Below are positions 1 to 64,000 of a stretch of DNA of 64,000 bases, in pieces. A program made the position numbers and the translations under genes. The DNA comes from Novosphingobium arvoryzae. Lineage in GTDB: Bacteria; Pseudomonadota; Alphaproteobacteria; Sphingomonadales; Sphingomonadaceae. How positions within the stretch are numbered: the first letter of the stretch is position 1; each line of letters begins with the position of its first letter. The stretch lies in contig NZ_BMZD01000003.1 of assembly GCF_014652615.1 (NCBI RefSeq), positions 434,001-498,000 on the forward strand. Direction: 5' to 3'. The notes under the pieces were generated by a model. The model had not been told where the DNA came from, made no database searches, and was given only the letters and a program-made list of their open reading frames with translations.

Positions 1-599
1 ACCAGCGCCGCCTGCGTGCGATTGCGCACGTCCAGCTTGCGCATGATCGCGGTCATGTGCGCTTTCACCGTCGCCTCGCTCATCCCCAGCGAATGGGCGA
101 TCTGCTTGTTGAGCTGGCCGTCCAGAACGGCAAGCAGCACTTTCAGCTGGGTCGGCGTCAGCCCCGCCACCGTCTCGCGGATGGCGGCGATCGGCTGTTC
201 GTCAGGCGCGGGCGCGGCGGTGGGCGGCTGGGCCTGAATGGCGCGGGCAATCGCGTCCTCGATGGCACCGAGGTCGCTGTCCTTGCGCAGGAAGCCGATG
301 GCCCCGAACGCGCGCACTTCCTCTGCCGCGGCCGCGCCTTCGGCGCTCGAGACGACCAGGATCGGCACGTCCGGCCGCTCGGCATGGAGCAGCGCGATGC
401 CGGAATAGCCGACCGCGCCGGGCATCTTCAGGTCGAGCAAGATCAACCGCAAGCCATCCGCCGCCTCCACCGCGCGCGCGGCGGCGGCGAGCGTTCCGGC
501 CTCCACGATGCGCGCGTCCGGCACCGCCCGCTGCACGGCCAGCATCAGCGCCTGCCGGAACAGCGGGTGGTCGTCAGCAATTAGGACGGTGTCGGTCAC
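1..599 (-). CDS. NarL/FixJ-family response regulator (3' end cut by window edge)
   Basis: Two-component response regulator. The N-terminal receiver domain shows the acidic pair in IADDHPLF, a phospho-acceptor Asp in LLDLKMPG and the conserved Lys in FLRKDSD. A C-terminal LuxR-type helix-turn-helix (LNKQIAHSLGMSEATVKAHM) follows a GLTPTQLKVL segment. The gene runs off the left edge just before its C-terminus. The start is taken as GTG at 599 because AGGAGG lies 11 nt upstream and no ATG fits. It sits 20 nt downstream of acs on the same strand, so the two are probably co-transcribed. Regulators of this class (CrbR/ErdR type) control acetyl-CoA synthetase in other proteobacteria; that role is inferred from position only. 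The partner kinase is not in the window. Confidence 0.9.
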   Translation of the reverse strand, partial: MTDTVLIADDHPLFRQALMLAVQRAVPDARIVEAGTLAAAARAVEAADGLRLILLDLKMPGAVGYSGIALLHAERPDVPILVVSSAEGAAAAEEVRAFGAIGFLRKDSDLGAIEDAIARAIQAQPPTAAPAPDEQPIAAIRETVAGLTPTQLKVLLAVLDGQLNKQIAHSLGMSEATVKAHMTAIMRKLDVRNRTQAAL

Positions 600-619
600 G
601 CCGCCGTCAGCCTCCTGAA

Positions 620-2569
620 TCAGGCCGTCGCCAGTTGCGGACGGTTGGCCAAGAGATGATCGACAACCGACGGATCGGCAAGAGTCGAGGTGTCCCCAAG
701 GTTGCTGACGTCATTCTCGCCGATCTTGCGCAGGATGCGGCGCATGATCTTGCCCGACCGGGTCTTGGGCAGGCCCGGCGCGAACTGGATCACGTCCGGC
801 GTGGCGATAGGACCGATTTCATGGCGAACCCACTGCACCAGCTCGCGCCGCAGCGCCTCATCCGGTTCGACGTTGGCGTTGGTGGTGACGAAGGCATAGA
901 TGCCCTGCCCCTTGATGTCGTGCGGCATGCCGACCACGGCGGCTTCGGCCACCTTGGCGTGGGCGACCAGCGCGCTTTCGATTTCCGCCGTGCCCATCCG
1001 GTGTCCGGACACGTTGATCACATCGTCGATCCGGCCCGTGATCCAGTAATACCCGTCCTCGTCGCGGCGGCAGCCGTCGCCGGTGAAGTAGGTGCCGGGG
1101 AACGTGCTGAAATAGGTCTGGAAGAAGCGCTCATGGTCGCCCCACACGGTGCGCATCTGGCCCGGCCAGCTGTCGGTGATGACCAGGCAGCCATCGCCCG
1201 CGCCCTCGATCGGAACGCCTTCGTTGTCGACCAGCGCGGGCTGGACGCCGAAGAACGGCCGGGTCGCGCTACCCGGTTTCAGCGCAGTCGCGCCGGGGAG
1301 CGGGGAAATCATCACGCCGCCGGTTTCGGTCTGCCACCAGGTGTCGACAATCGGGCAGCGCCCCTCACCCACCACCTTGTGATACCATTCCCATGCCTCG
1401 GGATTGATCGGCTCGCCCACGCTGCCCAGCAGGCGCAAGGTCTTGCGGCTGGTGCGCGTAACCCACTCGTCGCCTTCGCGCATCAGCGCCCGCAGCGCGG
1501 TCGGCGCGCCATAGAATATCTCGACGCCGAACTTGTCGACCACCTGCCAGAACCGGCTGGCATCGGGATAGTTCGGCACGCCTTCGAACATCACGGTCGT
1601 CGCGCCGTTCATCAGCGGGCCGTAGACGACATAGCTGTGGCCCGTGACCCAGCCGATGTCCGCCGCGCACCAATAGATCTGCCCCGGTCGGTAATCGAAC
1701 ACGTACTGGTGGGTGATCGATGCCCAGACGCTGTAGCCGCCGGTCGTGTGAAGCACGCCCTTGGGCTTGCCGGTGGAGCCGGAGGTATAGAGGATGAACA
1801 GCGGATCTTCCGCGCCCATTTCCTCCGGCTCGCAAACCGTGGACTGGGCGGCTGCGACTTCCGCCCAGTCCACGTCGCGACCCGGCACCATGGGCACAGC
1901 GGCCCCGGTGCGGCGGAGAACGATAACGGTTTCCACCGCCGGGCAATGGCCCAGCGCCTCATCCACGTTGTCCTTCAGCGGCACCTTCTTGCCGCCGCGC
2001 AGGCCTTCGTCGGCGGTCAGCACGATGGTGCTGTCACAATCGGTAATCCGCCCCGCCAGAGCCTCCGGGCTGAAACCGGCGAACACGATGGAATGAATCG
2101 CCCCGATCCGCGCGCAGGCGAGCATGGCGACGGCGGCTTCGGGCACCATCGGCAGATAGATCGTCACCCGGTCGCCCTTTTGCACGCCCCGGCTTTTCAG
2201 CACGTTGGCAAAGCGGCAGACATCGGCGTGAAGCTCGCGGTACGTGATGCGGCGTGCGGCGTCGGCCGGATCGTCCGGCTCCCACAGGATCGCCACCTGA
2301 TCCCCGCGCGTTTCCAGATGGCGGTCAAGCGCGTTGGCCGACAGGTTCAGCGTGCCGTCGGCAAACCATTCGATCCCGAAATCGGCTTCGTTGAAGCTGG
2401 TCTGCTTCACGGTCGTGAACGGCTTGATCCAGTCGATCCGCTGCGCGGCGTCGCGCCAGAAGCCTACCGGGTCTTCCACCGAGCGACGGTGCATCGCGTG
2501 ATAGGCGGCTTCATCGACCAGGGCATCCTGCGCCCAGTTCGCGGGGACGGGATAGACGGTTTCGGCCAT
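620..2569 (-). CDS. acsA: Acetyl-CoA synthetase
   Basis: AMP-forming acetate-CoA ligase, cytoplasmic, converting acetate, ATP and CoA to acetyl-CoA. The 649-residue length matches the family. Motifs include the ATP-binding loop [11 protein letters not shown], the [10 protein letters not shown] core, the hinge region [16 protein letters not shown], and the C-terminal [11 protein letters not shown] that carries the acetylation-regulated lysine. The start is placed at the internal Met (MAETVYPVP) because GAGGAG lies upstream; the frame continues 10 codons further 5' without a better ribosome site. Downstream lies the response regulator. The divergent neighbour is the porin at 2756. Together with the transporter and the propionyl-CoA synthetase this forms a short-chain acid assimilation block. 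Confidence 0.96.
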
Positions 2570-2755
2570 GCTCCGGGTGCTCCTCTCCAGTGGCGGCAAT
2601 CGCCTTTTGTGGCGCAGCCTAGGCGGTCGGGGCAGAGTCGCACATTAGACCATGGTCGTAGAGCTTCGACCTATGTCGGGATGGTATCCCACCCCCCTGA
2701 CACCAGAAGGTGGCGACACCCCGAGGAGTGACATCGGGGATCATGGAGTGGGATC
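2570..2755. promoter_or_regulatory. Divergent promoter region, acs / porin
   Basis: 186-nt spacer between the acs start (minus) and the porin start (plus). It contains a 10-bp palindrome GACCATGGTC at 2648-2657 and an inverted repeat CCCCGA-N9-TCGGGG at 2719-2739, ending 16 nt before the porin start. Either could be a regulator site or an mRNA hairpin. The TGCG-N22-CGCA repeat found near the steroid operons is absent here. Confidence 0.4.
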
Positions 2756-4156
2756 ATGCAACGAGGGACGAAGGCTCTATTGGGCACCCTGCTGGCCGCA
2801 TCCGCACTGGTCGCCCCGCAGGTCGCCAGTGCCCAAACCGCGCGGGAAGCGGAACTGGAAGCGCGGCTGGCCAAGCTTGAACAGGAAATGCAGGCGCTGA
2901 AGGCCGATCTGGTTTCGGCCCGCAGCGAACAGGCCGCCACGGCCGCGCAGGCGCAGGCCGCCGTCACGACGAGCACCGCCGCTGCCACCAAGGTGGCCGC
3001 ACTGGAGGCCAAGCCGCCCGTGCAGCAGGACGGCTTCCGCGCCGGATCGACCACGATCAAGGTCGGCGGCTACATCAAGCTGCTGGCCGCCAGCACATCC
3101 TACAGCGAAGGCGAAGTCGCCACCAACTCGCTCGGCCGCGACTTCTATCTGCCGCAGAGCATTCCGACCGGGACAGGCCCGGCCAGCACCGTCACCGATT
3201 TCACCGCCAAGCAATCGCGCTTCTGGGTCAACTTCGCGACCGACATTTCGGGCCACACGCTGAAAGGCTATGTCGAGGCGGACTTCCAGACCGCGCCCGG
3301 CACGCAAGGCTCGCAGCGCACCACCAATGGCTACAACCCGGCCCTGCGCCGCGCCTACATCCAGTTCGACAAGTGGACCTTCGGGCAGGACTGGTCGACC
3401 TTCCAGTACACCGGCGCGCTGCCGGAAACGACCGACTACGTCGGCGGGGCGGAGGGCACGGTGTTCGTCCGCCAGCCGCTGATCCGCTATTCCACGCCGC
3501 TGGGCAACGGAATGACGCTGCACCTGTCGGCTGAGAACGACGAATCCGGCACGGCCAATCTGGGCGCACCGGCGCTGATCGAGAACGGCGATGATCGCCT
3601 GCCCGATTTCGCCGCACGGCTGGCCTGGGCAGGCAAGGCGGGCGAGCTTTCGCTGGCCGCGCTGGGCCGCCAGGTACGGGTGCAGAATGCCGGCGTGACG
3701 GCCAGCACCGGCGGCTTTGGCGTCAGCGCGGCGGGCAAGCTGTTCCTGAACGAAGCCAAGACCGGCGACCTGCGGTTCATGGCCACTTATGGCAACAACA
3801 TCGGCCGCTATGTCGGGCTGAACTTCGCACCGGACGCGGTCTATGTGCCCGCCACCAACCGGCTGGAAGATGTGCGCGTGTTTGCCGCCATTGCCGCGCT
3901 GCGCGTGCCGCTGGCGCCGGGCGTACGGGCCAACCTGATGGGCAGCTATCAGTCGGTGGACTATGCCGACGCGCTGCCGCTGGCGAGCATTGCCAGCTTC
4001 AACCAGCGCGCGTGGAGCGCGGCGGCGAACCTGTTCTGGTCGCCGGTCAAGAACATCGACCTCGGTGTCGAATACCGTCATGGTGAGCGCAAGCTCGTCA
4101 ACGGGGCAGACGGGGCCGTGAACCGCATCGAATTCGCCGCGAAATACGGCTTCTGA
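2756..4156 (+). CDS. DcaP-like outer-membrane porin
   Basis: Predicted trimeric outer-membrane channel of the DcaP type, 466 residues. It begins with a Sec signal peptide (hydrophobic core LLGTLLAASALVAP, cleavage near VASAQ). A short coiled coil of EAELEARLAKLEQEMQALK type follows at about residues 30-65; such N-terminal coiled coils are characteristic of DcaP porins. The rest is beta-barrel-like with alternating aromatic strands and ends in a C-terminal Phe (AAKYGF), the usual outer-membrane assembly signal. DcaP-like porins carry small organic acids. The transporter gene starts 22 nt downstream, so an uptake pair for acids activated by the flanking CoA ligases is likely. Confidence 0.85.
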   Translation: MQRGTKALLGTLLAASALVAPQVASAQTAREAELEARLAKLEQEMQALKADLVSARSEQAATAAQAQAAVTTSTAAATKVAALEAKPPVQQDGFRAGSTTIKVGGYIKLLAASTSYSEGEVATNSLGRDFYLPQSIPTGTGPASTVTDFTAKQSRFWVNFATDISGHTLKGYVEADFQTAPGTQGSQRTTNGYNPALRRAYIQFDKWTFGQDWSTFQYTGALPETTDYVGGAEGTVFVRQPLIRYSTPLGNGMTLHLSAENDESGTANLGAPALIENGDDRLPDFAARLAWAGKAGELSLAALGRQVRVQNAGVTASTGGFGVSAAGKLFLNEAKTGDLRFMATYGNNIGRYVGLNFAPDAVYVPATNRLEDVRVFAAIAALRVPLAPGVRANLMGSYQSVDYADALPLASIASFNQRAWSAAANLFWSPVKNIDLGVEYRHGERKLVNGADGAVNRIEFAAKYGF

Positions 4157-4178
4157 CGAGATAACAAGGGAGAGTGCA

Positions 4179-5849
4179 ATGGCTACGTCGTATGAAGACG
4201 CCCTGCCCAAGCATCACGAGGCGACCCAGAGCGAAAAACTGGTCATCACCGCCTCGTCGCTGGGGACAGTGTTCGAATGGTATGATTTCTACCTCTACGG
4301 CCTGCTGGCCACGATCATTTCCGCCCAGTTCTTCTCGGGCGTGAACGAGACGACCGGCTTCATCTTCGCCCTCGCCGCCTTCGCCGCCGGGTTCGCGGTG
4401 CGCCCGTTCGGCGCGCTGGTATTCGGGCGGATCGGCGATCTGGTCGGCCGCAAGAACACGTTTCTGGTCACGATGGGCCTGATGGGCCTGTCGACCTTCG
4501 TGGTCGGCGTGCTGCCGTCCTATGCCTCGATCGGCGTCGCCGCGCCGATCCTGCTGCTGGTCATGCGGCTGGTTCAGGGCCTGGCCCTGGGCGGCGAATA
4601 TGGCGGGGCGGCAACCTACGTGGCCGAGCACGCCCCCAACAACAAGCGCGGGCTCTACACCAGCTTCATCCAGACCACGGCGACGCTGGGTCTGTTTGCC
4701 GCGCTGCTGGTGGTGATCGGCACCCGCACCCTGATCGGTGAGGAAGCCTTCAAGGACTGGGGCTGGCGCGTGCCGTTCCTGGTTTCGATCATCCTGCTGG
4801 CCGTTTCGATGTGGATCCGCCTGCAGCTGGCCGAAAGCCCGGTTTTCCAGAAGATGAAGGAAGAAGGCACCACGTCGAAGGCGCCGCTGACCGAAGCGTT
4901 CGGACAGTGGAAGAACGCCAAGTGGGTGCTGGTCGCACTGATCGGCGCGGTCGCCGGCCAGGCGGTCGTCTGGTACACCGGCCAGTTCTACGCGATGTTC
5001 TTCCTGGAAAAGATGCTGCTGGTCGATGGTGCGACCACCAACATCCTGATCGCCATTGCGCTGGGCATCGGCACGCCGTTCTTCATCTTCTTCGGCTGGC
5101 TGTCTGACCGGATCGGGCGCAAGCCGATCATCATGTTGGGCTGCGCGCTGGCCGTGCTGACCTATTTCCCCGCGTTCAAGGCGCTGAGCGAAGCCGCCAA
5201 TCCGGCGCTCGCCCATGCCCAGGCCAACGCACCGGTCACGGTCATCACCAACGAGAACGACTGCTCGCTGCAGTTCGACCCGGTCGGCAAGAACAAGTTC
5301 GACTCCAAGAGCTGCGACATCGCCAAGGCGTTCCTGGCCAAGAGCTCGGTCAGCTACACCTCGACCGAGGCTCCGGCCGGCACCGTGGCGCAAGTCACCG
5401 TGGGTGGCGAAACCTTCACCGCACCCGATCCGGCCAAGGTTTCGGGCGATGAACGCAAGGCCGCGATCAAGGCATTCCAGGACGAAGTGAAGGCCGCGCT
5501 GACCAAGGCTGGCTATCCCAGCAAGGCCGACCCGGACCAGATCGACAAGCCGATGACCGTGCTGATCCTCACCTACCTCGTGCTGCTGGTGACGATGGTT
5601 TACGGCCCGATCGCGGCGCTGCTGGTGGAACTGTTCCCCACCCGCATCCGCTACACCTCGATGTCGCTGCCCTATCACATCGGCAACGGGTGGTTTGGCG
5701 GGTTCCTGCCCACCACGGCCTTCGCCATGGTCGCCGCCACGGGCGATATCTACTACGGCCTGTGGTATCCGATCGTGATCGCGGGGCTGACGCTGGTCTG
5801 CGGCCTGCTGTTCCTGCCGGAAACCTTCAAGCGCAACATCGACGACTAG
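4179..5849 (+). CDS. MFS transporter, metabolite:H+ symporter (MHS) family
   Basis: Inner-membrane proton symporter, 556 residues, with the MHS signature GTVFEWYDFYLYG at about residue 30 and GRIGDLVGRK and SDRIGRKP loops. The family transports organic acids, betaine or proline; the substrate here is inferred to be a short organic acid from context. A hydrophilic stretch of about 120 residues (roughly 335-458) interrupts the second membrane half. It contains two cysteines (C362, C379) that could form a disulfide, implying an extracytoplasmic position. The start at 4179 is supported by AAGGGAGAG upstream. Probably co-transcribed with the porin. Confidence 0.9.
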   Translation: MATSYEDALPKHHEATQSEKLVITASSLGTVFEWYDFYLYGLLATIISAQFFSGVNETTGFIFALAAFAAGFAVRPFGALVFGRIGDLVGRKNTFLVTMGLMGLSTFVVGVLPSYASIGVAAPILLLVMRLVQGLALGGEYGGAATYVAEHAPNNKRGLYTSFIQTTATLGLFAALLVVIGTRTLIGEEAFKDWGWRVPFLVSIILLAVSMWIRLQLAESPVFQKMKEEGTTSKAPLTEAFGQWKNAKWVLVALIGAVAGQAVVWYTGQFYAMFFLEKMLLVDGATTNILIAIALGIGTPFFIFFGWLSDRIGRKPIIMLGCALAVLTYFPAFKALSEAANPALAHAQANAPVTVITNENDCSLQFDPVGKNKFDSKSCDIAKAFLAKSSVSYTSTEAPAGTVAQVTVGGETFTAPDPAKVSGDERKAAIKAFQDEVKAALTKAGYPSKADPDQIDKPMTVLILTYLVLLVTMVYGPIAALLVELFPTRIRYTSMSLPYHIGNGWFGGFLPTTAFAMVAATGDIYYGLWYPIVIAGLTLVCGLLFLPETFKRNIDD

Positions 5850-5868
5850 AACCTTCCCCCCGGGAACT

Positions 5869-5902
5869 GCGCCGCGTCTTGAGCACGATCAAGGCGCGGC
5901 GT
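5869..5902 (+). terminator. Intergenic hairpin after MFS gene (weak terminator or processing site)
   Basis: A stem of about 13 bp (one G-T wobble), built on CGCCGCG / CGCGGCG and CTTGA / TCAAG, encloses a GCACGA loop 20 nt after the transporter stop. There is no T-tract afterwards, so it may be an mRNA stability or partial-termination element between the transporter and prpE. Confidence 0.4.
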
Positions 5903-5953
5903 AGCCTGTTCCGCCAAACCAGAGTTCAATTCCAACCGGATGGTAATGCCAAC

Positions 5954-7825
5954 ATGAGCGAAGCCTACGACAGCGCCTGGCGCGCCAGCATCGACAATCC
6001 CGCCGCCTTCTGGGGCGAAGCGGCCCAGGCGATCGACTGGTTCACGCCGCCCGCCGCGACGTGGGACGATGCCGAAGGCTGGTATGCCGGGGGAACGCTC
6101 AACACCGCCTGGAACTGCCTTGACCGCCATGTCGCCGCCGGGCGCGGCGATGCGCTGGCGCTCTGCTATGACAGCCCCGTCACCGACGTGGTGCAGCAAT
6201 TCACCTATGCCCAGCTGCTGGAGGAAACCGGCCGCGTCGCCGCCATGCTGACCCGCCTTGGCGTCGGCAAGGGCGACCGGGTGATCATCTATATGCCGAT
6301 GATCCCGCAAACCGTGTTTGCCATGCTCGCCTGCGCGCGGCTGGGAGCGGTTCATTCGGTCGTGTTCGGGGGCTTCGCCCCGCTCGAACTGGCCAAGCGC
6401 ATCGACGATGCCCAGCCCAAGGTCCTGCTCACCGCCAGTTGCGGGATCGAAGGGGCACGCACCATTGCCTACAAGCCGATGGTCGATGAGGCACTGGAAC
6501 TGGCCCGGCACGCGGTCCACGACATCGTGGTGTTCCAGCGCGACCGTCTCCCCGCCGACCTCGGCGACACGCGCGACCATGACTGGGAAATGCTGCGCGC
6601 CGCCACGGCGGCCGATCCGGTGCCGGAATGCGTGCCGGTCGCCGCGGCCGATCCGCTCTACATCCTCTACACCTCCGGCACGACCGGCACGCCCAAGGGC
6701 GTGGTGCGCGAAAACGGCGGTCACGCGGTCGCGCTCGCGTGGTCGATGGCCAACATCTATGGCATCGGCGCGGGCGATCCGTTCTGGGCAGCGTCGGACG
6801 TGGGCTGGGTCGTCGGCCACAGCTATATCGTCTACGCCCCGCTGCTGGTCGGCGCGACAACCGTCCTGTTCGAAGGCAAGCCGATCGGCACGCCCGACCC
6901 CGGCACGTTCTGGCGCGTGATGACGCGCCACCGGGTCAAGACCTTCTTCACCGCCCCGACCGCGATCCGCGCCGTGCGCAAAGAAGACCCCGACGCGACC
7001 TTCCTCAAGGAAATCGGCACCGGCGATTGCCGCGCCATCTTCCTCGCGGGCGAACGCGCCGATCCTGACACCATTGCCTGGCTGGAGGAGAAGTCCGGCC
7101 TGCCGGTGATCGATCACTGGTGGCAGACGGAGCTGGGCTGGCCCGCCATCGCCAGCTGCTTCGCGCTGGGCGACCTCAGGCGGCGGAGGGGGTCGGCCGG
7201 GTTCCCGGTGCCGGGCTTCGAATTCGCGATCCTGGGTGAAGACGGGCAACCCGTTCCCGCCGGGGAAAGCGGCGCGGTGACCATCAAGGCCCCCCTGCCC
7301 CCCGGCGCGTTCCGCACGCTGTGGAACAACCAGGCCGGGTTCGACAAGAACTTCACCACCTTCCCCGGCTATTACGAAACCGGGGATGCCGGGCATTTCG
7401 ATGCCGATGGGTTCCTCAACATCATGGGCCGCACCGACGACATCATCAACGTCGCCGGGCACCGGCTGTCGACCGGCCAGATGGAGCAGATCGTTGCCGC
7501 GCAGGACGGCGTGGCCGAATGCGCGGTGATCGGGGCCGACGATCCGATCAAGGCCATGGTCCCGGTCGCCTTCGTCGTCGCGCGCGCCGGAGCGGGCAGC
7601 GAAGCTGATCTCGCCGGCCGGGTGATCGCGGCGGTGCGGCACGAGTTGGGCGCGGTTGCGGCCCTCAAGACCGCCTATGTCGTCCCGCAACTCCCCAAGA
7701 CCCGATCCGGCAAGATCCTGCGCAACCTGCTGCGCACGATCGTGAACGGCGGAGCCTATACCACGCCACCGACTATCGAGGATCCGGCAGTTCCCGCCCT
7801 GATCGAAGCTGCCGTAAGGCCCTGA
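5954..7825 (+). CDS. prpE: Propionyl-CoA synthetase (PrpE-type acyl-CoA ligase)
   Basis: AMP-forming ligase of the acetyl/propionyl-CoA synthetase subfamily, 623 residues. It carries the ATP loop YTSGTTGTPKGVVRENGGH, the segment PFWAASDVGWVVGHSYIVY typical of PrpE, DHWWQTELGW, GRTDDIINVAGHR, and the C-terminal catalytic lysine in [13 protein letters not shown]. The start is taken at MSEAYDSAW (5954), where similarity begins; the open frame extends further 5' into the transporter gene without homology. It lies 104 nt after the MHS transporter in the same direction. Propionyl-CoA is a product of steroid catabolism, so this gene may serve propionate recovery. Substrate preference between propionate and other short acids cannot be read from sequence. 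Confidence 0.9.
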   Translation: MSEAYDSAWRASIDNPAAFWGEAAQAIDWFTPPAATWDDAEGWYAGGTLNTAWNCLDRHVAAGRGDALALCYDSPVTDVVQQFTYAQLLEETGRVAAMLTRLGVGKGDRVIIYMPMIPQTVFAMLACARLGAVHSVVFGGFAPLELAKRIDDAQPKVLLTASCGIEGARTIAYKPMVDEALELARHAVHDIVVFQRDRLPADLGDTRDHDWEMLRAATAADPVPECVPVAAADPLYILYTSGTTGTPKGVVRENGGHAVALAWSMANIYGIGAGDPFWAASDVGWVVGHSYIVYAPLLVGATTVLFEGKPIGTPDPGTFWRVMTRHRVKTFFTAPTAIRAVRKEDPDATFLKEIGTGDCRAIFLAGERADPDTIAWLEEKSGLPVIDHWWQTELGWPAIASCFALGDLRRRRGSAGFPVPGFEFAILGEDGQPVPAGESGAVTIKAPLPPGAFRTLWNNQAGFDKNFTTFPGYYETGDAGHFDADGFLNIMGRTDDIINVAGHRLSTGQMEQIVAAQDGVAECAVIGADDPIKAMVPVAFVVARAGAGSEADLAGRVIAAVRHELGAVAALKTAYVVPQLPKTRSGKILRNLLRTIVNGGAYTTPPTIEDPAVPALIEAAVRP

Positions 7826-7831
7826 TTCTCC

Positions 7832-7857
7832 GCAGCGCGGGCACGCGCCCGCGCTGC
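7832..7857 (+). terminator. Hairpin after prpE
   Basis: A perfect 11-bp stem GCAGCGCGGGC / GCCCGCGCTGC with an ACGC tetraloop begins 7 nt after the prpE stop. No T-run follows, so intrinsic termination is uncertain, but the position suggests a transcript end. Confidence 0.5.
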
Positions 7858-8011
7858 CGGAATGAACATTATCGGCCAAGATCGCCGCCACTCCGGACCG
7901 TCCTGAGCGCACCGCCGCCGCCTGGCACCCCCGCGAAAGCAAGGGATTTCGGCGGTGCCGCCTGTTCCCGGCATCATCCGCCCCGAGCCAGCGACACTCG
8001 CAACACTGATT

Positions 8012-8041
8012 TGCGCATTTACAATTCTCACTTGTTACGCA
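8012..8041. promoter_or_regulatory. Putative steroid-regulon operator, copy 1 (TGCG-N22-CGCA)
   Basis: Spaced inverted repeat TTGCG...ACGCAA, with exactly 22 nt between TGCG and CGCA, ending 56 nt before the TonB receptor start. The right arm reads TTACGCA. It shares geometry with the copies at 10842, 16627 and 28744. The regulator is unknown. Confidence 0.7.
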
Positions 8042-8097
8042 ATTCGCGCCGACCTGCCGGACCATTGGCTTAAAGAATGGGTGACAAGGGAGTGATC

Positions 8098-10698
8098 ATG
8101 ACGATTTCGAGCAATGCACGTTTTGCAACACGGTTCCTGCTTGGGGCCAGCCTGATCGCGGTGGCCAGCCCCGCGCTGGCACAGGACGGCACCGAAGAGG
8201 ACGCGGGTCTGGGCGAAATCGTCGTCACCGCGCAGAAGCGTGAACAGAACCTCCAGGACGTGCCGATCGCGATCAGCGCGCTGAGCGCCGAAAAAGTCGA
8301 GCAGCTCGGCATCAATGACTCGCGCGACCTCAGCGGTCTGGCCCCCAACGTGACCATCGTGCAGGGCACCACCAGCAGCGGCGCAGCAGTGATCTCGATC
8401 CGCGGCATCCCCACCCCGGGCAGCGAAACCTTTGGCCTCGATACCGCCAACGGCCTCTATGTCGATGGCATCTACATCGGCCGTTCGGGCGCCAGCGCGC
8501 TGGACGTGATGGACATCGAGCGCGTCGAAGTGCTGCGCGGCCCGCAGGGCACGCTGTTCGGCCGCAACACCACCGGTGGCGGCATTGCCTTCATCTCGCG
8601 CAAGCCGTCTGACGAACTGCGCGTCAAGGCTGAGGCCGGTTACGGCAACTATGGCGCGTGGAACGGCCGCATCACGTTCGATCCGGGCCGGATCCTGGGC
8701 ATCGACACCAGCTTCACCTACAGCCACCGCGAACGCAATGGCGTGGTCGACAACATCCTGCAGGCCGACAAGAGCCGCGATCCGGGCGCGCGCCAGAGCG
8801 ACGCCTTCCGCTTTGCCGCCCGCACCGAACTGGGCGGCACCGGTTCGATCCAGTACATCTTCGACTGGTCCAAGACCGATGCGGCGCCGATGAACTTCCA
8901 GCTGACCAACGTCGCTGACGGCACGATCCGCGCGCCGATCGTGGTCGATGGCAAGCCGGTGGTCGTCACCTCCGGCGCGGCGGTGCAGCAGTACCTGGCC
9001 GGCGCGACCTTTGCGCAGGCCGCCTGCCGTGCACTCGCCACCCCGACGCGCGAATGGCGCGACGAGGTCTGCAACGACATCTCCAACAGCTCGATGGACA
9101 AGACCTGGGGCCACAACCTGCAGGTCGAGAATGACTTCGAAGCCTTCAAGGTCAAGCTGACCGCCGGTTACCGCTTCTGGAACAACGACAGCAACACCGA
9201 CCTCGACGGCATCGGCGCGTTCCGCGGCCCGCAGTTCACCAACACCACGCTGTTCAACGGCTTCCCGTCGGCGCTGCTCCAGAACCTGGGCTTCCCGGCC
9301 GGCACTTCGAACTTCCTGGCGGGCGCGGCCGTTCCGACCGTGTCGCAGAACCTGTTCGACACCAACAACCAGCGCCGTCACAAGCAGTTCAGCCAGGAAC
9401 TGGAAATCTCAGGCGATACCGATACCCTCGACTGGGTGCTGGGCGGCTTCTACTTCTGGGAAAAGGGTTCGGAAAACAATCCGCAGAACAGCGGCTTCGT
9501 GCTGGACACCAACGCGGCCGTGTTCTCTGACGCGGCGTTCGTCGGCGTGCTGCGCGGCGTCGGCTTCCCGGCCACCGCGGCGGCGACCTTTGCCCCGCTG
9601 CTGGCCCCCAGCTTCCGCGCGACCAACCCGGCCCGCTACCGCCTGGTCCAGACCCTGGCCCGGCTGAAGTATACCGCAACGTCGGAAAGCACCGCCATCT
9701 ACAGCCAGGTGACGCTCTACCCCGGCGGTCGTGACAGCGGTCTGCGCCTGACGGCCGGCGGTCGCTACACCTGGGACAAGAAGTCGATGTTCCGCACCCA
9801 GAACGGCGCGGTTGCCAGCGCGGCACCGGAAACCGGCAAGGCCAGCTTCAGCAAGTTCACCTGGAACCTGATGCTGGGCTACGATGTCGCGGATGGCATC
9901 TCGACCTATGCCCGTGTCGCCACCGGCTATCGTTCGGGCGGTTACAACGCGCAGGATCCGATCAACACCACGACCAACCAGCTGGATGCGTTCAAGCCGG
10001 AAAACGTGACTTCGTATGAAGCCGGGGTGAAGACCGAGCTGTTCGGTCGCCGCCTGCGCCTGAACGTGGCCGGATACTACAACGAGTACAAGGATCTGGC
10101 GGTCAACATCCCGCGCACCGATGCCCCGGCTGGCACGTTCGCAACCCGCGTCGGCAACGCCGGCAAGGTGACCTACACCGGGTTCGAAATCGAAGCGCAG
10201 GCCAAGCTGACCCAGAACTTCACGCTGGAAGGCAACCTGGGTTACGTCGACATCAAGATCAAGGAACTGCTGGCCGGTCAGTCGACCACGCCGGGCGCTC
10301 CGCCGGTCAATGTCGCGTCGATTTCCAACCCCGGCTACACTTCGCCGTTCACCGCCAACGCGGCGCTGAACTTCCAGTTCCCGTTGAACTGGGGTGATGC
10401 CCGCCTGGTTGGCCGCGTCAGCTATACTTACGAAGATGGCAAGTACAGCTTCAGCAACATCATCGGCACGCCGTTCAATGACCTGCTGAAGGGTGACAAC
10501 CGCAACGTCGTCGACGCCCAGATCGGGTTCGATCGCATCGCGATCGGCGGCGGCGAAGGCGAAATCAAGTTGTGGGCCAAGAACCTGACCAACAGCCACG
10601 ATTTCGTCCGCGCGATCGATTTCGGCGCGCTGGGTTACGGCGGCGGCTACTTCGCCGATCCGCGCACCTATGGCGTGACGGTCGGCATCAAGTTCTGA
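8098..10698 (+). CDS. TonB-dependent receptor
   Basis: Outer-membrane active transporter, 866 residues. A signal peptide (LLGASLIAVASPALAQ) precedes a TonB-box-like stretch (EIVVTAQKR) and the plug domain with its VPIAISALSAE and VLRGPQGTLFGRNTTGG segments. A 22-strand barrel of the FecA/CirA-like sphingomonad type follows, ending GVTVGIKF. The start is set at MTISSN (8098) because AAGGGAG lies 6-8 nt upstream; a Met seven codons earlier lacks a ribosome site. Its promoter region holds the putative steroid-regulon operator, and a strong terminator follows, so it is monocistronic. Uptake of a steroid across the outer membrane is inferred; TonB receptors of this kind are linked to oestrogen and other steroid uptake in Novosphingobium. 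Confidence 0.93.
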   Translation: MTISSNARFATRFLLGASLIAVASPALAQDGTEEDAGLGEIVVTAQKREQNLQDVPIAISALSAEKVEQLGINDSRDLSGLAPNVTIVQGTTSSGAAVISIRGIPTPGSETFGLDTANGLYVDGIYIGRSGASALDVMDIERVEVLRGPQGTLFGRNTTGGGIAFISRKPSDELRVKAEAGYGNYGAWNGRITFDPGRILGIDTSFTYSHRERNGVVDNILQADKSRDPGARQSDAFRFAARTELGGTGSIQYIFDWSKTDAAPMNFQLTNVADGTIRAPIVVDGKPVVVTSGAAVQQYLAGATFAQAACRALATPTREWRDEVCNDISNSSMDKTWGHNLQVENDFEAFKVKLTAGYRFWNNDSNTDLDGIGAFRGPQFTNTTLFNGFPSALLQNLGFPAGTSNFLAGAAVPTVSQNLFDTNNQRRHKQFSQELEISGDTDTLDWVLGGFYFWEKGSENNPQNSGFVLDTNAAVFSDAAFVGVLRGVGFPATAAATFAPLLAPSFRATNPARYRLVQTLARLKYTATSESTAIYSQVTLYPGGRDSGLRLTAGGRYTWDKKSMFRTQNGAVASAAPETGKASFSKFTWNLMLGYDVADGISTYARVATGYRSGGYNAQDPINTTTNQLDAFKPENVTSYEAGVKTELFGRRLRLNVAGYYNEYKDLAVNIPRTDAPAGTFATRVGNAGKVTYTGFEIEAQAKLTQNFTLEGNLGYVDIKIKELLAGQSTTPGAPPVNVASISNPGYTSPFTANAALNFQFPLNWGDARLVGRVSYTYEDGKYSFSNIIGTPFNDLLKGDNRNVVDAQIGFDRIAIGGGEGEIKLWAKNLTNSHDFVRAIDFGALGYGGGYFADPRTYGVTVGIKF

Positions 10699-10716
10699 TC
10701 TGATCGGACAATCTGA

Positions 10717-10752
10717 AAATCCCGGTGCCAGCCTGCTGGTGCCGGGATTTTT
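10717..10752 (+). terminator. Rho-independent terminator of the TonB receptor gene
   Basis: A 15-bp stem (AAATCCCGGTGCCAG / CTGGTGCCGGGATTT, two G-T wobbles) with a CCTG loop is followed by a run of T. It lies 18 nt after the receptor stop codon. Confidence 0.9.
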
Positions 10753-10841
10753 GCGTATGGGGCGATGCGGGCAACCAGATTGCCATTTCCCGCATATTCA
10801 GTCCGCAAATTGCCACCGAATAGCGCATACCCGTCGGCATA

Positions 10842-10871
10842 TGCGTTTATGTGAGTCACTTTTTCTACGCA
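10842..10871. promoter_or_regulatory. Putative steroid-regulon operator, copy 2 (TGCG-N22-CGCA)
   Basis: ATGCG-N22-CGCAT inverted repeat with right arm CTACGCA, ending 86 nt before the extradiol dioxygenase start. Spacing is identical to the other copies. It lies in a 205-nt AT-richer stretch between the receptor terminator and the next operon. Confidence 0.7.
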
Positions 10872-10957
10872 TTCGACGATTAGTTTGATTCTCGTCAAAT
10901 ACCACTCCCCCCTTCCCGGCATAGCCTTTGGCCATAACCGCAGCCGGAGGGATGAGC

Positions 10958-11869
10958 ATGGAAGTGGCAAGCCTCAGTTACGTCGTGGTCTCCGCCACCT
11001 CAACCGCCGCCTGGCGCGCGTTCGCGCAAGACATCCTGGGGATGAGTGCCCACGATGCTCCCGGCGGCCTGGCCCTGCGCATGGACGAACGGGCTGGCCG
11101 GGTCTTCGTGATGCCGGGCGCCACTGACGGCTATTTCGCTTCCGGCTGGGAACTGCGCTCCGCCGCCGAGTTCGAGGCCGCGAAGGCCGATCTGACCCGC
11201 CACGGCGTCACCTTCCATCCCGCCACGCCAGCGGAACGCGCGCTGCGCCATGTGTTCGACATGGTGTGGTTCACCGATCCGTCCGGCAACCGCCACGAAC
11301 TGGCTTACGGCTACGTCACCGATTTCGCCCGGTTCGTCTCGCCGCACGGGGTGGACTTCGTCACCGGCGATCTTGGCCTGGGCCATATGGTCCTGCCCGC
11401 CCCGCAGATCGACGCGACCCGCGATTTCCTGATGGACGTGCTGGGCTTTGGCCTGTCGGACATCCTGGTCCATCGCCCCCTGCCCGACCTGGCCCAGCGG
11501 ATCGATTTCATGCACTGCGCCAATGGCCGGCATCACAGCCTGGCCCTGTTCGAGGGCGAAGTTCCTTCGGGCTGCGTCCACCTGATGTTCGAGGTCGCCA
11601 ATCTCGACGAGGTCGGCCGCGCCTATGACCGGATGCAGCGCAGCGGCGCACGCCTGATGGCGACGCTGGGCAAGCACACCAACGATCACATGACCAGTTT
11701 CTACCTGATGTCCCCCGGCGGCTTCGCGATCGAATACGGCTGCGGCGGGCGGACCATCGATTGGGATCACCACACCGTTTTCGAAAGCACTTCCGTCAGC
11801 CTGTGGGGCCATGACTTCAGCGTCGGGTTCGGCGCTGACGAGCAGGCCCAGCTGGCCAACGCGGCCTGA
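10958..11869 (+). CDS. Type I extradiol ring-cleavage dioxygenase (VOC fold), module 1
   Basis: Two-domain vicinal-oxygen-chelate dioxygenase, 303 residues, of the BphC/HsaC kind, which opens a catecholic ring meta to the hydroxyls using Fe(II). Candidate metal ligands sit where expected in the C-terminal domain: H143 (GLGHMVL), H192/H193 (GRHHSLAL) and E259 (FAIEYGCG). The start is MEVASL, 6 nt after GGAGGG; an ATG at 10952 is too close to that site. It is first in an operon with an HsaA-like hydroxylase and two Rieske oxygenases, so the substrate is probably a phenolic seco-steroid or hydroxylated A-ring. A second VOC dioxygenase lies at 57.8-58.7 kb; which one is the true HsaC equivalent cannot be told from sequence. 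Confidence 0.88.
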   Translation: MEVASLSYVVVSATSTAAWRAFAQDILGMSAHDAPGGLALRMDERAGRVFVMPGATDGYFASGWELRSAAEFEAAKADLTRHGVTFHPATPAERALRHVFDMVWFTDPSGNRHELAYGYVTDFARFVSPHGVDFVTGDLGLGHMVLPAPQIDATRDFLMDVLGFGLSDILVHRPLPDLAQRIDFMHCANGRHHSLALFEGEVPSGCVHLMFEVANLDEVGRAYDRMQRSGARLMATLGKHTNDHMTSFYLMSPGGFAIEYGCGGRTIDWDHHTVFESTSVSLWGHDFSVGFGADEQAQLANAA

Positions 11870-11895
11870 TCAACCTTTACACCGGGAGACACACA

Positions 11896-13089
11896 ATGCC
11901 CCAGACCATTCCCGCCTCTTCCGACCTCGCCGCCGAGCTGGTCGAGCGCGCGCGCGCCATGATCCCCGCCCTGCGCGACCGTGCCGCCTGGTGCGAACGC
12001 GAATGCAAGGTCCATGACGACACGATCCGCGACTTTCAGGACGCCGGGTTCTTCAAGATCCTCCAGCCCGAGCGCTACGGCGGATACGAATTGGACCCGC
12101 AAGTGTTCTACGCCGTGCAGATGACCGTGGCCGAAGGCTGCATGTCCTCTGCGTGGGTGCTGGGCGTCGTCGCCGTGCACAACTGGCAACTGGCGCTGTT
12201 CGATGCCCAGGCGCAGGAAGACGTGTGGGGCCAGGACCCGACCACGCTGATCTCGTCCAGCTACATGCCCCGCGCGCAAGTCACCCCGGTCGAGGGCGGC
12301 TATCGCGTCTCGGGCCGCTGGGGTTACTCGTCGGGCGTCGATCACTGCGAATGGGCGTTCCTGGGCGGGCTGGTGCCCGATCCCGAAGGCGGCGCCCCCG
12401 ATTACCGCACCTTCCTGATCCCGCGCAGCGACTTTGAAATCGACTACGCGTGGAACACGCTGGGCCTGCGCGGCACGGGCAGCCAGGACGTGGTGGTGAA
12501 GGATGCCTTCGTCCCCGCCTATCGCTCGCACCGTTCGAAGGACGGGTTCGCCGCGACCAGCCCGGGCCTGAAGGTCAACGACGCGCCGCTCTACAAGCTT
12601 CCGTTCGGCCAGATTTTCGTGCGGGCGGTGTCGTCCTCGTCGATCGGGGCGCTGCAAGGTGCGCTGAACGATTTCACCGGATATGCCGGCAACCGCGTCA
12701 GCAACAACGACTTCGCCAAGCTGGCGGACGACCCGGACGTCACCATCATCCTGTCGGACACGGCCTGCGCCATCGACGAGATGAAGACCACGCTGAACCG
12801 CAACTTCGATGCGCTGATGGCCGCGGCCCGGGCCGGCAAGGACATCGATCTCGATGACCGCCTGCTCTACCGCCACCAGTCCGCCCAGGTCGTGGACCGC
12901 TGTGCGCAGCTGATCACGCGGATGTTCTACGCCAGCGGGGCCGACGGCATCTACCTCGACCGGCCGCTTGGGCGGACCTTCGTCGACATTCACTGCGGCC
13001 GCACCCACGTCGCCAACAACTTTGCCAAGACGGGCCGCAACATGGGTGCGGTCATGCTGGGCAAGCCCAACGCCGACACCTTCATCTAA
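11896..13089 (+). CDS. HsaA-like flavin-dependent monooxygenase, module 1
   Basis: Acyl-CoA-dehydrogenase-fold hydroxylase, 397 residues, of the HsaA / p-hydroxyphenylacetate hydroxylase oxygenase group. It would use reduced flavin from a separate reductase to hydroxylate a phenol ortho to its hydroxyl, creating the catechol for the extradiol dioxygenase encoded 26 nt upstream. Visible family features are GFFKILQPERYGGYE, AEGCMSSAW, SGRWGYSSGVDHCEW and GTGSQDVVVKDAFVP. The catalytic-base glutamate motifs of true acyl-CoA dehydrogenases are absent. No flavin reductase (HsaB) gene is in the window. A paralogue with the same landmarks lies at 59692. Confidence 0.88.
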   Translation: MPQTIPASSDLAAELVERARAMIPALRDRAAWCERECKVHDDTIRDFQDAGFFKILQPERYGGYELDPQVFYAVQMTVAEGCMSSAWVLGVVAVHNWQLALFDAQAQEDVWGQDPTTLISSSYMPRAQVTPVEGGYRVSGRWGYSSGVDHCEWAFLGGLVPDPEGGAPDYRTFLIPRSDFEIDYAWNTLGLRGTGSQDVVVKDAFVPAYRSHRSKDGFAATSPGLKVNDAPLYKLPFGQIFVRAVSSSSIGALQGALNDFTGYAGNRVSNNDFAKLADDPDVTIILSDTACAIDEMKTTLNRNFDALMAAARAGKDIDLDDRLLYRHQSAQVVDRCAQLITRMFYASGADGIYLDRPLGRTFVDIHCGRTHVANNFAKTGRNMGAVMLGKPNADTFI

Positions 13090-13108
13090 GCCAACGGGGA
13101 GAGAGACG

Positions 13109-14197
13109 ATGGCTACTACTGCTGAATACGGGCTGGGCCCGCACACATTTCCACGCGGCTGGTTCATGATCGCGACGTCCGAGGACGTCGCCGACAAGCC
13201 GGTTCCGCTGCACTTCTTCGGACGCGAATTCGTGGCCTATCGCGGCGAAAGCGGACGGGTCTATCTGGTCGACGCCTATTGCCCGCACATGCGCATCCAC
13301 ATCGGCCGCAACACCACCAGCTATGTCGTCAAGGACGGTGAGCAGATCCAGGGCGAATCCATCCGCTGCCCCGGCCACGGCTGGCGCTTTGGCCCGGATG
13401 GCAAGGCCGACGACATCCCCTATTCCACCCACGGCATCCCCAAGGCCGCCTGCATCAAGACCTTCCCGGTGGAAGAGCGCGCGGGCTGCATCTGGATGTG
13501 GCATGATGCCGAAGGCGGCGCGCCGGACTTCGACCTGCCCGACTTCGCCGAATGGGACATGGAGGAACAGGGCTGGGTCCGCTGGCGGCTCGATCACCTC
13601 GGCACCCTGCCGATCCATCCGCAGGAAATCGTCGACAACATGACCGACGTTGCCCACTTCATCCCGGTTCACGGCAGCAAGGACATCGTCTGGTTCGAGA
13701 ACGAATTCCGCGATCACAAGATCTTCCAGCGCTTCGGCGCCGGGCATCGCACGCTGGTGTCCGACAGCGAGCACGACGTGCTGGTCACCGACACCTGGTA
13801 TACCGGCCCCGGGATCCTGCTGTCGCGGATGGAAGGGCAGCACCCTTCGATCATCATGATCTGCAACACGCCGGTCGAGGATGGCGAAGTGCGCGTCTGG
13901 TATGCGCTGATGGTCAAGGTCTCCGACACCCGCGCCGATGAGGCCGGGGTATCGATGGCGCGCAGCTATCAGGACGTTGCGCTGGATGCCTTCGCGCAGG
14001 ATTTCGAAGTGTGGCAGCACAAGGAAGCCGCGATCAACATCATGCAGATCCCGGACGACGGCCCGTTCCACAAGGAACGCATCTGGTATCGCCAGTTCTA
14101 CAACCCCCGCGACAAGGCAGCGGAATTCCAGGGGCGCGTCAACGGCGTCCATACCACCATCGACAAGCGGCCCGGCGCCAAGTCCAAGGCTGCGTGA
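13109..14197 (+). CDS. Rieske non-haem iron oxygenase, alpha subunit (KshA-like group)
   Basis: Oxygenase component of a Rieske monooxygenase, 362 residues. Rieske ligands are C58 and H60 (CPH) and C87 and H90 (CPGH). The mononuclear iron site shows D180, H183 and H188 in NMTDVAHFIPVHG. The Cys-His pairs are separated by 26 residues rather than the usual 16-18, so the cluster loop carries an insertion (residues about 66-80). The start is MATTAEYG with GGGGAGAG upstream; a longer frame overlaps the hydroxylase gene and is not used. The operon context makes a steroid ring hydroxylase likely, with 3-ketosteroid 9-alpha-hydroxylase one candidate. No reductase or ferredoxin partner is encoded nearby. 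Confidence 0.88.
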   Translation: MATTAEYGLGPHTFPRGWFMIATSEDVADKPVPLHFFGREFVAYRGESGRVYLVDAYCPHMRIHIGRNTTSYVVKDGEQIQGESIRCPGHGWRFGPDGKADDIPYSTHGIPKAACIKTFPVEERAGCIWMWHDAEGGAPDFDLPDFAEWDMEEQGWVRWRLDHLGTLPIHPQEIVDNMTDVAHFIPVHGSKDIVWFENEFRDHKIFQRFGAGHRTLVSDSEHDVLVTDTWYTGPGILLSRMEGQHPSIIMICNTPVEDGEVRVWYALMVKVSDTRADEAGVSMARSYQDVALDAFAQDFEVWQHKEAAINIMQIPDDGPFHKERIWYRQFYNPRDKAAEFQGRVNGVHTTIDKRPGAKSKAA

Positions 14198-14212
14198 GCA
14201 GGAGCAACAGCA

Positions 14213-15325
14213 ATGACCACTCCCAATCCCGCAAATGACGCCCGCACGCCGCCCGTTGCCGTCTGGCAACTGCTGGAAAAGCTGCGCGGCCAGGACCTGA
14301 CCGACTGGCGCGTTGCCCCGCTCGATGGCCGCCCCTCCCCCGCCGAACGCGGGCTGGACATCGGCTTTCCGTTCGGCTGGTACGCGGTCGAGATGGCGGA
14401 CTTCGTGGCCGCCGGACAGGTCAAACCGCTGCGCTATTTCGGAACCGACCTGGCAATCTGGCGCGGTGAGGACGGCAAGGTCCGCGTGACCGATGCCTGG
14501 TGCAAGCACCTGGGCGCGCACATGGGCCATGGCGGCAAGGTTCACGGCAACCTGCTGGAATGCCCCTTCCACGCCTGGCGCTATGACGGTGACGAAGGCA
14601 CGGTGAAGGACATTCCCTATGCCAAGGCAATCCCGCCGCAGGTCAAGCGCAAGTGCCAGCGCACCTGGCCGGTGACCGAAGCGAACGGCTGGATCTGGGT
14701 ATGGTATCACCCCGACCAGAACGTTGCGCCGATGTGGGACGTGGTGGTGCACGATGAAGTTGGCGATCCGGAATGGACTCCCTTCGACACCATCGAATGG
14801 ACCGTCTACGGTTCGATCCAGAACATGGCCGAAAACGGCGTGGACGTGGCCCACTTCAAGTACATCCACGGCACTGCCGACGTCCCCAAGGCGGAATTGC
14901 GCTGGGGCGACTGGGGCCGCGGCGCAGACGTCAAGGCGCAGATGGGCACCCCCGCCGGGATCGTCGATGGCCTGATCAGCTATGACACGATGGGACCGGG
15001 GCAAAGCTGGGTGCGGTTTCGCGGGATCTCCGAAACGCTGCTGGTCGCCAGCCTGGTCCCGGTCGAGGAAGACGTCCTGCGGGTGCGCTATTGCTTCACC
15101 CAGCCCAAACAGCAGGCCGATGGCCCCGGTGCCGGCCTCGCCCGCGCGCTGATCCGGGACATCTGCAAGCAGCTGGACCAGGACAAGGTGATCTGGGACC
15201 GGATGCGGTATGAACCCAACCCGATCATCTGCGACGGCGACGGCCCGATCCCGCAGTTCCGCCAGTGGTACAGCCGCTATTACGCGCAGCCCCAGGGCGA
15301 CACGAACCTGCGCGCGGTTGGCTGA
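14213..15325 (+). CDS. Rieske non-haem iron oxygenase, alpha subunit (paralogue A)
   Basis: Oxygenase component, 370 residues. Rieske ligands are C97, H99, C117 and H120 (CKH-x17-CPFH) and the iron site is D211, H214 and H219 (NGVDVAHFKYIHG). The Rieske domain is preceded by about 60 residues beginning PPVAVWQLLEKLRGQDLTDWR, an extension shared almost verbatim with the oxygenase at 22409 and not present in the adjacent Rieske gene. It is last in the dioxygenase operon, 15 nt after the previous stop and followed by a terminator. A hydroxylase acting on the steroid skeleton is inferred; the position of attack is unknown. Confidence 0.88.
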   Translation: MTTPNPANDARTPPVAVWQLLEKLRGQDLTDWRVAPLDGRPSPAERGLDIGFPFGWYAVEMADFVAAGQVKPLRYFGTDLAIWRGEDGKVRVTDAWCKHLGAHMGHGGKVHGNLLECPFHAWRYDGDEGTVKDIPYAKAIPPQVKRKCQRTWPVTEANGWIWVWYHPDQNVAPMWDVVVHDEVGDPEWTPFDTIEWTVYGSIQNMAENGVDVAHFKYIHGTADVPKAELRWGDWGRGADVKAQMGTPAGIVDGLISYDTMGPGQSWVRFRGISETLLVASLVPVEEDVLRVRYCFTQPKQQADGPGAGLARALIRDICKQLDQDKVIWDRMRYEPNPIICDGDGPIPQFRQWYSRYYAQPQGDTNLRAVG

Positions 15326-15352
15326 TCTCTCCACAGCCTGCCAGCGCCGCAG

Positions 15353-15384
15353 CGGCCTCCGGTCTGATGACCGGGGGCCGTTTT
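15353..15384 (+). terminator. Rho-independent terminator of the 10.9-15.3 kb operon
   Basis: A 12-bp stem CGGCCTCCGGTC / GACCGGGGGCCG (one G-T wobble) with a TGAT loop is followed by TTTT, 27 nt after the last Rieske gene. Confidence 0.85.
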
Positions 15385-15411
15385 GCTTATAACTCCGCCT
15401 TTACCAAGAGT

Positions 15412-15502
15412 CGTCATGCTGAACTTGGTTCAGCATCCATCGCGCCGCCCGCACGAGCTGCGCAGGACGAGAGCTGGACCCTGAACCAAGTTCAGGGTGA
15501 CG
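15412..15502. repeat. REP-like inverted-repeat element
   Basis: Two 27-bp arms (15412-15438 and 15476-15502) in inverted orientation, sharing CTGAACTTGGTTCAG with compensating changes beside it (GCTGAAC...GTTCAGC versus CCTGAAC...GTTCAGG). A 37-nt loop separates them. It lies between a terminator and the convergent OYE gene. Elements with this core are common between genes in sphingomonads, as far as I know; that is the basis for calling it REP-like. No transposase is linked. Confidence 0.75.
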
Positions 15503-15526
15503 AAACTTGAATGCGGAGCAGACGGA

Positions 15527-16588
15527 TTACAGCGTCGGATAATCCGTATAGCCGCGCTCTTCCCCGGTGTAGAGCAAGCTGAAATCGGGTTTCGCCAGGG
15601 GCGCGCCAGCGGCGATCCGCTCCACCAGGTCCGGGTTGGCGATATAGGCCCGGCCAAAGCTCACCGCCTCGGCCTGACCGGCATCGAGCAGCGCCCGCGC
15701 ACTGTCCGCCTTCAGGTTGTTGTTGGCAATGATCGGCCCGCTGAAGTTGGCGCGCAACAGTGCCAGCGTATCCAGATCGGGCAGCCCCATGTCGACCACG
15801 TGGCAGAACGCCAGCCCCAGCGCATTGGCCGCCTTGACGAATGGACCGAACGTGGCCGCCGGGTCAGACGGGTCCATCCCGTTGTAGGGATTGCCCGGCG
15901 AAATGCGGAAGCCCACCCGGTCAGCCCCGATAGCATCGGCCAGCGCGCGCAACACGGCGATGGGGAAGCGGATGCGGTTTTCCGCGCTGCCGCCATAATC
16001 GTCGGTGCGCTGGTTGCTGGCCGGGTTGAGGAACTGGTTGATCAGGTAACCGCTGGCGCAGTGCAGTTCCACCCCGTCGAGGCCGGCGGCAATCGCGTTG
16101 CGCGCGGCCTGGGCATATTCTTCCAGCAACGCGGGCATTTCCTCGACCGTGATTTCCCGCGGCGTGGCGGTCGGCACCGGCACCCCGTCCGGTCCCGGCA
16201 CCGGCGCGGGGCAGGCAATGGCCGACGGTGCGATGACGTCCGCGTCGAACCCGCGATTGGCGGGAACGACCACGCGTCCGCAATGCATCAACTGCATTAC
16301 GATCCTCCCGCCGCGCGCATGGACCGCATCGGCCACCGCGCGCCAACCTTCGATCTGCTCGGCCGAATGGATGCCCGGCGTGCGCCAGTAGCCCTTGCCC
16401 ACGGCGCTGGGCTGCGCCCCTTCGGTCACGATCAGGCCGGCACTGGCGCGCTGGGCATAATACTCTACCATCAGCGCGGTCGGCACGTCGCCCGGACCGG
16501 CGCGGTCGCGCGTCATGGGTGCCATGACGATGCGATTGGCAAGTTCGATGGCGCCCAATGCGACCGGCGTAAACAGGCTATCAGACAT
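15527..16588 (-). CDS. Old Yellow Enzyme family NAD(P)H:flavin oxidoreductase
   Basis: FMN-dependent ene-reductase fold, 353 residues, single (beta/alpha)8 domain without the FeS and FAD extension seen in the protein at 40037. Landmarks are NRIVMAPMTRDRA near the N-terminus, the QLMHCGR strand, NQRTDDYGGSAENRIRF and the phosphate-binding SFGRAYIANPDL. The substrate-binding pair usually written His-x-x-Asn or His-x-x-His reads H176-C-A-S179, so the second residue is Ser. Likely role: reduction of an activated C=C bond in an enone such as a 3-keto-4-ene steroid, inferred from context. It is transcribed alone, divergent from the SDR at 16674 across a region holding an operator copy. Confidence 0.88.
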   Translation of the reverse strand: MSDSLFTPVALGAIELANRIVMAPMTRDRAGPGDVPTALMVEYYAQRASAGLIVTEGAQPSAVGKGYWRTPGIHSAEQIEGWRAVADAVHARGGRIVMQLMHCGRVVVPANRGFDADVIAPSAIACPAPVPGPDGVPVPTATPREITVEEMPALLEEYAQAARNAIAAGLDGVELHCASGYLINQFLNPASNQRTDDYGGSAENRIRFPIAVLRALADAIGADRVGFRISPGNPYNGMDPSDPAATFGPFVKAANALGLAFCHVVDMGLPDLDTLALLRANFSGPIIANNNLKADSARALLDAGQAEAVSFGRAYIANPDLVERIAAGAPLAKPDFSLLYTGEERGYTDYPTL

Positions 16589-16626
16589 TCGAGATTCGCT
16601 CCATCAATCGCGGATTGACCGGTGTT

Positions 16627-16656
16627 TGCGTTATCCTGTAAGCAATTTCTTACGCA
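16627..16656. promoter_or_regulatory. Putative steroid-regulon operator, copy 3 (TGCG-N22-CGCA)
   Basis: TTTGCG-N22-CGCAT inverted repeat with right arm TTACGCA, ending 17 nt before the SDR start and 4 nt before its ribosome site. A TTGACC hexamer just upstream (16615-16620) could be a -35 element, which would place the repeat over the -10 region, as expected for repression. Confidence 0.7.
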
Positions 16657-16673
16657 TATCAAGGAGAGGCAGG

Positions 16674-17426
16674 ATGAATTACGGATTCGATGGCAAAGTG
16701 GCGCTGGTAACCGGGGCGAGCGGCGGGATCGGCCGTGCCACCGCTGTTGCCTTTGCCGCGTCGGGCGCCGCTGTCGTCGTGTCCGACGTCAACGATGCCG
16801 GGGGCCAGGAAACCGCGGCACTGATCACCGCGGCGGGCGGCAAAGCCGTGTTCCAGCACTGCAACGTGGCGAACAGCGATGAAGTGAAGGCGCTGGTTGC
16901 CCGCGCTGTCAGCGAATTTGGCCGCCTCGATTTCGCGCACAACAACGCGGGCATCAACAACATGGGCGCCAACGAATACGACGATGACGTGTGGGACCGC
17001 GCCATTGCCATCAATCTGTCCGGCGTGATGTATTGCATGCGCGAGGAAGCCGAAGTCATGCTGAAGCAGGGCAAGGGCGCGATCGTGAACACCGCCTCGA
17101 TCAACGGGCTGGTCGGCAACGGCGCGCAGCCGGGCTATACCGCAACCAAGCATGGCGTCGTCGGCCTGACCCGCCACGGTGCGCTGCGCTGGGCGGCGGC
17201 AGGAATCCGCGTCAACGCGGTCTGCCCCGGCGTGATCGAAACCCCGATGACCGCACCGCTGGTGGCCAATCCCGACATGCGCAAGATCCTGGACGGAATG
17301 ACCCCCATGGGCCGCATGGGCAAGGCGGAAGAAATCGCATCCGCCGTGCTGTGGCTCTGCTCGGATCAGGCCAGCTTCGTCACCGGCCACCCGATGGTCA
17401 TCGACGGCGGCGCAACCGCAGTCTGA
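16674..17426 (+). CDS. Short-chain dehydrogenase/reductase
   Basis: Classical SDR of 250 residues with the cofactor motif TGASGGIG, the HNNAGI structural motif and the catalytic YTATK pair. The Asp at the end of strand 2 (VVVSDV) suggests NAD rather than NADP. The C-terminal GHPMVIDGGATAV is the usual SDR ending. The start MNYGFDG follows AAGGAGAGG. Hydroxysteroid dehydrogenases commonly belong to this family and an operator copy overlaps its promoter, so oxidation or reduction of a steroid hydroxyl/ketone is plausible. Position and stereochemistry are not predictable. Confidence 0.9.
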   Translation: MNYGFDGKVALVTGASGGIGRATAVAFAASGAAVVVSDVNDAGGQETAALITAAGGKAVFQHCNVANSDEVKALVARAVSEFGRLDFAHNNAGINNMGANEYDDDVWDRAIAINLSGVMYCMREEAEVMLKQGKGAIVNTASINGLVGNGAQPGYTATKHGVVGLTRHGALRWAAAGIRVNAVCPGVIETPMTAPLVANPDMRKILDGMTPMGRMGKAEEIASAVLWLCSDQASFVTGHPMVIDGGATAV

Positions 17427-17435
17427 GGCCCGTAG

Positions 17436-17465
17436 CCGGGGTGCCGCCATCGGCAGGCACCCCGG
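17436..17465. terminator. Bidirectional hairpin between convergent genes
   Basis: A perfect 10-bp stem CCGGGGTGCC / GGCACCCCGG with a 10-nt loop lies between the SDR stop and the stop of the convergent AsnC gene. T-runs are lacking on both sides, so efficiency is uncertain. Confidence 0.55.
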
Positions 17466-17468
17466 ATG

Positions 17469-17960
17469 CTACTCCTCGTCGTCGACGGGGCCACCCTTTT
17501 CGGTGATCCGCACCACGCGTGCGTTGTACTTCATCGTCTTCACCGCGATCGATGTCTCGACGTGATGCACGCCGGGGATCGCCAGGATCTTGTCAGACGT
17601 CAGTTCGATCAGCGTTTCCAGCGTGTCGAACAGGCAGAACGCCAGGATATTGAAACGGCCCATCGTGATCATTAGCGCATTGATCGGCGGGATTTCCGCA
17701 ATCTGCGCAGCCACCTCGCGGACGCTTTCGACGTCGGCCTGAATGCCGATGAAGGCCATTTTCGCACTGCTGGTCAGACCGAAGCTGGTGATCGCGGTAA
17801 AGGCGATCAGCCCTTCCTGCTGCAACCGCTTGATCCGGCCGCGCACGGTTCCTTCGGTCACGCCCAGGTCACCGGCGATCTTGCGGTTGGAAACGCGGGC
17901 ATCACGCGCCAGCACTTCGATCAGCTGGCGGTCAAGATCGTCAAGTTGCGGCGCGCTCAT
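17469..17960 (-). CDS. Lrp/AsnC-family transcriptional regulator (second of pair)
   Basis: 163 residues: N-terminal winged HTH (LDDLDRQLIEVLARDARVS...KIAGDLGVTEGTVRGRIKRL) and a C-terminal RAM-type ligand/oligomerisation domain ending in VETSIAVKTMKY. Such proteins bind DNA as dimers or higher oligomers and respond to small effectors. Its ATG overlaps the stop of the upstream paralogue (ATGA), so translation is coupled. The effector is unknown; the setting inside a steroid cluster and the operator-like repeat upstream of the pair suggest local regulation. Confidence 0.9.
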   Translation of the reverse strand: MSAPQLDDLDRQLIEVLARDARVSNRKIAGDLGVTEGTVRGRIKRLQQEGLIAFTAITSFGLTSSAKMAFIGIQADVESVREVAAQIAEIPPINALMITMGRFNILAFCLFDTLETLIELTSDKILAIPGVHHVETSIAVKTMKYNARVVRITEKGGPVDDEE

Positions 17961-18436
17961 TGCTGGCTCCGGGCTTCGAGGGGCGCGACATCGAACTGGT
18001 ATTTCAGCACGTCAACCGCGATGGCCGGCATCATCGAACGAATGCCGCGAACCTTGGAAAACTTGTCGAGCAGCAAATCGGGCAAGTCGCTGAAATCGCG
18101 CAGCACCACCAGCATGTCGATGTCATAGCGCCCGGTTACCAGGTGCGCCGCGAACACTTCGGGAAATTCGGCCAGTTCGGCAGCGACTTCGGACGCCGGG
18201 CGACCATCCACCTCGATCGCCAGCTCCATCAGCACGTTGTAGCCATGGGCTGAAAAGTCAGACACCGCGACCACACGCAGCTTGTCGGCATCTTCCATCC
18301 GGCGAATGCGGGTCGAAACAGTCGCGGCGGTCAGCCCCAGGTTGTTGGCAATCTGCTGGTTGGTCGCGCGCCCGTTGATGCGCAGCTGCTCCACGATCGC
18401 CAGATCGATATCATCGACTGAAAAGTTGTCGCCCAT
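17957..18436 (-). CDS. Lrp/AsnC-family transcriptional regulator (first of pair)
   Basis: 159 residues with an HTH (DDIDLAIVEQLRINGRATNQQIANNLGLTAATV region, residues about 8-50) and a RAM domain (VTGRYDIDMLVVLRDF). It is only distantly similar to its partner at 17469, so the pair could form a heteromer or recognise different effectors. It leads a two-gene operon. A degenerate copy of the steroid-regulon repeat lies 68 nt upstream of the start, compatible with autoregulation. Confidence 0.9.
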   Translation of the reverse strand: MGDNFSVDDIDLAIVEQLRINGRATNQQIANNLGLTAATVSTRIRRMEDADKLRVVAVSDFSAHGYNVLMELAIEVDGRPASEVAAELAEFPEVFAAHLVTGRYDIDMLVVLRDFSDLPDLLLDKFSKVRGIRSMMPAIAVDVLKYQFDVAPLEARSQQ

Positions 18437-18504
18437 GCCGCGAACAGTCCCCTCTGCAAGAACTTCGATCCCTGCCGTCCGCCCTTGGCGCGGTCAATCG
18501 CAAA

Positions 18505-18534
18505 TTCGTCGGTATTCACACGGTGTTTGACGCA
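18505..18534. promoter_or_regulatory. Degenerate operator copy (TTCG-N22-CGCA)
   Basis: Same 22-nt spacing as the perfect copies, but the left arm is TTCG and the right arm TGACGCA. It lies between the AsnC pair (start 18436, minus) and the SDR at 18665 (plus). Weaker than the other copies. Confidence 0.4.
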
Positions 18535-18664
18535 AGTCGGGACTGCGACGGCGCAAAACGCGCCAAAAAGCGCAGCCGGAATGCCCGGCGGCAGCTTTAA
18601 TCGTTGCGCTCGGTGCCTGCTAAGGGCTTAGCGAGACGGACAGGGCGATGGAGGGGACGAGCCA

Positions 18665-19444
18665 ATGACGGGCAGATTGACAGGCCGCCGCGCGGTGGTG
18701 ACGGGTGCGGGTGACGGCATCGGCAAGGGCATTGCCCGGCGCTTCGCCCAGGAAGGCGCCACTGTGATCGTCGCGGAATTCGATCCCGCCAGCGGCAGCG
18801 CAACCGCAGCCGAAATCGAGGCTGACGGTGGATCGGCCCGGTTCGTCACGGTCGACGTGACCGACAAGGCCAGCGTGCTGGCGATGATGGATGCGGCCGG
18901 GCCAGTCGATATCCTGGTCAACAACGCCTGGCGCGGCAGCGGTGTCTCCCGGTTTGAACGCAAGACCGACGAACAGATCGACACCGCGCTTCGAATGGGG
19001 CCTTATGCTGCAAAATGGGCGATGGACGCCGCCCTGCCCCACATGAAGGCGCAAGGATGGGGCCGTGTGGTCAACATGGCCTCGCTCAACGGCGTGAACG
19101 CCCACATGGGCAGCCTCGATTACAACCTCGCCAAGGAGGCGCTGCGCGCACTGACCCGCACGGCAGCGCGCGAATGGGCACCGTTCGGCATCTGCTGCAA
19201 CGTGATCTGCCCCGCCGCCCTCTCCGCCTCATCGCGGCGGATGATGGCTATGCAGCCCGGTATGATCGAGCGGATCGAAGCCGCCAACCCGATGGGCCGG
19301 ATGGGTGATCCCGAAGCCGACATTGCCGGGGTCGCGCTGTTCCTGGCCAGCGACGATGCGCGCTATGTCACCGGAAACACCCTGTTCGCGGACGGCGGCG
19401 CGCACATCAACGGGGTGGCCTGGGCGCCGGACCTCGGGGACTGA
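18665..19444 (+). CDS. Short-chain dehydrogenase/reductase
   Basis: 259-residue SDR with TGAGDGIG near the N-terminus, a variant NNAW in place of NNAG, and the catalytic YNLAK. An acidic residue after strand 2 (VAEFD) suggests NAD preference. The start is preceded by GGAGGGG. The FAD oxidoreductase gene begins 4 nt after its stop, so the two form one transcription unit. The substrate is unknown; a hydroxysteroid or other secondary alcohol is possible given the surroundings. Confidence 0.88.
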   Translation: MTGRLTGRRAVVTGAGDGIGKGIARRFAQEGATVIVAEFDPASGSATAAEIEADGGSARFVTVDVTDKASVLAMMDAAGPVDILVNNAWRGSGVSRFERKTDEQIDTALRMGPYAAKWAMDAALPHMKAQGWGRVVNMASLNGVNAHMGSLDYNLAKEALRALTRTAAREWAPFGICCNVICPAALSASSRRMMAMQPGMIERIEAANPMGRMGDPEADIAGVALFLASDDARYVTGNTLFADGGAHINGVAWAPDLGD

Positions 19445-19448
19445 GCCG

Positions 19449-20891
19449 ATGGCCCAGGCAAAGCTGCGCCGCCGCGCCCTGCTGACCGGCGGTGCGGTGA
19501 CACTCGGCGCAGGCCTGCTGGGCGCGCGCTGGTGGAAGGGCTACCCCGATCTGCTCACCGCCGACGCTGCGGCGCAGAATGAAGCCGATCTGTTTGAGCG
19601 CGGTCTGATCGCCGTCGAACGCAGCGGCTGGACCAGACCGCCGGCCGTCATCCCCGCCTATCCGGAACTGACCGGCGACCTGACCACCGACGTTCTGGTC
19701 ATCGGCGCCGGGCTGGCGGGATCGTCGCTGGCCCTCCATCTGGCGGAAGCGGGCGTGGCCGTGACCGTGCTCGAAGCGCGCCAGCCCGGATGGGGAGCTT
19801 CGGGGCGTAATGCGGGGCATGTCCTGCCGACCCTGCGCGATCCCGGCGTGTTTGCGAGCTTCCCGGATCGCGGCAAGACGTTCCTCGAGGCGTTTCGCGC
19901 CCACCACACGCTGCCCTATGACCTTCAGGCCCGTCATGGCTTTGCCGCCGATGCAGTGCGCAGCGGCTATCTCAACGTTGCGGCGGATGCCGATGGAATC
20001 CGGACGTTTCGCGCGCAGACTGCATGGATGGAGCAGCAGGGTCTGCTGTCCGTCGTCGAAATCGGCGGAGAGGACCTGCACCGCGCCACCGGCAGCAAGG
20101 CGTGGGACCGGGCACTGAACTATATCGATGGCGGGCGGGTCAATCCCTATCGCCTGACCAACGGGATGGCCGCCACTGCCGCGCGGCTGGGTGCCAGAAT
20201 TTACGGCCAGTCACCCGCGCTGGCGATAGCCGGAAACGGGGGACGCTGGACTGTACGGACCGCCAAAGGCAGCGTCACGGCCGACCGGGTGGTCTTCTGC
20301 ACCAATGCCTATCCCGGTGGGATCGTGCCGGAATTCACCGCCGCATTCTATCCGCTGACCGCCTATGCCCTGACGACCGAGCCTCTGCCCGACGATGCCC
20401 GGGCCGCAATCATGCCGGGTGGCCAGACGCTGGCGCAAGTGCCGATCGACCTGAACCCGCTGGTGCGGGATGAACAGGACCGGCTGATCCTGTCTTCGAT
20501 CCCGACCGTATCATCACCGGCCGATGCCCGCTGGCACTTTGCCAACCAGCTGGACTGGCTGCACCGCACCTGGCCCGAAACGCGCGGCATGAAGATCGAA
20601 CTGCAAGCCTATTGGACGGGACGGGTCGCGATGCGTGACCGGCAGTTCCCCGGCGTGTTCGAACTGCAGCCGGGCCTGTTCGGGCTGATGTATTTCAACG
20701 CCTGGGGCAATGTCATGGCCCCATTGATGGGCAAGCTGCTGGCCGAAGGGCTGGCTGCCGACCGGCTCGACACCCTGCCCTTCCCCATCGAAAAACCGCT
20801 GGCGGTGAGCAATCCTGGCAAGATGGACCGGATCATCCGCCACGTGATGATTCCGGCAGCGCGGACCGGCCAGCGGATCGGTTTGCTTTAG
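19449..20891 (+). CDS. DadA/DAO-family FAD-dependent oxidoreductase with possible Tat signal
   Basis: 480 residues. The N-terminus KLRRRALLTGGAVTLGAGLL resembles a twin-arginine signal or anchor. The FAD-binding domain begins near residue 75 with VLVIGAGLAGSSLALHLAEA, followed by GWGASGRNAGHVLP, a region typical of D-amino-acid, glycine and sarcosine oxidases or dehydrogenases. The C-terminal part has the second FAD segment LFGLMYFNAWGN. The gene converges with the amidase (4-nt overlap of ends). Likely reaction: oxidative deamination or dealkylation of an amine or amino acid. Export and substrate are inferences. The start was chosen at MAQAKLRRR; the longer frame lies inside the preceding SDR. 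Confidence 0.8.
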   Translation: MAQAKLRRRALLTGGAVTLGAGLLGARWWKGYPDLLTADAAAQNEADLFERGLIAVERSGWTRPPAVIPAYPELTGDLTTDVLVIGAGLAGSSLALHLAEAGVAVTVLEARQPGWGASGRNAGHVLPTLRDPGVFASFPDRGKTFLEAFRAHHTLPYDLQARHGFAADAVRSGYLNVAADADGIRTFRAQTAWMEQQGLLSVVEIGGEDLHRATGSKAWDRALNYIDGGRVNPYRLTNGMAATAARLGARIYGQSPALAIAGNGGRWTVRTAKGSVTADRVVFCTNAYPGGIVPEFTAAFYPLTAYALTTEPLPDDARAAIMPGGQTLAQVPIDLNPLVRDEQDRLILSSIPTVSSPADARWHFANQLDWLHRTWPETRGMKIELQAYWTGRVAMRDRQFPGVFELQPGLFGLMYFNAWGNVMAPLMGKLLAEGLAADRLDTLPFPIEKPLAVSNPGKMDRIIRHVMIPAARTGQRIGLL

Positions 20892-22402
20892 ACGCTCGGC
20901 CGCCGATCCCGCCACGGCGCGGCGCGTTCCAGCTGGCCGGCCAGCCGGTACAGCGTCGCCTCATCCCCGAACCGACCCGTGAACATCACACCGATGGGCA
21001 AGCCGCCGGACGATTGTGCCAGCGGAACCGACATGCTGGGTTGCCCGGTCATATTGGCCATCTGCGTGAAGGGCGAGAACACCGCCGCGCGCTGCCCCCA
21101 TTGCTGGAAATCGCAATCCGGCGTCAGGTTGATCCGGCCCAGCGGCAGCGGCGGTGCAGCAAGCGTGGGCGCCAGGATCACGTCGAACCGCTCCATGAAC
21201 TGCGCCACGTTCAGGGCCAGCGCCTGGAGCGTATTGTTGGCGCGGGCGAAGTCCATGCCGCTGAAGCTCTTGCCGACTTCGATGAACCCCAGCGTGATCG
21301 GTTCCAGCACGTCAGGTCCCGGGACGATACCGGTTGCCTTCGCCCGGTCGGCAATGTCCGCGGCAATTGACGAACCGATCAGCACGAAGCTGGCCATGCC
21401 GATGGCCGCTGTGTCCCACTTGGGCTGGGCCACTTCAACGTGATGCCCCAGGCTTTCGCACAGCTTGGCCGCTTCCAGCGCCGCCGCGCGGCATTCCGGA
21501 TCGACCGGGCTGCCCGAGGGAGATTCCACCATGACCGCGATCCGTAACTTGCCCGGATGCTTGCCCACTTGCGCCAGAAAGCCCTCGGCCGGAGCCTGCA
21601 CGCCATAGCGTGACCCTGCCTCCACGCCGTGGGTCGCATCCATGATCGCGGCATTGTCGCGCACGCTCCAGCTGACGGCATGATGCGCGGACATCCCGCC
21701 CCAGCCTTCGGTGCGCGGCGGCCCCATCGGGATGCGCCCCCGGCTTGGCTTCATGCCGAACAGTCCGCAGCATGAAGCCGGAATGCGGATCGAGCCGCCG
21801 CCGTCAGTTGCGTGGGCGGCCGGCAAGACCCCTGCCGCCACCGCCGCAGCCGCCCCGCCGGACGAGCCGCCCGCGATGTGCGCCGGGTTCCACGGGTTGC
21901 GCGTGTCGCCGGTCAGCTTGTTCTCGGTCGTGCCGGTCAGCCCGAATTCCGGTGTCGTGGTCTTGCCGAAAACCACGAACCCGGCCCGTTCGATCCGGCG
22001 CACCAGTTCCGAGGTTACGGGGGCGCGATTGCCCTTGTAGAACCGGCTGCCCCCCTCGCTCAATTCCCCGGCGATATGGGTGTTCAGGTCCTTCAGCAGC
22101 CACGGAACGCCGGTGAACGCGCCTTTTGGCAAACCATCGGCAATGGCCTTGCGGGCACGATCGTAGTGCCGCTGGGCCATGAAATTGAACCGCGGATTGA
22201 GTGCCTCGGCCTTGCTGATGGCGGCTTCCAGCAGCTCGGTGGGCGAAACTTCGCGCTTCGCCACCAGAGCCGCCAGCCCCACTGCGTCATAATCGACAAG
22301 CAGGTCGGTTCCGCTGCCAGTCGGCCTGGCCTTGGCGGCACCGGTCAAGCCGGCCGCCGCCACTGCCGCACCGCCCGCGACCACTTCGCGCCGGGTCACC
22401 AC
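20888..22402 (-). CDS. Amidase-signature-family hydrolase with Tat-type signal
   Basis: 504 residues with GTG start and AGGGGG 5 nt upstream. The N-terminus TRREVVAGGAAVAAAGLTGAAKA matches a twin-arginine signal, so periplasmic export is likely. The amidase-signature triad is visible: K104 (WLLKDL), cis-Ser S180/S181 (AGGSSGG) and nucleophile S204 (DGGGSIRIPAS). The enzyme would hydrolyse a carboxamide. It starts 6 nt after the Rieske gene at 22409 and is the last gene of that unit. With steroid genes all around and a possible amino-acid oxidase converging on it, hydrolysis of an amide conjugate such as a bile-acid conjugate is an attractive but untested idea. Confidence 0.88.
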   Translation of the reverse strand: MVTRREVVAGGAAVAAAGLTGAAKARPTGSGTDLLVDYDAVGLAALVAKREVSPTELLEAAISKAEALNPRFNFMAQRHYDRARKAIADGLPKGAFTGVPWLLKDLNTHIAGELSEGGSRFYKGNRAPVTSELVRRIERAGFVVFGKTTTPEFGLTGTTENKLTGDTRNPWNPAHIAGGSSGGAAAAVAAGVLPAAHATDGGGSIRIPASCCGLFGMKPSRGRIPMGPPRTEGWGGMSAHHAVSWSVRDNAAIMDATHGVEAGSRYGVQAPAEGFLAQVGKHPGKLRIAVMVESPSGSPVDPECRAAALEAAKLCESLGHHVEVAQPKWDTAAIGMASFVLIGSSIAADIADRAKATGIVPGPDVLEPITLGFIEVGKSFSGMDFARANNTLQALALNVAQFMERFDVILAPTLAAPPLPLGRINLTPDCDFQQWGQRAAVFSPFTQMANMTGQPSMSVPLAQSSGGLPIGVMFTGRFGDEATLYRLAGQLERAAPWRDRRPSV

Positions 22403-22408
22403 GGCCCC

Positions 22409-23500
22409 CTATTCCGCCGCCTGGGCGTAGTAGCGCGAATAGAACTTGCGGAACCGCGGGATCGGCCCGTCGCCGTCGCAGATGATCGGGTTCGGTTCAT
22501 ACTTCTGCCGGTCCCAGACGACCTTGTCCTGATCGAACTGCTTGCAAATGTCGCGGATGATTGCCTTGGCAACACCGGCCCGCTCGCCTTCAGCCTGCGA
22601 TTTGGGCTGGGTGAAGCAGAACCGGGCATGGACATGGTCCAGCTCGACCGGAGTGATGCAGGCCACCAGCAGCGTTTCGGAGATGCCGGTGAAGCGCGTC
22701 CAGCTCTGCCCCGGCCCCATCGTGTCATAGCTGATGCAGCCATCGACCTCGCCCCACGGTGTGCCCATCTTGGCGCGGACATCGGCGCCGCGGCCCCAGT
22801 CACCCCAGCGCAGTTCGCCGAGCGGCACGTTGGCGGTACCGTGGATATAGCGGAAATGCGCCACGTCGACGCCGTTTTCAGCCATGTTCTGGATCGAGCC
22901 CCAGACGTTCCATTCGTAGACGTCGAAATCGGTCCAGTCCGGGTCGGAGCATTCCGGCAGGTGCTGCACTTCGAACAGCGGCGCGACATCCTGCGGGTGA
23001 TACCACGCCCAGATCCAGCGGTTCGCCTCGGTAATGTGCCAGGTGCGCGTGCACTTGCGCTTGACCTGCGGCGGGATCGCCTTGGCATAAGGGATGTCCT
23101 TCACCACGCCTTCGTCGCCGTCATAGCGCCAGGCGTGGAACGGGCATTCCAGCAGGTTGCCGTGAACCTTGCCGCCGTGCCCCATGTGCGCGCCCAGGTG
23201 CTTGCAATAGGCGTCCAGCATCCGGACCTGCCCATCCTCGCCCCGCCACATGGCCAGGTCCTGCGAGAAATAGCGCAGCGGCTTGACCTCGCCCACGGCC
23301 AGGTCCTTGGACAAGGCAATCGGATACCAGCCGAACGGGATGCCGATATCGAGATTGCGCTCGGCAATGCTGGCCCGGCCGGTGACTTCCGCCATACGCC
23401 AGTCGATCAGGTCCTGTCCGCGCAGTTTTTCAAGGATCTGCCAGACCGCGACCGGCGCGGTGCGGGCATCGGTGGCTGCTTTTTGATCAGTGGCTGACAT
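22409..23500 (-). CDS. Rieske non-haem iron oxygenase, alpha subunit (paralogue B)
   Basis: 363 residues. Rieske ligands C99, H101, C119 and H122; iron site NGVDVAHFRYIHG. It is a close paralogue of the oxygenase at 14213 along the full length, including the unusual N-terminal AVWQILEKLRGQDL segment, LLECPFHAWRYDGDEG, WGDWGRGADV and the C-terminal YEPNPIICDGDGPIP. The start at 23500 has GGGAGAA upstream. Its partner gene is a periplasmic-type amidase rather than a dioxygenase, so the two paralogues probably act on different substrates or at different steps. The reductase partner is not in the window. Confidence 0.88.
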   Translation of the reverse strand: MSATDQKAATDARTAPVAVWQILEKLRGQDLIDWRMAEVTGRASIAERNLDIGIPFGWYPIALSKDLAVGEVKPLRYFSQDLAMWRGEDGQVRMLDAYCKHLGAHMGHGGKVHGNLLECPFHAWRYDGDEGVVKDIPYAKAIPPQVKRKCTRTWHITEANRWIWAWYHPQDVAPLFEVQHLPECSDPDWTDFDVYEWNVWGSIQNMAENGVDVAHFRYIHGTANVPLGELRWGDWGRGADVRAKMGTPWGEVDGCISYDTMGPGQSWTRFTGISETLLVACITPVELDHVHARFCFTQPKSQAEGERAGVAKAIIRDICKQFDQDKVVWDRQKYEPNPIICDGDGPIPRFRKFYSRYYAQAAE

Positions 23501-23629
23501 GGCCGTTCTCCCAGAACAAGCGCCCGCGCATTGCGGGACACGACCGGACGGATCGGGTTGTCTCACCCGCCCGGATTTGCGTTGTGGATGGAGCAGACTT
23601 CCCGGCTCCAATCATGATAACCGTTGTGC

Positions 23630-24481
23630 TCATGCCGCCACCGGCGCGAGCGGCCCACCGTCCAGCGCACGGATCGGCACGCCCAGCCGCTCCAGCAGGG
23701 GCAGGCTTCGCGCCACCTGCCCGCTCAGCTCGCTGGCGGGACGGTGGCAGAGTTGCAGCGCGGCTTCGGCCATGGCCTCGACCGGCTCGATGTGGTCGCG
23801 CTCGTCCCAGCCGCCCACGGCCAGCGCACCCTCGCTGGCCACGGCACCAACCGGTGCCAACGCGTTGACCGCAATGTTCTCGCCACAGAGTTCCACTGCC
23901 CAACCCGCACTCAGCCGGTCCAGCGCGGCCTTGCTGGTGCCATAGACCGTGGGATGCCCATCGCGGTTATAGGCAACCTTGCGATCTGCCGGGTCATAGG
24001 GGGCTGGCGGCGGCAAGTCCGCCGTGGCGCTGGAGATGTTCAGAATCCAGCCAGCCCCGCTTTCTCGCATATACGGCAGCACGGCCTGCGACAGTTCCTG
24101 CGGGGCGTGCAGGTTCATCTGGAACGCCAGCGCGATCTGGCGCGGCTGCGCCTCCCAGATCGGGATGAAGCGCGACCAGGCAGCGTTGTTGACCAGAATG
24201 TCGACCCGGCCAAACCGGGCGACCGCTTCGGGAACGATCCGCGCGCGGTCCTCCGGATCGGCCAGGTTCGCCTGGATGGCGATCGCTTCGCCGCCCGCTG
24301 CCGTGATCGCGGCGATAGTCTCGCTCAGCGATCCGGCCAGCGGACCGCCCGGTTCCGCGGTCCGGGCGACCAGTGCAACCCGGGCGCCCTCCGCCGCGAA
24401 CCGGCGGGCAATCGCCGCGCCGATACCGCGGCTGGCGCCGGTCACGATGGCCACGCGGCCTTGCAGGATACCGGGCATCAC
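23630..24481 (-). CDS. Short-chain dehydrogenase/reductase
   Basis: 283-residue SDR with TGASRGIG, VNNAAWSRF (variant of NNAG) and catalytic YGTSK. It is somewhat longer than typical because of an insertion before the active site (DPADRKVAYNRDGHPT). Arg after strand 2 (ALVARTAE) suggests NADP. It begins 3 nt after the amidohydrolase-fold gene and belongs to the run started by the two CoA ligases. The substrate is not identifiable. Confidence 0.87.
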   Translation of the reverse strand: MMPGILQGRVAIVTGASRGIGAAIARRFAAEGARVALVARTAEPGGPLAGSLSETIAAITAAGGEAIAIQANLADPEDRARIVPEAVARFGRVDILVNNAAWSRFIPIWEAQPRQIALAFQMNLHAPQELSQAVLPYMRESGAGWILNISSATADLPPPAPYDPADRKVAYNRDGHPTVYGTSKAALDRLSAGWAVELCGENIAVNALAPVGAVASEGALAVGGWDERDHIEPVEAMAEAALQLCHRPASELSGQVARSLPLLERLGVPIRALDGGPLAPVAA

Positions 24482-24484
24482 CGC

Positions 24485-25351
24485 TTACAGCTTGAACAGC
24501 TTGGTGGCGTTGTCGCGCAGGAACTTCGGCCAGACTTCATCCTTGAAGGGCACGTTTTCCATGTCCGACATGATCCGGTCCAGGCTGAGGCCCATCGGGA
24601 AATACCCGGCGTAGATCACCTTGTCCGCACCGCGCGTGTTGGCGTAGTCGATGATCGCCTTGGGATAATGCTTGGGCGCGAAGGCGCTGGTCGAATAATA
24701 CAGGTTCGGCCACTTGAGCATCAGCTTCACGGCCAGCGCTTCCCACGGTTCAGCCCCGTGGCGCATCACGATCTTGAGGTCGGGGAAGAACCAGCACACC
24801 TCGTCCAGATGCTCGACCTTCTGGGTTTCCATCGGAATGCGCGGGCCGGGGATGCCGACGTTCAGCAGGATCGGAATGTCCAGTTCCACCGCGCAGGCAT
24901 AGAGCGGGAACATGTACTTGTGGTTGATTGCCACCTGCGGCAGCGTCCCGCTGGGGAACACGCTGATCGCGGAGAGGCCGACTTCGGCGTGGATCCGCTT
25001 GATCCGGCGCACTTCTTCCATGCCCTTGTTCGGATCGCACGGCAGGTCGAAGAAGAACCGGTCGCCATAGAGTTCCTTGGCGCGGTAGGACGTCTCGTTC
25101 TCGTTCCAGCCGACCAGCGCCTTGCGGACATTGTGCTTGTCCATCTGGTCGACGGTCCACTTGATGTAGTCGTCCTGCTGGCCGGTCTGCGGAATGTCCT
25201 TGAACATGTACTGCGCCGGCATGGCGAATTGCTGCAGCGTCTGCGCGTCCTTGATCAGCGGGCGGAACGGCGCAAACCATTCGGCGCGGTCTTCCGCCTC
25301 CGGAATGCCCAGCATGCAGTCGATGATTCCGATGTCCTTGGGAAAGGCCAT
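24485..25351 (-). CDS. Amidohydrolase-2-like protein with degenerate metal site
   Basis: 288 residues with a TIM-barrel amidohydrolase_2 (ACMSD-like) layout: FPDLKIVMRHGAEPW and a final KVIYAGYFPMGLSLDRI strand. The usual N-terminal D-x-H-x-H is D11-C-M13-L-G15, and the final Asp of the GSDYP-type strand is Gly (AGYFP). Only the middle His is kept. A normal metal-dependent hydrolase or decarboxylase mechanism therefore looks impaired; it may act without metal or on a CoA thioester. The start MAFPKDIG lies 1 nt after the stop of the ligase gene (TGA-A-ATG), so translation is coupled and the upstream open frame is discarded. Confidence 0.8.
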   Translation of the reverse strand: MAFPKDIGIIDCMLGIPEAEDRAEWFAPFRPLIKDAQTLQQFAMPAQYMFKDIPQTGQQDDYIKWTVDQMDKHNVRKALVGWNENETSYRAKELYGDRFFFDLPCDPNKGMEEVRRIKRIHAEVGLSAISVFPSGTLPQVAINHKYMFPLYACAVELDIPILLNVGIPGPRIPMETQKVEHLDEVCWFFPDLKIVMRHGAEPWEALAVKLMLKWPNLYYSTSAFAPKHYPKAIIDYANTRGADKVIYAGYFPMGLSLDRIMSDMENVPFKDEVWPKFLRDNATKLFKL

Positions 25352-25352
25352 T

Positions 25353-27020
25353 TCATTGTACTCCGAAAAGGTGCGGCCACATGGCGCGCAGCTTGATCTT
25401 GTCGACCTTGCCGAGGTGGTTGCGCGGCAGGCTGTCGGGGCTGAAGGCGACGTGCGCGGGCGCCTTGTAGCGGGCAAGGCGTTCGCCCACCCATTGCTTG
25501 ATAGCCGCCTCATCGGTGTCCTGCGCGACGACAACCGCAACCAGCAGTTCACCAAGGCGCTCATCCGGGATGCCGAACGCGGCACACTCGATCATGCCGG
25601 GCATCTCGCCCATCACGCGCTCGACCTCGGCGCAGTAAATGTTCTCGCCGCCGGAAATGACCATGTCCTTCACGCGGTCGACGATGAAGACATAGCCTTC
25701 CCCGTCGACGTAACCGACGTCGCCCGTGCGCAACCAGCCGTCAGCAGTGAACGCGGCGGCGGTTTCTTCCGGGCGGTTCCAGTAGCCCTGCATGACCATC
25801 GCCCCGCGGACCTGGATCTCTCCGCTGTCGCCCTGCGGCATCAAGGTGCCGTCCGGCGCGGCGATGCGCACATCGGCCAGTTGCAGCACGCGGCCGGCAG
25901 ACGCGCGGTTGCGAATGAAATCCTCACCCACCGCCTGCGCCACGGCGCCCGAAGCCTCGGTCATGCCATAGCCCGTGCCCATCACCGCCTGCGGACAGAC
26001 CGAGCGGATCTCGTCCAGCAGGTTGACCGGCAGCGCCTGTCCGCCCGATGCGATGTTGCGCAGCGAAGACAGGTCGGCCGCGCCCAGCTTGGCCTTGTGG
26101 AGCATGTCCCACAGCATGGTCGGCACGGCAGAGAACTGGGTGATCTGTTCGGCCTGGATCAGCCGCACCGCCTCATCCGCGTCCCAGCGGCGCATGATCA
26201 CGACCTTGGTCCCCGCAAACAGCGGCGAGAGGAACGACGACCCCAGCCCCGACACATGGAACAAGGGATAGACCAGCAGCGTCGCCTGCTGCGGCAGGTT
26301 CGCCATGATCGTCTCGACCGGGATACCGTGCGCGCGCGCCATGTTGTGCAGCACCATCACCCCGGTCAGCTGGGTCGCCATCAGCCCGGTGATCAGGCTG
26401 CGATGGGTCAGCACCGCGCCCTTGACCCGGCCAGTGGTGCCGGACGTGAACAGGATCGCGCAAGGGTCTTCGGGCTTGGCCAGCCCCGGATCGGGGACCG
26501 GCTCGCCCGCGCGGCGATCAATCTCTTGCCCGTCGAACGGTTTGGTCAGATCGAGCATTCGCCCGGCAAAGCCGCCCGCGCGGATCAGCTCGGCCCGCGC
26601 CGTATCGGCCAGCACCAGCGCGGGCGTGACGTCTTCGATCATCGCCACCAGCTCGGCAGGCGAACCCCGGCTGTTGAGCAGCGCTGCGACCCCGCCTGCC
26701 TTGATCGTGGCCATGAATGCCACCATCCATTCGGCGCGGTTGCGCATGCAGATCGCCACCCGGTCGCCGCGCTGGATGTGCAGCATCGGCACCAGCTGGT
26801 CGCGCCAGGCAAACATCTGGTCAAAGCTCAGCCGGCGCTCCTCGCCCGCCGAGGAGAAGTCGACCACGAAGGTCTTGTCCCCGTGCCGCCGGGCGGATTC
26901 GATCATCAGGTTCAGATCGGGCGCGGCGTTGGCGAACTGGCGCAGGCCATCGCGCTCGACGATTTCGAACGGAGTGCCCGGCGCCGTTACGGCGGCGAAA
27001 ACGGGATCAGTCTGGCTCAT
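25353..27020 (-). CDS. Acyl-CoA synthetase (AMP-forming, FadD-type), first of tandem
   Basis: 555-residue ANL-superfamily ligase with LFTSGTTGRVKGAVLTH as the ATP loop, GTGYGMTEASG, the hinge VDRVKDMVISGGENIYC and C-terminal catalytic Lys in LPRNHLGKVDK. It activates a carboxylic acid as its CoA thioester, probably a steroid side chain or ring-degradation acid. It overlaps the following ligase start by 4 nt (ATGA), so two FadD-like enzymes are made together. Similar ligases start side-chain or HIP catabolism in actinobacterial steroid degraders (FadD17, FadD19, FadD3), but the specific counterpart cannot be assigned. Confidence 0.9.
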   Translation of the reverse strand: MSQTDPVFAAVTAPGTPFEIVERDGLRQFANAAPDLNLMIESARRHGDKTFVVDFSSAGEERRLSFDQMFAWRDQLVPMLHIQRGDRVAICMRNRAEWMVAFMATIKAGGVAALLNSRGSPAELVAMIEDVTPALVLADTARAELIRAGGFAGRMLDLTKPFDGQEIDRRAGEPVPDPGLAKPEDPCAILFTSGTTGRVKGAVLTHRSLITGLMATQLTGVMVLHNMARAHGIPVETIMANLPQQATLLVYPLFHVSGLGSSFLSPLFAGTKVVIMRRWDADEAVRLIQAEQITQFSAVPTMLWDMLHKAKLGAADLSSLRNIASGGQALPVNLLDEIRSVCPQAVMGTGYGMTEASGAVAQAVGEDFIRNRASAGRVLQLADVRIAAPDGTLMPQGDSGEIQVRGAMVMQGYWNRPEETAAAFTADGWLRTGDVGYVDGEGYVFIVDRVKDMVISGGENIYCAEVERVMGEMPGMIECAAFGIPDERLGELLVAVVVAQDTDEAAIKQWVGERLARYKAPAHVAFSPDSLPRNHLGKVDKIKLRAMWPHLFGVQ

Positions 27021-28639
27021 TGTGCTCCTGCCGTGTCTGCCTTGGCCGTAACTGCATTGGCCGCAATTTCCTTGGCCCAGCGATAGTCCTGCTTGCCGGC
27101 TGCCGAGCGCTTCACCGCATCGACCCAGACCAGCGCCTTGGGCAGCTTGTAGCCCGCCAGGCGTTCCGAGAGAAACGCCCGGACATCGGCAAAGTCGGGC
27201 TGCGCCGCACCGGGACGCAGCGAAACGACGCCGACCACCCGTTCACCCCAGCGATCGTCGCTTTGCCCGGCCACGACCGCATCGAAGATAGCCGGATGCG
27301 CGCGCAGCGCTTCCTCGACCTCTTCGGGAAAGACCTTCTCGCCGCCGGTGTTGATGCAGGTCGATCCCCGCCCGAACACCGTGATCTTGCCGGAAGCGTC
27401 CACCCGCGCGGCATCGCCCGAAACTGCCCAGAGCTTGCCGTCGATGGTCCGGAAAACTTCCGCGGACTTTTCGGGATCGCCCCAGTAGCCCACCGGCGTA
27501 TGACCCGACCGCGCCAGAAAGCCGGTCTCGCCGGGCCGGGCGAGCCGGTCATCGATCACCACCTGCTGAACATCGTTCGCGTCCAGTTCCATCACGCCCT
27601 CGGCGCTCCGCGCAGCCTGGCCGGAGATGCCGGTTTCGGAACTGCCCATCCCGTCGGTGATGGTGCAATTGGCCGGCAACAGAGCGCGCAGATCGTCCTT
27701 CACGTGGGCCGAGAACACCGCCCCGCCCGAGCCGAAGTTGACGACATGCGCCAGGTTCCAGCGCCCCGGATGATCGCGCAAGGCATCGCGCAGCGGGATC
27801 GCCATCGCATCGCCCACGAACTGCACGATGTTGGCCCCGGTCCGCTCCACCTTGTCCAGCACGGCCACGGGGTCATAGCTGCGCGCCTCGTCCAGCACGA
27901 TGGTCAGGCCATTGAGCAGGCCCGACCACATCGCCCAGACCGCCGCCGCGTGCATCAGCGGCGCCAGCGGCATCAGTTTCAGCGGATACCCGTGCGTCGC
28001 GCGGTCGGCGATGTCTTCCGGACAGGTCAGCGGCCCGTGCGGATTGAAGTATCCGGCCCCGCCCGCGCAGGCAAAGACAAAGGCCTTGTGCGGCCACATC
28101 ACGCCCTTGGGCATGCCGGTGGTCCCGCCGGTGTAGATCAACAGCAGGTCATTCTCGCTGCGCTCCCACGGACCGGACGGCGCGGTGGCGGCCAGGTCCT
28201 CGAACGGAACCGAACCCGCAATATCGGTGCCGGCGCCATCATCAACCGCAACCGACAGCTTCAGGTCCGGCAGGCTGCCGTACAGCTCGCGCATCACCGG
28301 GCTGAACTCTGCCCCGTGGAAAATCGCGGCCGCGCGGGCATTGGTAAAAATGTAGCGCAGCTCGTCCGCGCGATAGCGGTAATTCACGTTGAACGGCACC
28401 GCGCCCAGCTTCAGCGTGGCAATCAGCGCCTCAAGGTGCGCGGCGCAATTCATCAGGTACAGGCCAACCGTATCGCCGCGCCCGATCCCGCGCGCGGCCA
28501 GGCCGCTGGCGATGGCGTCGGCGCGGGCATTGAGCTGCGCGAACGTTTCGGTCCGGGAATCCGTGATCAGCGCGATGCGGTCCGGCACGGTCGCCGCGAC
28601 CGTCTCGAACAGGTCGGCCAGGTGATACTGGTGCGCCAT
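27017..28639 (-). CDS. Acyl-CoA synthetase (AMP-forming, FadD-type), second of tandem
   Basis: 540 residues, with LIYTGGTTGMPKGVMWPHK (Gly in place of the usual second Ser), TDGMGSSETG, VFGRGSTCINTGGEKVFPEE and a C-terminal Lys in KRSAAGKQDYRW. The TNTGGEKVFPEEVE-like hinge is typical of the FadD17/FadD19 kind of steroid-acid ligases. The start was taken at MAHQYHL (28639), with a GGGGGCGGA ribosome site; the frame runs 20 codons further upstream. It leads a minus-strand run of at least four genes, with an operator copy 104 nt upstream. Confidence 0.9.
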   Translation of the reverse strand: MAHQYHLADLFETVAATVPDRIALITDSRTETFAQLNARADAIASGLAARGIGRGDTVGLYLMNCAAHLEALIATLKLGAVPFNVNYRYRADELRYIFTNARAAAIFHGAEFSPVMRELYGSLPDLKLSVAVDDGAGTDIAGSVPFEDLAATAPSGPWERSENDLLLIYTGGTTGMPKGVMWPHKAFVFACAGGAGYFNPHGPLTCPEDIADRATHGYPLKLMPLAPLMHAAAVWAMWSGLLNGLTIVLDEARSYDPVAVLDKVERTGANIVQFVGDAMAIPLRDALRDHPGRWNLAHVVNFGSGGAVFSAHVKDDLRALLPANCTITDGMGSSETGISGQAARSAEGVMELDANDVQQVVIDDRLARPGETGFLARSGHTPVGYWGDPEKSAEVFRTIDGKLWAVSGDAARVDASGKITVFGRGSTCINTGGEKVFPEEVEEALRAHPAIFDAVVAGQSDDRWGERVVGVVSLRPGAAQPDFADVRAFLSERLAGYKLPKALVWVDAVKRSAAGKQDYRWAKEIAANAVTAKADTAGAQ

Positions 28640-28985
28640 TTCAGATCCGCCCCCGATTCTGGCGGGCAAGTTGCACTCTGGCCATGCTCTCTCCCACACG
28701 ATTCGACGCGATAGTTCGTCGTTTTTTCCAACTTGTCACAATTTGCGGATTCCAAACAGTCAATTTTTACGCAAGATGCCAGCATCCCGGCGTAATTGGC
28801 CGAAAACGCACAACCCCCCAGATCGCGCCGATTGCGGAACATTTTGTGCCATACGGCCCAGCTACGGACAGGCATTCCGGCCTCGCCAGGGGTGGGTGAT
28901 AGTCTGGCTTGCCCGGCTCAAGGATTTGCTTTGTGGATTCCACTGCCCTTGCGATTAGGGAAACGGCCATGCATAGAAGGCAGCC
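28640..28985. promoter_or_regulatory. Divergent intergenic region, acyl-CoA ligase operon / cysD
   Basis: The longest gene-free stretch in the window (346 nt). It is AT-richer than its surroundings between 28690 and 28860 and contains operator copy 4 (28744-28773), nearer the ligase operon. The last 130 nt before cysD hold no repeat that I can interpret. No small reading frame looked convincing. Confidence 0.6.
28744..28773. promoter_or_regulatory. Putative steroid-regulon operator, copy 4 (TGCG-N22-CGCA)
   Basis: TTTGCG-N22-CGCAA inverted repeat with right arm TTACGCA. It lies 104 nt upstream of the ligase operon (minus) and 212 nt upstream of cysD (plus). The distances favour control of the ligases. 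Confidence 0.7.
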
Positions 28986-29891
28986 ATGTCGAACACTCTG
29001 ACCCATCTCCAGCGGCTCGAAGCCGAAGCGATCCACATCCTGCGCGAAGTCGTAGCCGAGGCCGAACGCCCGGTCATGCTCTATTCCGTGGGCAAGGACA
29101 GCGCCGTGATGCTGCATCTGGCGCGCAAGGCGTTCTATCCCTCGCCCCCGCCCTTCCCGCTGCTGCACGTCGACACCACGTGGAAGTTTCGCGCAATGTA
29201 TGAGCTGCGCGACAAGATGGCCCGGGAATCGGGCATGGACCTGATCGTCTACCAGAACCCCGAAGCCGCCGCCCGCGGCATCAACCCATTCGATCACGGC
29301 GCGCTCCACACCGACATGTGGAAGACCGAGGGGCTGAAGCAGGCGCTCGACAAGTACGGCTTTGACGCGGCCTTCGGCGGGGCACGCCGGGACGAGGAAA
29401 AGAGCCGCGCCAAGGAACGCATCTTCTCGTTCCGCACCGCCAACCACGGCTGGGACCCCAAGAACCAGCGACCGGAGCTGTGGAACCTCTACAACGCCAA
29501 GAAACACAAGGGCGAAAGCATCCGTGTCTTCCCGATCAGCAACTGGACCGAACTCGATGTGTGGCAATACATCCAGCTGAACGACGTGCCGATCGTCCCG
29601 CTCTATTTCGCGGCCAAGCGCCCCACGGTGATGCGCGATGGGATGCTGCTGATGGTGGACGACGACCGCTTCCCGCTCCAGCCCGGTGAAGTGCCGGTGG
29701 AGCGTTCGATCCGGTTCCGCACGCTGGGATGCTATCCGCTGACCGGCGCGGTGGAGAGCGAGGCGGCGACCCTGTCCGAAGTGATCCAGGAAACGCTGCT
29801 GACCACCACCAGCGAACGCCAGGGCCGCGCCATCGACAAGGACGCCAGCGGCGCCGGTATGGAAGTGAAAAAGCAGCAGGGATATTTCTGA
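28986..29891 (+). CDS. cysD: Sulfate adenylyltransferase subunit 2
   Basis: ATP sulfurylase small subunit, 301 residues, which forms adenylylsulfate from sulfate and ATP together with CysN. The PP-loop motif is visible in [15 protein letters not shown], followed by [12 protein letters not shown] and the [20 protein letters not shown] segment. It is the first gene of cysD-cysNC-cysQ, overlapping cysNC by one base (TGATG). It is a housekeeping sulfur-assimilation gene but lies between two steroid-type operons. Confidence 0.97.
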
Positions 29892-31810
29892 TGACCGACA
29901 CCCCCGTTTATCAGACCGAGGCCCTGATCGCCGAGGACATCGACGCCTATCTCGACAAGCATCAGCACAAGACGATGCTGCGCTTCATCACCTGCGGCAG
30001 TGTGGACGACGGCAAGTCCACGCTGATCGGGCGGCTGCTTTATGACAGCAAGATGATCTTCGAGGACCAGTTGGCCGCGCTGGAAAACGACAGCAAGAAG
30101 CAGGGCACGCAGGGGCAGGAGATCGACTTTGCGCTGCTGGTCGATGGCCTTGCCGCCGAACGCGAACAGGGCATCACCATCGACGTCGCCTATCGCTTTT
30201 TCGGCACCGAGAAGCGCAAGTTCATCGTCGCGGACTGCCCGGGCCATGAGCAGTACACCCGCAACATGGTGACCGGCGCCTCGACCGCCGATTTGGCGGT
30301 GATCCTGATCGACGCACGCAAGGGCGTGCTGACGCAGACCCGGCGGCACAGCTTCCTGTGCCACCTGATCGGCATCCGCCATATCGTGCTGGCGGTGAAC
30401 AAGATGGACCTGGTCGATTACAGCCAGTCCCGCTTTGACGAGATCGTGGCCGATTACCGCGCCTTCGCCGAAAGCATCGGCATCACCGCCTTCACCGCGC
30501 TTCCGATTTCCGGGTTCAAGGGCGACAACATCACCGCCCTGTCCGCGAACACCCCGTGGTTCACCGGCCCGACGCTGGTCGAGCACCTGGAAACGGTGGA
30601 GCTGGACAATACTGCCGATCAGGCCAGGCCGCTGCGGATGCCGGTGCAATGGGTCAACCGCCCGAACCTGGACTTCCGGGGGTTTTCCGGCCTGATCGCA
30701 AGCGGCTCCGTGCGCCCCGGCGATGCGGTGCGCGTACTGCCATCGGGCAAGACCAGCACGGTCACGCGGATCGTCACGCTCGACGGTGATCTGGACCAGG
30801 CGGCCGCCGGCCAATCGGTCACGCTGTGCTTCGCGGACGAGATCGACTGTTCGCGCGGGGACGTCATCGCGGCAGCCGATGCCCCGCCCGAAGTCGCAGA
30901 CCAGTTCGAAAGCACACTGGTCTGGCTGGATGACGACGCCCTGCTGGTCGGACGGTCATACTGGTTGAAGCTGGGCACACAGACCGTGTCGGTAACAGTG
31001 CAGGCCCCCAAGTACACGATCAACGTCAACACACTGGACAAGCTGGCCGCCAAGACGCTGGAGCTGAATGCCATCGGCGTGGCCGAGATCACCACCGACC
31101 GGCCGCTGGTCTTCGAACCCTATACCGACAGCCGGACGCTGGGCGGGTTCATCCTGATCGAAAAGCTGTCCAACCGCACGGTGGGTGCGGGCATGCTGCA
31201 CTTCAGCCTGCGCCGGGCGCAGAACGTGCACTGGCAGGCGCTGGACATCACCCGCGCCGCCCATGCCGCGCTGAAGCACCAGAAACCCGCCGTGCTGTGG
31301 TTCACCGGGCTGTCCGGTTCGGGCAAGTCGACCATTGCCAACATGGTCGAAAAGCGCCTCCACGCGCTGGGGCATCACACCTTCCTGCTGGATGGCGACA
31401 ACGTCCGCCACGGGTTGAACAAGGACCTCGGCTTTACCGAGGCCGACCGGATCGAGAATATCCGCCGCGTTGGCGAAGTGGCCAAGCTGATGACCGATGC
31501 CGGCCTCATCGTGCTCACCGCCTTCATCAGCCCCTTCGCCGCCGAGCGTGAAATGGTGCGCGCGATGCTGCCTGCCGGAGAGTTCATCGAGATCTTCGTC
31601 GACACCCCGCTGGAAGTGGCCGAAGCGCGTGATGTGAAGGGCCTCTACAAGAAGGCCCGGAGCGGACAGCTGAAGAACTTCACCGGGATCGACAGCCCCT
31701 ATGAAGCGCCGCGAAATCCGGAAATCCGGGTCGACACCACGCGCGAAACGCCCGAAGAGGCCGCTACACGGATCGTGGACATGATTACAGGGAATCGCGA
31801 CGACTCATGA
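29891..31810 (+). CDS. cysNC: Bifunctional sulfate adenylyltransferase subunit 1 / adenylylsulfate kinase
   Basis: 639-residue fusion. The N-terminal CysN GTPase has GSVDDGKST at 36-44, [12 protein letters not shown] and NKMDLVD, followed by EF-Tu-like beta-barrel domains. The C-terminal CysC kinase begins about residue 460 with P-loop GLSGSGKST at 473-481 and contains [17 protein letters not shown], typical of APS kinase. The fusion makes PAPS from sulfate. CysN-CysC fusions are common in alphaproteobacteria. It overlaps cysD by 1 nt and cysQ by 4 nt. PAPS also donates sulfate in sulfonation, but no sulfotransferase gene is in the window. Confidence 0.97.
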
Positions 31811-32550
31811 ATGCCGACCATATGACGGATGCCCAGCTGGCCGCGCACCTTGCCGAAGTGGCCGGGCGGCTGCTGCTGGACGTGCGCGCCGCCGGGGTGC
31901 TCTCGCTCAAGGCGCTGGGCAAGGCGGGCGATGCCACGGCCAACCAGTTCCTGTGCCATGCACTGCGCGAGCTGCGCCCCGATGACGGGCTGCTTTCGGA
32001 AGAGGAAAAGGACAACTTCGACCGGCTGGCCAGCTCGCGCGTGTGGATCGTCGATCCGGTCGACGGCACGCGCGAGTATGGCGAGGAACGGACCGACTGG
32101 GCCGTCCACGTCGCGCTGGCGATCGATGGCCGCCCGGTCCACGGCGCGGTCGCGCTGCCGGGCGCGGGCCTCGTGCTGCGCAGCGATCAGCCCGCCCCCG
32201 TCCCCCCCGCCCCCGACCGGCTGCGGATGGTCGTCAGCCGCACGCGTCCGGCCGCCGAGGCCATGGCCGTTGCGGCCGCGCTCGATGCCGAAGTGATCCC
32301 CATGGGCAGCGCCGGAGCGAAGGCGATGGCGGTCGTGCTGGGCCAGGCCGACATCTACCTGCATACCGGCGGCCAGTACGAATGGGACAGCTGCGCCCCT
32401 GCCGCCGTCGCGCTCGCCCACGGGCTGCACGTCAGCCGGATCGATGGCAGCCCGCTGGTCTATAACCAGGCCGATACCTACATGCCCGACCTGCTGATCT
32501 GCCGTCCGCAGCATGCGCAGCCGGTGCTGGACTTGCTGGCCCAGCAATAG
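31807..32550 (+). CDS. cysQ: 3'(2'),5'-bisphosphate nucleotidase CysQ
   Basis: 247-residue inositol-monophosphatase-fold enzyme removing 3'-phosphoadenosine phosphate, the by-product of PAPS use. Metal-site motifs are [19 protein letters not shown] and [11 protein letters not shown]. It is translationally coupled to cysNC by an ATGA overlap and closes the sulfate-activation operon. The N-terminus has an alternative Met at residue 6; the first was kept because of the overlap. Confidence 0.93.
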
Positions 32551-32634
32551 CCCGTTTGGGTTATGCGAAGCGCACTTCGAATCGCTAGCCTCCCCGCCAA
32601 CCGGTAAGTGCCGGACGGGTAGGGAGAGGGATCG

Positions 32635-33777
32635 ATGAAGTTTTCGATCATTTACGAAGCGCAGATGGTGGATACCAGCCGCGCCAATGAACAGGCCGTG
32701 TTCCTGCAGATCGTCGAGCAGGCGAAGCTGGCCGAGCAGATGGGCTTCGACTGCATCTGGTGCGTGGAACACACCGCACTGACGCAATATGCGCACATGT
32801 CTGCCCCGGAAACGGTGCTGGCGTTCATCGCTGGGGCGACCAGCCGCATCCATGTCGGCCACGGCGTGGTCTGCCTGCCGCCCGCGATGAACCACCCGGT
32901 CAAGGTGGCCGAACGGATCGCCACGCTGGACATCCTATCGCAAGGGCGCCTGCACTTTGGTGTCGGCAAGGGCGGGACCGAGCAGGAAGCCGGCACCTTT
33001 GGCTACAGCCTGGCCGAACTGGGGCCGATGATCGATGAATCGATGTACCTGATCCCCAAGATCATGGTTCAGGACGAGATCGAGCACGACGGGCAATACA
33101 TCAAGATCCCCAAGCGCCCGATCCATCCCAAGCCCTACCAGGATCCGCACCCGCCGATGTACATGGCCTGCACGCGCGAAGCGACGCTGACCGCTGCCGG
33201 ATCGCGCGGGATCGGGGCGCTAGTGCTGGGCTTTTCCGGGCCGGAGGAAATCGCCAAGAAGAACGCGATCTACCGCGAGGCCTTCCGCACCCGCAAGCCG
33301 GAGGACCAGGTTGGCTTCCGCCCGACCGAGCATCTGGCCGCGCTGTGCGCCGCGACCGTGCTGGACGACCGTGAAAAGGCCCGCAAGATCGGCCTGCGCG
33401 GGCAGCGCTTCTTCGCCGAATCGATCGCCTACTGGTATCAGGGCGGCCCGCGCCCGACCGTCGATGACGATCTGACCGCAGAAGATCATGCCAAGGTGCT
33501 CGAACAGGGCAAGCAGGCGACCATCGCCTATCTCTCCGAAGAGGCGATCCCGGTCGGCGACGAGCACTTGTCGAACTATACCGTGGCGCAGGATGCCTAT
33601 GGCACGCCGGACGACTGCATCCGCTATGTCCAGCGGCTGGCCGATGCGGGCGCGGACGAGATCCTGTTCATTTTCCAGATGGGCGGCATTCCGCACGACG
33701 TGATCATGGAATCGATCCGCAACATCGGGGAAAAGGTCATCCCGCATTTCCGCGCGAAGGCGCTGGCGGCGGAATAA
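32635..33777 (+). CDS. LLM-class (luciferase-like) flavin-dependent oxidoreductase
   Basis: 380-residue bacterial-luciferase-fold protein: FSIIYEAQMVDT at the N-terminus, GFDCIWCVEHTALTQY, ATSRIHVGHGVVCLPP, RLHFGVGKGGTEQE and a C-terminal DECIRYVQRLADAGADEILF-like segment. Members use reduced FMN or F420 for monooxygenation or hydride transfer. It would need an external flavin reductase. A good ribosome site (GGGAGAGGG) precedes the start. The LuxR-type regulator follows 53 nt downstream. The substrate is unknown; one possibility is Baeyer-Villiger-like or hydroxylation chemistry on a steroid intermediate. Confidence 0.88.
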   Translation: MKFSIIYEAQMVDTSRANEQAVFLQIVEQAKLAEQMGFDCIWCVEHTALTQYAHMSAPETVLAFIAGATSRIHVGHGVVCLPPAMNHPVKVAERIATLDILSQGRLHFGVGKGGTEQEAGTFGYSLAELGPMIDESMYLIPKIMVQDEIEHDGQYIKIPKRPIHPKPYQDPHPPMYMACTREATLTAAGSRGIGALVLGFSGPEEIAKKNAIYREAFRTRKPEDQVGFRPTEHLAALCAATVLDDREKARKIGLRGQRFFAESIAYWYQGGPRPTVDDDLTAEDHAKVLEQGKQATIAYLSEEAIPVGDEHLSNYTVAQDAYGTPDDCIRYVQRLADAGADEILFIFQMGGIPHDVIMESIRNIGEKVIPHFRAKALAAE

Positions 33778-33830
33778 CCGGAATAGCCAGGGGACTGCCC
33801 AAGCCGGCCGAATGGTCCTATGCACCGGGG

Positions 33831-34919
33831 ATGGACGTTTCCGTCGATCCCCGGTTTTCCGATCTGCTGGCCCGCCTGTTTGGCGGGATCGATGCCCCAC
33901 AGCCGTGGGAGAGCTTTCTGGAGGCGCTGGCGAGGTGGCTGGACGCAACCTTTGCCACGCTGATCATTGCCGCCCCCGGACGCGGATTGCCCGGCACGTT
34001 CATCACCCCTGGCGCCGACCCGGACCATGCCCGGATGTATCTGGGCAATTACTTCACCGACGATCCGTTCCAGAACCTGCCGGAAGGACGGGTCATATCG
34101 TTCGGGGAATTCATCGCGGGCAAGCCGCCGGGTGAGCACGCGGCCTATCGCGAATACCTCGTGCTGGCAGGCGGGGAACAGGTGCTGGCGGTGGACCTGC
34201 GCTTTGGCGGGCAGTTCGAGGCCCGCTTTCGTGCAACGCGCACTTCCGACCGGCCGGACTTCACCGCCCGCGAGCGCGCCCGCTTCCAGGAACTGGTGCC
34301 GCACATGCGCATCGCGGTGGGACTGTTCGAAAAGCTGCAGTTCGCCAATGCCCAGCACGGCGTGTTCCGCAGCGCCACCGATGGGCTGGGCCTGGCGCTG
34401 CTGGTGCTGGACCGGCAAGGCCGGATCGTCAGCAGTAACCTGCTGGCAGAGCGCATCCTGGCCGAAGGCGAAGCGTTGCGCCGCGCCGGCGATACGGTGC
34501 GGTTCGATGCCACCGCGCTAAAACAAAAGGTCGCGGACCTGCTATCCAGCGGCAGCGATGCGGGCGGGGTTTCGCGTTTCCGCATTCCCCGGCCGGAACA
34601 TGGCGATCTGGTGGCAACCGCCCGCGCAATCGATCTGCCCGCGATCCATTCCGGCACTGGCGCGCTGGCGCTGTTTCTGGCCCGCCCGGAAAATGACCGC
34701 GTGCTGGACCCCGAAGCCATCCGCGATCTGCTGGGCGTCACCCGCGCCGAAGCCCGCCTCTGCGCCGAACTGGCCCACGGCCATTCGCTGGTCGAAGCCG
34801 CCCGCCTGCTGGGCATTGCCCACAACACCGCCAAGGCGCAGCTGCGCTCGGTCTTTGCCAAGACGCAGGTTCACCGGCAATCACAGCTGATGAACCTGCT
34901 TGGCGCGCTGTCGGGCTAG
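33831..34919 (+). CDS. LuxR-type HTH transcriptional regulator with N-terminal sensory region
   Basis: 362 residues. The C-terminal LuxR HTH is at about 300-358 (LGVTRAEARLCAELAHGHSLVEAARLLGIAHNTAKAQLRSVFAKT). The N-terminal 180 residues form an unassigned sensory domain, and a PAS-like stretch (LALLVLDRQGRIVSSNLLAERIL) lies near residue 200. No receiver phosphorylation site is present, so it probably senses a ligand directly. It follows the luciferase-like gene, and its end overlaps that of the convergent monooxygenase by 4 nt. The start has no well-spaced ribosome site (GGGG directly abuts the ATG), so the exact N-terminus is unsure. It is one of the candidates for cluster-specific control. 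Confidence 0.85.
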   Translation: MDVSVDPRFSDLLARLFGGIDAPQPWESFLEALARWLDATFATLIIAAPGRGLPGTFITPGADPDHARMYLGNYFTDDPFQNLPEGRVISFGEFIAGKPPGEHAAYREYLVLAGGEQVLAVDLRFGGQFEARFRATRTSDRPDFTARERARFQELVPHMRIAVGLFEKLQFANAQHGVFRSATDGLGLALLVLDRQGRIVSSNLLAERILAEGEALRRAGDTVRFDATALKQKVADLLSSGSDAGGVSRFRIPRPEHGDLVATARAIDLPAIHSGTGALALFLARPENDRVLDPEAIRDLLGVTRAEARLCAELAHGHSLVEAARLLGIAHNTAKAQLRSVFAKTQVHRQSQLMNLLGALSG

Positions 34920-36385
34920 GCGATCAGCGCGTAATCTTCCATCACCGGCCGGGACATGGCCTTGTCGAAATCGTCATAGCTCCACGGCCAGGTCGCGGGC
35001 ACGCCTTCATCATCGAGATACCAGCTGGTGCAGCCCGATCCGAAGATCGTCTTTTTCGCCGCCGCGATCCGCCGGGTTTCGTAATCGTCGAAGGCCGCCT
35101 GCGTTGGCACGACCCCGCGTGCTTCGCCGCTACGCAGCCGCGCGATCAGCTGGTCGATGTACGTCCACTGCCGTTCGGCAATGTCGATCAGCGAGAAGTT
35201 GCCGACCGGCCCGGTCGGGCCATTGAGCATGAAGAAGTTCGGGAAGCCGGGAATCGTGACCGCGTAATAGGCCGTCGGGCGGCGCTCCCACACGGTGTCG
35301 AGCGAAACTCCGCCCGCGCCCAGCACTGTCGTCGGCCGGATGAACCGATCGGCATGAAAGCCCGTCGCCAGGATCAGCGTGTCGAGTTCATGGAACGTGC
35401 CATCCTGCATCCGCACGCCATTGGGTTCGATCCGCTCGATCCGGCCGGTTTCGACGAACACCGCCGGATGCTGGACCTCCTCGTAATAGCACCACGAATA
35501 GATCAGCCGCTTGCAGGCCGCGCGGTAGTTGGGGCGCAGCTTCTCGCGCAGGATCGGGTCCCGGATGCTGTCCTCCAGATGCTGGCGGCACACTTCCTCG
35601 ATCTGGTGCATCGCCTCACCTTCGATGTCGGTGACACCATCGGTGAACCGCTTGATCGCGCCGATGTATTCCTCGTTATAGCGGATCGCATCGATCAGCG
35701 CCGGGTCCTTGCGGAATGCCGCACGGTCCTCGTCGGTATAGGCGAACTGCGGCACCGGCATGACCCACTGCGGGCTGCGTTGGAAGTGGACCAGGTTCTT
35801 CACCCGCTTGTTGATCGCGGTGACGATCTGGATTCCGGTCGAACCGCACCCGATCAGCCCCACCCTGGCGCCATCGATCGGCGCGGCATCATCCCAGCGC
35901 GCGGTGTGGAACGCCGGACCGGCAAAGGTGTCCAACCCCGGAATATCCGGCGTCTTGGGATGGTGCAGCACACCCGATGCGGCAATCACCACATCGACTT
36001 CGATCCGCTCGCCATTGCCCAGCGTCAGGGTCCAGGTCTGGCTGGCATCGTCGAACACGGCCCCGACGACTTCGGAATTGAACCGGATCGAGGGCAGGAG
36101 GTCATACTTGCTGGCAACGTATTCGAAATAGGTCTGAATTTCCCCGCCGGTCGCGTAGTAGCTCTGCCATTCGGCGTAGGGTTCGAACGAGTAGGTATAG
36201 GCGTGGGCCGGCACGTCGCAGGTCAGCCCCGGATAGCGGTTCTCGCGCCAGGTCCCGCCCAGCTTGGCGGCCTTTTCAAACACGGTGAAGTTTTCCCCGC
36301 GCTCCTTCAGCTTGATCGCGGCCAGCAAGCCCGCCATCCCCGCACCAATGACCGCATAGCGCAGTGCCTTTGTTGAATCGGTCAT
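34916..36385 (-). CDS. Flavin-containing / Baeyer-Villiger-type monooxygenase
   Basis: 489 residues. The FAD Rossmann motif GAGMAG is at 14-19, the second nucleotide-binding motif GCGSTG at 179-184, and the Baeyer-Villiger fingerprint F-x-G-x3-H-x3-W at F154-W164 (FAGPAFHTARW). The enzyme would insert oxygen beside a ketone using NADPH, making an ester or lactone, or hydroxylate a heteroatom. The start was set at MTDSTKAL (GAGG upstream); an in-frame Met 12 codons earlier lacks a ribosome site. It is a single gene on the minus strand, divergent from the SDR at 36527. Candidate reactions on steroids include attack on the C17 or side-chain ketone, but this is inference. Confidence 0.88.
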   Translation of the reverse strand: MTDSTKALRYAVIGAGMAGLLAAIKLKERGENFTVFEKAAKLGGTWRENRYPGLTCDVPAHAYTYSFEPYAEWQSYYATGGEIQTYFEYVASKYDLLPSIRFNSEVVGAVFDDASQTWTLTLGNGERIEVDVVIAASGVLHHPKTPDIPGLDTFAGPAFHTARWDDAAPIDGARVGLIGCGSTGIQIVTAINKRVKNLVHFQRSPQWVMPVPQFAYTDEDRAAFRKDPALIDAIRYNEEYIGAIKRFTDGVTDIEGEAMHQIEEVCRQHLEDSIRDPILREKLRPNYRAACKRLIYSWCYYEEVQHPAVFVETGRIERIEPNGVRMQDGTFHELDTLILATGFHADRFIRPTTVLGAGGVSLDTVWERRPTAYYAVTIPGFPNFFMLNGPTGPVGNFSLIDIAERQWTYIDQLIARLRSGEARGVVPTQAAFDDYETRRIAAAKKTIFGSGCTSWYLDDEGVPATWPWSYDDFDKAMSRPVMEDYALIA

Positions 36386-36526
36386 CAATGCATCCTCTTT
36401 GCTCTGGTTCGTGGCCATCATGCTTATGTGTCCGAACCTGCGCCAACATCACCCGATAGGGTTATGTTCACCGCCTTCCGCTCTGGCACACTGCCGGGGA
36501 CAGACAGGATAAGGTGGGAGACGGTG

Positions 36527-37297
36527 ATGGCAGGCGACTTTCCGGCAGGGGCGTGCGTGGTGTTTGGCGGCAGCGGCGGGATCGGCCAGGGCGTGGCGCT
36601 GGAATTCGGCCGCGCGGGCAGCGATGTGGCGATCTGCTATCGCTCCAAGCAGGACGTCGCCCAGCGCACGGCCGATGCGATCCGCGCGCTGGGCGTGAAC
36701 GCCACGATCCACCAGGTCGACGTGCGCGACCGCGCGGCCGTGGACGGTGTTGTTGCGGAAATTGCTGCGCAGCATGGCCGTGTTCATTCGATGGTCTGGG
36801 GCGCCGGACCGCTGGTTGCGCAGACCCCGCTGGCGGAATGGAGCGAGGACCAGTTCCGCAATGCGATGGAGGTCGAGGTCTTCGGCTTCTACAACGCCAC
36901 CCGCGCGCTGATCCCGCACATGCGCGAGCAAGGCGGCGGCAGTTTCGTTCACCTCGGCTCGGCCGGGCATGACTGGTTTCCGAAACTGGATGGCCTGTCG
37001 GTCGTCCCCAAGGCCGCGAACGAAGCCCTGATCAAGGGTATCGCCAAGGAGGAAGGCGAATACAACATTCGCGCCAATTCCGTGCTGGTCGGCGTGATCG
37101 ACGCGGGCATGTTCCATGAACTCTCCGCACAAGGCGTTTTCGACGAAAAATGGGTGGAGGAAACGCACAAGCTGCTGTGCCTGCGCCGCTGGGGACAGGC
37201 CGCGGACATCGGCGCGGCAGCGGTGTTCTTTGCCTCGGCCAAGGCCGGTTACGTGACCGGGCAGACGATCTCGGTTTCGGGCGGGTTCGGTGTCTGA
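36527..37297 (+). CDS. SDR-family protein lacking the catalytic tyrosine
   Basis: 256 residues with the cofactor motif FGGSGGIG and SDR fold, but the active site reads S145...S158-V-V-P-K162: the spacing is that of Ser-x12-Tyr-x3-Lys, with Ser in the Tyr position. It may be inactive as an alcohol dehydrogenase or use a different acid. NNAG is also altered (WGAGPL), and these changes resemble divergent enoyl-reductase-like SDRs. The start MAGDFPAG follows GGGAG. It overlaps the SnoaL-like gene by 8 nt, so the two are coupled. Confidence 0.82.
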   Translation: MAGDFPAGACVVFGGSGGIGQGVALEFGRAGSDVAICYRSKQDVAQRTADAIRALGVNATIHQVDVRDRAAVDGVVAEIAAQHGRVHSMVWGAGPLVAQTPLAEWSEDQFRNAMEVEVFGFYNATRALIPHMREQGGGSFVHLGSAGHDWFPKLDGLSVVPKAANEALIKGIAKEEGEYNIRANSVLVGVIDAGMFHELSAQGVFDEKWVEETHKLLCLRRWGQAADIGAAAVFFASAKAGYVTGQTISVSGGFGV

Positions 37298-37844
37298 CAG
37301 CCTGACTCCCGCGCCGATGGAACTGGCCGAGGCGCTGGACCGGATGGCGCTGCAAAAGCTGGTCTGGACCTATTGCCATGCCATCGACCGGCACGACCTG
37401 GCGCTGGTGCGCAGCCTCTATCACGACGATGCGGTGGACGACCACAGCCCGATGTTCATCGGCTCGCCCGACGAATACGTCGCCTGGCTGCCCGCGATGC
37501 TGGCCAACTGGCAGCTGACGGCGCACACGATCACCGCGATGCAGTTCCTGATCGCGGGCGACCTGGCGGAAGGCGAGCTGGCAAGCACGGCCTATCACCG
37601 CACGGCCGATGGAAGCCGCGAGGTTATCGCCCACGGCCGCTACCTCGACCGCTATCGCAAGGCCGATGGGGTGTGGAAATTCCAGCACCGCTCGCTCGTG
37701 CTGGACTGGCTGGAGGACCGCCCGGTCCAGCGCGGCGATGGTCCCGGCATCGAGCAGGGCCTTGCCACCGGTCAGCCGGGGCGCACCGACCCGATCTATG
37801 CGCGCCTGCGGCTGTTCGCGGCAGACCGGCTTACGCGGGCATGA
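37290..37844 (+). CDS. SnoaL/NTF2-like protein with BaiE-type Tyr-Asp-His
   Basis: 184 residues with GTG start inside the 3' end of the preceding SDR gene. It is a cone-shaped NTF2-like fold with Y28, D33 and H79, spaced like Tyr30, Asp35 and His83 of the bile-acid 7-alpha-dehydratase BaiE as I recall them. Family members act as dehydratases, isomerases or cyclases on polycyclic substrates. Hydroxysteroid dehydratases of this fold are known in sphingomonads (Hsh2). The dehydratase call is inference from active-site spacing and context. The 3' end overlaps the convergent SDR gene by 14 nt. Confidence 0.78.
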   Translation: MSDSLTPAPMELAEALDRMALQKLVWTYCHAIDRHDLALVRSLYHDDAVDDHSPMFIGSPDEYVAWLPAMLANWQLTAHTITAMQFLIAGDLAEGELASTAYHRTADGSREVIAHGRYLDRYRKADGVWKFQHRSLVLDWLEDRPVQRGDGPGIEQGLATGQPGRTDPIYARLRLFAADRLTRA

Positions 37845-38595
37845 GCGATCCGCCGTTGACGTGAATGACCTGGCCGTTGACCCAGGCCCCATCGCCCGAC
37901 AGCAACAGCGCCACCATCGCCGCAATATCGTCCGCACACCCCACGCGCGTGCTGGGGGCGCGCGCCAGGTAACCGTCGATCAGGGCCTGCGGAACCTGCC
38001 CGCCCGCGATCATCTCTGGCGTCATCACGAACCCCGGCGCCACGCAGTTCGCGCGAATGCCCGCACTGCCCCAGCGCGTTGCGACATGGCGCATCAGGGC
38101 GTTGAGCCCGCTCTTCGATGCGGCATAGGCCGGACGCTGGCCATCGCCGGCATGGGATGCCCCGGAACTCGTGTAGACCAGCGCCCCGCCCCCGGCCGCC
38201 AGCAGGTGCGGCAGGGCCGCGCGGGTGCACAGCAGGTGCCCACGCAAGTTGACTGCAAGGGTGCGGTCGAACACGGCCAGATCCAGATCGAGCGCGTCGG
38301 TATCCTCGAAAATGACGCGCAGATCGGCCGCGTTGACGTGCACCCCGTCAAGCCGCCCCAGCCAGGCGGTCGCATCAGCAAAGGCGGTCTGCACCGCACC
38401 CTCGTCGGCAATGTCGATGGCCACCGCATGCGCCGCCGCGCCGAGTTCGGCGGCGACCCCGCGCGCCGCCGCCAGGTTGATGTCGGCAACGCAAACCCTG
38501 GCGCCTTCGCGCACCAGCCGCCGCGCCGTTGCCGCGCCGATCCCGGTGCCCGCCCCGACGATCAGGATCGCCTTGCCCTGCATTCGTTCCGTCAT
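37831..38595 (-). CDS. Short-chain dehydrogenase/reductase
   Basis: 254 residues with VGAGTGIG, HVNAADL in place of NNAG, and catalytic YAASK. An Asp after strand 2 (VCVADIN) points to NAD. The start MTERMQGK has GGAGGGG upstream. The SnoaL-like gene at 38616 ends 20 nt before it on the same strand, so these two probably form one operon. A hydroxysteroid dehydrogenase role is plausible but not provable from sequence. Confidence 0.88.
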   Translation of the reverse strand: MTERMQGKAILIVGAGTGIGAATARRLVREGARVCVADINLAAARGVAAELGAAAHAVAIDIADEGAVQTAFADATAWLGRLDGVHVNAADLRVIFEDTDALDLDLAVFDRTLAVNLRGHLLCTRAALPHLLAAGGGALVYTSSGASHAGDGQRPAYAASKSGLNALMRHVATRWGSAGIRANCVAPGFVMTPEMIAGGQVPQALIDGYLARAPSTRVGCADDIAAMVALLLSGDGAWVNGQVIHVNGGSLMPA

Positions 38596-38615
38596 CGTCC
38601 CCTCCGTGTTGTCGT

Positions 38616-39044
38616 TTATCCCAGCAAGTGGCCGGTCAGGTCGCCCGCCATGTCGAAATGGCTGTAATCCCGGCTGGCAAAGTGCCACTCGCCGCCATGG
38701 CGCCGAAAGGCGTCATGATACCGCCCCGCTGCAATGACCTGGATCGGTTGGCCGTCCAGCTGTTGCAGCACGGTGTAATACGATCGGCAGGTCGCCGTGC
38801 CGCCAGACTCGTCCACCGCGAAAATCGGATTGGTGATGACGTGCTTCGAGCGCGGAGTACCGCAGGGATAGAGCACGATCCGGGTGCGCCAGATGCCCAG
38901 CAATTCCGCCCCATCGGTTGCGCGCCCACCCGCGAGGATGATCGTCGCCCGGTCAAACAAGGCTGCCGCGCCTTCGAAATCGCCCGCGTCAAAGCGTTCG
39001 GCATACGTGTAGAGCAGGTTGGCAATCGCGGTTTCGGCAAGCAT
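38616..39044 (-). CDS. SnoaL/NTF2-like protein
   Basis: 142 residues, NTF2-like, with candidate catalytic residues Y14, D19 and H68 (YAERFDAGD...SKHVITN) at spacings comparable with BaiE-type dehydratases. It ends in a typical SHFDMAG strand. The start MLAETAI follows AGGAAAGGGG. It is the first gene of a small minus-strand operon with the SDR at 37831. Function is not identified beyond the fold; dehydratase or isomerase is the best guess. Confidence 0.78.
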   Translation of the reverse strand: MLAETAIANLLYTYAERFDAGDFEGAAALFDRATIILAGGRATDGAELLGIWRTRIVLYPCGTPRSKHVITNPIFAVDESGGTATCRSYYTVLQQLDGQPIQVIAAGRYHDAFRRHGGEWHFASRDYSHFDMAGDLTGHLLG

Positions 39045-39197
39045 GGACGCGCCCCTTTCCTGGGCTTGATGCAGACTGTGGCCGAATGTGTGCCACCCGG
39101 CCCGGACTGCGGATTGCACCGCCTCTCGCATGATGCTTAGTCATGGTCTGGCCCCGGTGGCAACGGCCACCTGGCAAGGGAAGGAACGCTGGCGGAC

Positions 39198-40040
39198 ATG
39201 AACGGGCGGCACCGCGTGCTCTATGCGGGATCCCGGCTCCACACCCCGGTGCTGGAGCGGCTTGCCCCTGCCCGCGCGGCCGGATTTACCGCCATTTCGA
39301 TCTGGCCCAGCGACGTGCGCGGGATGGAGCTGGACGCGGTCCGGCAACAGGTGAACGCTGCCGGTCTGGTGGTTACCGAAGTGGAGATGATCGGCAACTG
39401 GCTGCCCGCCCACGCCGCCGCGCCCGATGGTGTCTGGCGGGCAGTGAAATGGCAGACGGCGGATCGCCTGCTGCCGCTTGCCGCCGCGCTGGGCGCGCAG
39501 ACCGTTTCGGCCAGCGAGCTGTTCGGCGTATCCGATCCCCTCCCCGAAATCGCCCGCCATTTCGGCACACTCTGCCACCACGCTGCCGACTACGGCCTGC
39601 GGATCGCACTGGAATTTGTGCCAACCGGCGCGGTGCCGTCGCTCGCGGCGGCCTGGGAAGTGATCCAGCGCGCCGATTGCCCCAATGGCGGGCTGATGAT
39701 CGACAGCTGGCACTTCCATCGCAGCGGATCATCGCTGGATCAGTTGTCGCGGATTCCGGGCGACCGGATCTTCTCGGTCCAGCTGTCCGACGCCAGCGCA
39801 GGACCGGAAGCGGACCTGACCGCCGGCATGACCAATCGCCTGCGCCCCGGGGCCGGGGTCATCCCCTGGCTTGGCTTCATGCAGGCCTTGTCCGCCACGG
39901 GCACCACGTGCCCCATCGGCATCGAAGCTTTCGCAAGGGACATCGATGCCCTGCCCACCGACACCGCAATGCAGGCCTGCGCCGATGCGCTGGACGCCTG
40001 CCTTGCTCTTTCCGACATGACCATGGAAGCTCTGCAATGA
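39198..40040 (+). CDS. Xylose-isomerase-like TIM-barrel protein
   Basis: 280 residues of the sugar phosphate isomerase/epimerase superfamily (AP endonuclease 2 fold). Metal-ligand-type positions appear in ALEFVPTG, MIDSWHFHRSG and GIEAF. Its stop overlaps the start of the flavin oxidoreductase gene (ATGA). Proteins of this fold found in steroid or aromatic operons may be isomerases or lyases of unknown specificity. The exact substrate cannot be inferred; a sugar substrate seems unlikely in this setting. Confidence 0.8.
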   Translation: MNGRHRVLYAGSRLHTPVLERLAPARAAGFTAISIWPSDVRGMELDAVRQQVNAAGLVVTEVEMIGNWLPAHAAAPDGVWRAVKWQTADRLLPLAAALGAQTVSASELFGVSDPLPEIARHFGTLCHHAADYGLRIALEFVPTGAVPSLAAAWEVIQRADCPNGGLMIDSWHFHRSGSSLDQLSRIPGDRIFSVQLSDASAGPEADLTAGMTNRLRPGAGVIPWLGFMQALSATGTTCPIGIEAFARDIDALPTDTAMQACADALDACLALSDMTMEALQ

Positions 40041-42169
40041 CCTCGAACCGCTATCCCCACCTGCTCTCCCCCGGCAAGATCGGCACGTTGGAGCTGAAGA
40101 ACCGCATCGCCGTGACGGCAATGGGCGTCAGCCTGTCGGAAGATGATGGCACCGTTGGCGAACAGCTGATTGCCTATCACGAGGAGCAGGCGCGCGGCGG
40201 CGCGGGCCTGATCATTTCGGGCGTGGCCGGGGTGGCCTGGCCGGTCGGCCAGGTGGCGTGGCAGCAGACCGCGATTTCGGATGACAAGTTCATTCCCGGC
40301 CTCAAGGCGCTTACCGACCGGGTCCATGCCCACGGCGCGAAAATCGCGGTGCAGCTGCACCACGGCGGGCTGGTCGCGGGTTACTCGCATGCACGCTATG
40401 GTCACCCGCTCTGGGCGCCCAGCCTGCCCCCCGCCCCCAAGGGCAACTTCACCGAGCATTTCCTGATGGAAGAGCTGGCCGGGATGGCGGGCATGAAGCC
40501 GCCGGAAATCAAGGTGCTCGAACAGGCCGACATCGATCTGGTCGTCGCCCAGTTCGGCGCTGGCGCGCGCCGGGCCAAGGCCGCCGGGTTCGATGGGCTG
40601 GAGATTCACGCCGGGCATGGCTATCTGCTGTCCAGCTTCGTCTCGCCCTATACCAACAAGCGCACCGACCAGTACGGCGGCCCGCTGGAAAATCGCCTGC
40701 GGCTGTTGCTGGAAGTATTGGCGGCGGTCCGCGCCGAAGTGGGGGCTGACTATCCGGTATGGGTCAAGCTGGACTCGCGCGAGATCGGCAAGGACGGCAT
40801 CACGATCGAGGACAGCAAGGCCGCTGCCCGCATGCTGGAAGCCGCCGGGGCCGACGCCATCACCGTCACCACCTATCACGAAACCGGCAAGGGCGCGCTC
40901 CATTCGGAATCGCACACCCCGCACGTGGAAAGCTTCAACCTGCCCGCCACGGCAGAGATGCGCAGCGCAGTCAGCATCCCGGTGATCGGATCGGGCCGGG
41001 TCGAGCCGGAGACGGCGGACAAGGCCATTGGTTCGGGCGAGCTGGATTTCGTGGCAATGGGCCGCAAGCTGCTGGCTGACCCGGCGCTGCCCAACAAGCT
41101 GCTGGCGGGCAACCCGGACAAGGTGCGCCCCTGCGTCTATTGCTACACCTGCATCAGCGCGATCTACATGGGCGGCGGAGCGCGCTGCGCGGTCAACCCG
41201 GACCTCAGCTTCGAACATGAACCGGCTGAACTGAAGGCTGCCGCGCCCAAACGCGTGGCCGTGATCGGCGGCGGTCCGGGCGGCATGGAAAGCGCCCGGC
41301 GTCTGGCCGCGCTGGGCCACAAGGTGACGCTGATCGAACAGAGCGAACGCCTGGGCGGCACGCTCCGCTTCGCCAGCCTGGCCTATCCCGCCAACGAACG
41401 CCTGCTGGACTGGCTGCGCCAGGAAGTGGCCGAAGCGGACATCGACGTGCGCCTGTCCACCACGGCCACGTCCGAATTGCTGCGCAGCCTGAACGTCGAC
41501 GACGTGATCGTGGCGACTGGCGCCATCCGCGGCATGCCTGAGATTCCGGGCGGCGAATTGGCGCACGTGTTCTCTGGCGACGACATGCGCCGGATGATGC
41601 TGGGCGAAAGCTCTGAAGAACTGAAGCGCAAGACCGGCCTGTTCACCCGCCTCGCCACCAAGGTCGGCGCGGCGACCGGGGCAACCGCCAATCTGGCGCT
41701 AGTGCGCAAGGCCACCCATGCGTGGATGCCGCTGGGTGACAACATCGCCATCATCGGCGGCGAACTAGTCGGCATCGAACTCGCCGAGTTCCTGGCCGAG
41801 CGTGGCCGCACCGTGAACGTGATCGAGGAAGCCCCGCGTCTGGGCAAGGGGCTGACGCTGGTGCGGCGCATGCGCATCCTGACCGAACTGGCCGAACACG
41901 GCGTCGGCCTGCATGGTGGCGCCAGCGCGGTGACCATCGGGCCGAAAGAGGTCACGTTCACGGACATGCAGGGCAATGTGCAGACCGTGCCGGCCGACAA
42001 CGTGATCGTCGCCAAGGGCGCGGCGGGCGACCTGAAGCTGGCGGACACGCTGAGCGCAGCGGGATTCCGGGTCCACCCGATCGGCGATGCCACCGGCGTC
42101 GGTTACATCGAAGGTGCCATGCACGGCGCCCGCGCGGCGGTGCGGGCAATTGCCGGGGTCGCGGCTTGA
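40037..42169 (+). CDS. BaiCD/BaiH-like NADH:flavin oxidoreductase (2,4-dienoyl-CoA reductase family)
   Basis: 710 residues in three parts: an N-terminal FMN TIM barrel of the OYE type (HAGHGYLLSSF with the His/His substrate pair), an iron-sulfur segment with four cysteines (CVYCYTC...RCAVNP), and a C-terminal FAD/NAD(P) domain (VAVIGGGPGGMESARRLAALG and NIAIIGGELVGIELAEFL). Enzymes of this layout reduce conjugated C=C bonds of enoyl-CoA or 3-keto-4-ene steroid acids, as BaiCD and BaiH do in bile-acid dehydroxylation. It is translationally coupled to the TIM-barrel gene upstream and to a SnoaL-like gene downstream (TTGA overlap). The steroid substrate is inferred. Confidence 0.88.
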   Translation: MTSNRYPHLLSPGKIGTLELKNRIAVTAMGVSLSEDDGTVGEQLIAYHEEQARGGAGLIISGVAGVAWPVGQVAWQQTAISDDKFIPGLKALTDRVHAHGAKIAVQLHHGGLVAGYSHARYGHPLWAPSLPPAPKGNFTEHFLMEELAGMAGMKPPEIKVLEQADIDLVVAQFGAGARRAKAAGFDGLEIHAGHGYLLSSFVSPYTNKRTDQYGGPLENRLRLLLEVLAAVRAEVGADYPVWVKLDSREIGKDGITIEDSKAAARMLEAAGADAITVTTYHETGKGALHSESHTPHVESFNLPATAEMRSAVSIPVIGSGRVEPETADKAIGSGELDFVAMGRKLLADPALPNKLLAGNPDKVRPCVYCYTCISAIYMGGGARCAVNPDLSFEHEPAELKAAAPKRVAVIGGGPGGMESARRLAALGHKVTLIEQSERLGGTLRFASLAYPANERLLDWLRQEVAEADIDVRLSTTATSELLRSLNVDDVIVATGAIRGMPEIPGGELAHVFSGDDMRRMMLGESSEELKRKTGLFTRLATKVGAATGATANLALVRKATHAWMPLGDNIAIIGGELVGIELAEFLAERGRTVNVIEEAPRLGKGLTLVRRMRILTELAEHGVGLHGGASAVTIGPKEVTFTDMQGNVQTVPADNVIVAKGAAGDLKLADTLSAAGFRVHPIGDATGVGYIEGAMHGARAAVRAIAGVAA

Positions 42170-42597
42170 GCCTCGACCTGCTGCTGGCAGAGCGGGCCAT
42201 CGCCCGCGCCCTCACCCGGATCGCGCGCGCCATGGACGCGCGCGACTGGGATGGGCTGGCGGCGGAGCTGACCGAAGACGCAACCGCCGAACTGGGCACC
42301 GGGCCACTCACCGGCCCGGCCGCCATCATCGGCCTGATCCGCAGCTATCTGGATGCATGCGGCCCCACGCAGCACCTGCTGGGCAACCTGCTCGTCGAAG
42401 TGGACGGCGACCGGGCCAGCAGCCGCTGCTACGTCAGTGACATGCACCTTGGCCCAGCCGGACAGCAGGACATTACCTTCGCCACACTGGGCGACTATCA
42501 CGACGAGTGGCGCTGCATCGCCGGCACATGGAAACTGGCCCACCGTACCAAGCTGAACCGCGCGCACATTGGCAGTTTTGCGGTGTTTGGCGGGTAA
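42166..42597 (+). CDS. SnoaL/NTF2-like protein lacking the Tyr of the dyad
   Basis: 143 residues starting with TTG inside the stop of the flavin oxidoreductase gene (TTGA). NTF2-like fold with D24 and H70 at the positions expected for BaiE-type dehydratases, but the Tyr position is Ile19. It may catalyse a different step or work without that acid. The operon position directly after a BaiCD/H-like reductase recalls the pairing of BaiE with BaiCD/H, which is a contextual argument only. It converges with the ligase gene at 42602. Confidence 0.75.
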   Translation: MSLDLLLAERAIARALTRIARAMDARDWDGLAAELTEDATAELGTGPLTGPAAIIGLIRSYLDACGPTQHLLGNLLVEVDGDRASSRCYVSDMHLGPAGQQDITFATLGDYHDEWRCIAGTWKLAHRTKLNRAHIGSFAVFGG

Positions 42598-42601
42598 CGC
42601 T

Positions 42602-44137
42602 TTACCCGCGCAGTTCGGTTTTCAGCACCTTGCCGCTGGCATTGCGGGGCAGATCCTCGACGAAGGCAAAGCTGCGCGGCACCTTGTAGTTGGCCATGTT
42701 CTCGCGGCTCCAGCCGATTAGTTCGGCCTCGGTCGCGGCCGCACCGGGGCGCAGCACGACATAGGCCTTGCCGACTTCGCCCATGCGCTCGTCCGGCACG
42801 CCGACCACCGCGACCATGGCAATCGCCGGATGGACCGCCAGCAGCTTCTCAACTTCGGCCGGATAGACGTTGAAGCCGCCGGAGATATACAGGTCCTTCA
42901 TGCGGTCGGTGATCCGCACGTATCCGGCCTCGTCCATCGTCCCGACATCGCCGGTGTGGAGCCAGCCGTCAGCGTCGATCGCTTCCGCCGTCGCCTCCGG
43001 ATCGTCCAGGTAGCCCAGCATCACGCCCTGCCCGCGCACCAGGATTTCCCCGGCCTCGCCGCGCGGCACTTCGCGGCCCTCGGCATCGGCAATGATCACT
43101 TCATTGCCGGGAATGGCCGCGCCACAGGTCTGCGCGATCAGCTCCACCGGATCGCCGGGGCGGCAGCCGGTGATGTTGACGCATTCGGTCATGCCATAGG
43201 CGGTGATGATGTCGCGGATGCCCAGTTCGCTGCGGATGCGCTCCACCAGCACTGGCGGCACGGTGGCCGCGCCCGTCGTTCCGCCGCGCAGGGAAGAGGT
43301 GTCGAACGGAGCCTTTTCCAGCTCGGTCAGCAGCATCTGGAACACGGTCGGTGGCCCGGGGAAGAAGTTGATCTTCTCCCGCTCAATCAGGTCAATCGCC
43401 TGTCGCACGTCGAACTGCGCCATCGGCACGGCCACTGCGCCCGACAACAGGCAGGCCACCCAGCCCACCTTCATCCCGAACGAATGGAAGAACGGATTGG
43501 CGATCAGGTAGCGCTCGCCGAACGCCAGTCCGGTGTTGCCGATCCACACCGCGCACTGCGGCAGCACGCGGCCATGCGTCATCAGCACGCCCTTGGGGCT
43601 GCCGGTGGTGCCGCTGGTGAACAGGATATCGCTGATGGTGTCCGCATCGATGCCGGCAAGGGCCGCATCGACTGCCAGATCGGCCGCGCCCTGGCCGCTG
43701 GCGAGGAAGGCCGCGAACTGCGTGTCCAGCATGACCGTTTCACGCAGGTCCGGCAGATCCTCATCCGCCAGCAGCGCCCGGTAGTCGATCCCAAGGAACC
43801 CGGTCACCGTGAACAGCAGCTTGGCATGGGTGCGGCGCAGGATATCCCCGGCCTCGCGACCCTTCAGTCGGGTGTTGAGCGTCACCACCGCCGCGCCGAC
43901 GCTCATCGCCGCCAGCGCCGCGACGATCCATTCACGGCAGTTCGGCGCCCAGACCGCCACCCGGTCTCCCGACCCGATGCCCCGCGCCAGCAGCGCGGAG
44001 GCTCCGGCCCGGGATTGCTCCCACAGCTGCGCAAAAGTCCACGTTTCCCCGCCCTCGATTACCGCGGGGGCATCGGGCCAGGTCCGCGCGGCGGCTTCGG
44101 CTGCGTGGGGAATCGTCGCGGGCAGCGGACTGAGCAT
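42602..44137 (-). CDS. Acyl-CoA synthetase (FadD3-like by context)
   Basis: 511-residue AMP-forming ligase with LFTSGTTGSPKGVLMTHGR, TAYGMTECVNITG, ITDRMKDLYISGGFNVYP and the C-terminal catalytic Lys in LPRNASGKVLKTELRG. The start overlaps the thiolase stop (TGATG). It is the last gene of the 18-gene operon that carries the C/D-ring pathway; in actinobacteria the ligase that starts this pathway is FadD3, which activates the hydrindanone propionic acid HIP. The same role is likely here but not proven by sequence alone. Confidence 0.88.
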   Translation of the reverse strand: MLSPLPATIPHAAEAAARTWPDAPAVIEGGETWTFAQLWEQSRAGASALLARGIGSGDRVAVWAPNCREWIVAALAAMSVGAAVVTLNTRLKGREAGDILRRTHAKLLFTVTGFLGIDYRALLADEDLPDLRETVMLDTQFAAFLASGQGAADLAVDAALAGIDADTISDILFTSGTTGSPKGVLMTHGRVLPQCAVWIGNTGLAFGERYLIANPFFHSFGMKVGWVACLLSGAVAVPMAQFDVRQAIDLIEREKINFFPGPPTVFQMLLTELEKAPFDTSSLRGGTTGAATVPPVLVERIRSELGIRDIITAYGMTECVNITGCRPGDPVELIAQTCGAAIPGNEVIIADAEGREVPRGEAGEILVRGQGVMLGYLDDPEATAEAIDADGWLHTGDVGTMDEAGYVRITDRMKDLYISGGFNVYPAEVEKLLAVHPAIAMVAVVGVPDERMGEVGKAYVVLRPGAAATEAELIGWSRENMANYKVPRSFAFVEDLPRNASGKVLKTELRG

Positions 44138-45339
44138 CAGGCGACCTCGAACAGACCAGCCGCGCCCATGCCGCCCGCGACGCACATGGAGATGACGACA
44201 TACTTCACGCCGCGGCGCTTGCCTTCGATCAGGGCGTGGCCGACCAGGCGGCTCCCGGTCATGCCAAAGGGATGGCCCAGCGCGATGCCGCCGCCGTTGA
44301 CGTTCAGCTTGTCGGGATCGATCCCCAGCTTGCGCTGACAATAGATCGCCTGGCTTGCGAAGGCTTCGTTGATTTCAAACAGGCCGATATCGTCAATCGA
44401 CAAGCCCGCACGATCTAGCAGCTTGGGGATCGCGAAAACCGGGCCGACGCCCATTTCATCCGGCTCACACCCGGCAACCTGGAAACCGCGATAGATGCCC
44501 AGCACCGGCAGGCCTTCCTTCTGCGCGGTATCGAGATCCATGATCACCTGCGCCGACGCGCCATCCGACAGCTGCGAGGCGTTGCCGGCCGTAATGTGGC
44601 GGCCTTCCTTGATGACCATGCCGTCCTTGAACACCGGGCGCAGGCTCGACAGACCCTCGGCCGTCGTGTCGCCGCGCACGCCCTCGTCGGCGGTCACGGT
44701 GACGGTTTCGCGGCCGGTTTCGTTGCCTTCCTTGTCCTTGAGCGACTTTTCGACGGTGATGGCCGCGATTTCGGTATCGAACCGGCCCGCCGCCTGCGCC
44801 GCGCCCGCACGCTGCTGGCTGAGCGCGGAGAAGGCGTCCTGGTCCTCACGGCTGATGCCATAACGCTCGGCCACGATTTCCGCCGTCTCGATCATCGCCA
44901 TGTAGGCATAGGGATCAGCCGCGATCACCGCCTTCGAGCGGTTGCGCCACGCGGGCGCGAACTTGTTGAGCGTCATCGAGATCGTCTCGACCCCGCCCGC
45001 CACGGCCACATCGACCTCGTCGCAACGGATCGCCCGCGCGGCGAGTGCAATGGCGTTGAGGCCCGACGAGCACTTGCGGTCCAGCGTGAAGCCGCTGGTG
45101 GTGTTGGGCAGCTTCGACGCATGGACCGTCAGGCGACCCAGATTATAGCTCTGCGTGTTCCAGTGGTTCCCGCAACCCAGGTACACGTCATCCACGCGGG
45201 CCGGATCGATGCCCGCGCGCTCCAGCGCGGCATCGACGACATGGGCCGACAGCACGGGGGCCTCGGTGTCGTTGAACGCCCCGCGATAGGCTTTGCCGAT
45301 CCCGGTACGGGCAGTGGAAACGATGGCGGCATCACGCAT
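44137..45339 (-). CDS. Acetyl-CoA C-acyltransferase (thiolase), first copy
   Basis: 400-residue thiolase. Nucleophile C90 lies in [13 protein letters not shown], with the [24 protein letters not shown] and [10 protein letters not shown] motifs holding the His and second Cys. It cleaves a 3-ketoacyl-CoA to acetyl-CoA and a shortened acyl-CoA. ATG at 45339 was preferred over an upstream TTG because AAGGAA is well spaced. Together with the thiolase at 50127 it gives two thiolases in one operon; one may serve side-chain removal (FadA5-like) and the other ring catabolism (FadA6-like). Confidence 0.92.
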
Positions 45340-45363
45340 GGTCTGGTTCCTTGGCAAACGGGT

Positions 45364-45738
45364 TCACTTGGCAATCATGTTGCCGGGGCCGAAAAAGGCC
45401 CGCATTTCGCGCACCTTGCCATCGGCATTGAACGCGAAGGTATCGATCACGTGGATTTCCATGTCCTTGCCGTCAAAATGAAGCGGCACATGGAACGCAA
45501 ATGCGGCGTGGCCTTCCGCAAGGCGGATCGGGCCGTCGAGCACCAGCTTCGCGCCGGTGGCCATCGATGCCTGGTAGAATTCGCGGATCGCCGCATGGCC
45601 CACCTTGGGCGGGGTACCAACCGGGTCTTCCACCACGGCATCCTCGGCAAAGATCGCCACGGCCTGCTCCGGATCGCCGGCCGCAAAGGCGGCGACATAG
45701 GCGAGAACCGCGGCTTCCATCTGTTCAGGCGTGGCCAT
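45364..45738 (-). CDS. ksi: Steroid delta-isomerase (3-ketosteroid isomerase)
   Basis: 124 residues, almost colinear with Comamonas testosteroni KSI as I remember it. The catalytic residues fall at identical numbers: Y14 (LAYVAAF), D38 (VVEDPVG) and D99 (VIDTFAFN), together with Y55 (REFYQAS), AAFAFHV and the C-terminal MRAFFGPGN. It moves the delta-5 double bond of 3-keto-5-ene steroids into conjugation at delta-4. The numbering match supports MATPEQ as the start; a second Met immediately before it could also serve. It lies within the C/D-ring operon, 5 nt after the MaoC-like gene. This is the clearest direct evidence that the window deals with steroids. Confidence 0.93.
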   Translation of the reverse strand: MATPEQMEAAVLAYVAAFAAGDPEQAVAIFAEDAVVEDPVGTPPKVGHAAIREFYQASMATGAKLVLDGPIRLAEGHAAFAFHVPLHFDGKDMEIHVIDTFAFNADGKVREMRAFFGPGNMIAK

Positions 45739-45743
45739 CATGC

Positions 45744-46202
45744 TTACTCCGGGAAATAGCGGCTGATGGTATCGACCACGCAAGCCGGCTTTTCGCTGCC
45801 CTCGATCTCGACCGTGACGCGCACAACCGACTGGATCGCACCCTTCACTTCCTCGACGCCGACGATCTCGCCTACGCCGCGAATGCGGCTGCCGACCTTT
45901 ACGGGTGCGAGGAAGCGCAGGCGGTCTGCCCCGACGTTCACCGCATGGGTAAAGCCGCGCACCTCGATCAGGTCTGGCAGGAAGTAGTTCACCAGGCTCA
46001 TCGTCAGATAGCCATGGGCGATGGTGCCGCCGAACGGCCCCTCCTTCGCGCGCTCCACATCGACGTGGATCCACTGGTGATCGCCGGTCACTTCGGCAAA
46101 GCCGTTGACCCGGTCCTGCTCGATGGCCAGCCACTCGGTCGGGCCAAGGACGGTGCCCTCTTGCCCGATCAGGTCGCGCGGGGATGCATAGATCTTGGTC
46201 AT
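45744..46202 (-). CDS. MaoC-like (R)-specific enoyl-CoA hydratase
   Basis: 152-residue hot-dog-fold hydratase. The catalytic Asp/His appear in FAEVTGDHQWIHVD (GDxxxxH form of the hydratase-2 motif), followed by GTIAHGYLTMSLV. The reaction is hydration of a trans-2-enoyl-CoA to the (R)-3-hydroxyacyl-CoA, or the reverse. The single small domain suggests a dimer. It starts 2 nt after the ipdF stop in the 18-gene operon. It could supply the hydratase of the ring-D or side-chain beta-oxidation cycle. Confidence 0.88.
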   Translation of the reverse strand: MTKIYASPRDLIGQEGTVLGPTEWLAIEQDRVNGFAEVTGDHQWIHVDVERAKEGPFGGTIAHGYLTMSLVNYFLPDLIEVRGFTHAVNVGADRLRFLAPVKVGSRIRGVGEIVGVEEVKGAIQSVVRVTVEIEGSEKPACVVDTISRYFPE

Positions 46203-46204
46203 GG

Positions 46205-46987
46205 TCAGGCCCGCTGGCTGGAAACCGACAGCACTTCGCCGGTCATGTAGGACGACAGGTCGGAGGCCAGGAACATCATCACGTTGGCGACTTCCCAGAC
46301 TTCGGCCGGACGCCCGAAGGCTTCCTTGGCCGACAGTTCGGCCAGCAGGTCATCGGTGGTCACCTTGGCCAGGAACGCGTGCATCGCGATCGACGGAGCA
46401 ACCGCGTTGATCCGCACATTGTGCTCGGCCGCCTCCACCGCCGAGCAGCGGGTGAACGCCATCACGCCCGCCTTCGCGGCAGCATAATGGGCCTGCCCCT
46501 TTTGCGCGCGCCAGCCAAGCACCGAGGCGTTGTTGACGACCACCCCGGTCTTGCGCGCATACATCGCGGGAAGGAACGCGCGGCTCATCCGGAACACGCT
46601 GTTGAGCGTGACGTCGAGCACGCGGAACCATTGCTCGTCGGTCATGTCGACCACATCGACTTCACCGCCAAGGCCCGCGTTGTTGATCAGCACGTCGACG
46701 TGGCCCAGTTCGGCAAGCGCCGCGGCGTGGAGCGCATCGACCTGGTCCTGGCTGGTCACGTCGCACACGAAGGTCGCCGGGCGCTGGCCGCATTCGGCGG
46801 CGATCCGGTCGGCAGCTTCGCCCAGCCGGCGCTCATGGAAGTCGCTCATCAGCACGGTCGCGCCTTCTTCCACCGCACGCTTGGCAGCGGAGAAGCCGAT
46901 GCCGGTGCCAGCCGAGGCGGTCACAACCACAGTCTTGCCGGCCAGCAGATTGCGGCCCTGCGGATAAGCCGGGATCGGAGCAGCCAT
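46205..46987 (-). CDS. ipdF: IpdF-like SDR (5-hydroxy-HIP-CoA dehydrogenase type)
   Basis: 260 residues. Beyond the SDR motifs (VTASAGTGIG, INNAGLGG, YAAAK) it shows long runs that I recognise from mycobacterial IpdF (Rv3559c): DFHERRLGE, VVNNASVLGWRAQ, TRCSAVEAAEHNVRINAVAPSIA and YMTGEVLSVS. IpdF oxidises the 5-hydroxyl of the HIP-CoA intermediate in C/D-ring breakdown. As in Mycobacterium it is adjacent to a FadE30-like dehydrogenase gene (1-nt overlap), which strengthens the call. Confidence 0.9.
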   Translation of the reverse strand: MAAPIPAYPQGRNLLAGKTVVVTASAGTGIGFSAAKRAVEEGATVLMSDFHERRLGEAADRIAAECGQRPATFVCDVTSQDQVDALHAAALAELGHVDVLINNAGLGGEVDVVDMTDEQWFRVLDVTLNSVFRMSRAFLPAMYARKTGVVVNNASVLGWRAQKGQAHYAAAKAGVMAFTRCSAVEAAEHNVRINAVAPSIAMHAFLAKVTTDDLLAELSAKEAFGRPAEVWEVANVMMFLASDLSSYMTGEVLSVSSQRA

Positions 46988-48165
46988 CAGACGTCACCCC
47001 GCGGTTCGCGCGGCATGCCCAGACCGCGCTCGGCGATCAGGTTGCGCTGGATCTGGTTGGTCCCGCCATAGATCGTGTCGGCGCGGCTGTAGAGGAACAG
47101 ATTGGGCAGCGTGTCCCATTCATACTCTGCCCCTTCGGCCACTTCGGCAGCCTGCCCCAGCACGTCCATCGCCAGTTCGCCCAGGTTGCGCCGCCAGCTG
47201 GCCCACTGGATCTTGTAGGTCAGCGCCGCGCCGTCGATCTTGGAATGATCGGTCTGCGACAGCATCCGCAGCGCGCCATAGCGCATCAGGTTGAGGCCGA
47301 TTTCCGCCTTGGCGATACGCTGACGGATCAGCGGATCCTTGGCCGCGCCATTCGCCTTGGCCGCCGCGATGATTTCGTCCAGCTCGTTGCGGAAGCCCAT
47401 TTGCTGGCCCAGCGTGGAAACGCCGCGTTCGAACGCCAGCAGACCCATCGCGATCTTCCAGCCTTCACCCGGCGCGCCAATCAGGCTGTCCGCCGGGCAG
47501 CGCGCATCGGTGAAGAAGGTTTCGTTGAATTCGGCATCGCCGTTGATCTGCTTGATCCCGCGGATCTCGATCCCCGGCTGGTCGATTTCCATCATCAGGA
47601 AGGTCAGGCCCTTGGGCCCCTTCGACCCTTCCTCGCTACGGGAAACGACGAAGATCCAGTCGGAAATGTGCGCCAGGCTGGTCCAGATCTTCTGGCCGTT
47701 GACGACCCATTCCCCGCCCTCAAGCCGCGCCTTGGTGCGGACCGAAGCGAGGTCGGACCCGGCACCCGGTTCCGAAAAGCCCTGGCAGAAGATGGTCTTG
47801 CCCGCCGCGATATCAGGCAGGAAGCGCTGCTTCTGCGCTTCGGTGCCGAATGCCAGAATGGTCGGACCGGCCAGTTCGACGCCGATGTGATTGACGCGGC
47901 CCGGAACCCCGGCGCGCGCATATTCCTCGGCAAAGATCACCTGATGGGCCAGGCTGGCGTTGCGGCCACCCCATTCCTCGGGCCAGCCGATGCACGACCA
48001 CTTGTAAGCGGCCAGTTGCTGTTCCCATTCCTTGCGGCGTTCGGGGCAGGCAGTCAGCTTGGTGATGCCCTTGATGTCCTTGAACTCGCCAGCCATCTGG
48101 CCATTCAGCCAGTCGGCGCATTCGGCCCGGAACAGCTCGTCCTCGCGCGAAAAGCCCAGCTTCAT
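46987..48165 (-). CDS. Acyl-CoA dehydrogenase, FadE30/IpdE1-like
   Basis: 392-residue flavoprotein with CQGFSEPGAGSDLASVRTKA, WTSLAHISDW, FERGVSTLG and the C-terminal IYGGTNQIQRNLIAERGLG. The glutamate of the MCAD-type Y-E-G-T loop is Gly (YGGT), so the catalytic base must be elsewhere or in the partner subunit. It overlaps the start of the downstream ipdF and the 3' end of the shorter dehydrogenase gene at 48162 (ATGA). The pairing of a long and a short subunit fits the alpha2beta2 steroid dehydrogenases of actinobacteria (IpdE1-IpdE2), where the long one is FadE30. Confidence 0.88.
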   Translation of the reverse strand: MKLGFSREDELFRAECADWLNGQMAGEFKDIKGITKLTACPERRKEWEQQLAAYKWSCIGWPEEWGGRNASLAHQVIFAEEYARAGVPGRVNHIGVELAGPTILAFGTEAQKQRFLPDIAAGKTIFCQGFSEPGAGSDLASVRTKARLEGGEWVVNGQKIWTSLAHISDWIFVVSRSEEGSKGPKGLTFLMMEIDQPGIEIRGIKQINGDAEFNETFFTDARCPADSLIGAPGEGWKIAMGLLAFERGVSTLGQQMGFRNELDEIIAAAKANGAAKDPLIRQRIAKAEIGLNLMRYGALRMLSQTDHSKIDGAALTYKIQWASWRRNLGELAMDVLGQAAEVAEGAEYEWDTLPNLFLYSRADTIYGGTNQIQRNLIAERGLGMPREPRGDV

Positions 48166-49220
48166 GCGGCGTCTCCCAGAATCATGCTGGCAATCCGCTC
48201 ACGGTGCCAGTTCCCGCTGCCCAGCATCGACTGGATCGCGCGGGCGCGTTTGAAATAGAGGTGGGCGTCATGCTCCCACGTGAAGCCGATCCCGCCGTGC
48301 AGCTGGATCATGTTGCCCGCGCACATGAAGTACGTGTCGGCGGCAAAGCTCTTGGCCGAATGGACCGCAAGTTCGGCCTCGTCCGAGCCCTCGTCCACCG
48401 CGCAGGCTGCCCAGTAAACGGCAGAGCGGGCCTGCTCGATTTCGATCATCATGTCAGCCAGGCGGTGCTTGTAAGCCTGGAACGAACCGATCGCGCGGCC
48501 GAACTGGACACGCTCCTTGGCGTAGCCCACGGTGCGGTCCAGCGCAGCCTGCGCCCCGCCCAGTGCTTCCGCCGCCACGGTAACGAAGCCTGCACGGTGC
48601 GCGGCTTCGATTGCGGCGGCCGGATTGCCCAGCGGCGCGCCCTGCACACCGGCCAGTGCCACTTGCGCATAGGGACGCGTCTGGTCCATCGTGGTCTGCG
48701 CCGTGACGGCAAGGCCAGCCGCATCGACCGGAACAATCCACGCGCCGGTATTGCTGGTCACCACGAAGACTTGCGCCGAAGCGCCGTGGGCGACGAACCG
48801 GTCCCCACCGGTCAGCACATCGCCATTGGCGGCCAGAGCCGCATCATGGACATAGCCAGCAACGACTTCGCCCGAAAGCAGCCGGGGCAGCCATTCGGCC
48901 TGCTGCTCAGGCGTCCCGCCAGCCGCAATGGCCTGCGCCGCCATGGCCAGAGAGCCCAGCATCGGCAGGGCCGCCACTTGCGCGCCCGCTGCTTCGGCGA
49001 TGATTGCCAGCTCGACCAGCCCCAGCCCGGCTCCGCCCGCGCTTTCCGGGATACCGATGCCCGACAGGCCCAGTTCCTGGCAGAACGCGGTCCACAGCTC
49101 GGCATCGATACCGTCCGCCGCCATCGCCTTGCGCGTGCGCTCGGACGTGGCGTTTTCGGTGAAGAAGGCGCGCGCGGTTTCCGCGATCATCGCCTGTTCG
49201 TCGGTAAATACGAATTCCAT
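48162..49220 (-). CDS. Acyl-CoA dehydrogenase, short partner subunit (IpdE2-like)
   Basis: 352 residues, shorter than canonical dehydrogenases, with MEFVFTDEQAMIAETARAFF at the N-terminus and QLHGGIGFTWEHDAHLYFKRA in the C-terminal domain. The latter motif is typical of one subunit type in heteromeric steroid acyl-CoA dehydrogenases. It is coupled to the 46987 gene. In the centre (residues 120-200) flavin-contact motifs are reduced, consistent with a shared active site. It begins 1 nt after the SDR stop. Confidence 0.85.
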   Translation of the reverse strand: MEFVFTDEQAMIAETARAFFTENATSERTRKAMAADGIDAELWTAFCQELGLSGIGIPESAGGAGLGLVELAIIAEAAGAQVAALPMLGSLAMAAQAIAAGGTPEQQAEWLPRLLSGEVVAGYVHDAALAANGDVLTGGDRFVAHGASAQVFVVTSNTGAWIVPVDAAGLAVTAQTTMDQTRPYAQVALAGVQGAPLGNPAAAIEAAHRAGFVTVAAEALGGAQAALDRTVGYAKERVQFGRAIGSFQAYKHRLADMMIEIEQARSAVYWAACAVDEGSDEAELAVHSAKSFAADTYFMCAGNMIQLHGGIGFTWEHDAHLYFKRARAIQSMLGSGNWHRERIASMILGDAA

Positions 49221-49221
49221 G

Positions 49222-50127
49222 TCAGGCGGTCCCCCACACCTTGCGCGGCGGCACACGGGTCGCCAGCAACTTTTCAACCGCAGCGCCGACTTCGGCCGGT
49301 GCCCACTGCGCGCCCTTGTCCACCATCGGACCTTCGCGCCAGCCGTCTTCCAGCATGATCTTGCCGCCTTCGAGTTCGAATACGCAGCCGGTCACGTCGG
49401 CGCTTTCGCCACTGCCCAGCCAGACAACGGTCGGCGCAATATTCGCCGGGTCCATCACGTCAAACACCTGGCCTTCGGTCGCCATCTTGTCGGCAAAGGC
49501 CTGTTCGGTCATGCGGGTGCGGGCCGACGGGGCGAGCGCGTTGGCAGTGATGCCATAGCGCCCCAGTTCAGCGGCCTGGACCAGCGTCAGCGAGGCGATC
49601 CCGCCCTTGGCCGTCGAATAGGCGGCCTGCGCGATAGAGCCTTGCAGCCCTGCCCCGGACGAGGTGTTGATGATCCGCGCATCGGGGTTGGTCCCGGCCT
49701 TCTGCTTGGCGCGCCAGTAATCCACGGCGTGCCGCGACAGGCAGAAATGCCCGCGCAGGTGGACGTGCATGGTCGCATCCCACTCTTCCAGCGTGGCAGA
49801 CACGAACATCCGGTCGCGCACGATCCCGGCATTGTTGACCACCACGTGCAAGTCGCCGAACGCGGCCACGGCGGCGTCAACGATGCGCTTGGCCGCATCC
49901 CAGTCGGTGATGTCTTCGTAGTTGGCGATGGCCTTGCCGCCAGCGGCAATGATTTCAGCAACAACGCCATCGGCGGCGCTGGTATCGCGCCCTTCGCCGT
50001 TCAGCGAGGTGCCAATGTCGTTGACCACCACGTTCGCGCCCTCGGCCGCAAAGGCCAGCGCATAGGCGCGGCCCAGCCCGCGGGCGGCACCGGTGATGAT
50101 GACGGTGCGATTTTCGCAAATACCCAT
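49222..50127 (-). CDS. SDR related to multifunctional-enzyme-type 3-hydroxyacyl-CoA dehydrogenase
   Basis: 301 residues with VIITGAARGLGRAYALAFA, VVVNDIGTSLNGEG, VVNNAGIVRDRMF and catalytic YSTAK. The VNDIG strand and the C-terminal GWREGP segment resemble the dehydrogenase domain of HSD17B4/Hsd4A and the Mycobacterium Rv3548c-type proteins found in the C/D-ring gene set. A 3-hydroxyacyl-CoA dehydrogenase role in a beta-oxidation round is likely. The start overlaps the thiolase stop by 1 nt (TAATG). Confidence 0.87.
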   Translation of the reverse strand: MGICENRTVIITGAARGLGRAYALAFAAEGANVVVNDIGTSLNGEGRDTSAADGVVAEIIAAGGKAIANYEDITDWDAAKRIVDAAVAAFGDLHVVVNNAGIVRDRMFVSATLEEWDATMHVHLRGHFCLSRHAVDYWRAKQKAGTNPDARIINTSSGAGLQGSIAQAAYSTAKGGIASLTLVQAAELGRYGITANALAPSARTRMTEQAFADKMATEGQVFDVMDPANIAPTVVWLGSGESADVTGCVFELEGGKIMLEDGWREGPMVDKGAQWAPAEVGAAVEKLLATRVPPRKVWGTA

Positions 50128-51278
50128 TACAGCCTCTCGATAATCGTGACGTTGGCCTGACCGCCGCCTTCGCACATGGTCTGCAGACCATAGCGCCCGC
50201 CGGTGCGTTCCAGCGCATTGAGCAAGGTGGTCATCAGTCGAGCGCCGGTCGCGCCAAGCGGATGGCCCAGGGCGATCGCGCCGCCGTGGATGTTGACCTT
50301 CTCGTGCGGGATGCCCAGTTCTTTCATCCACGCCATCGGCACGGATGCGAACGCTTCGTTGCATTCGAACAGGTCGATGTCGGCAACGGTCATGCCCGCC
50401 TTCTTCAGCGCATACTCGGTCGCGGGGATCGGCGCGGTCAGCATCCACACCGGGTCGTCCGCACGGACGGAAATGTGATGGATGCGCGCACGCGGCGTCA
50501 GGTTGTGTTCCTTCACCGCGCGTTCGCTGGCGACCAGCATCGCGGCCGCGCCATCGCAGTTCTGGCTGGAAATCCCCGCGGTGATGATCCCGCCTTCCTG
50601 CACGGTGCGCAGACCGGCCAGACCTTCAAGCGAAGTCGTCGGGCGGATCGTTTCGTCGGCGGCCAGTTCCGCCATCGGCGCGATCTCGTTCGCGAACCAG
50701 CCGTTGTCCGCCGCCGCCTGCGCGCGCTGGTGCGATGCGACCGCAAACGCTTCCATCTCGGCGCGGGTCAGGCCCCACTTCGCCGCGATCATCTCGGCCG
50801 AATTGATCTGGTTCAGGATGCCGTCGCCATAGCGCGCGACCCAGCCGGGCGAGGTGTTGAACGGGTTGGAAAAGCCGTAAGGCTCCGCCGCCAGCATCGC
50901 CGCCGAAATGGGGATTGCGTTCATCGCCTGACTGCCACCCGCGACGACGAGATCCTGCGTCCCGCTCATCACGCCTTGCGCGGCGAAGTGAACGGCCTGC
51001 TGGCTCGATCCACACTGGCGGTCAATCGTGGTGCCCGGCACATGCTGCGGCAGGCCAGCCACGAGCCACACGGTGCGGCCGATGTCTCCGGCTTGCGGCC
51101 CGATGGTGTCGCAGCAGCCCCAGACGACGTCGTCGACAAGGTTGGCGTCGATCCCGGTGCGCTCCACCAGTGCCTTGATCGGATGCGCGCCAAGGTCCGC
51201 CGGATGGAGCCCGGCCAGACTGCCCTTCTTGCGCCCGATGGGCGTGCGGACAGCGTCGATAATATATGCTTCAGCCAT
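50127..51278 (-). CDS. Thiolase, FadA6-like
   Basis: 383-residue thiolase with nucleophile C89 in TIDRQCGSSQQAVHFAAQ, FECNEAFASVP, GGAIALGHPLGATGAR and the terminal CEGGGQANVT. The QQAVHFAAQ stretch separates it from the first thiolase (GLNAIA type), so the two probably differ in substrate. By neighbourhood (IpdF, FadE pairs, EchA20, IpdC, IpdAB) it corresponds to FadA6, which removes acetyl-CoA late in C/D-ring catabolism. The start was chosen at MAEAYII, where homology begins. Confidence 0.9.
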   Translation of the reverse strand: MAEAYIIDAVRTPIGRKKGSLAGLHPADLGAHPIKALVERTGIDANLVDDVVWGCCDTIGPQAGDIGRTVWLVAGLPQHVPGTTIDRQCGSSQQAVHFAAQGVMSGTQDLVVAGGSQAMNAIPISAAMLAAEPYGFSNPFNTSPGWVARYGDGILNQINSAEMIAAKWGLTRAEMEAFAVASHQRAQAAADNGWFANEIAPMAELAADETIRPTTSLEGLAGLRTVQEGGIITAGISSQNCDGAAAMLVASERAVKEHNLTPRARIHHISVRADDPVWMLTAPIPATEYALKKAGMTVADIDLFECNEAFASVPMAWMKELGIPHEKVNIHGGAIALGHPLGATGARLMTTLLNALERTGGRYGLQTMCEGGGQANVTIIERL

Positions 51279-51286
51279 GGTGATCC

Positions 51287-52219
51287 TCAGGCAAAGGTGT
51301 GTTCGGGGCCGATCGGCAGGGAGCCGCCCAGCACGGCTTCGTCGATCCGCTTGAGATGGAACGCGCGGTCGCCCCAGGCGCCGCACAGCGCCCAACTGCG
51401 CTTCATCCAGAAGTGCAGGTCGACCTCATAGGTGTAGCCCATGGCGCCGTGGACCTGGATCGCGGTTTCGGCCGTCAGCATCGCCGCGTCGCTCGCGGCC
51501 AGCTTGGCGTGGCTGACGTGGGCAGCGGCGCTGTCCAGTCCGTCCTGCATCGCCGCGGCTGCGCGCCAGACGACCGGCTTGGCGAACTCAATCGCGACCG
51601 AGCAGCTGGCCAGCTGGTGCTTGATCCCCTGGAATGCGCCGATCGGTTGCCCGAACTGGGTGCGGATCTTGGCGTACTCGACGGCCTGATGCAGCATCGC
51701 ATCGGCCAGACCGACCAGCTGCGCCGCGCTCATCAGTGCGCCGAGGTTCAGCAGGTGCGGATCATCGCTGACGGTCGCGGGTCGCGCCGTCAGCTGGCGG
51801 AGCGGATCGACGCTGACCAGCGCCTCCCCCTCGCCATCGGCAACCCACGGGTTAATCGCGTGAGCCGGTGCCAGCTTGCGCGTGCCTGCCACCACATCGG
51901 CCAGACCGTCCGTCTGCCCTTGGGAGAGCAGCCACGGCACGCCCACAAAAGCGGTATCGACCAGCGGCTCGGCCAGACAGGCCCGGCCGCATTCCGCCGC
52001 GATCAGCGCGGCTTCGACCAGTCCCATGCCAAGGCCGCCATGCTCTTCCGGCACGAGCAGCCCGGTCAGGCCCATGTCGACCAGACCCTGCCAGATCGCC
52101 GGATCGCGCGGACCCGCTTCGTCCAGTCGCCGCAAGACTTCGGGGCCGTGCGTCCCCGTCAGGTAATCGCGCACGCCCTCTGCCAGCGTCAGCTGGTCTT
52201 CGGAAAACCGGAAATCCAT
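51287..52219 (-). CDS. Acyl-CoA dehydrogenase, short subunit of second pair
   Basis: 310 residues. DFRFSEDQLTLAEGVRDYL at the N-terminus, YAKIRTQFGQPIGAFQGIKHQLA in the C-terminal domain and QVHGAMGYTYEVDLHFWMKR near the end. The short length and motif are typical of a partner subunit (FadE32/FadE33 type). It overlaps the stop of the next dehydrogenase gene by one base (TGATG), which argues for a heteromeric complex with that protein. Likely role: alpha,beta-desaturation of a ring-degradation CoA thioester. Confidence 0.86.
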   Translation of the reverse strand: MDFRFSEDQLTLAEGVRDYLTGTHGPEVLRRLDEAGPRDPAIWQGLVDMGLTGLLVPEEHGGLGMGLVEAALIAAECGRACLAEPLVDTAFVGVPWLLSQGQTDGLADVVAGTRKLAPAHAINPWVADGEGEALVSVDPLRQLTARPATVSDDPHLLNLGALMSAAQLVGLADAMLHQAVEYAKIRTQFGQPIGAFQGIKHQLASCSVAIEFAKPVVWRAAAAMQDGLDSAAAHVSHAKLAASDAAMLTAETAIQVHGAMGYTYEVDLHFWMKRSWALCGAWGDRAFHLKRIDEAVLGGSLPIGPEHTFA

Positions 52220-53382
52220 CAGCCCGCTCCCACGCGAGGAAGGCCGAGCAGGCGTTCGGCCGTGATGTTGCGTTGCACCTCGTTCGAGCCGGCATAGATC
52301 GGGCCGGAGAGCGAGAAGATGTAGCCTTCGAGCCACTGGTTGATGCGGCCATCGTCAAACCGCTTCAGCTCTGCCGCCGCGCCCAGCAATTGCATCGCGG
52401 TGCGGTGCATCGAGCGGTCGAGTTCGGACCAGAAGATCTTGTTGAGGCTGGCCTCCGCTCCGATCTTGCCCCCGGCCATGATCTTCGCCGCCACGGCATA
52501 GGTGTTATAGGCATAGGCCTGCGCCGCGCCCCACGCCTGCACCACGGCCTCGCGCGCCGACGGCGCGGCATGGTCGGCGTGCTGGCGATAGAGTTCGACC
52601 AGCCGCTTCGCCGTCGCCTGAAACCGTCCGGGCGAGCGCAGCATCAGCCCGCGTTCGAACCCGGCAGTCGCCATCGCCACGTTCCAGCCCTGCCCTTCGC
52701 CCGCCAGGCAGTTTTCCACCGGTACGCGCACTTCATCGAAGAACAGTTCGGCAAAGCCGGTATCGCCGTGCAGCTGGCGGATCGGACGGCGGGTAATGCC
52801 GGGGCTGTTCATGTCGAACAGGATGAAGGTCAGCCCCTTGTGCCGCTTGCTGTCCGGGTCGGTGCGGAAAATGCCAAAGCCCCAGTCGGCAAAGGCCGCG
52901 CGGCTTGACCAGGTCTTCTGGCCGGTGATGACGTAGTGATCGCCATCGCGCACGGCCTTGGACTGGATCGCCGCCATGTCGCTGCCCGCGCCGGGTTCGG
53001 ACCAGGCCTGCGCCCAGATCACTTCGCCTTTGGCCATCGGGGTCAGGAACCGGGCCTTCTGCTCCTCGGTCCCGAATTCCATGATCGTCGGGCCGAGCAG
53101 GAAGATGCCGTTCTGGTTGGCCCGGTTGGGACCGCCAGCACGGAAATACTCTTCCTCGAAGATCAGCCACTGGATCAGGTCCAGCCCGCGCCCGCCATAG
53201 GCTTCGGGCCAGGTGACCATGCCCCAGTTGCCGCTGGCCAGGGTGCGCTCCCACTCGACGTGCTGGTCATAGCCTTCGCGGCATTCCAGCGTAACGAGCG
53301 GTTCCTTCGGCACGTGCGCTTCCATCCAGGCGCGCACTTCGGCCCGGAACGCCTGCTGTTCAGGAGTGTATTGCAGCTGCAT
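52219..53382 (-). CDS. Acyl-CoA dehydrogenase, long subunit of second pair
   Basis: 387 residues with WAQAWSEPGAGSDMAAIQSKA, GQKTWSSRAAFADW, FERGLMLRSPG and IYAGSNEVQRNITAERLLG. The YAGS loop again lacks the MCAD-type Glu. The start MQLQYTPEQQAFRAEV matches family N-termini; the open frame extends a further 17 codons. It follows the echA20-like gene by 13 nt and is paired with the short dehydrogenase downstream, mirroring the 46987/48162 pair. FadE31 is the likely actinobacterial counterpart by order of genes. Confidence 0.86.
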   Translation of the reverse strand: MQLQYTPEQQAFRAEVRAWMEAHVPKEPLVTLECREGYDQHVEWERTLASGNWGMVTWPEAYGGRGLDLIQWLIFEEEYFRAGGPNRANQNGIFLLGPTIMEFGTEEQKARFLTPMAKGEVIWAQAWSEPGAGSDMAAIQSKAVRDGDHYVITGQKTWSSRAAFADWGFGIFRTDPDSKRHKGLTFILFDMNSPGITRRPIRQLHGDTGFAELFFDEVRVPVENCLAGEGQGWNVAMATAGFERGLMLRSPGRFQATAKRLVELYRQHADHAAPSAREAVVQAWGAAQAYAYNTYAVAAKIMAGGKIGAEASLNKIFWSELDRSMHRTAMQLLGAAAELKRFDDGRINQWLEGYIFSLSGPIYAGSNEVQRNITAERLLGLPRVGAG

Positions 53383-53395
53383 CAGAACGCATCCA

Positions 53396-54151
53396 TCAGA
53401 ATTGGGCCGCCTTGCCGGTTTCAACAAAGGCATCGCGCGCCTTCTGGCTGTCTTCGTGCATGTACATTTCCAGGGTGAAGCCCTGTTCCCAGCGATAGCC
53501 GCGATCGACGTCGCGCGGTTCCAGCCCGTTCAGCGCTTCCTTGGCGATGACCAGCGCCTTGCGGCTCTTGCTGGCGACGATCGCGCAGAACGCGCGCGCC
53601 TCGGCCACGAGGTCGGCCCGCGGCACGACCTTCTCGACCGCGCCAAGCCGATAGGCTTCCTCGGCCGGGATGTTGCCGCCCGTGAAAAAGGCCGCGCGGA
53701 CCTTGTGCAGCGGCAGCATCCGCGACAGGTGGCTAGCCCCGCCCATTGCCCCGCGATCGACCTCCGGCAGCGAGAAGAACGCATCGTCTGCCGCGATGAT
53801 CGTATCGGCCGCGCCGCAAATTCCGATCCCGCCGCCGATCACGAACTTGTGCGCGGCGACCACCACCGGCACTTCGGCATCGCGAATGGCCTTGAAGGTC
53901 AGGTAATTGCCGCGGTTCAGCACGGTGATGCGCTCCGGGTGGGCCTGCATCTCCTTGATGTCGACCCCGCCGCAGAACCCGCGCGATTCCTCTGCCGCGC
54001 GGATCAGCACGCAGTTGACGTCCGGATTGCTGGCGACCGCCGTGATGATCGCGGGCAATGACATCCAGGTCTGGCTGTCGAACGCGTTGACCGGCGGAAC
54101 ATCGAACACGATTTCCGCGATCCGGTCCTTGATGGTGGTGGTAATGCCCAT
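53396..54151 (-). CDS. echA20: EchA20-like crotonase (ring-opening CoA hydrolase type)
   Basis: 251-residue crotonase-fold protein closely matching the mycobacterial EchA20 pattern that I recall: PPVNAFDSQTW, GFCGGVDIKEMQ, FVIGGGIGICGAAD, FFSLPEVDRGAMGGASHLSR and YRWEQGFTLEMYM. The first catalytic Glu of ordinary enoyl-CoA hydratases is Gly here, as expected for this subgroup, while the PE of the second position is kept. EchA20 opens the ring C/D remnant by a retro-aldol/Claisen-type hydrolysis before IpdAB acts. The operon partners IpdC and IpdAB support the call. Confidence 0.9.
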   Translation of the reverse strand: MGITTTIKDRIAEIVFDVPPVNAFDSQTWMSLPAIITAVASNPDVNCVLIRAAEESRGFCGGVDIKEMQAHPERITVLNRGNYLTFKAIRDAEVPVVVAAHKFVIGGGIGICGAADTIIAADDAFFSLPEVDRGAMGGASHLSRMLPLHKVRAAFFTGGNIPAEEAYRLGAVEKVVPRADLVAEARAFCAIVASKSRKALVIAKEALNGLEPRDVDRGYRWEQGFTLEMYMHEDSQKARDAFVETGKAAQF

Positions 54152-54154
54152 GTC

Positions 54155-55222
54155 TTACTCCTGGGTGCCAAGGCCGCGCAGCGCGGTCAGCCGCGCTTCC
54201 GCCTCGGTCATGATGCTGTCGATCAGCGCGGCGCAGGTCGGCAGGTCGGCCAGCCGCCCGCCCACCACGCCAGTGGCCATCAGGCCGTCCGCGTCGGCGC
54301 CATCGACCACGGCGCGCTGGATCATCATCGGCGCGGCCGCGGCCATCATTGCCTGCATCAGCGAAAGCCCGCCGTGCGAGGTCATGCCCTTGGCCGCGTG
54401 GTAAAGGTCGATGAACGAAGCGCCGGTCTGGCGCTTCATCGCCAGCCCTGCCTCGACCGCGCGCAGCCACATGCCGATCCGGCCGGACTGCTCGATGCGG
54501 GCAAGCGCTGGGTTCAGGATCATCCGCTGCGGGATCCCGTCGACCTTGGTGGTCACGACAATGTCATTGGTTCCCGCCTTGACGTAGCGCCCCTTAGTGC
54601 TGGCCGGCACTGGGCTTTCCGCCGTCATCAGGAAGCGCGTGCCCATCGCGATGCCGCAAGCGCCATAAGCCAGCGCCGCCGCCAGCCCGCGCCCGTCGCC
54701 AAAGCCACCCGCCGCGACGACCGGCACGTTCACTGCGTCCAGCACTTGCGGCAGCAGCACGGTGGAAGGGACCGAACCGGTATGCCCGCCACCCTCGCCG
54801 CCCTGCACCACGACCATGTCGCAGCCCAGCTGGACCATCTTCTCGGCGTGCTTCACCGCCCCGACCGTGGGGATGCACAGGATGCCCGCATCCTTGAACC
54901 GGGCGATCATCTTGGCATCCGGCCCGCGTCCGAAACTGACGGCCCGCACGCGATCGCGGTTGGCCAGGATCACTTCGACGATTTCCGCAGCACCCGGTTG
55001 GAAGCTGTGGAAATTGATGCCGAAATTGTGCGGCGTCAGGTCACGCAGCCGCGCCACCTCCTCGCGCGCCTCGGCCGGAGTCATCACCGCGCAGGCCAGA
55101 AAGCCGAATGCTCCGGCATTGCTGGACGCGGCGACGAGTTCAGGCGTCGCCACCCAGCCCATTGCGGTCTGGATCACGGGAACGCGGCAGCCTAGCGCCT
55201 CGGTGAGCGGGGTGCAGATCAC
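54155..55222 (-). CDS. ipdC: IpdC-like flavin reductase (nitronate monooxygenase superfamily)
   Basis: 355-residue TIM-barrel FMN protein with PVIQTAMGWVATPELVAA at the N-terminus, VVQGGEGGGHTGSVP (FMN phosphate and active-site His), PVVAAGGFGDGRGLAAALAYGA and GTRFLMT. The extended agreement with Rv3553 (IpdC), including VVTTKVDG and the final DLPTCAALIDSIM region, favours IpdC over a detoxifying nitronate monooxygenase. IpdC introduces a double bond into the 5-oxo-HIEC-CoA intermediate. It lies between echA20 and another crotonase gene. Confidence 0.9.
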   Translation of the reverse strand: MICTPLTEALGCRVPVIQTAMGWVATPELVAASSNAGAFGFLACAVMTPAEAREEVARLRDLTPHNFGINFHSFQPGAAEIVEVILANRDRVRAVSFGRGPDAKMIARFKDAGILCIPTVGAVKHAEKMVQLGCDMVVVQGGEGGGHTGSVPSTVLLPQVLDAVNVPVVAAGGFGDGRGLAAALAYGACGIAMGTRFLMTAESPVPASTKGRYVKAGTNDIVVTTKVDGIPQRMILNPALARIEQSGRIGMWLRAVEAGLAMKRQTGASFIDLYHAAKGMTSHGGLSLMQAMMAAAAPMMIQRAVVDGADADGLMATGVVGGRLADLPTCAALIDSIMTEAEARLTALRGLGTQE

Positions 55223-55227
55223 TTGGC

Positions 55228-56124
55228 TCAGCCTTCCTTGGCCTGCTGCTTGTTCTGTGCGGCCATCGCCTTGCCATCAAGGCCGCCGATGGAATTGCCC
55301 AGCACCAGATCGTTCTGCGCATGGGCGAAGTGGTGCATGTGGAACACCGCATCCATCGCGCTGCGCTTGCCGCGCAGTTCCTCGACGTGATTGATCGCCT
55401 GCTTGGTCAGCCAGTTGCCAAGGCGCGGCTGGGCAACCAGCTTCGCCGCCATCGCTGCGACGGTATCGCGCAGCTCGGCGCGGCTGACGATCTTGTTCAC
55501 CATGCCGAACTGTTCCGCACGCTGCGCGCTCATGCGTTCACCCAGCAGCAGGAACTCCTTGGCCACGCGCGGCGGCAGTTCGAATGCGTGGGCGAAGTAT
55601 TCCACGCCGGGAATGCCCATGCGGTTGACCGGGTCCTGGAAGAACGCGTCATCGGTCGCCACGATCAGGTCGCAGACCCATGCCAGCATCAGCCCGCCCG
55701 CGATGCAGGCGCCCTGCACCATCGCGATGGTCGGCTTGGCAATGTCGCGCCAACGGCGGCACATGCCGAGATACTGTTCCTGCTCACGCGTGTAGAGCAG
55801 TTCGGCACCGGGACGCGTCACGTGCGGCGGCACCATCAGGCGGTTTTCGAACTGCGTGTAAAGGTCGCGTCCCGGCGTGCCGATGTCGTGGCCCGCGCTG
55901 AAGTGCTTGCCATTCCCGGCCAGCACGATGCACTTGACCGCATCGTCGTTGGTCGCGCGCATGAACGCGTCGTCCAGCGCATAGGTCATCTGCCCGTTCT
56001 GCGCATTGTTGAAGTCCGGGCGGTTCATCGTCACCCAGGCTACGCCGTCGATCACTTCGTACAGCACCGGCTGATCGGTTTCGTAAACGACGTCCACCTG
56101 TTTCGGCTCGACTAGATCGCTCAT
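55228..56124 (-). CDS. Crotonase-fold protein without the two catalytic glutamates
   Basis: 298 residues: WVTMNRPDFNNAQNGQMTYAL, GNGKHFSAGHDIGTPGRD (CoA-binding and oxyanion loop) and GACIAGGLMLAWVCDLIVA. The usual hydratase Glu positions are M146 and V166 (QDPVNRMGIPG), so ordinary water addition is unlikely. A long insertion after the oxyanion loop (residues about 85-115) is a second peculiarity. It may be an isomerase, hydrolase or C-C lyase of the pathway. It sits between ipdB (14-nt gap) and ipdC (5-nt gap) in the operon. Confidence 0.85.
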   Translation of the reverse strand: MSDLVEPKQVDVVYETDQPVLYEVIDGVAWVTMNRPDFNNAQNGQMTYALDDAFMRATNDDAVKCIVLAGNGKHFSAGHDIGTPGRDLYTQFENRLMVPPHVTRPGAELLYTREQEQYLGMCRRWRDIAKPTIAMVQGACIAGGLMLAWVCDLIVATDDAFFQDPVNRMGIPGVEYFAHAFELPPRVAKEFLLLGERMSAQRAEQFGMVNKIVSRAELRDTVAAMAAKLVAQPRLGNWLTKQAINHVEELRGKRSAMDAVFHMHHFAHAQNDLVLGNSIGGLDGKAMAAQNKQQAKEG

Positions 56125-56138
56125 GGTTCTCTCTCCCC

Positions 56139-56933
56139 TCAGGCCTGCCCGACACGGGCTGGCGGGTTGTCCTTGATCACGCTGGCGCGGATATTGTGCG
56201 GGTCGAGCCGGGCGATGATCGCCAGTTCCTCGGCCCCCGGCAGCGCCGTTTCGACGATGTCGCCGCGCTCCAGTTCAAATCCGGTGGCTTCCTGCACCTG
56301 TTCAAAGGTCACGCCCGGATGCAGCGACACCACGCGGATCGCGTTGTCCTTGCCACCAAAGTCCATGACGCACAGATTGGTCACGATCACGCGCAGGTCG
56401 ACGGCGGAATAGTTCCCGCCCGGCACGCGCTTGGCCGGGTTGTAGCCGACGCCCGACACCATATCGACTTCGCCCGCCACGAACACGCGGGGCGTGTGGC
56501 TGGGGAAGAAGAAGCTGTTGGGGTGGTAGATCGTGTTGCCGGGGAACCCGCGCACGCCCAGCATCTGGGTCTTGGGCTGCTGGTGGGTTCCGCCCAGCTG
56601 CGAAAGGTTGATCTGCCCGAACCGGTCGATCTGCGTCGGCGTCACCATCGCGTGGCGCCGTCCGCTCCACACCGCGCTGTCGAAAAAGCGCGAGAACGGC
56701 AGGTGGCCGGCGAACTTCGGCTTGTAGTCACCGCGCGGGCCGATCGGCACCGGCTGCTCGACCAGATAGGCCTCGCCATCGGTCATCATCAGTTCCGGCG
56801 TGTGCGTCAGCTTGGCCAGGCTCGCGCCCAGCCGCGGGACCGGGCCAACGCCCGTTGCCACCACTTCACCATTGCCCCGGAACGCTTCCGAAGCTGCGAA
56901 AATGCAGAGTTCTGCCAGGGTCACTTCGCTCAT
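56139..56933 (-). CDS. ipdB: IpdB-like subunit of ring-opening CoA-hydrolase/transferase-fold complex
   Basis: 264 residues of the CoA-transferase family I beta type: ELCIFAASEAFRGNGEVVATGVGPVPRLGA, RFGQINLSQLGGTHQQP, GFPGNTIYHPNSFFF and a VVSLHPGVTFEQVQEATGF ending. In mycobacteria IpdA and IpdB form a heterotetramer that hydrolytically opens the last steroid ring (ring D) of COCHEA-CoA. The start overlaps the ipdA stop by 1 nt. Ordinary 3-oxoacid CoA-transferases share the fold, but position beside IpdC and EchA20 makes IpdB much more likely. Confidence 0.9.
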   Translation of the reverse strand: MSEVTLAELCIFAASEAFRGNGEVVATGVGPVPRLGASLAKLTHTPELMMTDGEAYLVEQPVPIGPRGDYKPKFAGHLPFSRFFDSAVWSGRRHAMVTPTQIDRFGQINLSQLGGTHQQPKTQMLGVRGFPGNTIYHPNSFFFPSHTPRVFVAGEVDMVSGVGYNPAKRVPGGNYSAVDLRVIVTNLCVMDFGGKDNAIRVVSLHPGVTFEQVQEATGFELERGDIVETALPGAEELAIIARLDPHNIRASVIKDNPPARVGQA

Positions 56934-57817
56934 CAGAACACCGGCAGCGGCAGAGCCGCGACCGCCTCCTTTCCGCCAACGGATTCCAGATATGCGGCTT
57001 CGTCCGCGCCGACGAAACGGTCCTTGACCGCGTTCCAGTCGCCCGGATCCTTCGCCGCGTCGGTGTAGGCCTTGAACGCCTTCATGTCCCAGCCATAAGC
57101 CGGCGGCATCGAGCTGGGATGCGCGCCGCACGGGATATGCGTGACGCCGCTGACAAAGCAGCGTTCGAACACATTGGCCTGCGCGGTGTCGGGATAGTGG
57201 TCCTCCATCTGGTCGACCAGTTCCTCGCAGCTGACATAAGTCCTGGCCGCCGCCTTCGCGAACCATTCGTCGTAGTAGACGTCAGGCCCGAACAGCTGGA
57301 CGTTACCGCGCCAGTCGCTGCGGTTCACATGCAGCAGCGCCGCATCCAGCTTCAGCGCGGGCATCGCGATCAGCACTTCGCCATCGTCATAGGGCGACTG
57401 GACGTGCTTCAGGCCGCCAAGGTCAGCCAGGTCGGTACCCAGGCCGACGCGGGTCGGCAGGAACGGCAGGCCGAACGCGGCGGCCTTGAGGCCCCACTGG
57501 AACATGCCTTCGTCGAGTTCGAGCACTTCGATCTGCCCCGCTTCGCGGGCCTTGCGGAACCAGGGCTCCAGCGGAATTGCATCGAGGCTGACAAAGGCGA
57601 AGACCAGCTTCTTTACCTTGCCCGCCGCGCAGAGCATCCCCACGTCCGCGCCGCCATAGGCCACGATCGTCAGGTCCTTCAGGTCCGAACGCAGGATTTC
57701 GCGCACCAGCGCCATCGGCTTGCGCCGCGGCCCCCAGCCGCCAATCCCCAGCGTCATTCCATCTTTCAACTCGCCGACGATTTCCGCCGGGGTCATCCGT
57801 TTGTCCAACATGCTCAT
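56933..57817 (-). CDS. ipdA: IpdA-like subunit of ring-opening CoA-hydrolase/transferase-fold complex
   Basis: 294 residues, CoA-transferase family I alpha type. LKDGMTLGIGGWGPRRKPMALVREIL contains the Gly-rich loop; LTIVAYGGADVGMLCAAGKV, PFLPTRVGLGTDL and AALLHVNRSDWRGN follow. It acts with IpdB on the final carbocyclic intermediate. The start MSMLDKR overlaps the stop of the upstream dioxygenase gene (ATGA); an ATG two codons on is also possible. The fixed order ipdA-ipdB with a 1-nt overlap fits a stoichiometric complex. Confidence 0.9.
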   Translation of the reverse strand: MSMLDKRMTPAEIVGELKDGMTLGIGGWGPRRKPMALVREILRSDLKDLTIVAYGGADVGMLCAAGKVKKLVFAFVSLDAIPLEPWFRKAREAGQIEVLELDEGMFQWGLKAAAFGLPFLPTRVGLGTDLADLGGLKHVQSPYDDGEVLIAMPALKLDAALLHVNRSDWRGNVQLFGPDVYYDEWFAKAAARTYVSCEELVDQMEDHYPDTAQANVFERCFVSGVTHIPCGAHPSSMPPAYGWDMKAFKAYTDAAKDPGDWNAVKDRFVGADEAAYLESVGGKEAVAALPLPVF

Positions 57818-58740
57818 TCCGCCGCTGCCTGCTGTTGTTCGCTCATCGCCTTCATCCAGGCCCATTCGTGGCCCCAGACGCTGATCGCCTCGTGCCGGGT
57901 GGTTTCCCAGTTCTCCGGATCGATCACCAGGCTGTCCCAGCCGATTTCCAGGTCGAACCCGCCTGGGGTCTGGACATAGAAGCCGGTCGTCTCGTCATTC
58001 ACGTGGCTGCCCAGCGTCGCGCTTTCGGGGTAGCCATAGCGCTTCATCCGGTCATGCGCCTTGCCGACCTCGTTCATCGACGGCATTTCCAGCATGATGT
58101 GGACCGCGCCCGATGGCGGGATCGGGCCTTCGCCCAGCGCGATCGAATGGTGGCGCCCGTTATCGGCGTGCATGAAGGCAAAGCCCATCGACGGCCCGTC
58201 CGGACCGAACAGTTCGAAGCGCGGCATATCGGTTTCATGGAAGCCGACCACATCGCGATAGAACGTCACGCATTCGTCGAAGTTGGGAGCGGAAAACACC
58301 GCGTGGCCCATGCCCATTTCACCGGTCACGAACGAAGGCACGCCAACCGGGGACACGAAAGGAACATCGGTCACGCTGTCGCCGTGGAAGAATTCCAGCC
58401 CGTTGCCAGCGGGATCGCTGGTGCGGAAGAAGGCCGCAACCCCGCGCTGCGCGGCCTCATCGGCACTGCCCTGCACCACCGGGCGACCAGCCTTGGCGAT
58501 CGCACCCGCCAGGGCATCGAGCGCGGCCGCATCGGCCACCTCATACCCGGCTGCCAGGAAATACTCGCGCTTGCCATGCTCGATCCGGAACCGGAACGGC
58601 CGGGCGTCCACGCGGTAGAGCGCCGCGCCATCCGCCGCATCGGGAGCCCGCATCACCCCTGCCACTTGCGTGAGGAAATGATCCCACTTGTCCGGCTGCG
58701 CAGTCTCAATCACCACATAGCCGAGCGCCTTGATGCCCAT
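57814..58740 (-). CDS. Type I extradiol ring-cleavage dioxygenase (VOC fold), module 2 (HsaC-like)
   Basis: 308 residues, two VOC domains. Candidate Fe(II) ligands are H146 (MGMGHAVF), H197/H198 (GRHHSIAL) and E265 (FDLEIGWD), matching BphC-type numbering closely. It is coupled to ipdA downstream and lies across the divergent promoter from an HsaA-like/HsaD-like operon, so it is the better candidate for HsaC, which meta-cleaves 3,4-DHSA in ring-A degradation. Its paralogue is at 10958. The two share metal-site motifs but differ in the N-terminal half, suggesting different substrates. Confidence 0.88.
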   Translation of the reverse strand: MGIKALGYVVIETAQPDKWDHFLTQVAGVMRAPDAADGAALYRVDARPFRFRIEHGKREYFLAAGYEVADAAALDALAGAIAKAGRPVVQGSADEAAQRGVAAFFRTSDPAGNGLEFFHGDSVTDVPFVSPVGVPSFVTGEMGMGHAVFSAPNFDECVTFYRDVVGFHETDMPRFELFGPDGPSMGFAFMHADNGRHHSIALGEGPIPPSGAVHIMLEMPSMNEVGKAHDRMKRYGYPESATLGSHVNDETTGFYVQTPGGFDLEIGWDSLVIDPENWETTRHEAISVWGHEWAWMKAMSEQQQAAAE

Positions 58741-58745
58741 GGCCG

Positions 58746-59513
58746 TCAGTTTCCTTTCACGAGGTCGAGGAAGTAGGGACGCTCGCCCCCGCCATCGACA
58801 TTGATTCTTGCCCCGCTGACCCAGCTGGCGAGATCAGAGCAAAGCCACAGCACGGCCCCGGCCAGATCCGAACCCAGGCCCATCCGGCCCAGCGGCATCG
58901 ACCGGCCGACCGCAGCCTGCGCCTCGGCGTCGCCGTAAGTCGTTTCAGCCGTTTCGGTCTGCATCAGCCCGGCGATGATCGCGTTGACGCGCACCCCATG
59001 GGGGCCCCACTCCTGCGCCAGGCTTTGCGTCAGGTTGAGCAGCCCCGCTTTCGCCGCGCCATAGGCTGCGGTGCCGGGCGACGGGCGGATGCCCGAAACG
59101 CTGGCGATGTTGATCACATTGCCGCCGCCAGCCGCCACCATGTGCGGATAGGCAGCCTGCGCCATGTACATCGGCGCATGCAGATTGAGCTTGAGGATGG
59201 AGTCGAAAAAGCGCGGGCTGGCCGTCGCCGCCTCGGTTGCCGGAGAACCGCCCGCGTTGTTGACCAGAATGTCGAGCCGCCCATGCGCGGCCACCGTCTG
59301 CTCGACCAGCGCCCTGGCCTGGTCCGGATCACGGATGTCCGCCGCGATGAACGACACGCCTGCCGGCAGATCATCCGGCGCATTCCGGCCACAAACCACC
59401 ACCGCGCAGCCGGCATCGGCCAGCGCTGCGGCAATGTCCTTGCCCAGCCCGCGCGTGCCGCCGGTGACGATCGCCACCCGCCCATTCAGATCGATGGCAT
59501 TGCTGCCTGCCAC
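58746..59513 (-). CDS. Short-chain dehydrogenase/reductase
   Basis: 255 residues with GTG start and GGGGAGAG 8-10 nt upstream. TGGTRGLG, VNNAGGSP and catalytic YGAAK are present. Arg after the cofactor strand (VVCGRNAP) suggests NADP. It is the first gene of the 18-gene minus-strand operon. Its promoter is shared with the divergent HsaA-like gene in a region that holds an operator copy with one degenerate arm. A hydroxysteroid dehydrogenase function is plausible, but the target hydroxyl is unknown. Confidence 0.88.
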   Translation of the reverse strand: MAGSNAIDLNGRVAIVTGGTRGLGKDIAAALADAGCAVVVCGRNAPDDLPAGVSFIAADIRDPDQARALVEQTVAAHGRLDILVNNAGGSPATEAATASPRFFDSILKLNLHAPMYMAQAAYPHMVAAGGGNVINIASVSGIRPSPGTAAYGAAKAGLLNLTQSLAQEWGPHGVRVNAIIAGLMQTETAETTYGDAEAQAAVGRSMPLGRMGLGSDLAGAVLWLCSDLASWVSGARINVDGGGERPYFLDLVKGN

Positions 59514-59569
59514 TGCCCGCTCTCCCCATCACACCACCAAAGCGGGATTTGCCCGCTCAGCAGATTCGA

Positions 59570-59614
59570 AAATCGTCATTATCGAAAGCTGGAATGCTTT
59601 TCAATTGACGATTT
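59570..59614. promoter_or_regulatory. Inverted repeat AAATCGTCA-N27-TGACGATTT in the divergent promoter
   Basis: Perfect 9-bp arms at 59570-59578 and 59606-59614 in the 178-nt spacer between two large divergent operons. The right arm abuts the operator copy at 59614. It could be a second regulator site. Confidence 0.5.
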
Positions 59615-59643
59615 GCGTATTCGCTGGCAGAAAAAATTACGAA
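59614..59643. promoter_or_regulatory. Operator copy with one degenerate arm (TGCG-N22-CGAA)
   Basis: TTTGCGTAT...TTACGAA, same 22-nt spacing as the perfect copies. It ends 48 nt before the HsaA-like gene and lies 100 nt upstream of the divergent operon, so it could govern both. Confidence 0.6.
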
Positions 59644-59691
59644 TGCTGACCGATCAAGGCAGCACGATTCGAGCTAGGGAGAGCCGCAGTC

Positions 59692-60906
59692 ATGGCAACC
59701 GCCGCCATTTCCGTTTCCGCAGACCAGCACACCCCCACGCCGGAAGAACTGATCGCGCGTGCGCACGCGATGATCCCGGTGCTGAAATCGCGCGCGAAGC
59801 AATGCATTGCCGACCGCGACGTCTCTGCCGAAACCATCGCCGAGATGAAGGAGGCAGGCTTCTTCAAGATCCTCCAGCCCAAGCGCTGGGGCGGCTTTGA
59901 AATGCACCCCAACGTGTTCTTCGAAGTGCAGAAGGCGCTGGCCGAGGGCTGCATGTCGACTGGCTGGATGTACGGCGTGGTCGGCTGCCACCCCTACGAG
60001 CTGGCCCTGTTCCACAACGAAGCACAGGAAGAAGTCTGGGCATCGGACAGCGACATGCTGGTGTCCTCCACCTATCAGCCGGTGGGCAAGGTGACCCGGG
60101 TTGAAGGCGGTTTCCGCCTGTCGGGCCACTGGGGCTTCTCGACCGGTTCGGTGCATTGCGGCTGGGTGCTGCTGGGCGCGATCGTTCCGCCCGAGAACGA
60201 AGGTGATCCCTTCGACATGCGCACATTCCTGCTGCCGCGCAGCGATTACACGATCGACCGCGAAGCCTGGCGCACGTTCGGCCTGCAGGGCACCGGCAGT
60301 CACGACATCATCGTTGATGACGTGTTCGTGCCGGAATACCGCACACACAAGGCCAGTGACGGCTTCCTGTGCCAGAACCCCGGCCAGAAGGAAAACGACG
60401 GTCCGCTCTATTCGCTGCCCTGGGCGCAGGTCTTCGTCCGCTCGGTTTCGACCGCGGCGTTCGGCGGTGCGCGGGCGGCGGTGAAGGCGGCAGCCAACAT
60501 CATGGCCAACCGCGTTTCCACCAACACCGGCAAGGCTTCGAAGGCCGATCCCCATCTGCAGGCGGCAGTGGCCAAGGCCCATGCGCAGATCCTGGAGATG
60601 GAAAACACCCTGCGGCTCACCTTCGAGGACCTGATGGCCCATGCCGAGCGTGGCGAGGCGATCCCGATGGAGAAGCGTTCGCTCTATGCCTACAACTCTT
60701 CCACCGTGGTGCGCCGTCTGGCCGATCTGGTGGATGACATGGTGCAGTTGCTGGGTGGCCGCGCGATCTACATGACGAGCGACATCATCCAGCCCTGGCT
60801 GGACATCAACGCGGGCCGCGCCCACGTCGCCAATGACCCCGGCAACCGCTATGGTGATGTCGTCGGTTCCATGTTCGGCGAAGCGCCGACCTTCACGTTC
60901 CAGTAA
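59692..60906 (+). CDS. hsaA: HsaA-like flavin-dependent monooxygenase, module 2
   Basis: 404 residues, paralogue of the protein at 11896. Shared landmarks are GFFKILQPKRWGGFE, AEGCMSTGWMYGV, SGHWGFSTGSVHCGW and GTGSHDIIVDDVFVPEYRT. It would 4-hydroxylate 3-HSA to the catechol 3,4-DHSA with reduced flavin from an HsaB-type reductase, which is not in the window. The operon continues with an HsaD-like hydrolase and a KstD-like dehydrogenase, so this copy is the better candidate for the classic ring-A enzyme. Confidence 0.9.
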   Translation: MATAAISVSADQHTPTPEELIARAHAMIPVLKSRAKQCIADRDVSAETIAEMKEAGFFKILQPKRWGGFEMHPNVFFEVQKALAEGCMSTGWMYGVVGCHPYELALFHNEAQEEVWASDSDMLVSSTYQPVGKVTRVEGGFRLSGHWGFSTGSVHCGWVLLGAIVPPENEGDPFDMRTFLLPRSDYTIDREAWRTFGLQGTGSHDIIVDDVFVPEYRTHKASDGFLCQNPGQKENDGPLYSLPWAQVFVRSVSTAAFGGARAAVKAAANIMANRVSTNTGKASKADPHLQAAVAKAHAQILEMENTLRLTFEDLMAHAERGEAIPMEKRSLYAYNSSTVVRRLADLVDDMVQLLGGRAIYMTSDIIQPWLDINAGRAHVANDPGNRYGDVVGSMFGEAPTFTFQ

Positions 60907-60917
60907 GGAGGCGCGAC

Positions 60918-61745
60918 ATGGCCGATCTGAGGCAGGCAACCTACCAGGTTGCGGGTGGCTACAGCATTGCCCTGGCAGAGGCCGGTTCTGGCCCGGCTGT
61001 CGTGTTCCTGCACGGCAGCGGCCCGGGTGCATCAGGGGCGTCGAACTTTCGGCAGAACATCGATGCCTTCGTCGATGCCGGCTACCGGGTCATCCTGCCC
61101 GACCTGATCGGCTATGGCGCCTCGTCGAAGCCCGAAGGCATCGACTACACGCTGCAACTGTTCACCGACACCGTGTATGACGCGCTGCGCCAGCACGGGA
61201 TCGAGCGGGCGGCACTGGTCGGCAATTCGCTTGGCGGCGGGATCGCGCTGCAACTGACGCTGGACCACCCCGAATTCACTTCGTCGCTGGTGCTGATGGC
61301 TGCCGGCTGCGTGGCGGAGCGGGAAGCCTATTTCGTGATGCCGGGCATAGCCAAGATGGTTTCCAACTTTGGCGGGCCGGACTTCGATCTGGCCGAGCAG
61401 AAGCGTCTGGTGTCCAATCTGGTCCACCCGGACTTCGCGCCGAAGATCACCGATGAACTCGTGGCGGAACGCTTTGCCGTCGCCCGGACCCAGCCCAAGG
61501 ACGTGCTGGTGCGAATGCGCACGCCGGACCTGTCGCCGCGCCTGGGCGAGATCACGCAACCGATCTTCGTGCTGTGGGGCCTCAACGACGAATTCTGTCC
61601 CGAGGCCCATGCCCGCCTGTTCCTGGATCGTTGCCAGGATGTGCGCGCCATCACCTTTGGCCGCACCGGCCACTGGGTGCAGGTGGAGCGCGCGGCCGAG
61701 TTCAACCACTATGCGATCGACTTCCTGAACACACGCGGAGCCTGA
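60918..61745 (+). CDS. hsaD: HsaD-like meta-cleavage product hydrolase
   Basis: 275-residue alpha/beta hydrolase of the C-C bond hydrolase group. The oxyanion region HGSGPGASGASNF is diagnostic. The triad is S104 (VGNSLGGG), D224 (WGLNDEF) and H252 (GRTGHWVQVE). It cleaves the ring-opened product of the extradiol dioxygenase to a C/D-ring propanoate (HIP-type) and a dienoate. It starts 11 nt after the hydroxylase with AAGGAGG upstream. Downstream genes for the dienoate (HsaE, F, G) are not present nearby. Confidence 0.9.
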   Translation: MADLRQATYQVAGGYSIALAEAGSGPAVVFLHGSGPGASGASNFRQNIDAFVDAGYRVILPDLIGYGASSKPEGIDYTLQLFTDTVYDALRQHGIERAALVGNSLGGGIALQLTLDHPEFTSSLVLMAAGCVAEREAYFVMPGIAKMVSNFGGPDFDLAEQKRLVSNLVHPDFAPKITDELVAERFAVARTQPKDVLVRMRTPDLSPRLGEITQPIFVLWGLNDEFCPEAHARLFLDRCQDVRAITFGRTGHWVQVERAAEFNHYAIDFLNTRGA

Positions 61746-61749
61746 TCCG

Positions 61750-63207
61750 ATGCCCGAGATTTCGCTGCACAAGCCCTATCCCGCGTCGGCCGTGACGGAG
61801 TGGGATTACACCACCGAAGTCGCCGTGATCGGGTTCGGCGCGGCCGGGGCCTGCGCCGCCATCGAGGCGGCGGATGCGGGCGCGCAAGTCATGCTGTTCG
61901 AACGCAATTCGGGCAGCGGCGGGGCATCCGGCCTGTCCGGCGGTGAAATCTACATTGGCGGCGGCGGCGGCACGGATGTGCAGCGCGCTGCCGGGTTCGA
62001 GGATTCCACCGAGGATTTCGCGGCCTATCTCAAGGCGGCGGGCGGCCCTTGCGCCGATGAGGCAAAGTGTGACCTCTACGCTGCCGAGGCGCTCAACCAC
62101 TTCGCCTGGCTCAAGGCGCAGGGCGTGCCCTATCGCGGCAATTACCTGCCGGGCAAGCACATCGAACCGACCGACGATTCCACGCTGATCTGGTCTGGCA
62201 GCGAAGCCGCGGCACCGTTCTGCGATCTGGCCAAGCCCGCCCCGCGCGGACACGTGATCCAGCACATGGGCTGGGGCGGCGGCAGGCCGCTGGTCGATAT
62301 CCTCGAAGCCAGCGCCCGCGCCAAGGGCGTGGAGGTTGTTGCCGATGCCCGCGCCGTGGCCCTGATCCGCGACGATGAGCGGATTGTCGGGGTGGTCGTG
62401 CGCATCGACAACCAGAACCGGTTCGTGCGGGCCAGCAAGGGCGTGGTCCTGGCAACCGGCGGGTTCGTGTTCAACGAGGAAATGCGGCGCAAGCACTGCC
62501 CGGACACCTTCAAGCTGAACGATCCGATTGGCGACAAGGACGATGGCGCCGGCATCCTGCTGGGCATGGGCGCGGGCGGCGATGCGATCCACATGGACCA
62601 GTTCTTCACCACTTGTCCGTGGACCATGCCGGAAAGCCATGCCTATGGCGTGTTCGTCAACGCGCAGGGGCAGCGCTTCATCAACGAGGATTGCTATCAC
62701 GGCCGGGTCAGCCGCTGCGCGGTCGATCAGCCGGGTGGCAAGGTCTACCTGCTGCTCGACAACGCGCACTTCGTCCAGCCGATGGACTTCGCCCGCATGT
62801 CGATTGCCGGCACCGGCGACACCTGGGAAGAGGTCGAGGGCGAGCTGGAACTGCCGAAGGGCACACTCAGCGCCACGATGGCGGTCTATAACGACCACGC
62901 CCGCGAGGGCCGTGACCCGCTGTTCGGCAAGCGCCCGCCGATACTGACGCCGCTGGACCAGGGGCCGTTCGTGGCGCTGGAGCTGAATTTCCAGACCAGC
63001 TACTTCAGCTTCTTCACGCTGGGCGGCTTGCGCACCAGCACCCGCGGTGAAGTGCTGGACCGCGCTGGGCAGCCGGTTTCGGGCTTGTTCGCCGCCGGTC
63101 GTTGCACGTCTGGCCTGCCGGCATGGGGCCATGGCTATTCGTCGGGGATGAGCCTGGCCGATTGCACGTTCTTCGGGCGGCAAGCCGGGCGCGCCGCAGC
63201 GGGCTGA
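61750..63207 (+). CDS. 3-ketosteroid dehydrogenase-like FAD enzyme (KstD family)
   Basis: 485 residues of the FAD_binding_2 family. N-terminal GFGAAG at 28-33, LFERNSGSGGAS, a long insert near residues 60-75 rich in Gly, the catalytic domain with FVFNEEMRRKHCP, and the C-terminal LPAWGHGYSSGMSLADCTFFGR flavin segment. Family members include 3-ketosteroid delta-1- and delta-4-dehydrogenases, fumarate reductases and urocanate reductases. Operon context with HsaA and HsaD makes a ketosteroid dehydrogenase most likely; delta-1 versus delta-4(5) activity cannot be decided here. Confidence 0.8.
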   Translation: MPEISLHKPYPASAVTEWDYTTEVAVIGFGAAGACAAIEAADAGAQVMLFERNSGSGGASGLSGGEIYIGGGGGTDVQRAAGFEDSTEDFAAYLKAAGGPCADEAKCDLYAAEALNHFAWLKAQGVPYRGNYLPGKHIEPTDDSTLIWSGSEAAAPFCDLAKPAPRGHVIQHMGWGGGRPLVDILEASARAKGVEVVADARAVALIRDDERIVGVVVRIDNQNRFVRASKGVVLATGGFVFNEEMRRKHCPDTFKLNDPIGDKDDGAGILLGMGAGGDAIHMDQFFTTCPWTMPESHAYGVFVNAQGQRFINEDCYHGRVSRCAVDQPGGKVYLLLDNAHFVQPMDFARMSIAGTGDTWEEVEGELELPKGTLSATMAVYNDHAREGRDPLFGKRPPILTPLDQGPFVALELNFQTSYFSFFTLGGLRTSTRGEVLDRAGQPVSGLFAAGRCTSGLPAWGHGYSSGMSLADCTFFGRQAGRAAAG

Positions 63208-63214
63208 CCGGCGC

Positions 63215-63667
63215 ATGGCGGACCTTGAGCAGCGCCTGCAAGCACTTGAGGACCGCGAGGCAATCCGCAACCTGATTGCCAGCTATGGCCCCCTCGCCGA
63301 TTGCGGCGCGGCAGATGAACTCGCCGCGCTGTGGAGCGAGGACGGGCGCTATGGCGTGAGCGGATTTGCGGATGCGCACGGACGCCCGGAAATCGCCGGT
63401 CTGATCGAAGGCGCCTATCACCAGCAACTGATGGCGGATGGCTGTGCCCACCTGCTCGGCCCAGTGGCCATCGACCTTTCGGGCGACACTGCGACCGCAC
63501 GGGGACACAGTGTCGTGCTGCGCTGGAACGGTGCAGCATTCGAAGTGCTGCGGGTAGCCGCGAACCGCTGGACGCTCGCGCGGATCGACGGAGGCTGGCA
63601 GGTCACCCGCCGCGACAACGCCCTGCTCCAGGGCGATGCCGCAGCGCGTGAATTGCTGCGCCCCTGA
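63215..63667 (+). CDS. SnoaL/NTF2-like protein
   Basis: 150 residues, NTF2-like fold beginning with a short helix (LEQRLQALEDREAIRNLIASYG). Y24, D29 and H79 match the spacing of BaiE-type dehydratases. It starts 7 nt after the KstD-like stop and closes the plus-strand operon; the next gene converges 6 nt downstream. A dehydratase or isomerase function on a steroid intermediate is possible but unproven. Confidence 0.8.
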   Translation: MADLEQRLQALEDREAIRNLIASYGPLADCGAADELAALWSEDGRYGVSGFADAHGRPEIAGLIEGAYHQQLMADGCAHLLGPVAIDLSGDTATARGHSVVLRWNGAAFEVLRVAANRWTLARIDGGWQVTRRDNALLQGDAAARELLRP

Positions 63668-63673
63668 CCAGCG

Positions 63674-64000
63674 TCAACCGGCCAGTTGGCCACCATCGAT
63701 GGTGAACAGAGAGCCCGTCACCTTGGCCGCGCGATCGCTCGCCAGATAGGCGAACAGCTCGGCAATATCCTCTGGCTCGCACGATCCGTCGGGCAGCTTG
63801 GGCGCGTTACGCATCACCAGCGACCAGTCAACATCGCCTGGCGGCGGCGCGCTGTGCCCCATCGCGGTGTTGACCTGCCCAGGACAGATCGCGTTCACGC
63901 GCACGCCCTTGCTGGCGAATTCCACCGCGAGGCTCTTGGTCAGCGCGGCCACGCCGTGCTTCGACGCCGCATAGGCACAGGTATAGGCGATGCCCTGCAG
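63674..64000 (-). CDS. Short-chain dehydrogenase/reductase, C-terminal part (cut by window edge)
   Basis: The last 108 residues of an SDR whose N-terminal half lies beyond the right edge. The visible part begins just before the catalytic YAASK (AYTCAYAASKHGV) and includes VRVNAICPGQVNTAM and the C-terminal VTGSLFTIDGGQLAG. Cofactor preference cannot be judged without the N-terminus. It converges with the SnoaL-like gene with a 6-nt gap between stops. Confidence 0.88.
   Translation of the reverse strand: MQGIAYTCAYAASKHGVAALTKSLAVEFASKGVRVNAICPGQVNTAMGHSAPPPGDVDWSLVMRNAPKLPDGSCEPEDIAELFAYLASDRAAKVTGSLFTIDGGQLAG

Follow-up and report, generated by a model that had tools for sequence, protein, structure and literature searches.

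Introduction

The removal of steroids in wastewater, sediments and manured soil often takes place at low oxygen, although several steps of the known aerobic pathway depend on O2. KshA, HsaA and HsaC each consume O2, as established for these families, whereas the already aromatic A-ring of an oestrogen needs no KshA step. Parallel isozyme sets for 9,10-seco ring cleavage in one genome are already known from Rhodococcus, in which the cholate cluster of R. jostii RHA1 encodes the cholate-specific enzymes KshA3, HsaA3, HsaC3 and HsaD3 (PMC8399759). A two-module arrangement also exists in a studied sphingomonad, Caenibius (Novosphingobium) tardaugens NBRC 16725 (EGO55_13440/13445 and the SD cluster), in which it was described as scattered homologues. 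As to regulators, contiguous Lrp genes have been noted for Sphingobium sp. Chol11 (PMC12882949), and the literature searched held no operator or FNR link. The idea of low-oxygen ring cleavage has been raised for the hypoxia-associated catechol 2,3-dioxygenases of subfamily I.2.C (Kukor and Olsen 1996, as cited in PMC5972620). Here, these systems are compared with a 64 kb stretch (hereafter the window) of a 3.29 Mb sphingomonad genome, in which the two copies of the ring-cleavage genes may differ in the oxygen level they serve and not in the steroid.

Gene content of the two modules

Module 1 (10958-15325) comprises the HsaC1, HsaA1, KshA and Rieske oxygenase genes, all tightly spaced on the forward strand (Table 1), which bears out the proposed association of this module with two Rieske oxygenases. 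KshA_1 combines a Rieske domain with the KshA C-terminal domain and is nearest to solved KshA structures; the second Rieske oxygenase resembles KshA weakly. The content of the module is limited to O2-consuming enzymes, without an O2-independent hydrolase or dehydrogenase. The HsaC1-HsaA1-KshA_1 core keeps its synteny in almost all of some 25 Sphingomonadales loci, with the hydrolase and KstD genes lying outside it. On the conjugative plasmid pMSHV of Sphingobium herbicidovorans (locus L007, 15001-30764), module 1 adjoins a cluster of cbb3 oxidase, FixJ and Crp/Fnr genes.

Table 1. Positions of the features discussed in the text, in window coordinates
Feature	Position	Strand	Basis or remark
Operator, upstream of TonB receptor	8011-8042		
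Operator of module 1, ATGCGT-N20-ACGCAT	10841-10872		dyad upstream of HsaC1 in 27/28 loci
FNR/FnrL-type box TTGATTCTCGTCAA	10885-10898		only exact copy in 64 kb
Putative -10-like hexamer TAGCCT	10922-10927	+	30 nt from box centre
HsaC1, TesB/HsaC-type extradiol dioxygenase	10958-11869	+	profile, tree, catalytic residues
HsaA1, seco-steroid 4-hydroxylase oxygenase	11896-13089	+	profile, tree
KshA_1, 3-ketosteroid 9alpha-hydroxylase oxygenase, Rieske	13109-14197	+	PF19298 E 2.8e-58; best PDB matches are KshA
Second Rieske oxygenase, KshA-related	14213-15325	+	weaker KshA relative
Operator, upstream of SDR gene	16626-16657		
Lrp/AsnC regulator 1, candidate operator-binding protein	17469-17960	-	putative
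Lrp/AsnC regulator 2 (Lrp2)	17957-18436	-	
Operator, between Lrp2 and divergent SDR gene	18504-18535		possible autoregulation
Operator, divergent acyl-CoA synthetase/cysD intergenic region	28743-28774		
C/D-ring (HIP) degradation operon: FadD3-like ligase, thiolases, acyl-CoA dehydrogenases, hydratases, CoA transferase	42602-57865	-	
HsaC2, extradiol dioxygenase of operon-slot lineage	57814-58740	-	profile, tree, catalytic residues
SDR linked to HsaC2	58746-59513	-	
Operator of module 2, between SDR/HsaC2 and HsaA2	59613-59644		conserved in module-2-only genomes (L191-L194)
HsaA2, seco-steroid hydroxylase	59692-60906	+	profile, tree
HsaD-like meta-cleavage product hydrolase	60918-61745	+	HsaD E 1e-44, BphD E 1e-45
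KstD-like FAD dehydrogenase, NF005510 subfamily	61750-63207	+	

Module 2 and the C/D-ring operon together span 42602-63207, with HsaC2 at the head of the operon on the reverse strand and HsaA2, HsaD and the KstD-like gene divergent from it; this gene content agrees with the earlier assignment of HsaD-like and KstD-like enzymes and of the C/D-ring operon to module 2. With a single HsaD and a single C/D-ring operon in the window, both modules can share a common lower pathway, as had been suggested. A second KshA (KshA_2, 54% identity to KshA_1) is encoded 23 kb beyond the window; each module has its own KshA lineage.

In a sample of 250 genomes of the family, 27 carried an operon-slot dioxygenase (HsaC2 lineage in 16, a sister lineage in 11). 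The HsaC1 lineage was present in 12 of these 27 and in none of the other 223 (Fisher p = 2e-13, uncorrected for relatedness); in this sample, module 1 occurs only together with an operon-slot dioxygenase. Because KshA_2 (about 55-57% to KshA_1) was found in all module-2-only genomes checked, these counts make module 2 look like the basic set and module 1 like an addition. A loss of HsaA2 in N. aromaticivorans was considered and ruled out, as the gene is present as SARO_RS19615 in the HsaA scan. Loss of HsaE/G/F from module 2 did not consistently track the presence of module 1 across the loci compared.

The HsaF-type aldolase homologues of the source genome are located on contigs other than C3, which holds the window. 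On contig C5 (248202-256439), a carbazole-type Rieske oxygenase, a ferredoxin reductase, a VOC dioxygenase and a hydrolase lie beside a hydratase/aldehyde dehydrogenase/aldolase set, and another aldolase copy (79%) is found on contig C1 at 471947; one of the two may act in the steroid pathway, which here has no such genes in its module 2. The sulfate-activation genes cysD, cysNC and cysQ (28986-32550) are situated within the steroid cluster; cysD/cysNC also flank a steroid operon in Pseudomonas (L033), cysD does so in a further genome (G124), and relatives (L191, L094) have sulfotransferase genes close to module 2. Sulfonation of steroids may belong to the lifestyle. A 1008-aa old-yellow-enzyme protein is encoded at 39143-42169, with about 300 N-terminal residues lacking a Pfam domain assignment.

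Identity and ancestry of the ring-cleavage enzymes

The sequence-only reading had ascribed to each module a VOC dioxygenase with His/His/Glu ligands and an HsaA-like hydroxylase, and both assignments held. The iron ligands His145/His215/Glu266 and the second-sphere residues His200/Tyr256 (numbering of Mtb HsaC) are intact in HsaC1 and HsaC2, which have the two-domain VOC fold, and both modules are thus predicted to be catalytically intact. Each of the four ring-cleavage proteins hits an HsaC or HsaA model (E values from 1e-67 to 1e-119), with a score below the equivalog cut-off; for the NCBIfam HsaC model, HsaC1 and HsaC2 reached 278 and 228 bits, with a cut-off of 450. As this cut-off was possibly set for HsaC of actinobacteria, the more cautious designation is HsaC-like or TesB-like.

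In a maximum-likelihood tree of 49 rows, both window dioxygenases were grouped with Mtb HsaC and the TesB-position genes in a clade (100/94) that excludes BphC and EdcB/OecC. Within it, HsaC1 and its sphingomonad orthologues join the C/D-ring-operon dioxygenase of Pseudomonas, an Oceanospirillales strain and Vibrio (100/96), and HsaC2 joins another sphingomonad lineage (98/96) that also has members next to HsaA2/HsaD genes. A single clade of HsaC1 and HsaC2 was rejected (AU p=0.0005). The HsaA tree gave the same picture more weakly, with a clade of HsaA1 and HsaA2 disfavoured but not rejected (AU p=0.06). HsaC1 and HsaC2 are 36-39% identical, with fixed differences outside the metal site, and HsaA1 and HsaA2 46%. 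Together with the trees, these values rule out a recent duplication, in which the two copies would branch together, and the proposed distinctness of the modules withstood the phylogeny. Low identity and separate tree positions indicate that the modules are old, separately derived lineages, originating either by horizontal transfer or by ancient paralogy.

A repeat search of the window detected only coding-sequence similarity. More distant members of the dioxygenase family are encoded elsewhere in the source genome, outside the window. A third VOC dioxygenase and HsaA-like hydroxylase pair (contig C1, 445355-447489) is followed by gentisate-type dioxygenase and FAA-hydrolase genes and probably belongs to a different aromatic pathway.

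A common operator and a candidate regulator pair

A 32-bp dyad, TTGCGT-N20-ACGCAA (matches at at least 10 of 12 positions), was found at six intergenic sites in the window, always with a spacing of exactly 20, as compared with a mean of 0.09 and a maximum of 2 in 1000 shuffles. Looser scans of the window (3 mismatches) and the genome (2 mismatches) yielded sites no commoner than in controls, and the significance of the motif is restricted to tight matches in intergenic DNA at fixed spacing. One copy precedes each module, as had been noted before, and a further one lies upstream of KshA_2. The presence of one operator at both modules places them in one steroid regulon and argues against separate substrate-specific control; the dyad may be a regulon motif of steroid catabolism in sphingomonads. 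All 16 steroid-module genomes examined had a relative of Lrp2 (15 at 50% identity or above, one at 39%), as against 0 of 14 others. Given this distribution and the operator in the Lrp2/SDR intergenic region, the Lrp/AsnC pair is likely to read the operator.

An FNR-type box upstream of module 1

The sequence TTGAY-N4-RTCAA is present as an exact match in 28 of 30 module-1 upstream regions (0.045 expected from shuffles) and missing from the other two. Among 24 non-redundant module-1 loci, pairwise identity was 77% in the box and 33% in its flanks, the box being almost the sole conserved stretch. Its centre is a constant 30 nt from a -10-like TAGCYT hexamer in 10 of 10 close relatives; with this hexamer as the promoter reference point, the predicted geometry fits class II FNR activation from -41.5. 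The centre-to-centre distance between operator and box is 35-37 bp in most module-1 loci and about 99 in others. No exact box was detected in 19 loci examined, most of them module-2 regions, or upstream of gammaproteobacterial tesB-like genes.

The source genome contains 16 FNR boxes, as opposed to 1 in the reversed control. One of them, between ccoN and ompW and beside a Crp/Fnr regulator, served as a positive control, and the regulator, adjacent to the cco cluster, is of the FnrL type (Cys4, Cys7, Cys15, Cys103), scoring 230 bits with the FnrL model, below the equivalog cut-off of 300. The Rhodobacter FnrL consensus is the same as the module-1 box and is likewise found upstream of ccoN (PMC4634722). 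The module-1 box is presumably bound by FnrL, although another protein of the Crp/Fnr family could bind it, or FNR could act as a repressor. Further boxes are found at a globin gene and at ligAB, where the exact match (contig C10, 21348) directly precedes the two protocatechuate dioxygenase genes; this is another ring-cleavage dioxygenase with such a site.

A proposed division of labour between the modules

A core of O2-consuming enzymes only, together with the FNR box, is most simply explained by an oxygen-responsive isozyme set. That module 1 is such a set, performing the O2-dependent steps and passing its product to the one HsaD and the C/D-ring pathway, is in our judgement an evenly balanced proposition; that sphingomonads keep a separate FNR-activated operon of oxygen-consuming steroid enzymes only, with the modules divided by oxygen level and not by steroid class, is put forward more tentatively. 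Two isozyme sets would then carry out the O2-dependent steps of 9,10-seco steroid breakdown, module 2 with KshA_2 forming the standard set (KshA_2, HsaA2, HsaC2, HsaD, KstD and the C/D-ring operon) and module 1 an accessory operon (KshA_1, HsaA1, HsaC1 and the further Rieske oxygenase). Both would answer one steroid-responsive regulator, probably the linked Lrp/AsnC pair, via the 32-bp operator. Because the predicted class II FNR site is found at module 1 alone, this module should be under double control and transcribed at low oxygen in the presence of steroid, provided that FNR, as we infer, activates it. At low oxygen, 9alpha-hydroxylation, 4-hydroxylation and meta-cleavage would continue through module 1, whose product would join the single HsaD/HIP pathway. 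The module-1 enzymes would be expected to perform better at low O2; HsaC1 groups with TesB of gammaproteobacteria that lack the box, so its ancestry gives no indication that the enzyme itself is adapted to low oxygen.

The sequence-only reading had instead divided the modules between oestrogen-like and androgen- or bile-acid-derived substrates, which now appears very improbable. In the oestrogen degrader C. tardaugens, module 1 lies about 22 kb from edcB-edcC, and its hydroxylase is induced 8 fold by estradiol (PMC7793797); however, according to a second study, testosterone induces the same hydroxylase 7.2 fold and KshA 7.8 fold (PMC6895838), and with this equal response module 1 is not oestrogen-specific. 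Moreover, 4-hydroxylation of oestrone in C. tardaugens is the work of the P450 EdcA (PMC7793797), module 1 carries a KshA, and the operator common to both modules has no copy in the edcB/edcC promoter region of this strain. Dioxygenases of the EdcB/OecC type were recognised by their indolepyruvate-oxidoreductase neighbour (edcB-edcC arrangement): in Croceicoccus estronivorus, the dioxygenase adjoins a 1152-aa gene of this kind with a POR domain, and the EdcB-position protein of C. tardaugens is 78% identical to the Croceicoccus dioxygenase. In the 49-row tree, this type falls outside the clade of HsaC, TesB and both window copies, which leaves an oestrogen-versus-androgen split unsupported. 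An oestrogen identity of either module was ruled out by the phylogeny, as neither window dioxygenase clusters with EdcB/OecC, and neither adjoins an IOR-type EdcC. C. estronivorus (L187) also possesses a third, divergent complete set (KshA, HsaA, HsaD, VOC dioxygenase and FAD dehydrogenase) in one run without the operator.

A substrate-class split within the 9,10-seco steroids is possible, although on balance unlikely: the modules would act on different intermediates (for example C19 as against side-chain-bearing, delta-6 or 12-hydroxylated bile-acid intermediates), in keeping with the deep divergence, the fixed HsaC1/HsaC2 differences, the separate KshA lineages and the precedent of RHA1, but substrate-specific sets would be expected under separate control and not under one operator, module 1 has no HsaD and KstD of its own, and the FNR box is left unexplained. 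The promoters point to oxygen instead. We consider it improbable that the enzymes are interchangeable, with module 1 acting as a strongly inducible booster over a module 2 of high basal expression. Testosterone in C. tardaugens raises the module-1 hydroxylase and KshA genes 7-8 fold and the SD cluster (module 2) only slightly, from a high basal level (PMC6895838), a pattern that fits either conditional control or dosage, and single knock-outs in module 2 (tesD in C. tardaugens; Nov2c349 in Chol11, PMC8540908) cause no growth defect. Yet Chol11 has one HsaA homologue and its deletion is still silent, so that a missing phenotype is no evidence of backup by module 1, and a dosage effect gives no reason to expect conservation of an FNR site among promoters that have diverged. 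Against the oxygen-responsive isozyme set count the two module-1 loci without the box and the testosterone induction itself, which was obtained in cultures not described, in the accessible text, as oxygen-limited (PMC6895838). If the oxygen-responsive set is real, an operon of oxygenases only, conserved and preceded by an FNR site, would tell how sphingomonads cope at low oxygen, account for the duplicate KshA/HsaA/HsaC genes in their genomes and offer a testable reason for the silent single-gene knock-outs in C. tardaugens.

Comparison with known systems

No mention of the common operator, the separate ancestry of the modules or the FNR box was found in the literature searched, the coverage of which was incomplete, and the accessible part of the C. 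tardaugens literature contained no report of the module-1 dioxygenase, the operator or the box; the FNR box at module 1 is new here. C. tardaugens itself has the same two modules in the same gene order as the window, with the operator at both and the FNR box and the Lrp pair at module 1. It differs in that its edc oestrogen cluster lies between the modules and that HsaE/G/F-type genes are kept in module 2. Chol11 shows the module-2 order in Nov2c347-Nov2c367 (HsaD 348, HsaA 349, HsaC 350, CoA transferase 351/352) with a contiguous Lrp pair (PMC8399759, PMC12882949), but its single HsaA homologue (PMC8540908) leaves it without a module 1. The RHA1 set, which includes HsaD and KstD, is complete and cholate-specific, whereas module 1 of the window consists of oxygenases only and has its operator in common with module 2. 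Among C/D-ring operons of the Comamonas/Pseudomonas TesB type, the nearest relative of HsaC1 is the gammaproteobacterial dioxygenase that stands first in the operon (51-57%); in sphingomonads, by contrast, the HsaC1 lineage is linked to KshA and HsaA, and HsaC2 fills the operon slot. The subfamily I.2.C enzymes likewise represent low-oxygen ring cleavage, but they act on other substrates (PMC5972620), and the evidence there comes from the enzymes and not, as in the window, from an FNR-type promoter on a steroid operon.
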